From the NCBI GenBank assembly GCA_017852795.1, contig JAFMKU010000023.1, positions 1-32,309 on the forward strand: DNA of 32,309 nt, read 5' to 3'. The position numbers were made by a program, and so were the translations under genes. Below, in pieces: positions 1 through 32,309 of this stretch (positions are counted from its first letter, which is position 1; every line of letters starts with the position of its first letter). The stretch comes from Candidatus Neomicrothrix sp. Lineage in GTDB: Bacteria > Actinomycetota > Acidimicrobiia > Acidimicrobiales > Aldehydirespiratoraceae. The notes beneath the pieces were generated by a model. It ran no database searches, was not told the origin of the DNA, and saw only the letters and a program-made list of their open reading frames with translations.

Positions 1-528
1 GTGGTAGTCGACCAGTTCGAGCCGTCGACGTTCAGGGTCGTGCCGGTAGATCACCTCGACGAGTTCTTCTGGGTGGAGCAGGTGGTCGGGTCCGGGCCGG
101 TCGTGGCGGTCGCGGTTGGTTTGGGTGGCGATCACCACCGCCAGGATCCCACCGATTTCGAGCTGCTCGGGAAGGCGGCTCAGCAGGTCGCGCTGGAGAT
201 AGTTGCTGACCGTGATCACGTCCCAGAGTTGATCGGGTAACGGTGTGGTTTCGAGATCAATCTCCAACGTGGCAATAGTCCGGTCTTCGGCCAGGGCCCG
301 TTGGCGGGCCTGAATGAGGCCAACGTCGCTTATGTCGGCCACTGTCACATCAAGACCAAGGCGGGCAAAGGCAAGGCTGTTCATCGACCCTCCGCCGGCG
401 ACGTCAAGGAGGCGACCGGTCGGCGGAAGGTAGGCGCTGACCAGATCGATCAGCGCTGAACCGTGGCTGGTGCCTCGACCAGCTTCAGCCCATTTGTCGT
501 TCCAGCGGTCTCGGTCGCCGGCAGCCAT
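1..528 (-). CDS. class I SAM-dependent methyltransferase (3' part outside window)
   Basis: The reading frame starts at ATG 526-528 and stays open for 176 codons to the window edge, so the C-terminus is missing. Residues 40-65 read LLDVAGGGS followed by DVTVADIS, which is motif I of a Rossmann-fold methyltransferase (glycine-rich loop binding S-adenosylmethionine, then the acidic residue that holds the ribose). The N-terminal WNDKWAEAG resembles TehB/UbiE-like small-molecule methyltransferases; the substrate cannot be told from sequence. It begins 3 bp after the valS stop codon and is probably co-transcribed and translationally coupled with it. The fold is seen directly; the substrate is unknown. 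Confidence 0.8.
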   Translation of the reverse strand, partial: MAAGDRDRWNDKWAEAGRGTSHGSALIDLVSAYLPPTGRLLDVAGGGSMNSLAFARLGLDVTVADISDVGLIQARQRALAEDRTIATLEIDLETTPLPDQLWDVITVSNYLQRDLLSRLPEQLEIGGILAVVIATQTNRDRHDRPGPDHLLHPEELVEVIYRHDPERRRLELVDYH

Positions 529-531
529 TGC

Positions 532-3135
532 TTAGGTCGGGTCGGTTTCGGGTTCGAGCTCAACGACGACCGTAAGGTCACGGGCCGCGTTCGGTTCCGA
601 AGCGCTGACCTGATGGATCACTCCTGCGGCTTTGACATCATCGAGGACAAGGTCCAGCAGGGCGAGTTGTTCGGCGGGTCCCGCGAAGCGAGCATCGGTC
701 ACCGCGGTTCGCAGTTTGCGTTTGGCTTCGGACTTTTCGCGTCGGACGATGGTGAGCGCCTCGGTGGCGATTTCGCAGGCGGCCCGTCCGGTGTGGGCAG
801 CAGGGGACCGGAGCTCGGCGCTATCCGGCCAGCTCTGGGTGTGGATCGAGCTGGGCTGCCACCAACTCCAAGCTTCTTCGGTGACGAACGGCAGGAACGG
901 AGCGAACAACCGTTGGATGGTTGAAAGCGCCAGTCGCAGGGCGTGATGAGCCGACGCGGCGCGGTCGTTGCCGTATTCGCCGTAGGCGCGAGCCTTCACC
1001 AGTTCGACGTAGTTGTCGGTGAACCACCAGAAGAACGCTTCGGTGCGTTCCAGCGAGCGGGCGTAGTCGAAGGCGTCAAACGCGGTGGTGGCCTCATCGA
1101 CGAGATCGGCGAGGCGGTCCAACATCGAACGGTCGAGCGGTTCGGTGATTCGTTGCGGTTCGATGGCTCCCGAGGTGTCGCCGAAGGTCAACACGAATTT
1201 GCTGGCGTTGAGCAGTTTGATGGCGAGTCGACGCCCGATCTTCATCTGGCCTTCGTCGAACGCGGTGTCGGTCCCGGGCCGTCCCGATGATGCCCAGTAG
1301 CGGACGGCGTCGGAGCCGTACTGGTCCAGCAGTTCGGTGGGGACCACCACGTTGCCTTTCGATTTCGACATCTTTTTGCGGTCCGGGTCGAGGATCCAAC
1401 CGGATAGGGCGCAGGTGCGCCACGGGACGGTGTCGGCGTCGAGGTGAGCTCGGACCACGGTCGAAAACAACCAGGTCCGGATGATGTCGTGGGCTTGCGG
1501 CCGCATGTCCATCGGGAACGTGGCGGCGTGAAGCTCCGGGTCGGTGCGCCAGCCGGTGGCGATCTGGGGGCTCAGCGATGATGTCGCCCAGGTGTCCATA
1601 ATGTCGGCTTCGCCAACGAAGCCATTAGCGAGACCCCGCTGCGATTCGTCGTAACCGTCGGGGGCATCGGTCGACGGGTCGATCGGAAGCTGTTGGTCAC
1701 CGGGGAGGATGGGGCGATCCCAGATGGGTTCGCCGTCGGCATCGAGGGGATACCAGAGCGGGATCGGCACCCCGAAGAAGCGCTGGCGGCTGATCAGCCA
1801 GTCGCCGTTGAGCCCTTCAATCCAGGAGGTGTAGCGGCTCTGCATGTAGCTGGGAACCCAGTTCATTTCGTCGCCGCGGGCGATCAACGCTTGTCGGAGG
1901 TCGTCGTCGCGCCCTCCGTTACGGATGTACCACTGGCGAGAGCTGACAATCTCCAGCGGTTTGTCGCCCTTTTCGAAGAACTTCACCGGATGGGTGATCG
2001 GTCGAGGGCCACCGTCGATCTCTTGGGCTTCGGTGAAGATGGCGACGATCTCGGTTTGGGCTTGCGCCGCTCGCAGCCCGGTCAGCCGCTGGTAAGCCGC
2101 CACCCCAGCCGGTTCGGTGATCCAGTCGGGGGTTTCGGCAGCGAACCGGCCGTCGCGTTGGATGACGGTCCGAACTGGCAGATCAAGCTCGCGCCACCAG
2201 GTCACGTCGGTGGTGTCACCAAAGGTGCAGATCATGGCGATGCCCGTTCCCTTTTCGGGGTCGGCAAGCGGATGGGCCAGAACCGGCACCTCAACGCCAA
2301 ACACCGGGGACCGCACCGATGCGCTTTCGAAATAGGGCTGGTACCGCGGGTCGTCGGGGTGGGCGACGAGGGCCACGCAGGACGGCACCAGTTCGGGCCG
2401 AGTGGTGTCGATCCAGATGTCAGGGGTGCCGTTGGTGCCGGCGAACCGCAGCTTGTGGTAGGCGCCGGGAAGTTCACGGTCTTCGAGTTCGGCCTGAGCG
2501 ACCGCGGTTTGGAAGGTCACGTCCCACAGCGACGGGGCTTCGACCTGGTAGGCGTGGCCGGCTCGAAGGTTGTCGAGGAAGGCCAGCTGGCTGATCCGTC
2601 GACAATGGTCGTTGATGGTTTCGTAGGTGCGGGTCCAGTCAACGGAGAGGCCGAGGCGACGGAACAGGCCTTCGAATGCTTTCTCGTCCTCGGCTGCGAG
2701 CTGGATGCAGAGTTCGATGAAGTTGGGGCGGCTGACCGCGAAGGTTCCCCGTTTGTCGATGGCTTTCGGATCGCCGGCGTCTTCAGGGGTGGGCAGCGCC
2801 GGGTCGTAGGGCAGGGACGGGTCGCAGCGGACCCCGAAGTAGTTCTGCACTCGGCGTTCGGTGGGTAGCCCGTTGTCGTCCCAACCCATGGGGTAGAAGA
2901 CGTCGAACCCGCTCATCCGCCGGTAGCGGGCAATGGTGTCGGTGTGGGTGTAGCTGAAGACGTGGCCGACGTGAAGCGATCCGCTCACGGTGGGTGGGGG
3001 AGTGTCGATGGAGAACACCTGGTCTCGGGGTTTGTCTCCGGCGAAGTGGTAGATCCCTGCGGTATCCCATACCGAGTCCCACTTGTCCTCAAGTCCGTCT
3101 AGGTTGGGCTTTTCGGGAATCTGAGGCACGGTCAT
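532..3135 (-). CDS. valS: valine--tRNA ligase, archaeal-type subfamily
   Basis: Cytoplasmic enzyme that attaches valine to tRNA(Val) and edits mischarged threonine. With the start at 3135 (MTVPQIPEKP) it has 867 residues. The class I signature HVGH lies at about residues 55-58 inside PPPTVSGSLHVGHVFSY, KMSKS at about 588-592, and the inserted CP1 editing domain lies between them, followed by an anticodon-binding domain (WWFTDNYVELVKARAY). The PPPTVSG and DDNGLPTER wording matches the subfamily I know from archaea and rickettsiae; the usual bacterial form has PPPNVTG and a C-terminal coiled-coil arm, which is absent here. An in-frame ATG at 3171 would add 12 residues (GPGILGVC) with no family similarity, and neither start has a clear Shine-Dalgarno. 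The methyltransferase gene follows after 3 bp. Confidence 0.96.
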   Translation of the reverse strand: MTVPQIPEKPNLDGLEDKWDSVWDTAGIYHFAGDKPRDQVFSIDTPPPTVSGSLHVGHVFSYTHTDTIARYRRMSGFDVFYPMGWDDNGLPTERRVQNYFGVRCDPSLPYDPALPTPEDAGDPKAIDKRGTFAVSRPNFIELCIQLAAEDEKAFEGLFRRLGLSVDWTRTYETINDHCRRISQLAFLDNLRAGHAYQVEAPSLWDVTFQTAVAQAELEDRELPGAYHKLRFAGTNGTPDIWIDTTRPELVPSCVALVAHPDDPRYQPYFESASVRSPVFGVEVPVLAHPLADPEKGTGIAMICTFGDTTDVTWWRELDLPVRTVIQRDGRFAAETPDWITEPAGVAAYQRLTGLRAAQAQTEIVAIFTEAQEIDGGPRPITHPVKFFEKGDKPLEIVSSRQWYIRNGGRDDDLRQALIARGDEMNWVPSYMQSRYTSWIEGLNGDWLISRQRFFGVPIPLWYPLDADGEPIWDRPILPGDQQLPIDPSTDAPDGYDESQRGLANGFVGEADIMDTWATSSLSPQIATGWRTDPELHAATFPMDMRPQAHDIIRTWLFSTVVRAHLDADTVPWRTCALSGWILDPDRKKMSKSKGNVVVPTELLDQYGSDAVRYWASSGRPGTDTAFDEGQMKIGRRLAIKLLNASKFVLTFGDTSGAIEPQRITEPLDRSMLDRLADLVDEATTAFDAFDYARSLERTEAFFWWFTDNYVELVKARAYGEYGNDRAASAHHALRLALSTIQRLFAPFLPFVTEEAWSWWQPSSIHTQSWPDSAELRSPAAHTGRAACEIATEALTIVRREKSEAKRKLRTAVTDARFAGPAEQLALLDLVLDDVKAAGVIHQVSASEPNAARDLTVVVELEPETDPT

Positions 3136-3203
3136 ACAGACACCGAGGATACCCGGCCCGACCGGGGTCACCGTTCGAGTTGTCAGACGGAGAAACCCCG
3201 CGG

Positions 3204-3232
3204 TTGACTTTCAGTTACCAATCGGTAAGTTG
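3204..3232 (+). promoter_or_regulatory. candidate promoter with dyad operator upstream of the acyl-CoA dehydrogenase
   Basis: TTGACT (3204-3209) is a good -35 match. A dyad TTACC-AATC-GGTAA (3215-3228) sits just downstream, over the spacer and the expected -10, where a bound repressor would block polymerase. The -10 (about 3226-3231, TAAGTT) is weak. Short dyads of this size are typical of TetR-family regulators of fatty-acid genes; the regulator is not in the window. The site also lies between divergent valS and the dehydrogenase. Confidence 0.4.
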
Positions 3233-3301
3233 GAGAAAAGGACCATCCCCCACGGTTTTTGGAACCCACGGACCGAAGAACCCTTGTCGAAGGAGCTTGT
3301 C

Positions 3302-4516
3302 ATGGCCGACTTCTCACTTGAACTCAACGAAGACCAACTCGCACTTCAGAAGTGGATCCACGAGTTTGCCGTTGATGTCATCCGGCCCAACGCTGAGGAG
3401 TGGGATGAGCGCGAAGAGTTCCCGTGGCCGATCGTCCAGCAAGCCGCAGAGATCGGGTTGTACGGATGGGAGTTCAACGCCGAACTCATGATGAACGATC
3501 CCACCGGCATTTCGATGCCGATGGCGATTGAGGAAATCTTTTGGGGCGATGCCGGCATCGGCATGGCCATCATGGGATCGGGTCTTGCGGCGGCCGGTAT
3601 CGGTGCGTCCGGCACCTCCGAGCAGGTGATGGAGTGGGTGCCGCAGTGTTACGGCTCAGCCGATGACATCAAGGTTGGGGCGTTCTGCGCCTCGGAACCC
3701 GACGCCGGATCCGACGTGGGTGGGTACCGAACCTCAGCCCGCTACGACGAGGCCACCGACGAATGGGTGCTCAACGGCACCAAAGCTTGGATCACCAACG
3801 GCGGGATCGCCAACGTCCATGTCGTGGTCGGTGTCGTCGATCCGGCGCTCGGCTCGAAAGGGCACGCCAGTTTCGTGGTTCCACCTGGAACCCCGGGTCT
3901 GAGCCAGGGCCAGAAGTACAAGAAGCACGGCATCCGAGCGAGCCACACCTCTGAAGTGGTCCTCGATGACGTGCGGGTTCCCGGCCGTTGCCTGCTTGGC
4001 GGCAAAGAAAAGCTCGACGAACGTTTGGCCCGAGTGCGTGAAGGCAAGCCCGGCAACGCTCAAGCCGCCATGCAGACCTTCGAAGCGACCCGTCCGGCGG
4101 TCGGTGCGCAGGCCCTCGGGATCGCCCGAGCCGCAACCGAATACGCCACCGAGTACGCCAAAGAGCGTCACGCGTTTGGTCGACCGATCATCATGAACCA
4201 GTCGATCGCGTTCATGCTGGCCGACATGGCAACCGAGGTTGAGGCAACCCGTGCTTTGATCTGGAAAGCGGCGTGGCTCGGGAAGCAACGCAATTTCAAG
4301 AACGCCGAAGGGTCGATGGCCAAGCTCAAAGCGGGCCGGGTTGCCACCTGGGCCACCGAGCGGGCCATTCAGGTCCTCGGCGGCTACGGCTACACCCGGG
4401 AATACCCGGTTGAGCGTTGGCATCGTGATGCCAAGATCCACGACATTTTCGAAGGCACCGAGCAGATCCAGCAGCTCGTGATCAGCCGAGCCATCTCCGG
4501 TATGCGCATCGAGTAG
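3302..4516 (+). CDS. acyl-CoA dehydrogenase
   Basis: FAD-dependent enzyme for the first step of beta-oxidation (acyl-CoA to trans-2-enoyl-CoA, electrons to ETF). It has 404 residues, the usual length. Start ATG 3302 is preferred because GAAGGAG (3289-3295) lies 6 bases before it; a TTG at 3230 in the same frame adds 24 residues unlike the family. The helical N-terminal domain, middle beta domain (GAFCASEPDAGSD, WITNGG) and C-terminal helices with RHAFGRPI and QVLGGYGYTREYPVER are all present. The catalytic base is the glutamate of FEGTEQIQ at about residue 384, the medium-chain-type position. Chain-length preference cannot be read from sequence. It is probably a single-gene transcript; the next gene converges on it after a 10-bp gap. 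Confidence 0.95.
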   Translation: MADFSLELNEDQLALQKWIHEFAVDVIRPNAEEWDEREEFPWPIVQQAAEIGLYGWEFNAELMMNDPTGISMPMAIEEIFWGDAGIGMAIMGSGLAAAGIGASGTSEQVMEWVPQCYGSADDIKVGAFCASEPDAGSDVGGYRTSARYDEATDEWVLNGTKAWITNGGIANVHVVVGVVDPALGSKGHASFVVPPGTPGLSQGQKYKKHGIRASHTSEVVLDDVRVPGRCLLGGKEKLDERLARVREGKPGNAQAAMQTFEATRPAVGAQALGIARAATEYATEYAKERHAFGRPIIMNQSIAFMLADMATEVEATRALIWKAAWLGKQRNFKNAEGSMAKLKAGRVATWATERAIQVLGGYGYTREYPVERWHRDAKIHDIFEGTEQIQQLVISRAISGMRIE

Positions 4517-4526
4517 TGCTCTCCGG

Positions 4527-5780
4527 TTAGGGCCTGAGTTTTTTGCTCCAGGCGCTAAACGAGCGAACCGATCCGTCGTGGTCGGGCACGAGCCACGGCC
4601 ACGGATGGATTTCGGCCGGACCAATGCCTTGGGACCGTTGCACAAAACCCGGTACCGGAGCGTGGGTTACTGCCACGGCCCGACCGGTGAGCACCTCGAC
4701 CGGGTCACCGAGGTAGACCTCGAGGTGCCGAAGTTCGGCCATTTCGGCCAGCGTTTCCAGGAGAAAGATCAACCGCTTGGCGCTCAACTGCAGGCGGGCC
4801 AGCAGAGGTTGGTCGAACACAAAAACCACCGGCAGATCAGGGTGGGCGACCATCGCAGGGTCGCTCGCACCGAGCGATTCTGCGGTGAGCCAGACTGCTT
4901 CCGGGGACTGATAGGTGACGACCTCACGAGGCCCCCGCTGATCGACTTCGGTCGGCCAGTCAACCGGAACCATCGGCTGGTCGTCGGGGTAGTCCTCCAG
5001 TGGACAGGCCGCAGCATGCGGACAACTCCGGCAGAGTTCGGGAGCTCGACGTTGCACTTGATCACGAGCAAACCCGTACTGCCGACTGGAGCCGACCCCC
5101 ACCGTCCACTGCCAACCCAGACGGTTGGCGGCTCGCGAACCGTCGAGCAGATGGGTAAAGAAACGGTCTTCACCGGTCCGCCAGTCGAGTTGGTTGCGCA
5201 CCCCCCAGTCGCTGGCCAACCACATCCGGGCCTGATTGACCAGCCACCCGTCGGTTTCGAGTTCGTCGACTGCGGCGTCTAGGCAGGGAAGCATTCGATC
5301 CCAACCGCTGCCGGGGCGAGACGCCTGCGGATCGTGGCGTAACGGCGAGGCCGTTGCCGAACCCAACCGGGCGTACCAGTGCCGGGCGTATTCCTGCCAG
5401 AGCAGTTCCTGGCGGAACGCTCTGACGTCATCGGAGGGTCCATGCTCAACCGCCGACCAGACCTCCGGCAAGGAAAGCAACCCGTGGCGGATGTAGGGAG
5501 AAAGGCCGGATGCCCGCCGGTCAGCAATCGGCAGTACCTGATTTCTGCCGTCGCGATAGCCGGTCACATCAAACCGGTTCAAGGCTGCGTCGGCTGCGAT
5601 TTGCCCACCGCGAAAGCGGGGCGAGCCAACAACCGGACCCGAATAGAGGCCGTCGAACTGGTCGGCAATGCAGGCTTCGACCGAGGATCGGGTCGCGGTA
5701 GGAAGTTCAAAACGCACCAATGGAACCTGCTTCTGCTCACCAAGCAAACCGGTCTTTCGACACGGCGATGTGGTCTGCAT
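4527..5780 (-). CDS. photolyase/cryptochrome-like flavoprotein with permuted domain order
   Basis: In the 417-residue frame from ATG 5780, the FAD-binding helical domain of photolyases comes first: SPYIRHG (about 94-100), FRQELLWQEY (122-131), WDRMLPCLDAAVDEL...GWLVNQARM (160-185), DGSRAAN and GWQW (213-223). A short linker with three cysteines follows (C250, C253, C259; ELCRSCPHAAACPLEDYP). Residues 288-413 then resemble the Rossmann-like domain that is normally N-terminal: VWLTAESLGASDPAM, VVFVFDQPLL, SAKRLIFLLETL, VYLGDP, ending SFSAWSK where photolyases have FTPFxKxW. No Shine-Dalgarno precedes 5780; GTG 5717 is an alternative start nearer to the conserved sequence. Likely roles are light-dependent DNA repair or blue-light sensing, which sequence alone cannot separate. 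It is divergent from the next gene, 67 bp away. Confidence 0.82.
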   Translation of the reverse strand: MQTTSPCRKTGLLGEQKQVPLVRFELPTATRSSVEACIADQFDGLYSGPVVGSPRFRGGQIAADAALNRFDVTGYRDGRNQVLPIADRRASGLSPYIRHGLLSLPEVWSAVEHGPSDDVRAFRQELLWQEYARHWYARLGSATASPLRHDPQASRPGSGWDRMLPCLDAAVDELETDGWLVNQARMWLASDWGVRNQLDWRTGEDRFFTHLLDGSRAANRLGWQWTVGVGSSRQYGFARDQVQRRAPELCRSCPHAAACPLEDYPDDQPMVPVDWPTEVDQRGPREVVTYQSPEAVWLTAESLGASDPAMVAHPDLPVVFVFDQPLLARLQLSAKRLIFLLETLAEMAELRHLEVYLGDPVEVLTGRAVAVTHAPVPGFVQRSQGIGPAEIHPWPWLVPDHDGSVRSFSAWSKKLRP

Positions 5781-5847
5781 GCTATTGACCGTCGGGGCGA
5801 AAACTCCTAGGTTCAGGCGAAGCCAAGCACAGGGGGGATAGCTGGGA

Positions 5848-7716
5848 ATGGCTGCAACCATGCTGGAAAGCGTGTCGCCAAAGGCCGAAACGATGACCGT
5901 TGCCTCGCTGGCCCGCGACTGGTCGGAGCGGGCGCCGAAACAGGTCGCTATGCGCGAGAAAGATTTCGGCATCTGGCACGAGTACACCTGGGCCAAGACC
6001 TGGGATCTGATCGAAACCGCGGCCCACGGCCTGCTGGCCAGCGGAATTCAGGTCGGTGATCGGGTGGCTATCCATTCCGAGGACCGCCCTGAATGGGTCA
6101 TTCTTGATCTTGCCGCGGTGGCCCTACGAGGTGTTGCTGTAGGGCTCTACCCGACCAACCCGACGGCCGAAGTCGAATACCTGGTGAGCGACTGCAGTCC
6201 CCGGGTGTTCTTTGCCGAAGATCAAGAACAGGCCGACAAGGTGCTGGCCGTGGACCCCACCATCTCGTCGTGCATCGAACGGATCATCTACGTCGAGCCC
6301 CGTGGGTTCGGCGATTACCGAGACCAACGCCTGATCTTCTGGGACGACTTCCTGGCCTTGGGTCGTGCCCACCGCGAAGCCAACCCAGGTGCAGTGGCAG
6401 AACTCATGGCGGCGGCGCAACCCGACGACATCATGACCCTCGTCTACACCTCAGGGACGACCGGTCCGCCCAAGGGCGCCATGTTGACCAACACCAACGC
6501 GGGCTTTGCCATGCAAAAGATCGTCAGCGAACCGGAGCGGTTCCCTGACCGCCGAGTTCCCGGCCCGGACGACCTGATCGTCACCTACCTTCCGCTCTGC
6601 CATGTAGCCGAACGCATCTTCTCCACTTGGACGCTTTGCATCAGTGGCGCCTCGTTGAACTTCGCCGAGTCGATCGACACGGTGACGATCAACCTACGAG
6701 AGATCCAACCGACGGTGTTCTTCGCCGTTCCTCGTATCTGGGAACGGCTCCATGCTTCGGTGTTCATCCGCGGCAACGACGCATCACCGTTTAAGAAGCT
6801 GTTCTTCCGGCTCGGGTTGGCGCTGGCGTCTCGGATCGGGGCGGCCAAGGTCGCGAACGGCGGCGAGCACACCGCCAAAAGTCGTCTGCTGGCCATGATC
6901 GGCGAGCCGCTGGTGTTTCGAGCCATGAGAGAACGACTCGGACTGCGGCGTTGCCGCTATTCGGCCTCGGGTGCTGCCGCGATCGCCCCTGAGGTCCTGC
7001 AGTTTTTCATGGGTATCGGTGTTCCGGTCTTTGAGTTGTACGGCATGACCGAAAACTCAGCGGTAGCGACCTGCAACATGGCCGGCCGTCTCAAACTCGG
7101 AACGGTCGGTGAGCCCTATGCCGGTATCGGGTTGCGCCTCGACCCGGAAAACAACGAGATCCAAACCAAGCACGATGGGGTGTTCAAGGGTTACTGGAAC
7201 AAGCCCGAACAGACAGCTGAGACGTTCACGGAAGACGGCTGGTTAATGACGGGCGACGTCGGCGAATGGGTCGATGGCACCCACATCAAGATCGTTGACC
7301 GGATCAAACACATCATCATCACCTCCGGCGGGAAGAACATCTCGCCGTCGGAAATTGAGAACTCGCTGAAGACCTCGGTGTTTGTGAAAGAAGCGATGGT
7401 GGTCGGCGACGGCCGAAAGTTCCTGTCGGCGTTGATCGGTATCGAGTTGGAAACGGTGGGGAACTGGGCCCTACGTAACAACATCCCGTACACGACCTAC
7501 CGTGACCTTTCCGAAAAGCCTGAAGTGATCGAGTTAGTACAAAGCGTGGTCAACGAGACCAACGAGAAGTTCGCTCGGGTGGAAAACATCAGAGAATTCC
7601 GGCTGCTTCCAAAGGAACTTGACCACGAAGATGGCGAACTCACCGCAACTCAGAAGATCAAGCGAAGCTCAATGATGGACATGTTTGGCGAACTCGTGGA
7701 GTCGATGTACGCATGA
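5848..7716 (+). CDS. AMP-dependent acyl-CoA synthetase (FadD15-like)
   Basis: Converts a carboxylic acid, ATP and CoA to acyl-CoA, AMP and pyrophosphate. It has 622 residues, typical of the long-chain FadD15/FACL group. The nucleotide-binding loop YTSGTTGPPKGAMLTN begins at residue 200; YGMTENSAVATCNM and the hinge motif GWLMTGDVGEWVDGTHIKIVDRIKHII are intact, and the C-terminal lid domain is complete. Start ATG 5848 follows a purine-rich stretch (GGGGGGAT, then GGGA). The stop codon overlaps the permease gene (ATGA), so it is the first gene of the transporter operon. That placement suggests it activates the acid the transporter brings in. The substrate (fatty or aromatic acid) is not determined. 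Confidence 0.92.
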   Translation: MAATMLESVSPKAETMTVASLARDWSERAPKQVAMREKDFGIWHEYTWAKTWDLIETAAHGLLASGIQVGDRVAIHSEDRPEWVILDLAAVALRGVAVGLYPTNPTAEVEYLVSDCSPRVFFAEDQEQADKVLAVDPTISSCIERIIYVEPRGFGDYRDQRLIFWDDFLALGRAHREANPGAVAELMAAAQPDDIMTLVYTSGTTGPPKGAMLTNTNAGFAMQKIVSEPERFPDRRVPGPDDLIVTYLPLCHVAERIFSTWTLCISGASLNFAESIDTVTINLREIQPTVFFAVPRIWERLHASVFIRGNDASPFKKLFFRLGLALASRIGAAKVANGGEHTAKSRLLAMIGEPLVFRAMRERLGLRRCRYSASGAAAIAPEVLQFFMGIGVPVFELYGMTENSAVATCNMAGRLKLGTVGEPYAGIGLRLDPENNEIQTKHDGVFKGYWNKPEQTAETFTEDGWLMTGDVGEWVDGTHIKIVDRIKHIIITSGGKNISPSEIENSLKTSVFVKEAMVVGDGRKFLSALIGIELETVGNWALRNNIPYTTYRDLSEKPEVIELVQSVVNETNEKFARVENIREFRLLPKELDHEDGELTATQKIKRSSMMDMFGELVESMYA

Positions 7717-8717
7717 TGACTGCCCTCCAACTCGCCCAGACCGGTGCGGGCGCAACCTTCCTACAGACCTTGGTCAAGGCGTTGGCGCTCGGTTCGGTGT
7801 ACGTGCTGATCGCGCTCGGGTTTGTCATCGTGTTCAAAGCCACGCAGGTGCTCAACTTTGCCGCCGGTGCGATTGCCATGGCTGGTGCCATGTTCATGTC
7901 GATCTTGATCAGCGACGGTGGGATCCCGCTGTTGCCTTTCGACAACCCGTTGGCTCCCGCCGAGGGAGAAGCAGCCAGTATCCCGATGTGGGGCGTGCAT
8001 GTGCTGATCGCCTTGGTGTTCGCGGCGTTGTTCGGGTTGGTGTTGGAGCGGGTGGCGATCCGCCCCATGGTCGGGCAACCGCTGTTTGCCATGGCGGTGG
8101 TCACGCTGGGCATTGAGGTTGCGGTTCGGCCGTTCAACTTGGATGCAACCGCTCTGGAGAGCCGCAACCTTGGCGTGCCTTGGAAAGCCGAGACGTGGGA
8201 ATTGGCCGGTGCCATCGTCCCGAAGTCGTATGTGGCAGCCGTGGTGCTGGCCGCTATTGGCAGTACCGCCGTCCTGCTGTTTTTCCGGTCTCGGCTGGGG
8301 GTCGCGATGCGAGCCGTGGCCTTTGACCAAGAGGCCGCGATGGCTCAGGGGATCAACGTCGGCCGGGTGTTTGCCATCGCCTGGGGGCTCGGCGCCGCGC
8401 TCGCCGCGCTGGGAGCGATTACCTACGGCATGGCTCCGTTTCCACCTGGTGGCAACGTGAGTCAGGAAATCCATCCCATTCTGGCGTTCCGAGTGTTGCC
8501 GGTAATCGTGCTCGGCGGGCTTGATTCGATCGCCGGTGCGATCGTCGGTGGGGTGATGATCGCTTCAGCCGAAATCTTCGCGGGGCAGTACCTCTCGCAA
8601 TACAACGACACCTTGGGCTCGGGGTATTCCACGATCGTTCCTTATCTGGTGATGCTGGTGGTGCTGGTGGTGCGACCGTTCGGCATTTTCGGAACTCCCG
8701 AGATCAGGAGGGTGTGA
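7713..8717 (+). CDS. Liv-type ABC transporter permease, LivH-like
   Basis: Inner-membrane subunit of a HAAT-family (branched-chain amino acid type) importer, 334 residues with about eight hydrophobic segments. The N-terminal ALALGSVYVLIALGFVIVFKATQVLNFAAGAIAMAGA is characteristic of LivH. The cytoplasmic coupling loop contains EAAMAQGINVGRVFAIAWG from about residue 207, which docks on the ATPases. The start overlaps the synthetase stop by 4 bp; a second ATG follows at once at 7716. The family also carries aromatic acids, amides and fatty-acid-like substrates, so the Liv name does not fix the substrate here. Confidence 0.93.
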   Translation: MMTALQLAQTGAGATFLQTLVKALALGSVYVLIALGFVIVFKATQVLNFAAGAIAMAGAMFMSILISDGGIPLLPFDNPLAPAEGEAASIPMWGVHVLIALVFAALFGLVLERVAIRPMVGQPLFAMAVVTLGIEVAVRPFNLDATALESRNLGVPWKAETWELAGAIVPKSYVAAVVLAAIGSTAVLLFFRSRLGVAMRAVAFDQEAAMAQGINVGRVFAIAWGLGAALAALGAITYGMAPFPPGGNVSQEIHPILAFRVLPVIVLGGLDSIAGAIVGGVMIASAEIFAGQYLSQYNDTLGSGYSTIVPYLVMLVVLVVRPFGIFGTPEIRRV

Positions 8718-8718
8718 C

Positions 8719-10023
8719 ATGGCCTTCAACCGTCCCATGCTCCGGACCTCCTATCAGGAGGACACGGCGATCTTCCCGACGTATTTCCAGAAGGGCGCTG
8801 CGTCGTTGTTCTTCGTGGTGCTGATTCTTCTGGGACTTGGCGCCCCGATCGTGTCGAGCATTCCGTCGTTTTTCCTCGGGTCAACATGGATCAACCCGAT
8901 CACCAACATGCTGCCGCTGGCCATCGCGGCGTTGGGCATCAACATTCTGGTTGGGGTCACCGGGCAGGTGTCGCTCGGACACGCGTTCTTCATGGGGGTC
9001 GGGGCCTATACCGCGGTTGCGCTTGGCGGCAACGGTGATGAATGGCAGGCCTGCGTTCCGTTCCATCAAGAACTCGGCCTGCTCGAACAAGAAGGCCAAT
9101 GCGGTTTGGGCCTTCCGATCTGGATCTGGTTGCCGTTCTCCGGGATCGGGGCGGCACTAGCTGGGATCATCGTTGCCCCGGCGGCGGTGAAAGTGCGCGG
9201 GCTGTACCTCGCGATCGTCACGGTCGGTCTGGTGTTCATCGGGCTACATCTCGGCCGGATGTTGCCGTCCATCGCCGGGGACTTCGAGTCGGGACGGAAG
9301 TGGCCAAAGCTTGATTTCCGGCTCTGGAAGGAAGAAACCCCGCTGGTCTCGTTCACCGAGGACGGTAAATGGTTTGGCTTGATCCACTTAACTGAGGAAC
9401 AAAAGCAGTACTTCCTGCTGATCATGATCCTCGGCGCGTTCATGCTTTTTGCCAAGAATCTTGTGCGCAGCCGGACCGGTCGAGCCCTCCAAGCCATTCG
9501 CGACCGCGACATCGCCGCTGAGGTGATGGGGGTCCCCGAGTTCAACTACAAGCGACTCGGGTTCGCCATCAGCTCGTTCTATGCCGGGATCGGCGGGGCG
9601 CTTTGGGCCAGCTACAACGGCCGTATGGCCCCGGTCAACTGGTCGCTGTTCCTGTCGGTTGACTTCATCGCCATCCTGCTGATCGGTGGGGCGGGCACGG
9701 TCGCCGGAACGATTTTGGGAACGATTTTCGTTGAGCTCACTCCAGAAGTGGTGAAGACATTTACTGAGTGGCTGGGCGAACAGACCGCATCAAACGGGCC
9801 GGTGGCCTGGCTGGCCAACATTTTGCTCACCGAAGGATCGGGCGACTTTGGTCCGATCAGCACTGGCACGGTGGCCCTTGGCTGGCCCATGAGCGTGTTC
9901 TACTGGAACCTCGTGATTTACGGGGTTCTGATTATCGCCTTCCTGATCTTTGAGCCGATGGGGTTGTATGGGATCTGGGTGAAGGTCAGGAACTATTGGA
10001 AACGTTGGCCGTTCAGCTATTAG
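8719..10023 (+). CDS. Liv-type ABC transporter permease, LivM-like
   Basis: Second membrane subunit, 434 residues and partner of the LivH-like protein. AGGAGG (8706-8711), inside the end of the previous gene, is placed 7 bases before ATG 8719. Features include MLPLAIAALGINILVGVTGQVSLGHAFFMGVGAYTA early on, the coupling-loop sequence RDRDIAAEVMGVPEFNYKRLGFAISSF, and GAGTVAGTILGTIFVELTPEV near the end. It is longer than E. coli-type LivM core regions because of a hydrophilic insert (about residues 110-135 and 190-225) between hydrophobic segments; the insert is seen, its role is unknown. One base separates it from the upstream stop codon. Confidence 0.92.
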   Translation: MAFNRPMLRTSYQEDTAIFPTYFQKGAASLFFVVLILLGLGAPIVSSIPSFFLGSTWINPITNMLPLAIAALGINILVGVTGQVSLGHAFFMGVGAYTAVALGGNGDEWQACVPFHQELGLLEQEGQCGLGLPIWIWLPFSGIGAALAGIIVAPAAVKVRGLYLAIVTVGLVFIGLHLGRMLPSIAGDFESGRKWPKLDFRLWKEETPLVSFTEDGKWFGLIHLTEEQKQYFLLIMILGAFMLFAKNLVRSRTGRALQAIRDRDIAAEVMGVPEFNYKRLGFAISSFYAGIGGALWASYNGRMAPVNWSLFLSVDFIAILLIGGAGTVAGTILGTIFVELTPEVVKTFTEWLGEQTASNGPVAWLANILLTEGSGDFGPISTGTVALGWPMSVFYWNLVIYGVLIIAFLIFEPMGLYGIWVKVRNYWKRWPFSY

Positions 10024-10122
10024 GACGGCCTCAGAAGATCTGGCGTCTGGATTACCAGCGCTAGAAGTGCCCCAGATCGGACCTTCGGTCGGGGGAAGAA
10101 GCACACAAACTGGAGGAACCAC

Positions 10123-11547
10123 GTGCGACGATTGAAGCTACTGCTAGCAGTGCTCTTTGCACTGTCGATGTTCGCTGCGAGCTGCGGCGATGATGAAACA
10201 GATACCGCCGACGACAGCTCGTCGGACTCGGGTGATTCCGGTGACTCGGGTGACTCGGGTGATTCGGGTGATTCGGGTGATTCCGGCGACGACGTGGTCT
10301 TTGACTACGGCGTAGACGGAGATTCCAAGGTCATCCGAGTCGGCTTGAACGCTGACCTTTCGGGTCCGTTTGCTTCGCTGGTGACCGAAATTGTCGCGGC
10401 GCAGGAAGTGTACTGGGAGGCCTTTAACGAAGCCGGTGGTTACAAAGGCTGGACGGTTGAACCGGTAGTGATTGACTCCGGCTACGCAACCGATGTCGGC
10501 ATCCAGAACTATCAGGAATTCGCGCAGGAAAGCGATGAAGGCGTGCTGATGATCACCGAGAACACCGGTTCTCCGATCACCGCAGCAATCGCGGAAGATG
10601 CCGCCGATGACAACATGCTCGTCATCCCGCTGAGCTGGGCGTCGCTATGGCCCGATCCTGAGTTCGGAGCCACCATTCTTGAAAAGCAGACCACGTACTG
10701 CATCGAGTCGATGAACGGTGTTTCCTGGCTGGCCGAACAGGTGGAAGCAGACGGTGACACGCCGAAGCTGGCCATCATCGGTCGCCCCGGCGAATACGGT
10801 GAGGATGGCTCGGCTGGTGCCTCGTTGGCTGCCGAAGCGCTCGGTATTGAGATCGTCTACGACGGAACCAGTGCCGTGGCTGGCGACGACCGCACCGCGG
10901 TGGTTGCTGAGCTGGTTGGATCTGGGGCCAACATTGTCTGGGTGACGTTGACCCCCGGCGAGCTGGCCGATGTCTTCGGTAACGCAGTCGGTCAGGGCCT
11001 CGATGCTTACTGGTCAGGCAACTCGCCGTCGTTCAACTACCTGGTGCATCTGGGTGGCGACCTCGCCGAGCAGTTCGACCAGTACTACTGGCAGTCCTAC
11101 TACCAGGCCCCGTGGGCGACCCCCGGCATCGAAAAGATGGAGACCCTGGTGGAGGAAATGACCACCCGTCGTCCGGATCTCAACATTTCCGACGTCTACA
11201 CCACTGGTTGGATCGAAGGCATCATGACCGAAACCTTGATCCGTGCCGCGATCGACGGTGGTGACCTGACCCGAGCCAACATGGTGGCGCTGGCCACCTC
11301 GGGCCTTGAGGTCGACTTCGGTGGCTTGTCGGCGCCGCAAAGCTGGCCGAACGATTACAACTCGGCGGTTGTGCGTTCGAGCTGGATCTACGACGTGGAC
11401 GCGGAAGCCTTCAACATCATCCCGATGTCGGAATACTCCGCGGACAACACCGGCTCCACCGGCATGATCCCGGTTGAGCAGGATTACGTTGCGGACTTTG
11501 TTGCCGAGGCAACCTTCGACGGTCCCTGCATCGAGCCGGCTTCCTAG
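10123..11547 (+). CDS. periplasmic-binding-type lipoprotein of the Liv transporter, LivK-like
   Basis: Extracytoplasmic substrate-binding protein of 474 residues. GTG 10123 is preceded by GGAGG (10112-10116). A signal peptide MRRLKLLLAVLFALSMFAAS ends at Cys21 in a relaxed lipobox (AAS-C), so it should be lipid-anchored. A Ser/Gly/Asp-rich linker with six Gly-Asp-Ser repeats (about residues 37-54) separates the anchor from the type 1 periplasmic-binding fold (IRVGLNADLSGPFASLV onward). The ligand pocket cannot be assigned by eye. It lies 99 bp after the permease gene and is followed by a strong hairpin (11568-11608) that may raise its transcript level over the ATPase genes. Confidence 0.92.
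   Translation: MRRLKLLLAVLFALSMFAASCGDDETDTADDSSSDSGDSGDSGDSGDSGDSGDSGDDVVFDYGVDGDSKVIRVGLNADLSGPFASLVTEIVAAQEVYWEAFNEAGGYKGWTVEPVVIDSGYATDVGIQNYQEFAQESDEGVLMITENTGSPITAAIAEDAADDNMLVIPLSWASLWPDPEFGATILEKQTTYCIESMNGVSWLAEQVEADGDTPKLAIIGRPGEYGEDGSAGASLAAEALGIEIVYDGTSAVAGDDRTAVVAELVGSGANIVWVTLTPGELADVFGNAVGQGLDAYWSGNSPSFNYLVHLGGDLAEQFDQYYWQSYYQAPWATPGIEKMETLVEEMTTRRPDLNISDVYTTGWIEGIMTETLIRAAIDGGDLTRANMVALATSGLEVDFGGLSAPQSWPNDYNSAVVRSSWIYDVDAEAFNIIPMSEYSADNTGSTGMIPVEQDYVADFVAEATFDGPCIEPAS
10231..10290 (+). repeat. 9-bp tandem repeat coding for Gly-Asp-Ser units
   Basis: Six full copies of GGTGAYTCS (10231-10284) and a partial seventh (GGCGAC, 10285-10290) lie in frame in the lipoprotein linker. 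Each copy adds Gly-Asp-Ser. The copies are nearly identical at third positions, so the array is prone to slippage, but a change by whole units keeps the frame and only alters linker length. Confidence 0.9.
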
Positions 11548-11567
11548 TCGGTTAGGTATTCACTGTT

Positions 11568-11608
11568 GACCGTCTGGGCCGGGGTGTATTGCTCCGGTCC
11601 AGACGGTC
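11568..11608 (+). terminator. strong intra-operon hairpin (attenuator or mRNA-stabilising element)
   Basis: A 15-bp stem is formed by GACCGTCTGGGCCGG and CCGGTCCAGACGGTC with an 11-nt loop; one G-U wobble is the only imperfection. It starts 21 bp after the binding-protein stop codon. No run of T follows, so it is not a standard intrinsic terminator. Partial termination or 3'-end protection of the upstream message would give more binding protein than ATPase, a common need in ABC operons (inference). Confidence 0.65.
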
Positions 11609-11672
11609 GGCGGGTGCCGCCTTGGGGTGGCATGTTGCATAGTCTTGAAGTCATTGTTTTGGAGGTCGGGCC

Positions 11673-12458
11673 GTGCTCGAAATCGCCAACTTAGAAGTCG
11701 TCTACAACGAAGTCATCTTGGTTCTGCGCGGCCTGTCACTGGAAGTCCCCGACGGGAAGATCGTGGCGCTGCTGGGATCGAACGGGGCGGGAAAGACGAC
11801 CACGGCGCGGGCTATCACCGGCCTGCTTGACGTGCACGAAGGCAAGGCCACCAAAGGATCGGTCACCTGGAAAGGTGAGGAGATATCTGAACGGATCCCT
11901 GCCCACATCGTCCAAGCTGGAATTGCCCAGGTGATGGAAGGTCGGCGGATTTTCGCCGAGTTGACCGTGGACGAAAACCTCTCCTGCGGGGCGTTCACGA
12001 ACCGGTCCAACATGAGCGCCAACTACGACCGGGTGATGGAGTTGTTCCCCCGGTTGAAGGAACGCAACAAGCAGGTCGCCGGCTACCTCTCGGGTGGCGA
12101 GCAACAGATGTTGGCTATCGGCCGGGCCTTGATGGCCGAGCCGGAACTGCTCATTCTTGACGAGCCATCGTTGGGTCTCGCCCCGATGCTCATCGAACAG
12201 ATCCGCAACATCATCGTGGACATCAACAAACAAGGGGTCAGCGTTTTGCTCATCGAGCAGAACGCAATGATGGCGCTTTCGATCGCAGATTTTGGTTACG
12301 TCATGGAGTCGGGAAAGGTCGTGATGGATGGGCCGGCCCAGAAACTCCTCAACGACGAAGACGTGCAGGAGTTCTATCTCGGCCTGCATGCCGAAGGGGA
12401 ACGGAAATCGTTCCGTGATGTCAAGCACTACAAGCGCCGAAAGCGCTGGTTGTCCTAG
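11673..12458 (+). CDS. Liv-type ABC transporter ATPase, LivF-like
   Basis: One of two ATPases driving the importer, 261 residues. GTG 11673 follows GGAGGT (11661-11666). Walker A GSNGAGKTT is at residues 35-43, signature LSGGEQQ from 139, Walker B LLILDEPSLGLAP just after, and the switch histidine position reads LLIEQN as is usual in LivF. The C-terminal tail HAEGERKSFRDVKHYKRRKRWLS goes beyond the core LivF end; as far as I recall, such basic tails occur in Liv ATPases encoded with acyl-CoA synthetases. It is followed after 11 bp by the LivG-like gene. Confidence 0.93.
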   Translation: MLEIANLEVVYNEVILVLRGLSLEVPDGKIVALLGSNGAGKTTTARAITGLLDVHEGKATKGSVTWKGEEISERIPAHIVQAGIAQVMEGRRIFAELTVDENLSCGAFTNRSNMSANYDRVMELFPRLKERNKQVAGYLSGGEQQMLAIGRALMAEPELLILDEPSLGLAPMLIEQIRNIIVDINKQGVSVLLIEQNAMMALSIADFGYVMESGKVVMDGPAQKLLNDEDVQEFYLGLHAEGERKSFRDVKHYKRRKRWLS

Positions 12459-12469
12459 GAGGATCCGAC

Positions 12470-13258
12470 ATGGCTGAATCGATTCTCGAGGTGGAAGGCA
12501 TCACCCTGCGCTTTGGTGGCGTCACCGCGATCCACAACGTGAGCTTTCAGGTCAACGAAGGCGAGCTGTATTCGATCATCGGCCCCAACGGGGCGGGAAA
12601 GACGTCGATTTTCAACACCATTTCGCAGGTGTACCGCCCGCAGGAAGGTGAGATTCGCTGGCGGGGAAACTCGATCATGGGGGAGATGCCCGACGTGGTG
12701 GCCAACCTTGGCATCGCACGCACCTTCCAGAACATCGAGTTGTTTCCGCAGATGACCGTGGTCGAGAACCTGCTGCTGGGCCGACACATCCGGATGAAGA
12801 ACAACTGGCTGTCAGGAATGCTCTGGACCCCGAAGGCTCGCCGGGAGGAGATGGAGAACCGGGAACGGGTCGAGGACATCATTGACTTCCTGGAGATCCC
12901 TGAATGGCGCAACCATCCGGTCGCGCTTTTGCCCTATGGCATTCAGAAACTGGTCGAGTTGGGTCGGGCGTTAGCGATGGAGCCCGAGTTGTTGCTGCTT
13001 GACGAACCGGTCGCCGGGATGAACCTTGAAGAGACCGAAGACATGGCCCGCTTCATTCTTGATATCCGACGTGAGCTTGGTATCGCCATGATCATGGTTG
13101 AGCACGACATGGGTCTGGTGATGGACATCGCCGACCGGATCATGGTGTTGGACTTTGGGGAAAAGATCGCCGAAGGAACCCCCGAAGAAGTCCAGCGCAA
13201 CCCGGACGTGATCGCGGCCTATTTGGGCAGCGGAGACCTGCACATCGGCGAAGCGTAG
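12470..13258 (+). CDS. Liv-type ABC transporter ATPase, LivG-like
   Basis: Second ATPase, 262 residues. ATG 12470 is preceded by AGGAGG in the 11-bp gap. Walker A GPNGAGKTS is at residues 38-46. The signature reads LPYGIQK rather than LSGGQ, which is normal for LivG. Walker B is LLLLDEPVAGM, and the switch region MIMVEHDMGLVMDIADRIMVLDFG is complete. It closes the synthetase-permease-permease-binding protein-ATPase-ATPase operon, so all parts of a working importer are present. Confidence 0.93.
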   Translation: MAESILEVEGITLRFGGVTAIHNVSFQVNEGELYSIIGPNGAGKTSIFNTISQVYRPQEGEIRWRGNSIMGEMPDVVANLGIARTFQNIELFPQMTVVENLLLGRHIRMKNNWLSGMLWTPKARREEMENRERVEDIIDFLEIPEWRNHPVALLPYGIQKLVELGRALAMEPELLLLDEPVAGMNLEETEDMARFILDIRRELGIAMIMVEHDMGLVMDIADRIMVLDFGEKIAEGTPEEVQRNPDVIAAYLGSGDLHIGEA

Positions 13259-13260
13259 GT

Positions 13261-13290
13261 CCAGCCGGCCGCGGCTCGGCAACTGGCTGG
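13261..13290 (+). terminator. weak hairpin after the transporter operon
   Basis: CCAGCC (13261-13266) pairs with GGCTGG (13285-13290) around an 18-nt GC-rich loop, 2 bp after the LivG-like stop. There is no T-run. It may mark the operon end, but it is weak evidence and read-through into paaZ is possible. Confidence 0.25.
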
Positions 13291-13325
13291 CTTGAGTCGT
13301 GTTCTCAGATCGACCTAGGTGCACC

Positions 13326-13370
13326 AGTCAAAGAATGTTAGAGTCTTGATCATCTAGGACTTTACAATTT
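13326..13370 (+). promoter_or_regulatory. candidate paa operon promoter and operator
   Basis: This is a clear AT-rich island in a GC-rich region. TACAAT (13363-13368) is a good -10. An imperfect inverted repeat with arms AGTCnT and AnGACT spans 13342-13361, directly upstream of that -10 and over the -35 zone, where no good -35 hexamer is seen. Two overlapping 8-bp palindromes (ACCTAGGT 13313-13320 and GGTGCACC 13318-13325) lie just before. The MarR protein encoded at 20246 is the only regulator candidate nearby. Confidence 0.45.
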
Positions 13371-13411
13371 CACGGGGGGACGACGAGTCCTCGAACAAGG
13401 TCGGGTGAAGC

Positions 13412-15430
13412 GTGGCGCGCAGCGTTGAAAGCTTTCTCAATGGCAGGTGGCAGAGCGGGACCGACGGGCGCCCGGTTCGCAGTGCGGTCAACGGGCGGGT
13501 CGTAGCCGAAGTTTCGGCTCAAGGGCTCGATCAGGCTGCGGCCCGCAGCTACGCCATCACCACCGGCGGTGGCGCCCTTCGAGCGTTGACGTTCCACCAA
13601 CGAGCGGCCATCCTCCGCAACCTCGGCAAAGCGCTCCTCGCCGAAACCGACGAGCTCTACGCGCTGAGCTGCGAAACCGGTGCCACCGCTGCCGACTCGG
13701 CTATCGACATCGACGGTGGGGCAGGGGCGCTGCTTAGCTACGCCGCGATGGGGCGCAAAGAACTACCCAACCGCACGGTCTGGCCCGATGGTGACCCGAT
13801 TTCGCTAAGCCGGGATGGTCGGTTCGTTGCTCAGCACCTCAACGTGTCTCGGCTTGGCGTGGCGTTGCAGATCAACGCCTTTAACTTTCCGTGTTGGGGG
13901 ATGCTGGAAAAGTTCGCTCCCGCCTTTCTGGCCGGCGTTCCGACCATCGTCAAACCGGCCACACCAACCGCGTATCTCACCGAGGCAATGGTCCGGCTAA
14001 TCGACCGCACCGGCCTCGTCCCTGACGGCGCCCTCCAGATGATCGCCGGAGACATCACTGCGCTGCTCGACGTGCTCGACGAACAAGACTCGATTTCCTT
14101 TACCGGGTCGGCGGCCACCGCCCGCCAGTTACGGTCCAACCCGGCGGTCGTCGACCGGGGCACAAGGTTCACCGCCGAAGCTGATTCGCTCAACGCCGCA
14201 GTGTTGTTGCCATCGGCCGGCAACGACGGACCGACCTTCGAACTGTTCATCGAAACCGTGGCGTCAGAACTGCGGGTCAAGGCCGGGCAGAAATGCACCG
14301 CCATTCGACGGATCATCGTGCCCGCCTCGGCGTGCTCTGCGGTCGAAGAAGCGTTGGTTGAACGACTCACCACCTTTCGGATCGGTGACCCGGCCGACCC
14401 CGCCACCGAAATGGGACCGTTGGTCGGGTTGGAGCAGCGAACGGCTCTTCAGCAGGCCATCGAGCAGATTGGCGCCACGGTGGTGCACGAGACCACCCCG
14501 TTCGGTGACGTCGATGTGGAGCATGGTGCGTTCGTGTCACCGGTGCTGCTTCGAGCCGAAACCCCAGCCGAAAGTGCGGCCCACCAGATCGAACCGTTCG
14601 GTCCGGTCGCGACGCTGATGGCTTATGACACGCTCACCGATGCCGTGGATCTGGTGGCCCGGGGGCGTGGCAGCCTGGTGACGTCGGTGGTCGGACCCGA
14701 CCTCACCGAGGCAGCCGATCTGACGCTGGGGCTCGCCCCGTACCACGGTCGCCTCCACGTGGTGGACGCCACATCAGGTCCATCGTCAACCGGACACGGA
14801 TCACCGGTTCCTCAACTGGTTCACGGTGGACCGGGCCGGGCCGGTGGCGGCGAAGAACTCGGAGGTATGCGGAGCCTGCTGACCCACATGCAGCGAACCG
14901 CGGTGCAAGGGTCGCCGGACCTGCTTACCGCAGTGACCGGACGATGGTTTGACGGGGCACGACGCCAAGAACGAGGTCATCCGTTCACTTTCCACTTTGA
15001 AGACCTCGCAGTCGGAGATTCTCTCCAAACCGAGTCGCGCCGGATCACCATCGAAGACATCGAACGGTTCGCTGAGCTCACCGGTGACACTTTCTACGCC
15101 CACATGGATGAGCAGGCAGCCGCGGCGAGTCCCATCTTCTCGGGGCGGGTCGCCCACGGTTATTTCGTGCTTTCGGCGGCAGCCGGATTGTTTGTCTGGC
15201 CCGACCCCGGTCCGGTACTTGCCAACTACGGCCTGGACAATCTGCGGTTCGCTACCCCCACCTATCCGGGGGCCGAGATCCGGGTCGTGTTGACCTGCAA
15301 AGAGAAGTCGCTGCGCCCCGACGCCGGGTATGGCGAGGTGCGCTGGGACACCAAAGTGCTCGACCAGAACGACAACCTACTGGCCGCCTACGACGTGCTG
15401 ACCATGGTGGCCACCCGGGAGGGAAACTGA
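13412..15430 (+). CDS. paaZ: PaaZ: bifunctional oxepin-CoA hydrolase / semialdehyde dehydrogenase
   Basis: Opens the oxepin-CoA ring (C-terminal hydratase) and oxidises the resulting aldehyde with NADP (N-terminal ALDH). It has 672 residues, close to the E. coli enzyme. In the ALDH domain the catalytic cysteine in GQKC is residue 295 and the glutamate in FTAEADSLN is residue 256, the same numbers I recall for E. coli PaaZ. The MaoC-type hydratase domain begins about residue 525; its Asp/His pair in [10 protein letters not shown] is D559 and H564. Both halves therefore look active. Start GTG 13412 has only a weak purine stretch before it. It is first in the operon and overlaps paaA by 1 bp. 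Confidence 0.95.
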
Positions 15431-16359
15431 TGACCATCCACGCCCAACAACGGTTCGATTCGCTTATCGAAGCCGACGAACGTATCGAACCCGACGATTG
15501 GATGCCCGAAGAGTATCGACAGACGTTGGTCCGTCAGATCGCCCAGCACGCCCACAGCGAAATTATTGGGATGCAGCCGGAAGGAGCATGGATCAGCCGA
15601 GCCCCGTCGCTGCATCGCAAAGCGATCCTTATCGCCAAAGTGCAGGACGAGGCTGGGCACGGCCTGTACCTCTACGGTGCGGCTGAGAGCCTTGGCACCA
15701 CCCGCGCCGAACTGCTGGATCGGTTACATACTCGGCGCCAGAAGTACTCCAGCATCTTCAATTACCCGACGCCGACCTGGGCCGATGTCGGAGCGATCGG
15801 GTGGCTGGTGGATGGAGCCGCGATCGCCAACCAGGTGCCACTCTGCCGCTGCTCGTTTGGACCGTACGGGCGGGCGATGGTCAGAATCTGCAAAGAAGAA
15901 AGTTTCCATCAACGTCAAGGGTTCCAGATCCTGCTGCGCCTCACCGAAGGCACCGCGGAGCAAAAGCAGATGGCTCAGGAGGCGTTGAACCGCTGGTGGT
16001 GGCCGAGCGTGATGATGTTCGGGCCGCCCGACAGCGAATCGGTCCACAACGCTCGGAACATGGCGTGGGGGATCAAACGCTTCACCAACGACGAACTCCG
16101 GCAGGGGTTCGTCGACATGACCGTTCCTCAGGCTGAACTGTTGGGGCTCACCATCCCCGATCCGGAACTGCGCTGGAACGACGAACGGGGCCACTACGAC
16201 TTCGGGGAACCCGACTGGGAAGAATTCGCTCGCATGGTGCGTGGCGAAGGAGACCTCCCCGAGCAACGGCTTCGGGTGCGGCGAGAAGCCCACGAAAACG
16301 GGGCATGGGTTCGAGAAGCCGCCGCGGCCTACGCGGCCCGTCAACGGCAGGCAGCATGA
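15430..16359 (+). CDS. paaA: PaaA: 1,2-phenylacetyl-CoA epoxidase, catalytic subunit
   Basis: Di-iron oxygenase subunit that epoxidises the phenylacetyl-CoA ring. It has 309 residues, the normal size. Iron-ligand motifs are visible: E44 in [12 protein letters not shown]74-x2-H77 in [13 protein letters not shown], and E157-x2-H160 in [11 protein letters not shown]. The ATG overlaps the paaZ stop by one base, indicating coupled translation, and the end overlaps paaB by 4 bp. It should form the PaaABC core complex with the next two products. Confidence 0.97.
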
Positions 16360-16640
16360 ACGCCGACTGGCCCCGCTGGGAAGTGTTTCTACGGGCCCGC
16401 CGAGGGCTGAGCCACACCCATGTCGGTTCGGTCCATGCTGCGGACGGGGAAACCGCGCTGCAAGCCGGACGGGACCTGTTCACTCGACGCCAAGAAGGGA
16501 TCAGCCTGTGGGTGGTGCCTTCCGAACAGGTCGTGGCTTCCGACCCCGATGACCAGGATTCGTTGTTTGAACCGGCCGATGACAAAAGCTTTCGGTTCCC
16601 GACCAGTTTCGAACTTCCGAGCGAAGTGGACCAGATGTGA
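16356..16640 (+). CDS. paaB: PaaB: phenylacetyl-CoA epoxidase subunit B
   Basis: Small subunit of 94 residues, essential for epoxidase activity; it bridges the PaaAC heterodimers. The sequence [30 protein letters not shown] and the end [16 protein letters not shown] are typical. The start is the ATG at 16356 that overlaps the paaA stop (ATGA). A GTG-type extension back to 16305 in the same frame would lie wholly inside paaA and is not supported. The stop overlaps the paaC start by 4 bp. Confidence 0.95.
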
Positions 16641-17392
16641 ACACCGTCGCGGACCCGCTTCTCGCTCACGTACTCCGCCACGGGGATCGGGCGTTGGTGC
16701 TTTCCCAACGGCTCGGGCAGTGGATCACGCATGCTCCGGAACTCGAAGAAGACATGGCGCTGGCCAACATCAGCCTTGACCTTCTCGGGCAGGCCCGCCA
16801 CCTCTACACCTACGCCGGCGAGCTCGAAGGGCAAGGCCACGACGAAGACCATTTCGCCTATTGGCGGACCAGCACAGAGTTTCTCAACCCGCTGCTGGTC
16901 GAACAGCCCAACGGCGATTTCGCCCACACCATGATCCGTCAGGTCCTCCATGACCACGCGGCCTTGCTCTACTGGCAGTCGATGACCACCAGTCGTGACC
17001 AGACGTTGGCCGCGTTAGCGGTCCGGGCCCGCAACGAAACCGAGTTTCATCTCCGCCACTGTCGAGGTTGGGTGGTTCGGCTCGGTGACGGAACCGACGA
17101 AAGCCACCGTCGCGCCCAAGCCGGGCTCGACGCGCTCTGGCCTTACGCCGAAGAGCTGATCACCGCCCCCGCCGACGACGCAGCGCTGCGGTCTGACGGG
17201 CTGATCGGAGATGACATCGCCGATGCCTGGCGCGCCGACGTGGCGGCGACCATGGCCGAAGCAACCCTGACCCTCCCGGTGGGGGTCACGGCCCAGTCCG
17301 GTGGTTGGACCGGTCACCACAGTGAGCACCTCGAAGGGCTCCTCCAGGAACTTCAAGAAGTGGCAAGCGCCTTCCCGGGGGCCAAATGGTAG
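16637..17392 (+). CDS. paaC: PaaC: phenylacetyl-CoA epoxidase structural subunit
   Basis: Ferritin-like partner of PaaA without its own active di-iron site, 251 residues. Typical features are LGDRALVLSQRL-like opening (DRALVLSQRLGQWITHAPELEEDMALANISLDLLGQARHLY), EDHFAYWR, and RNETEFHLRHCRGWVVRLGDGT with E and H residues in family positions. Start GTG 16637 overlaps paaB (GTGA). The 3' end overlaps paaD by 7 bp. Confidence 0.96.
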   Translation: MNTVADPLLAHVLRHGDRALVLSQRLGQWITHAPELEEDMALANISLDLLGQARHLYTYAGELEGQGHDEDHFAYWRTSTEFLNPLLVEQPNGDFAHTMIRQVLHDHAALLYWQSMTTSRDQTLAALAVRARNETEFHLRHCRGWVVRLGDGTDESHRRAQAGLDALWPYAEELITAPADDAALRSDGLIGDDIADAWRADVAATMAEATLTLPVGVTAQSGGWTGHHSEHLEGLLQELQEVASAFPGAKW

Positions 17393-17859
17393 AGGAGCTG
17401 TTGTCGGCGGTGAAGGCGGTACCGGATCCGGAACTGCCGCATGTCACCATTGGCGACCTCGGCATGGTGCGTCGGGTAGAACTCGAAGGGGACCACGCGG
17501 CGGTGGTGATCGCACCGACGTTTCTTGGATGCCCAGCGACCGAACAGATACGTGCCGATGTCGAAGACGTGGTGCGCGGCGTCGGTTTCGTGGCGGTCGT
17601 TGATTTCGAAATGGCACCGGCCTGGTCGACCGATGACATCACCGAGGCCGGTCGGGCCAAACTCGCCGCAGCCGGCATTGCCCCCCCGGCGATGGTTGGC
17701 GATGGCCCCGTACCCATCGACCTGCCCGTCGCCTGCCCCCACTGTGGTTCTCGCCAAACCCGGCTGGTGGCAGGTTTTGGTGCCACTGCCTGCAAGGCGC
17801 TGCATCACTGTCACGGCTGTCGGCAGCCCTTCGAGGCCTTCAAGGAACTGCGCCGATGA
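17386..17859 (+). CDS. paaD: PaaD: MIP18-family assembly protein for the epoxidase
   Basis: Protein of 157 residues, thought to help iron-sulfur or iron-site maturation of the PaaABCE system. The N-terminal DUF59/MIP18 domain contains VPDPELPHVTIGDLGMVRRVE and TFLGCPATEQI, whose cysteine is the conserved one. The C-terminal zinc-ribbon-like part has CPHC and a second cluster HHCHGC, as in E. coli PaaD. Start ATG 17386 lies inside the paaC end and the stop overlaps paaE by 4 bp, so it is tightly coupled. Confidence 0.95.
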   Translation: MVEELLSAVKAVPDPELPHVTIGDLGMVRRVELEGDHAAVVIAPTFLGCPATEQIRADVEDVVRGVGFVAVVDFEMAPAWSTDDITEAGRAKLAAAGIAPPAMVGDGPVPIDLPVACPHCGSRQTRLVAGFGATACKALHHCHGCRQPFEAFKELRR

Positions 17860-18923
17860 GCGGCTTTATACCTCTGGACGTGGTCGATCTGGAACGAGAC
17901 ACCGCGGAGTCGGTGCTGGTCACGTTGCAGCCTCGCAGTGGCGAACCGGTCGGTTTCGTTCACGGCCAGTACCTGACCTTTCGGCGCACCTTTGATGGGG
18001 TGGAGCTCCGACGGAGCTATTCCATTTGCAGCCCCGAAGGAGACCCTCGGCTCCGGGTAGGAATCCGCAGGGTTGACGGAGGAGCGTTCTCTACCTGGGC
18101 GACTTCAGCACTCGCCGTAGGCGATCAACTAGAGGCGCTTCCCCCCGCCGGGACCTTCACCCATCCACTCGACCCGACGCAAGCTCGGCGGTACCTGCTG
18201 GTTGCCGGAGGCAGCGGTATCACCCCGGTCTACTCCATCGCCGCGTCGATACTGGCCGCGGAACCTCACGCAGATGTCACCCTGTTGCAGGTCGACCGGG
18301 GGCCGTCGTCGGCCATGTTGCTCGACGACGTTGAAGGCCTGCGGAACCGGCACCTTGACCGGTTTCGGGTCTGGCGCCAATTCACGCAGGAACGAAGCGC
18401 TCTAGATTTGCTGACCGGACGCCCGACGGTGGATTCGATCAACGTCGCGATCAACCAGAACCTGCTTCCTGCCGACCCGGATCTGGTGTTCGTCTGCGGC
18501 CCGGAAGGGTTGATCCAAGTGATGGAGGACGTCTTTCGTGGCCGGGGGCTCGCTGGTGATGCGATCCGTAGCGAACGGTTCAGTGGTGCCCAAACTGGGC
18601 GCGCCCGCCAGCAGGTAACCGGCCCGGTCGATGCGTCGATGGTGGCGGTGAGTTCCGGTTCGGCAACCTTGCACGGCCGGTCGGTGGCCTTCGAGGTGTA
18701 CGAGGGTGACAGTCTTCTGGCGGCGATCCGCCGGGTTCACCCCGATGTTCCCTATTCGTGCGAAGCCGGGGTTTGTTCCACGTGCCGGGCCCACCTCGTT
18801 ACCGGGGACGTCACGATGAAAGCCACCCACGGGCTCCTGCCGGGAGAAATCGACGCCGGTTTCGTGCTGACCTGCCAATCGCAGCCCACCACCCGGTCGG
18901 TGGTCGTTGACTTTGACGTCTAG
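17856..18923 (+). CDS. paaE: PaaE: epoxidase NADPH reductase subunit
   Basis: Electron-transfer subunit for PaaABC, 355 residues: an FAD-binding beta-barrel (RRSYSICS), an NADP-binding domain (VAGGSGITPVYS), and a C-terminal plant-type [2Fe-2S] ferredoxin. The cluster ligands are C302, C307, C310 and C340 (YSCEAGVCSTC ... LTCQSQP). Domain order and length fit PaaE. The start overlaps paaD (ATGA). It is followed by a 55-bp gap before paaK. Confidence 0.96.
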   Translation: MSGFIPLDVVDLERDTAESVLVTLQPRSGEPVGFVHGQYLTFRRTFDGVELRRSYSICSPEGDPRLRVGIRRVDGGAFSTWATSALAVGDQLEALPPAGTFTHPLDPTQARRYLLVAGGSGITPVYSIAASILAAEPHADVTLLQVDRGPSSAMLLDDVEGLRNRHLDRFRVWRQFTQERSALDLLTGRPTVDSINVAINQNLLPADPDLVFVCGPEGLIQVMEDVFRGRGLAGDAIRSERFSGAQTGRARQQVTGPVDASMVAVSSGSATLHGRSVAFEVYEGDSLLAAIRRVHPDVPYSCEAGVCSTCRAHLVTGDVTMKATHGLLPGEIDAGFVLTCQSQPTTRSVVVDFDV

Positions 18924-18978
18924 CCCTGACCCAAGAAACATGGAGCGGCCAAGACCGTGATGAGGGAAGGAACCTGCG

Positions 18979-20256
18979 GTGACCAGCGACGCCTATGAAC
19001 CGATCGAGACCGCGTCGGTTGACGAGCTTCGAGCGCTCCAAACGGAACGGCTGCGGGCCACCGTGGCCCGGGCCTACGCCAACGTGGTTCAGTATCGAGA
19101 AGCCTTTGACAGGGTCGGTGTGCACCCCGAGGACATCACCACCCTTGAGGATCTGTCCCGGTTGCCGTTCCTCGTCAAATCCGATCTGCGAGATGCCTAC
19201 CCGTTCGGTCGTTTCGCGGTTGCTCGAGAACAACTCGCTCGGGTCCATGCCTCCTCTGGGACGAGCGGCAAACCGACCGTCGTCGGATACACCCGCAACG
19301 ACCTTGAGATGTGGGCCACGGTGATGGCCCGGTCGCTGTACGCAGCCGGGGCCCGTCCCGGAGACCTGCTGCACAACGCCTACGGCTACGGGTTGTTCAC
19401 CGGGGGGCTCGGCGCGCATTACGGAGCGGAACGGCTCGGCTGCACCGTTGTGCCATTCGGCGGCGGCCAGACCGAGCGGCAGGTGCAACTCATCATCGAT
19501 TTTGCACCCCGCGTGATCACCGTAACCCCGTCCTACTGCCTCAACTTGATCGATGAGATGGAACGCCAAGGGTGTGACCCCCGCGCGTTATCGCTCAAGG
19601 TCGGGGTGTTTGGGGCAGAACCGTGGTCGGAAGCGTTGCGTACCGAACTGGAAAGCCGACTCGGTATCGACGCGGTGGACATCTACGGCCTGTCGGAAGT
19701 TATTGGCCCGGGAGTTGCGCAGGAATGTGCGGAAACCAAAGATGGGCTCACCATCTGGGAAGACCATTTCTTTCCCGAGATCATCGACCTGGAGACCGGC
19801 ATGGTGCTTCCCGATGGTGAACCGGGCGAACTCGTCATCACGTCACTCACCAAAGAGGCTCTTCCGGTTATCCGCTACCGAACTGGTGACATCACTGCGC
19901 TACGACCCGGGACGGCTCGGACCATGCGCCGGCTCGACCGGATCACCGGGCGAAGCGACGACATGCTGATCATCCGCGGTGTGAACATCTATCCCTCACA
20001 AGTTGAGGCGGAACTTCTGCAAGTTCCGGGGCTGGCGCCGCACTACCAACTGCACGTCGGTCGCGAAGGGAATCTGGCCACCCTCACCATCACCGTCGAA
20101 CGCGACCCGGCGGGGTTCGCCCAAGACGATGCGTCCGTCGCTCGTCAGGCCGAAGCCCGGATCAAAACCATGATTGGGGTGACGACATCGGTGAGGGTCG
20201 TGGATCCCGAAGCGGTGCCGAGAAGCCAGGGCAAAGCACAGCGGGTTACGAAGTAG
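18979..20256 (+). CDS. paaK: PaaK: phenylacetate--CoA ligase
   Basis: Cytoplasmic AMP-forming ligase for the entry step, phenylacetate + ATP + CoA to phenylacetyl-CoA; 425 residues, the normal size. The P-loop reads SSGTSGKPTVVGYT, the adenine-binding region IYGLSEVIGPGVAQEC, then YRTGDITAL and the hinge/lid with RGVNIYPSQVE. GTG 18979 follows GGAAGGA (18965-18971) at 7 bases. It is last in the paa operon, and its final 11 bases overlap the convergent MarR gene. Confidence 0.97.
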   Translation: MTSDAYEPIETASVDELRALQTERLRATVARAYANVVQYREAFDRVGVHPEDITTLEDLSRLPFLVKSDLRDAYPFGRFAVAREQLARVHASSGTSGKPTVVGYTRNDLEMWATVMARSLYAAGARPGDLLHNAYGYGLFTGGLGAHYGAERLGCTVVPFGGGQTERQVQLIIDFAPRVITVTPSYCLNLIDEMERQGCDPRALSLKVGVFGAEPWSEALRTELESRLGIDAVDIYGLSEVIGPGVAQECAETKDGLTIWEDHFFPEIIDLETGMVLPDGEPGELVITSLTKEALPVIRYRTGDITALRPGTARTMRRLDRITGRSDDMLIIRGVNIYPSQVEAELLQVPGLAPHYQLHVGREGNLATLTITVERDPAGFAQDDASVARQAEARIKTMIGVTTSVRVVDPEAVPRSQGKAQRVTK

Positions 20257-20755
20257 CGTCACCGAGCCGGGTAGAGCTCACCCGGCGCATCAACTCGGTC
20301 AGGGTGGCGAGTTCGTCGGGGCGTAACGACCCCAGCAGCAGCTCTTCGCGTTCGTTCTGGATCCGGTACGCCGCTTCCAGCCGCCGTTCGCCGTCGTCGG
20401 TCAGGTGCAGGGTGACGAGACGTCGATCTTCGCTTTCGCGTCGACGCTCCACGAGGCCGTCGCGTTCGAGCGTGTTGACCGAACTAGAAATCGCAGCCCG
20501 GGTCAAACCGGACAGTCGAGCAATTTCTGACGACTCGGAAGGTCCCAGGACCCAAAGCATGAACATGATTCGGAACCCGGCCAGGGTCCAGCCTGCGGGC
20601 CGGTGAATCATGCTTTCCAGATCGTTGTACATGCGGGCGCTGATCCGGAAGATCCCGAACATGGCTCGAAAGTGCTCCGGGTCCAGTCCGAGATCGGCCA
20701 TCTTGCTGGCCGCCAGATCCTCGTATTCGTAGGCCTTGATGTGCCGTTCGTTCAC
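20246..20755 (-). CDS. MarR-family transcriptional regulator
   Basis: DNA-binding protein of 169 residues with a central winged helix-turn-helix: EIARLSGLTRAAISSSVNTLERDGLVERRR (about residues 77-106), followed by the wing EDRRLVTLHLTDDGERRL. MarR proteins are dimers that usually respond to small aromatic or acyl-CoA ligands. It is co-transcribed behind paaI (4-bp overlap, GTG start) and is convergent to paaK with an 11-bp overlap of the coding ends. From the setting it probably regulates the paa genes; known paa regulators are PaaX (GntR-type) and PaaR (TetR-type), so a MarR here would be a different arrangement. The target is inferred, not shown. Confidence 0.88.
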   Translation of the reverse strand: MNERHIKAYEYEDLAASKMADLGLDPEHFRAMFGIFRISARMYNDLESMIHRPAGWTLAGFRIMFMLWVLGPSESSEIARLSGLTRAAISSSVNTLERDGLVERRRESEDRRLVTLHLTDDGERRLEAAYRIQNEREELLLGSLRPDELATLTELMRRVSSTRLGDATS

Positions 20756-21177
20756 GATGCCGGTCCGTCGTCGGCGATCTTTCTGGTCTGGCCCCGGAAC
20801 AAAGCAATCACCCCGTCGGGCCCGTGAACCGTGATGTCAAAAACCGCGCTTCGTCCCCGGAGGTGGATCTCGTTGGCTTCGGCCCGCAGTTGATCGCCTC
20901 GTCGGGCGGGAGCCAACCACTCGATGTTGGCGTGTGCGGCAAGGTGGGTTCCGCCGCGAGAGTTCGAAGCGAACGCCATCGCGGTATCCGCCAAGGTAAA
21001 GATCACACCCCCGTGGCAGACGTCAAACCCGTTGGTCATGTGCTCAGTGACCGTCATTTCGACGGTGGCTCGCCCCGGACCGATGCTGGTCACGACCATG
21101 CCCATGGCGTGAGCGTTGCGGTCGTTGGCGAACATCGCAGCCGCCGCCGCCTCGGCGAGTTCCTCCGGGCTAGTCAT
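20752..21177 (-). CDS. paaI: PaaI: hotdog-fold phenylacetyl-CoA thioesterase
   Basis: Hydrolyses ring-modified phenylacetyl-CoA dead-end intermediates and frees trapped CoA. It has 141 residues, typical. The signature MTNGFDVCHGGVIFTLADTAMAFASNS contains the HGG and the acidic residue of the active-site helix; EWLAPARRGDQLRAEA and the end FRGQTRKI are also PaaI-like. No Shine-Dalgarno precedes ATG 21177, and a TATCTT hexamer lies 7 bases upstream, suggesting leaderless translation. The gene is followed with 4-bp overlap by the MarR regulator. Confidence 0.93.
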   Translation of the reverse strand: MTSPEELAEAAAAAMFANDRNAHAMGMVVTSIGPGRATVEMTVTEHMTNGFDVCHGGVIFTLADTAMAFASNSRGGTHLAAHANIEWLAPARRGDQLRAEANEIHLRGRSAVFDITVHGPDGVIALFRGQTRKIADDGPAS

Positions 21178-21184
21178 GGTGTAG

Positions 21185-21190
21185 AAGATA
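21185..21190 (-). promoter_or_regulatory. candidate -10 of paaI (leaderless transcript)
   Basis: TATCTT on the minus strand ends 7 bases before the paaI ATG, the distance expected if transcription starts at the start codon. The matching -35 is poor. The absence of a ribosome-binding site supports a leaderless mRNA. Confidence 0.3.
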
Positions 21191-21252
21191 CGCGGTGGTG
21201 CGACACGACGGCGAACTTCGGTCTAGTTGACACCGGTGGTGGGCGGCTGCTG

Positions 21253-21265
21253 GCCCGAACCGGGC
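21253..21265 (-). terminator. small hairpin at the end of the helicase gene
   Basis: GCCCG-GTT-CGGGC (minus strand) begins at the helicase stop codon and forms a perfect 5-bp stem with a 3-nt loop. No T-run follows, so termination is doubtful. Confidence 0.25.
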
Positions 21266-22878
21266 TAGCGGACACATTTGCAGTCCACCTTGTCGTCGAG
21301 GGCCTGCCATTTGTAGGCGCGAGGCGCGGCCTGTGCCCCACAACCGGTGCAGCACAGCACCCATTGTCCATCGATCGAGATCACCGTCACCGGGTTTTCG
21401 CCGCTGGAAAGACGGGGTGGTCGACGGGTTTGGCGGGGTTTGCGAATCTCAGGGAGTTCGGGGCTGACCATTTCTAGGTAGGGCAGATGGTCCTGCGCGG
21501 TGTCGTGTTCCTGGACCGGGAGGGGATCGGGCGGTACGAAACGGCCGACGGTGATCGGTTCGGGGACCACCGCGGGACCGGTGTAGCGAAGAAAACCGCT
21601 GAGTTCGCCGAGTTGAGTACCGGCAAAAACTCGGCTGGCTTCGGCGATCCGTTCGATCTCTTCGAGGAAGCCGTCGCGGTCGTCGACCAGCCGAGGATCT
21701 TCCATGGTGTCGGAGGCAAAAATGATGACGAAACAGGCCCCCTCGCCTAGGGGTTTGCGTCGCAGTACCCGACCCATGCGTTGGATCATCTGTCGTCGGG
21801 TTCGGCTCGCGGACACCACGATCCCGAGGTTGGCGTTGGGTACGTCCACGCCTTCGTCGAGCACCCGGGGTGCGGCGACCGCGTCGAGGGTTCCTTCCCG
21901 GAGGCCGTCGAGGATTCGAGTGCGGTCACTGCGTTTCGTTTCGCCGGTGATCAGCTCGATGCGGATGTGCGGGTCGAGTCGGACGATGGCGTGGTTTGCG
22001 GCCGGGACCGTTTCGGTGAACAACAACGCCCCGTTGGCGTCGCGAATGGGATCCGCGAACTGTCCAAGCGCGGTGTACTTGGCGGAACTGGTGGCCACGA
22101 TCTCCCGCCGGATCGAGAACGCATCGAGGTACTCGCTGGCGGCCCGACCGTCGGGACCGGCATCGTTGGCGGCTAGGTGATGCACCGCGGCGAGGAAGTC
22201 ACCGAAGGGATGGTGAGGGATCCCGTCGATCTGTTTGAGTCGTTGCCGAGCCCCGACGATCGCCCGCTCGGTTTCGTCGTAGGTTTCTCGTTCTTTGTCG
22301 GTGAGGGGAACCGCCAGAAACGCCACCCGCGGTTGGGCGCACACGCCATCGGCGATGGCATCGGCGAACTCGTACCGGTAACAGATCCCTCCGAAGTACG
22401 GCAGCAGGATCGACTCGACCGCATCGTCGGCCCGTTCGAGGGTGGCGGTGAGCCCAAGCCGTTCCTGGTATTCAGGCAGCAGGCTTTTGCGGAGCACCCC
22501 ACCCCCGAAACCGTGGCATTCGTCGGCCACCAAGATCCCTCCGAGCGCCGTGGGTGGGAGCGGAACCCGACTTGCAGCTGAATGGCGAGTGGTGACCAGC
22601 ACGTCGCAGTCGATGGGACGGTCCCGGTAGCCGTCACCCAACCGGCCGACCGCCGCTTCGGGAAGCCAGGCGTTGAGCCGTTCGAACCATTGCTCCATCA
22701 GTACCCGCGACGGAACGATGACCAACGCGAAAAGTCCACGGTTGACTGCGTGTTCGATGGCGGCCAGCGCCACGTCGGTTTTTCCGGAACCGGTAACCGC
22801 TTCGACCACACCGCGACGGCCGCAGCGGTACCACGCGTCCAAGGCCTGGTACTGCCAGCGGTACAAGTTCGTGGTCAA
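21265..22878 (-). CDS. superfamily 2 DEAD/DEAH-type helicase with C-terminal cysteine motif
   Basis: ATP-dependent nucleic-acid translocase or helicase of 537 residues. Q-like motif LYRWQYQALDAW, Walker A TGSGKT (29-34), Walker B DECH (119-122), motif III GLTATLER, and the second RecA domain with ALLFTETV, DEGVDVPNANLGIV and QRMGRVLRR are all present. The pattern resembles XPB/UvsW-like DNA translocases, but the exact subfamily is not certain. The C-terminal tail carries C509, C510, C513, C533 and C535 (WVLCCTGCG ... DCKCVR), a possible zinc site. The only start that fits is TTG 22878. It is a single gene, divergent from folD. It might act in DNA repair; no nuclease partner is adjacent. Confidence 0.88.
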   Translation of the reverse strand: MTTNLYRWQYQALDAWYRCGRRGVVEAVTGSGKTDVALAAIEHAVNRGLFALVIVPSRVLMEQWFERLNAWLPEAAVGRLGDGYRDRPIDCDVLVTTRHSAASRVPLPPTALGGILVADECHGFGGGVLRKSLLPEYQERLGLTATLERADDAVESILLPYFGGICYRYEFADAIADGVCAQPRVAFLAVPLTDKERETYDETERAIVGARQRLKQIDGIPHHPFGDFLAAVHHLAANDAGPDGRAASEYLDAFSIRREIVATSSAKYTALGQFADPIRDANGALLFTETVPAANHAIVRLDPHIRIELITGETKRSDRTRILDGLREGTLDAVAAPRVLDEGVDVPNANLGIVVSASRTRRQMIQRMGRVLRRKPLGEGACFVIIFASDTMEDPRLVDDRDGFLEEIERIAEASRVFAGTQLGELSGFLRYTGPAVVPEPITVGRFVPPDPLPVQEHDTAQDHLPYLEMVSPELPEIRKPRQTRRPPRLSSGENPVTVISIDGQWVLCCTGCGAQAAPRAYKWQALDDKVDCKCVR

Positions 22879-22936
22879 ACCATTGAGGTTACGGCAATTG
22901 CTGCGGCTCGTCTGGTTCCGCGACTACCTTCTCGGT

Positions 22937-23830
22937 GTGAGCGAAATTTTGGATGTAGAGCACACGCCGGGTGGAGCGGTCCTGATGGACGGCAACCGTC
23001 TCCGCGATGCGCTGGTGGCTGAACTCAACGGCAGGATCACCGAACTAGGTAACCCTGCGGTGTGTCTCGCCACGGTGCTGGTCGGCGACGATAAGCCCAG
23101 CCAGATCTATGTCCGCAACAAGCGGCGCAAAGCAGAAGAAGCAGGGATGCAGTCCCGGCATGTTGAACTCCCTGGCGATGTCTCCCAGCAGGAACTCGAA
23201 GCTGCGGTTTTGGGGTTGGCATCCGACCCGACCGTGCACGGGATTTTGGTGCAACTTCCGCTTCCGGACGGTTTGGATGCTGAACGGGTGTTGGATCTGC
23301 TGCCACCCGAAAAAGATGTGGACGGGCTGACCGAACGCTCTATGGGGCGGTTGGTGCGGGGACGCGACGGGCATGTGCCGTGCACGCCTCTGGGAGTCAT
23401 GCGCCTCCTGGAGCGTTACCAAATCGCAACCGCAGGCCGGTCGGCGGTGGTGATCGGCCGATCCACGCTGGTGGGGTTACCGCAGGTGCTGCTGTTGGGC
23501 CGCAAAGGCTGTGATGCCACCCCGACGTTGGCTCACAGTCGGACTGCGGATCTGGCGGCGGTTTGTCGAGAAGCCGACATCATCGTGGCCGCGGCGGGGA
23601 TTGCCGGGTTGGTGACCGCTGATTTCGTGAAGCCGGGAGCGGCGGTGCTTGACGTTGGCATTTCACGAACCGCTGACGGGATTCAAGGCGATGTTGATTT
23701 CGACAGTGTGCAGGCGGTGGCCGGTGCGATCACACCGATGCCGGGCGGTACCGGCCCGATGACGATCGCCTGCCTTCTGGAAAACACGTTCCACGCCGCG
23801 CGCATGCAGGGCGTGTTCTCGGTGGCCTGA
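22937..23830 (+). CDS. folD: FolD: methylene-THF dehydrogenase / methenyl-THF cyclohydrolase
   Basis: Interconverts 5,10-methylene-THF and 10-formyl-THF with NADP. Motifs: YVRNK with the catalytic lysine, VHGILVQLPLPDGLDAERVLDLLPPEKDVDG, VVIGRSTLVGLP for NADP, and ITPMPGGTGPMTIACLLENT. GTG 22937 keeps the family's first strand (AVLMDGNRL) and gives 297 residues, but it has no Shine-Dalgarno. ATG 22985 is a serious alternative: GGTGGAG (22970-22976) sits 8 bases before it, and only a few conserved residues would be lost. The frame is open further upstream, but that part overlaps the helicase gene. It is monocistronic; the DUF1015 gene converges after 8 bp. Confidence 0.93.
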   Translation: MSEILDVEHTPGGAVLMDGNRLRDALVAELNGRITELGNPAVCLATVLVGDDKPSQIYVRNKRRKAEEAGMQSRHVELPGDVSQQELEAAVLGLASDPTVHGILVQLPLPDGLDAERVLDLLPPEKDVDGLTERSMGRLVRGRDGHVPCTPLGVMRLLERYQIATAGRSAVVIGRSTLVGLPQVLLLGRKGCDATPTLAHSRTADLAAVCREADIIVAAAGIAGLVTADFVKPGAAVLDVGISRTADGIQGDVDFDSVQAVAGAITPMPGGTGPMTIACLLENTFHAARMQGVFSVA

Positions 23831-23838
23831 TCCGGACG

Positions 23839-25083
23839 CTACGGCTCGCCTAGGTGGCGGGTGGCTCCGGTTCCGAGCAGCCGCAGGAAAATCCCAGATC
23901 GAGGTTTGGGTGCCACGTAGGACGACTTTGGGGGCATCAGTTCGCGGGCATCGGCGACGGCCATCAAGTCGCCGACCGTTGTCGGATACATGATGAAGCC
24001 AACCGAGCCGTCCTCGTCGCAGCGCAGGCGTACTTCGTCGATCCCACTCGGAGCTGGTACGTAGTCGATGCCGCTGTTGGGTATGAGTTCGTCAATCCCA
24101 AAGACCTCAGCGATGATGTCTTGACGGAGCCGCTCAACGTCGAGACGGCCCACTGCGCTGGCGGTTTCGGGTTGGGGAAGCGTCAGGAGAAGCCAGTGAT
24201 GCTGGTGGTAGACACCGATCTGTTGAGGGGCTTGAGGTCGAGCCTCCTCCTGAGTTCCGCACCGCTGAACCGAGCCGATCTCCTGCAATGCGGCGATCAG
24301 CGCTTCGGTGGTTCGGCCTTGACGATCCGGAACTCGACGGTGGAACGCCTCAACTCGGAGCGCGTCGTCGGGAAACACCGCGGCCAGCGTTCGTAGGAAC
24401 GTTGGCTCGGGTTGGCTGGCGGCACCAGCAAGGGCCGCGGCCGAACGGTGGTGGCCGTCGGTGACGTACAGCGTTACCGAGTCCAGCAGGCTGCTTACCG
24501 TTTCGGCTTCTGGTTCGGTGAGCGGCCAGACCTGATGTCGGACTTCTTCGATCACGTGGTCCACGGTTGCGGTGCGGGTGGCGACCAAATCGAGCAGTTC
24601 GGTCACCGCCGGGTTAGCCCGGTGGGTGAGCGTGATCGGTGACGACGTGGCCCCGACCTCACGAAGGTGACGAGCGAGCAGGCCGGCCCGGTCGGGTCGA
24701 ACGTTTTCGTGGGTGAGCACTCGACCGTCGGTGAACGCCTCAACATCAAGGGCGCCAACCACCCCGGTTTGGGCGTGCCCGGCAAATGTCAAACGGTAGA
24801 CGTACAGCGTGGACGATCCGGTGGCGGCAAACGCGCCAGCGTCAAGGATCCCCAGTAGGGTCTGGGCGCCGCGGCGGACCAGTTCCTGATCGTCGGCAGC
24901 GTCCCCGTCGGCGAGATCTTCCGCTGAGCGAGTGACCCCAAGGTACGAGTAAGGGTTGGCTTCGACGATGTCTCGCCGTTCGCTCGGGCTTTTCGCGTCG
25001 TAGGCACCGGCAATGACCCGAGCCGCCCATTCCGGTTTGATCAGCCACCCGGGAAACGCCGCTAGCAGGTGACGGGTGGTCAT
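23839..25083 (-). CDS. DUF1015 family protein
   Basis: 414-residue protein of a conserved family without a settled function. Family marks visible are the opening AFPGWLIKPEWAARVIAGAYD, SYLGVTR, the HENVRPDRAGLLARHL block, ITLTHRANP, and YVTDGHHRSAAAL with its conserved DGHHR. It overlaps the serA stop by 4 bp (ATGA) and is therefore in the same transcript. I recall DUF1015 genes occurring next to serine-biosynthesis genes elsewhere, which would suggest a link with phosphoserine or serine metabolism, but the biochemical role is unknown. Confidence 0.9.
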   Translation of the reverse strand: MTTRHLLAAFPGWLIKPEWAARVIAGAYDAKSPSERRDIVEANPYSYLGVTRSAEDLADGDAADDQELVRRGAQTLLGILDAGAFAATGSSTLYVYRLTFAGHAQTGVVGALDVEAFTDGRVLTHENVRPDRAGLLARHLREVGATSSPITLTHRANPAVTELLDLVATRTATVDHVIEEVRHQVWPLTEPEAETVSSLLDSVTLYVTDGHHRSAAALAGAASQPEPTFLRTLAAVFPDDALRVEAFHRRVPDRQGRTTEALIAALQEIGSVQRCGTQEEARPQAPQQIGVYHQHHWLLLTLPQPETASAVGRLDVERLRQDIIAEVFGIDELIPNSGIDYVPAPSGIDEVRLRCDEDGSVGFIMYPTTVGDLMAVADARELMPPKSSYVAPKPRSGIFLRLLGTGATRHLGEP

Positions 25084-26285
25084 GTGGGGGAAACCGATAC
25101 GTAGATGACGTCGTCGAGGGCCTGAATCTCGTCGATCACTGACGAACCCGGGAGATCAGCGACCCCGATCGAGGCCACCGCGGCCCGTGAACCGGCAAAC
25201 ACCTGGTTCTGCATGGTGGACACGTTGAGCGACTCGCTGCGCAGAATGGCCAGCACGCTGGCCAGCACCCCGACCCGGTCATGGTGACGCACGATGAGGG
25301 TGGCGGCGCGGCGGGGGACAGGTTCGAGGTTGACACAGTTGATGGTGGTGCCAGCCCGGTAGGCCTGCACGGTGTCGATGGTGCCGTCGGTGATCGCGGC
25401 TTGGGCTTGATCGGTGGAAGCGCCGATGTGGTGAGTGGCAACCACGTGGGGGTGTTGTGCGAGTTGGCTGGTGAACGGGCCAGTACCGCCCGCCGGTTCG
25501 TCGGCAAACACATCGAGCCCAGCCCGCAGGCCGCGTTCGTCCATGGCACGGAGCAGCGCGGCTTCATCAACGACATCACCTCGGGAAGTGTTGAGCAACA
25601 CCGCTCCCGGTTTCATCTGGTTGAGAAACGCGGCGTCAACCAGATTCTTGGTGTCTGCCGTTCCCGGAACATGAATCGAAACGAAGTCGGAGGTTGCCAG
25701 AAGTTCCTCGATGCTGTCGAGGAAGGTGATCCCGGCTCCTTCGGCCCGAGCGACCGCCAGCGGTGAACGGCCCGGCTTGCGAACCGCTACCGCGTCAATA
25801 CCGAACGACCAGGCCCGGGCGGCGGTAGCGAGCCCGATTTCGCCGACCCCGATGATGCCGAGTCGGCGTCCGAAAAGACCTTGGGCCTCGGAGTAGTCGC
25901 GTTTGTTCCAGATCCCGGCCCGAAGATCGGCGGTGGCATCCGCGATGTGGCGGTCGACGGCCAGCAACAGGCCGAGGGTGAGTTCGGCGACGGCGATCGC
26001 GTTTTTGCCGGGAACGTTGCAGACGTAGATCCCGAGCTCCGCGGCCCGGTCACAGTCGATGGTGTTGGTGCCGGCTCCGGCTCGCACGATCAAACCAAGT
26101 CGATCGGCGCGGGCGAGGGCTTCGGCGGTGACCTTGGTGGACCGGACAATCAGTACTTCGTGCCCCGCAAGGTGATCGCCGAGCGTGTCAGCGTCAAGTT
26201 CGGGCATGACGGTGACGGTGTCGCCTTCAGCGGTGAGACGCGCAACGGCGGCGTCCGGGAGCGAATCGGCAAGTAGTACGTTCAC
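25080..26285 (-). CDS. serA: D-3-phosphoglycerate dehydrogenase with ACT domain
   Basis: First step of serine synthesis: 3-phosphoglycerate + NAD to 3-phosphohydroxypyruvate. It has 401 residues. The NAD-binding loop GVGEIG is at 146-151; catalytic residues are R235 (NTSRGDVVDE), E263 (FADEPA) and H286 (HHIGAST). Residues about 326-401 form an ACT domain, expected to bind an amino-acid effector such as serine. GTG 26285 is preceded by GGAGGAG. It starts a two-gene operon with the DUF1015 gene; a 19-codon open frame ends 1 bp before it. Confidence 0.93.
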   Translation of the reverse strand: MNVLLADSLPDAAVARLTAEGDTVTVMPELDADTLGDHLAGHEVLIVRSTKVTAEALARADRLGLIVRAGAGTNTIDCDRAAELGIYVCNVPGKNAIAVAELTLGLLLAVDRHIADATADLRAGIWNKRDYSEAQGLFGRRLGIIGVGEIGLATAARAWSFGIDAVAVRKPGRSPLAVARAEGAGITFLDSIEELLATSDFVSIHVPGTADTKNLVDAAFLNQMKPGAVLLNTSRGDVVDEAALLRAMDERGLRAGLDVFADEPAGGTGPFTSQLAQHPHVVATHHIGASTDQAQAAITDGTIDTVQAYRAGTTINCVNLEPVPRRAATLIVRHHDRVGVLASVLAILRSESLNVSTMQNQVFAGSRAAVASIGVADLPGSSVIDEIQALDDVIYVSVSPT

Positions 26286-26286
26286 G

Positions 26287-26346
26287 TCACTCCTCCGCGT
26301 CGGTTGTGTCGTCGGTCAGCTCAACGTCGCTGATGGTGTTCTGCAT
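26287..26346 (-). CDS. possible 19-residue upstream peptide of serA
   Basis: ATG 26346 opens a frame encoding MQNTISDVELTDDTTDAEE and a TGA stop, 1 bp before the serA GTG. Its last codons (GCG GAG GAG) contain the serA ribosome-binding site, so its translation would cover or couple to serA initiation. It is acidic and not enriched in serine codons, so it is not a classic attenuation leader. A dyad TGGAAC-C-GTTCCA (26349-26361) lies just before its ATG. No homology can be claimed; it may be chance. Confidence 0.2.
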   Translation of the reverse strand: MQNTISDVELTDDTTDAEE

Positions 26347-26348
26347 GG

Positions 26349-26361
26349 TGGAACCGTTCCA
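26349..26361. promoter_or_regulatory. 13-bp perfect dyad in the serA leader
   Basis: TGGAAC and GTTCCA are perfect complements around one base, between divergent serA and folC and about 64 bp upstream of serA. It could be an operator or, if transcribed, a small RNA hairpin. No regulator is identified. Confidence 0.4.
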
Positions 26362-26513
26362 TTACCCCGCAGTGAGAGTAGCGCGCCGCACCGCCGCTAG
26401 CGCGAGCACTTGCCACCCGATCAGCATTCTGGACAGGAGCGACACGCGCCTCCGGACAGGCGCGACCCGCAGGGAGGTGAGGTGGGGACAATAACTATGG
26501 AAGGCTGTGCCGG

Positions 26514-27761
26514 GTGGGGCTGCCGTCGCCAGAACAACAACGGGTGCAGGCGTGGCTGGCATCGTTTATGCAACCTGACCCTCCGCGAGGTGATGAGGCC
26601 CGGCAGCGATCCCGGGAACTGCTAGACCTGCTTGGTCGTCCTCAGGATCGGGTCCCGGCCGTGCATGTTGTCGGCACGGCCGGGAAAGGAACGGTGGCCA
26701 CTGCGGTGGCCGAGTCGCTGCGGGCCGCTGGTCAAAGCGTCGGGCTTCACCGTTCACCCCACGTCGATGACGTTCGCGAACGCTTCACCGTGGACCGTGC
26801 GTTGCCGGCTTGGGAACTCGTTGCCGTAGCGGTTGACGAGGTGGACCCGGTCAGCGAGAAGCTTCGAAGCGAAGGCCGGCCTCCGACGTTCTTTGCGGTG
26901 ACCACTGCGCTGGCGCTGGTGATGGCCCGCAACGCGCAGACCCGCTGGCTGGTGGTGGAAGCCGGAATCGGTGGGCGTCACGACGCCACCAACGTCTTTG
27001 GCCGGGCCGACGTCTTGACGGTGATCACCGCGGTCGGTCGGGATCATCAGGAAGTTTTGGGCCACGATCCGGTGCTAATCGCAGCCGAGAAAGCAGCGGT
27101 GATGGAGGGCCGGCAACGGGCGGTGCTCGGCTATCAACCTCACCTTGACGTTGGGGTGGAAGTGCGGCGCCTTGCGGTGAAGTTCGGGGTTGATCTGATC
27201 GAAGTGGCGGGCGGTGGTTCCTGGCTTCAGCAGGCCGAAGCGACCGCGGCGGCGGCGCTAGCCCTGCTGGACGCCGATGTGGAACCGCAGCCGGTGCCCG
27301 ATTCGCCCGGCCGTTACGAACGGCATCAACACGCCACCGGTCACCTGATTTTCGATGGCGCTCACAACCCGTTGAAACTGCGAGGGTTAGCCGAGCTTCT
27401 CGCCGACGAACCACGGCCTCGGCTGGGAATCCTGGCCTTGGGGTCCGGTAAAGACCCGGAGGCTTGTGCCGATGCGCTGGCTGGAGTGTTCGATGAACTG
27501 GTCGTGACCGAGTTTGGACCCGACACCGACCAGATCGGTCCGCGTTCCCTACCGGCCGAATCGGTGGCGGAGGTGTTTCGGCGGCGCGGTCAACCGCAGG
27601 TCACGGTGGCGCTCGATCAGGCCCGCGCCGCAGCGCTGGCCCAACAACGCGGGGCGGCCACCACGGTGGTCACCGGATCGTTTCTTCACCTGACCTCGCT
27701 GCGAACCAGATTGTTGAACCGCAACCCCGAACCGGAAGACCGGCCCGACCAGAACCGTTAG
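26514..27761 (+). CDS. folC: FolC: dihydrofolate / folylpolyglutamate synthase
   Basis: Mur-ligase-family enzyme that adds glutamate to dihydropteroate and to folates; 415 residues, the usual length. P-loop GTAGKGT at 54-60, HRSPHVDDVRERF, VVEAGIGGRHDATNV, the lysine region IAAEKAAVM and the C-terminal domain entry FDGAHNP are present. GTG 26514 is chosen because GGAAGG (26499-26504) is 9 bases upstream; an ATG at 26497 is out of frame. The middle part between about residues 205 and 230 is short compared with E. coli FolC. It is a single gene, divergent from serA; its stop overlaps the convergent metF stop by 4 bp. Confidence 0.92.
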   Translation: MGLPSPEQQRVQAWLASFMQPDPPRGDEARQRSRELLDLLGRPQDRVPAVHVVGTAGKGTVATAVAESLRAAGQSVGLHRSPHVDDVRERFTVDRALPAWELVAVAVDEVDPVSEKLRSEGRPPTFFAVTTALALVMARNAQTRWLVVEAGIGGRHDATNVFGRADVLTVITAVGRDHQEVLGHDPVLIAAEKAAVMEGRQRAVLGYQPHLDVGVEVRRLAVKFGVDLIEVAGGGSWLQQAEATAAAALALLDADVEPQPVPDSPGRYERHQHATGHLIFDGAHNPLKLRGLAELLADEPRPRLGILALGSGKDPEACADALAGVFDELVVTEFGPDTDQIGPRSLPAESVAEVFRRRGQPQVTVALDQARAAALAQQRGAATTVVTGSFLHLTSLRTRLLNRNPEPEDRPDQNR

Positions 27762-28666
27762 TTAGCGGTGGCGAGTTGCTGACGGCGCCATTGGTCGGTG
27801 GCTGCCACCTGGTTAAACGTGAACACGTGGAGCCCTTGGAAATCCAGTTCGTGCATGGTGCCCGAAAGCGGAACGAGGAGATCGTTCGGGTCATACGACG
27901 CGGTGGTCATCATTGAGGTAATCGCCCGTCGGTTCTTGCGCAGATACGACAGCGACTGCCCAATCCCTAGCCGAGCACCCATGGTGAGCAGCTTCGTCCG
28001 GTCAACGACCCCGCTCAACCCGAGATGCACCGGCAGGGTGAGACCCTCGGCCCGTTCGGCCCGGATCCAGCGTTCGATGAGCTTGGGATCAAAACACATC
28101 TGGGTGGAGCAGTAGCCGGCCAACCCGGCTTCGTCGAGGAGGGCTTGTTTGTCGTGGAGCGCCTCGTGGAGTTTCTCGTTGCTAATGGTGGCGTGGCCGT
28201 CGGGGTAGGCGGTTACGCCGATGGTGTGAAGGCCGTGTTCTTGATTGAGTAGGTCGGCAAGAAACTCGATGGCATCGGGATAATCGCCGGGTGGGTCGGC
28301 ATCGCCACCCACGATAAACAGCGTGGAAACCCCGGCCGTGCGGAACCACTGGGCCAACTCGCGGGTGTGCTGGCGGTCTCGCACCATGCGGGCCGAGATG
28401 TGAGGGATGGCCTGAAATCCGGCAGCCAGGAGGCGTTCGGTGATTTCCTGAGTGGCCTCAAGGCCTTTGGCCGGGGAGGCGGTGACCGACACTTTGGCGC
28501 CGGCGGGAAGTGCCGCTTCGGCGTCAGGCAGCGACTTGAGTGGGATGACCTCGAAGGTCATGTCGTCGATGAGTTTGAGTCGGTGCGCCCGTGAGGCGTC
28601 GGTCTCGTCGCGTCGTGGGTTCGCTCCCGGCATTCGGCCGAGTCGGGTGAGCAGATTTCGTGGCAT
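27758..28666 (-). CDS. methylenetetrahydrofolate reductase family protein
   Basis: TIM-barrel flavoprotein that interconverts 5-methyl-THF and 5,10-methylene-THF. With start ATG 28666 it has 302 residues; an upstream ATG at 28732 would reach 35 bp into fhs and adds residues (TPTATSSTSRNRLLRPNRK) unlike the family. Typical elements are VSVTASPAKGLEATQE at the N-terminus, IPHISARMVRD, LFIVGGDADPPGDYP, IGVTAYPDGHAT and STQMCFDP. This short form resembles MetF-like proteins encoded with C1-oxidation genes rather than the long methionine-synthesis form. Placement 31 bp after fhs and near an FAD oxidoreductase suggests it may run in the oxidative direction (inference). Confidence 0.87.
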   Translation of the reverse strand: MPRNLLTRLGRMPGANPRRDETDASRAHRLKLIDDMTFEVIPLKSLPDAEAALPAGAKVSVTASPAKGLEATQEITERLLAAGFQAIPHISARMVRDRQHTRELAQWFRTAGVSTLFIVGGDADPPGDYPDAIEFLADLLNQEHGLHTIGVTAYPDGHATISNEKLHEALHDKQALLDEAGLAGYCSTQMCFDPKLIERWIRAERAEGLTLPVHLGLSGVVDRTKLLTMGARLGIGQSLSYLRKNRRAITSMMTTASYDPNDLLVPLSGTMHELDFQGLHVFTFNQVAATDQWRRQQLATAN

Positions 28667-28697
28667 CGCAGTCTTTCGGTTTGGTCGCAGGAGTCGG

Positions 28698-30395
28698 TTA
28701 CGAGAGGTTGATGACGTTGCCGTCGGCGTCAATGTCGATGCTCATCGCCGCGGGTTTGGTACCGAGCCCGGGCATGGTGCGCATGTCGCCGCAGATTGGG
28801 TACACGAACCCGGCACCCACCGACGCTCGGACTTCTCGAACCGGGAGGGTCCAGCCGGTGGGGGCACCTTTGCGTTCCGCGAACGCGGAGATCGACAGGT
28901 GGGTTTTGGCAATGCAGACCGGAAGGTGGCCGAACCCGGCGTCGGTGTAGGTGGCGAGTTGTTTCTCCGCCGCGGGGGTGTAACTGACCCCATCGGCGCC
29001 GTACACCTTGGTCGCCACCGTGTGGATCTTGTCTTTCAGCGCCATCTCGTCGGGGTAGAGCACCTCGAAGTTCGATGGTTCATCGGCCGCTTCAGCCACC
29101 GCGGTCGCCAGTTCAGCCGCACCGCGGCCTCCGTCGGAGAAGTGGGTGGACACGGCAGCTCGAGCTCCGTATTCCTCGGCGATCTCGTGGATGGCTCGGA
29201 TGTCTTCGTCGTGATCACCAGGGAAGACGTTGATGGCGACGACCGGGGTCACACCGTGGATCTTCATGTTTTCGAGTTGCTTACGGAGGTTGTCGCCACC
29301 CTGATGCACCTCGTCGGGGTTGGCTTCGAGCAGGGCGGGAGGCAGGTCTTTGCCCGCCACGATCTTGTGGTTGCCGGAGTGGGCTTTGAGGCCACGGACG
29401 GTCGCCACCAGTACCGCAGCGTCGGGGGTTATTCCCGAGTAGCGACACTTGATGTTGAAGAACCGCTCGGCGCCCATGTCGGCACCGAACCCGGCTTCGG
29501 TCAGCAGGTAATCGCCGGTGTGGATGCCGATCCGGTCGGCCACGATGGAGCTGTTGCCGGTGGCGATGTTGCCGAACGGGCCGGTGTGAACCAGCGCCGG
29601 AGTGTTCTCCAAGGTCTGCATCAGGTTGGGTTTGATGGCTTCCCGCAAAATGACGGTCATGGAGCCGGCCGCTCCGATGGCTTCGGCGGTGATCGGGGTG
29701 CCGTCTTTGGTGTAGCCAAGCACGATGCGTCCCATGCGGGCCCGGAGGTCGTGCAGGTCGGTGGCCAGCGCCAACGCGGCCATCACTTCGGAAGCGGCGG
29801 TGATATCAAAGCCTGATTCGCGGGGGATTCCGTCGAGGCGTCCTCCGAGGCCGAGTGTGATGTTGCGCAATGATCGGTCGTTGACGTCGAGCACCCGCCG
29901 CCAAGTGATGTTGTGAAGATCGAAGCCGGCCTCGTTGCCGTGGTAGAGGTGGGCGTCGACCATGGCCGAGCAGAGGTTGTGGGCGGCGGTCACGGCGTGC
30001 ATGTCGCCGGTGAGGTGAAGGTTGAGCAGTTCCATCGGGACGACCTGGCTGTACCCACCGCCGGCCGCGCCGCCTTTGATGCCAAAGGTGGGGCCCATAG
30101 AGGGTTGACGGATGGTGATCGTGGCGGATTTGCCGATGTGCTGGAAGGCCTGTCCGAGTCCGACCGTGGTGGTGGTCTTGCCTTCCCCGAGCGGGGTGGG
30201 GGTAATGGCTGAGACCACGACGTACCGGGCTCGGGGCCGGTCCGCCATCTTCTCGATGGCGTCAAGGGTGATCTTGGCGGCCCCGGAACCATACGGCTCT
30301 AGGCATTCGGCGGGGATGTCGGCGGCGGCGGCGATATCGCTTAGCGGGGCCAGATTGGCCTGGCTGGCGATTTCCAGATCGGACGGGAATGGCAT
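28698..30395 (-). CDS. fhs: formate--tetrahydrofolate ligase
   Basis: Reversible ATP-dependent joining of formate and THF to 10-formyl-THF; in C1-catabolising cells it can run backwards and make ATP. It has 565 residues, the usual size. The ATP loop TPLGEGKTTT is at 67-76, followed by TVGLGQAF, PSMGPTFGIKGGAAGGGYSQVVPME, HLTGDMHAVTAAHN and VLVATVRGLKAHSG, all conserved. ATG 30395 is preceded by AAGGGG. A 33-bp perfect inverted repeat lies about 70 bp upstream (30467-30499) and probably controls it. metF follows after 31 bp. Confidence 0.97.
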   Translation of the reverse strand: MPFPSDLEIASQANLAPLSDIAAAADIPAECLEPYGSGAAKITLDAIEKMADRPRARYVVVSAITPTPLGEGKTTTTVGLGQAFQHIGKSATITIRQPSMGPTFGIKGGAAGGGYSQVVPMELLNLHLTGDMHAVTAAHNLCSAMVDAHLYHGNEAGFDLHNITWRRVLDVNDRSLRNITLGLGGRLDGIPRESGFDITAASEVMAALALATDLHDLRARMGRIVLGYTKDGTPITAEAIGAAGSMTVILREAIKPNLMQTLENTPALVHTGPFGNIATGNSSIVADRIGIHTGDYLLTEAGFGADMGAERFFNIKCRYSGITPDAAVLVATVRGLKAHSGNHKIVAGKDLPPALLEANPDEVHQGGDNLRKQLENMKIHGVTPVVAINVFPGDHDEDIRAIHEIAEEYGARAAVSTHFSDGGRGAAELATAVAEAADEPSNFEVLYPDEMALKDKIHTVATKVYGADGVSYTPAAEKQLATYTDAGFGHLPVCIAKTHLSISAFAERKGAPTGWTLPVREVRASVGAGFVYPICGDMRTMPGLGTKPAAMSIDIDADGNVINLS

Positions 30396-30466
30396 GTCAG
30401 CCCCTTGATGTGGCGAGTTTGGCGTTCACGGCCGCGCGGTGGCGGTCGTCGAATGGTAGCAGTCTG

Positions 30467-30499
30467 TTCCACTATGCGGAAGAGTTCCGCATAGTGGAA
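30467..30499. promoter_or_regulatory. 33-bp perfect inverted repeat between gntR and fhs
   Basis: Arms TTCCACTATGCGGAA (30467-30481) and TTCCGCATAGTGGAA (30485-30499) are exact complements around GAG. Each arm is itself a partial dyad TTCC-N7-GGAA, so it looks like two adjacent copies of one protein-binding site. On the minus strand TTCCGC (30490-30485 side) and TACCAT are 17 bp apart, so the element would overlap the -35 of an fhs promoter. The TTCC...GGAA form resembles sites I know for IclR-family regulators; none is encoded here. It starts 3 bp past the gntR stop and could also fold as an mRNA hairpin, but no T-run follows. Confidence 0.75.
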
Positions 30500-30501
30500 T
30501 G

Positions 30502-31158
30502 CTAACCGGCGAGGGGTGACGCCAGGCGGTCGGTCACAGCATCGCGGATCTGGGCGTCGAACACTCGGATGTGTTCGTAGACCAGATCGCTGGCTCGGTC
30601 CCCATCCCCGGTTTGAAGGGCATCCAGAATGGTGGCGTGCTCGTCGACGGCCTCACCCATGTCGGCGACATCGGCGAGGTAGAGGTGCCAGAGCCGATCC
30701 GACTGGGCATAGAGCATGTCGAGGGTGTCGGTCAGGAACCGATTGCCGGCCGCTCGCCACATCAACTCATGGCAGGTTCGGTCGATGGCCATGAGGTCGT
30801 CGGCGGTTTGTGAGGCCGTGGCCTGGTTCAGGGCCTGTTGCATCGCAGTCCAGAGTGTCTGGTCACCGCGGGCGGCCGCCAGTCGAGCGGCGTAGGGTTC
30901 GAGCACGGTCCGGGTTTCGAACAGCAGCGAAAGCTCGGAGACGTCGATCCCGCTCACGAACATGCCTCGGCGGGGGATCACCGTAACGAAATGCTCTCGG
31001 GCCAACCGTTGCAGCGCCTCGCGGATGGGAGTTCGACCAATGGAGAGTTGTTCTTGCAGCGAATCCTCGTTCAGCACATCGCCGGGCGCGAACTCCAGCC
31101 GGACGATGAGGTCCCGGAGTCGTTGGTATGCCTGTTCGCTGAGAGTGGGTTCGCTCAC
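30502..31158 (-). CDS. GntR-family regulator, FadR/FCD subgroup
   Basis: DNA-binding regulator of 218 residues. The N-terminal winged helix has the recognition region SLQEQLSIGRTPIREALQRL (about 33-52). The C-terminal FCD ligand domain shows the metal-binding set D126-x3-H130 (DRTCHELMW), H174 and H196, so it likely binds a carboxylate ligand through a metal. GTG 31158 (VSEPTLSEQAY) is preferred: a further in-frame ATG at 31212 lies inside the predicted -10 of the promoter and so cannot be in the message. It is divergent from the FAD oxidoreductase gene and upstream of fhs-metF, and probably controls one or both (inference). Confidence 0.9.
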   Translation of the reverse strand: MSEPTLSEQAYQRLRDLIVRLEFAPGDVLNEDSLQEQLSIGRTPIREALQRLAREHFVTVIPRRGMFVSGIDVSELSLLFETRTVLEPYAARLAAARGDQTLWTAMQQALNQATASQTADDLMAIDRTCHELMWRAAGNRFLTDTLDMLYAQSDRLWHLYLADVADMGEAVDEHATILDALQTGDGDRASDLVYEHIRVFDAQIRDAVTDRLASPLAG

Positions 31159-31210
31159 TGGGGTCCGCTTCTCGGGGTTGCCTAGGCCGCAAGGCTGGTC
31201 TACGATGAAC

Positions 31211-31239
31211 ATGATACACGAGTGATATATCACCGACAA
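31211..31239 (-). promoter_or_regulatory. gntR promoter with overlapping dyad (autoregulation candidate)
   Basis: On the minus strand TTGTCG (31239-31234) and TATCAT (31216-31211) are separated by exactly 17 bp, a good -35/-10 pair. An imperfect 21-bp dyad with outer arms TGATA and TATCA (31212-31232) covers the spacer and -10. A regulator bound there would block the promoter, as expected for GntR self-repression. The promoter start is about 50 bp upstream of GTG 31158. Confidence 0.55.
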
Positions 31240-31308
31240 CTGTGGTGGTGTACCCCGAGCGGGTGCGGCGCACGCAACAACGTTGATCGTCGTCCGTGTC
31301 TCCACCAG

Positions 31309-31329
31309 TTCGAAACGTTGTTTCGAAAC
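31309..31329. promoter_or_regulatory. nested dyad upstream of the FAD oxidoreductase
   Basis: TTCGAAAC-GTT-GTTTCGAA (31309-31327) is a perfect inverted repeat, and its right half extends into a second perfect palindrome GTTTCGAAAC (31320-31329). It ends 27 bp before the GTG start of the oxidoreductase. Its sequence differs from the dyads at 31212 and 30467, so a separate regulator may bind. It is very probably an operator; the binder is unknown. Confidence 0.55.
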
Positions 31330-31356
31330 CCACGTTTACGATTTTGAGGAACTCCT

Positions 31357-32309
31357 GTGAGCGAATTTCCCACCTCTGCGAAGTGTGTTGTCATCGGTGC
31401 TGGCATCGTCGGCAACTGTCTGGTTGGGCATCTTGCCCGACTGGGATGGACCGACCTTGTGCTGCTCGACAAAGGACCGCTTCCGAACCCCGGTGGCTCC
31501 ACCGGCCATGCCTCCAACTTCATCTTCCCGGTCGATCACAACAAGGAGATGGCGCTGCTCGGTGAGCAGTCAGCCAACCAGTACCGCGACATGAACCTTT
31601 CGGTCGACTGCGGTGGCATCGAAGTGGCCCGTACCGAAGAACGCATGAACGAACTGCAGCGCCGGATGACCTCGGCCAAGGCGTGGGGGGTCGAAGCTCA
31701 CCTGCTCGAACCAGCCCAGGTCAAAGAGCTGGTGCCGTTCATCAACGAAGACGTCATCCTCGGCGGTTTCTACTGCCCGACCGTTTCGGTTGTCGACTCG
31801 CTGGAAACCGGCACGGTCATGCGAAAAGAAGCGATCGAAAAAGCTGGGTGTCAGGTGTTTGCCAACACCGAAGTGCTCGACCTGCTCACCGATGACCGCG
31901 AACGCCCCAATGGTCGCCGCCGGATCACCGGTGTTGTCACCGACAAAGGCACCATCGAGGCTGACTACGTGGTGATCGCCTGTGGGATCTGGAGCAACCG
32001 GATCGCCAACATGGCCAACACCTACATTCCGCTGGTCCCGGCGGTGCATCAGATGGCCGACGTTGGCCCCATCGACATCCTTGCCGAAACGAACAACGAG
32101 ATCGGCTATCCGATCGTTCGCGACATGGACACCTTCTGCTACGAACGCCAGTCGGCCGGATCCATGGAAGTCGGTTCCTACGCTCACCGGGCGATCCTGC
32201 ACCACCCCGATGAGATCCCGTCGAATGAAGAAGCAGCCCTCAGCCCCACCGAGATGCCTTTCACCCCCGACGATTTCGATCCTCAGATGGAACAGGCCAT
32301 TGAACTGAT
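31357..32309 (+). CDS. FAD-dependent oxidoreductase, dimethylglycine/sarcosine dehydrogenase family (3' part outside window)
   Basis: 317 residues are visible before the window ends. GTG 31357 follows TGAGGA (31345-31350). The dinucleotide-binding loop GAGIVG is at 14-19, ending with the acidic D38 of VLLDKG. GGSTGHASNF places H51 where dimethylglycine dehydrogenases carry the histidine that bonds FAD (GST-x-HA). DYVVIACGIWSN is the second FAD contact. Family members are often about 800 residues with a C-terminal GcvT-like THF-binding domain; whether it is present cannot be seen. Such enzymes demethylate dimethylglycine, sarcosine or related methylamines and pass the carbon to THF. The exact substrate is unknown. 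It is divergent from gntR. Confidence 0.85.
   Translation, partial: MSEFPTSAKCVVIGAGIVGNCLVGHLARLGWTDLVLLDKGPLPNPGGSTGHASNFIFPVDHNKEMALLGEQSANQYRDMNLSVDCGGIEVARTEERMNELQRRMTSAKAWGVEAHLLEPAQVKELVPFINEDVILGGFYCPTVSVVDSLETGTVMRKEAIEKAGCQVFANTEVLDLLTDDRERPNGRRRITGVVTDKGTIEADYVVIACGIWSNRIANMANTYIPLVPAVHQMADVGPIDILAETNNEIGYPIVRDMDTFCYERQSAGSMEVGSYAHRAILHHPDEIPSNEEAALSPTEMPFTPDDFDPQMEQAIEL

Follow-up and report, generated by a model that had tools for sequence, protein, structure and literature searches.

Light-driven DNA repair is studied with photolyases as the model, and a single domain order is shared by nearly all members examined so far. A 'reverse domain order' was described for the split Phr4/Phr5 and the fused Phr6 of marine Synechococcus and Cyanobium (Haney et al., 2022, PMC9426592), and in the same study the cysteines C169/C254/C257/C263 of Phr4 were assigned to an Fe-S cluster. 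The architecture of the family analyzed here is already described, in these cyanobacteria, and the protein encoded in the window (the whole stretch of DNA that was analyzed, 32,309 nucleotides) is a well-supported actinobacterial member of this little-studied family and not a new kind of protein. Like Phr4/Phr5/Phr6 it has the FAD domain first and the antenna domain second, and the spacing of the cysteines is 84/3/6 in its family versus 85/3/6 in Phr4 of strain RS9916. It differs from Phr4/Phr5 and Phr6 in being actinobacterial and a single chain; the likeness was judged from the published description and not from sequence identity. With a probability of about 80% the gene is read, from its sequence and a structural model, as coding for a reversed-order Fe-S photolyase with a putative repair function. 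As far as shown here, and within the open-access literature, what is new is a broad branch of single-chain proteins in actinobacteria, a second branch in Deinococcus that includes one split form, and an active site of the CPD type; a search of that literature for photolyases together with 'circular permutation' yielded no title on the subject. The reversed order in combination with a probable Fe-S cluster offers a test of which antenna placement is needed to feed the flavin, and of whether such a cluster has a structural role instead of marking (6-4) repair.

The photolyase gene is located on the minus strand and stands alone; the plus-strand genes on either side, at 3230-4516 and 5848-7716, were judged by eye from their translations to be acyl-CoA dehydrogenase-like and AMP-ligase-like, respectively. 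The open reading frame, which runs from 5780 to 4527 and has 417 codons counted from the first ATG, was present as the first-pass annotation had given it, but translation probably starts later. Because the N-termini of the relatives align at residues 21-23 of this frame, where the window has a GTG (5717), this GTG is a more likely start than position 5780. The product would then have 396 amino acids (4527-5717), with a start shared with homologues in many genomes, and the remaining part of the longer frame (5718-5780), which is absent from the homologues, is probably untranslated. In the following, the numbering of the 396-residue mature form is used, unless stated otherwise; the addition of 21 gives the numbering of the 417-codon frame.

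The N-terminal half contains the FAD-binding catalytic domain of photolyases (residues 31-240; 4998-5627, minus strand). The profile PF03441 matched residues 164-235 of the 417-residue frame (E 2e-12), and a phmmer search of the PDB retrieved 1TEZ/1OWL with an E-value of 2e-17 over residues 58-230 in the same numbering. Using VIA-align, residues 1-247 of an AlphaFold2 (AF2) model matched photolyases, and the top match was PhrB (5kcm; Z 17.2, rmsd 2.9, 241 residues). The domain is followed by a linker (residues 241-270; 4908-4997, minus strand), which is weakly conserved in the family alignment A1, and by a C-terminal antenna-type Rossmann domain (residues 271-396; 4530-4907, minus strand), which was assigned by the beta-alpha pattern of the model, VIA-align, and hhalign.

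The first-pass annotation had proposed that the FAD domain precedes the antenna domain, and with Pfam profiles one half of this order could be recovered: PF03441 matched, and PF00875 did not match the window protein even at an E-value of 10. Among 62 relatives PF00875 matched just three, with a best E-value of 0.04. Because this profile is nearly blind to these proteins, the assignment of the antenna rests on profile and structure comparisons. In four genomes (G567, G460, G499, G480) the family profile A1 matched ordinary photolyases twice and in inverse order, with positions 273-362 upstream and positions 35-212 downstream within a single open frame. When the C-terminal domain was compared pairwise with canonical antennas of sister genomes by hhalign, the E-value was 3e-5 over 72 columns. 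Like all such values for this domain and antennas, it is meaningful only relative to its controls, and five column shuffles and a reversed profile gave 0.03-0.56. In the Deinococcus relative PF03441 was found at 102-218, followed by PF00875 at 300-395 with an E-value of 7e-4, which falls short of the curated Pfam threshold. For its C-terminus the E-value was 9e-9 against canonical antennas (134 columns) and 9e-19 against the C-terminus of the window family. By these comparisons the Deinococcus relatives, in which the C-terminal antenna appears more conventional, bridge the window family to canonical antennas.

The structural model led to the same assignment. It had a pLDDT of 95.8 and a pTM of 0.93, and strands and helices alternate over residues 274-371; when the C-terminal domain was modelled alone, the pLDDT was 85.7. 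The 23 best VIA-align matches of the isolated domain were all photolyases or cryptochromes, with Z-scores of up to 10.4, and in most of the matched chains the alignment begins within the first residues. Foldseek by itself gave an E-value of 0.05 for the best photolyase, and the ranking by VIA-align was clearer. The Rossmann fold that had been postulated for residues 288-413 of the longer frame was thus borne out by the beta-alpha pattern and the antenna matches, and the proposed domain order by the double matches of A1, the Deinococcus bridge, the model, and the structural matches of each half. The order typical of class I CPD photolyases, with PF00875 N-terminal of PF03441, is reversed in the window protein. 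The first-pass annotation took this for a true circular permutation, in which the antenna would pack on the FAD domain as it does in ordinary photolyases; this may be the case, but the swapped order could also have resulted from gene fission and subsequent re-fusion, and split forms do exist. A chain of Trypanosoma brucei mitoribosome assembly intermediates (7pub_Ff/7pua_Ff) was observed to match the FAD half (Z 15.2) as well as the isolated antenna half (Z 8.5).

The reversed gene is widely distributed. Full-length copies or large parts of it were found in about 60 of 296 genomes of a class sample, and 20 of 296 genomes of a phylum sample carried it. The hosts include many metagenome-assembled genomes of Acidimicrobiia. 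The single-chain form is also present in isolates, among them Klenkia terrae, K. taihuensis, K. brasiliensis, Pseudonocardia endophytica, Phycicoccus flavus, and Svornostia abyssi, which make this form experimentally testable. Every full-length relative in the actinobacterial branch had the same domain order, which settled a point that the first-pass annotation had left to the comparison of homologues. A second branch of reversed-order photolyases was found on Deinococcus plasmids. On a plasmid of Deinococcus sp. QL22 (L176:1995-3283) the protein is encoded by two overlapping genes, one for an FAD part of 257 amino acids with four cysteines and one for an antenna part of 173 amino acids, which parallels Phr4/Phr5 of the cyanobacterial Synechococcus. 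No relative of the reversed-order photolyase was found in the viral collection. Phage matches and most plasmid matches were rejected as reversed-order relatives, as they cover the FAD domain only.

In a tree of FAD domains the actinobacterial reversed proteins formed a single clade (100/99), and separate clades were obtained for class I photolyases (100/100), PhrB-like proteins (100/100), and alphaproteobacterial NewPHL-like proteins (100/99). The tree left the branching among the groups, including Deinococcus, unsettled, and long branches were flagged by the program. A topology in which the actinobacterial and Deinococcus proteins were held together was not rejected (p-AU 0.41), and a single origin of the swap is neither supported nor rejected.

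The first-pass annotation had noticed a C250-x2-C253-x5-C259 motif (417-residue numbering) and a possible Fe-S site. The motif was found as stated, and a fourth invariant cysteine, C166, had been overlooked. The four residues are Cys145 (C166; 5283-5285), Cys229 (C250; 5031-5033), Cys232 (C253; 5022-5024), and Cys238 (C259; 5004-5006), all encoded on the minus strand, and they represent putative ligands 1-4 of a 4Fe-4S cluster. They were invariant in every row of two overlapping alignments (A1 and A2; 29 and 62 rows). When hhalign was used for a comparison with the PhrB-like protein that this genome encodes (L192; motifs MACV and HCRNC), C145, C229, and C232 fell on the corresponding cysteines. 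The column of C238 remained unaligned, a shorter loop preceding it, and this cysteine is followed by a P, as in the ACPF motif of PhrB-like proteins. The invariance and the alignment support the suspected Fe-S site. The PhrB mutants C350S, C438S, and C441S were insoluble or not expressed (PMC4619345), and therefore the cluster in PhrB is probably structural. In the window protein, too, the four invariant cysteines most likely serve as ligands of a structural [4Fe-4S] cluster.

The PhrB-like (6-4) photolyases (FeS-BCP; PF04244) thus resemble the window protein in the cysteines, three of the four being aligned, and they include the protein whose structure matched the FAD half best (5kcm). In contrast to the window protein, which has the reversed order and Asn/Met in the active site, the PhrB-like proteins have the canonical order, an N-terminal DPRP domain, His366/Leu370, and a clade of their own. 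The DPRP profile PF04244 did not match the window protein at an E-value of 10, and was present elsewhere in the same genome. Class I CPD photolyases (1OWL, 1TEZ) are the closest solved structures by sequence and share the CPD contacts, but they have the opposite order, lack such Fe-S cysteines, and their FAD domain extends further at its C-terminal end. The Phr7-type (NewPHL) proteins are single-strand CPD photolyases (Emmerich et al., 2020, as cited in PMC9426592). They also have an N-terminal FAD domain, but, as described there, they are devoid of Fe-S cysteines and have a short atypical C-terminal 'Z-domain', in contrast to the four invariant cysteines of the window family. A view of the NewPHL C-terminal domain as a degenerate swapped antenna was unsupported (best E 7e-4 over 34 columns, for C-termini of alphaproteobacterial proteins taken for that type).

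The type of lesion was addressed by comparison of the active sites. In the phmmer alignment E104/W107/N161/M165/W204 correspond to 1OWL E283/W286/N349/M353/W392, and all are invariant or nearly so. We take the latter residues to be CPD-contacting, according to the residue roles in the 1TEZ complex. Glu104 (5406-5408, minus strand) is the equivalent of the CPD-binding Glu283. Asn161 (5235-5237) and Met165 (5223-5225), on the same strand, are equivalent to N349 and M353 in the phmmer alignment and fell on the columns of PhrB His366 and Leu370 in the hhalign alignment with the PhrB-like protein, the PhrB numbering being transferred via the HHIxRLM motif. The PhrB variants H366N and H366N/L370M showed no (6-4) repair (PMC4619345). 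Because Asn and Met replace His366 and Leu370 and the CPD contacts are conserved, the lesion is more likely to be a CPD than a (6-4) photoproduct, and specificity for CPDs is regarded as probable from the sequence. Several observations do not fit this reading easily. Three FAD-binding positions of 1OWL, R287, D382, and W280, are occupied by Q, S, and F in the reversed-order family, which also lacks the third Trp of the triad (W314). The details of how the flavin is bound and photoreduced may therefore not be the same.

The proposed mechanism can be outlined as follows. The N-terminal helical domain would bind FAD and the UV lesion, and its four cysteines would hold the structural cluster. The Rossmann domain, C-terminal in this chain, would serve as the antenna and would probably bind a light-harvesting cofactor. 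Light energy would be passed from the antenna to reduced FAD, which would donate an electron to the lesion. Of the two lesion types, a cyclobutane pyrimidine dimer is the more likely substrate.

Two other photolyases are encoded in the host genome, a canonical class I enzyme (C54) and a PhrB-like one that has the His and all four cysteines (C93), and that the reversed enzyme is a third photolyase beside these two counts against the favored reading. A family with small genomes of about 1 Mb (f29/g73, n=18) has the reversed gene in 16 of the 18 genomes and a PF00875 match in three. A weak third PF03441 match, to a protein of about 490-500 amino acids, was present in six genomes, including the three with PF00875; in one genome (L189) this protein is class II-like by eye. 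In 10 of the 18 genomes just the PhrB-like protein and the reversed enzyme were found, the genomes being 84-94% complete and single absences therefore uncertain. As nothing besides a PhrB-like protein and no PF00875 match was found there, the reversed enzyme is the best CPD candidate in these ten.

The rival explanations differ in how much of this evidence they accommodate. That the gene is an artefact, a frameshift, a misassembly, or a chance similarity of residues 288-413 to antennas, would agree with the failure of PF00875 on the window protein and with the absence of PDB matches to a sequence profile built from the C-terminal domain. This is hardly conceivable, because collinear single open reading frames are present in dozens of genomes, which also excludes the joining of two partial genes considered by the first-pass annotation, and because column shuffles fail, the Deinococcus proteins form a bridge, and the model and structural matches agree. 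A reversed-order enzyme that is a (6-4) photolyase, as guessed for Phr4/Phr5/Phr6 from their cysteines and a UV-C phenotype (PMC9426592), would explain the Fe-S cysteines in common with the PhrB-type (6-4) enzymes and the phr4 mutant of RS9916, which was sensitive to UV-C and not to UV-B (PMC9426592). This is improbable in view of the replacement of the essential His366 and Leu370, of the PhrB-like protein that the host genome already has, and of the ten small genomes that combine a PhrB-like protein with the reversed enzyme.

It is also conceivable, though rather unlikely, that the protein is a light sensor or a single-strand-specific CPD photolyase akin in role to NewPHL/Phr7 (and DASH) and does not perform general double-strand repair. 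The coexisting class I photolyase would fit such a role, and so would the placement of Phr4/6 nearest to Phr7 (PMC9426592). The UV-C survival that E. coli gained from phr4/phr5 was similar in the light and in the dark (PMC9426592), which points in the same direction and counts against a light-driven repair enzyme. The invariant lesion-contact residues nevertheless argue for catalysis, a strand preference is not readable from the sequence, and the FAD-domain tree left a link to the NewPHL-like proteins unsettled. With repair of CPDs as the preferred reading, it is tempting to speculate that a widespread lineage of inverted-order Fe-S CPD photolyases exists in Actinomycetota, Deinococcus, and cyanobacteria, which would be distinct from the class I and the PhrB type. 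Fe-S cysteines would then not imply (6-4) repair, and some actinobacteria with streamlined genomes might depend on this enzyme as their main photolyase for CPDs; this broader view is put forward tentatively.

Some further observations were made at the loci. The PhrB-like photolyases of four f29 genomes (L193, L177, L178, L182) are devoid of the Fe-S cysteine motif, and the reversed ones keep all four cysteines. In small-genome relatives (L050-L057) the reversed gene has constant neighbors, which include a helicase-like gene that appears RecG-like when its motif is judged by eye, and no rhodopsin gene was found beside the reversed gene. A plasmid of Persicobacter sp. JZB09 (L172) encodes an FAD-domain-first protein without the cysteine motif (1758-3059), the C-terminal domain of which did not match antenna profiles, and a canonical-order photolyase-like frame (3052-4524) that overlaps its gene by 8 bases. 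In the window itself, genes for a branched-chain amino acid-type ABC transporter (7713-13258) precede a cluster that resembles a phenylacetate degradation (paa) operon (13412-20256), both recognized by eye only.
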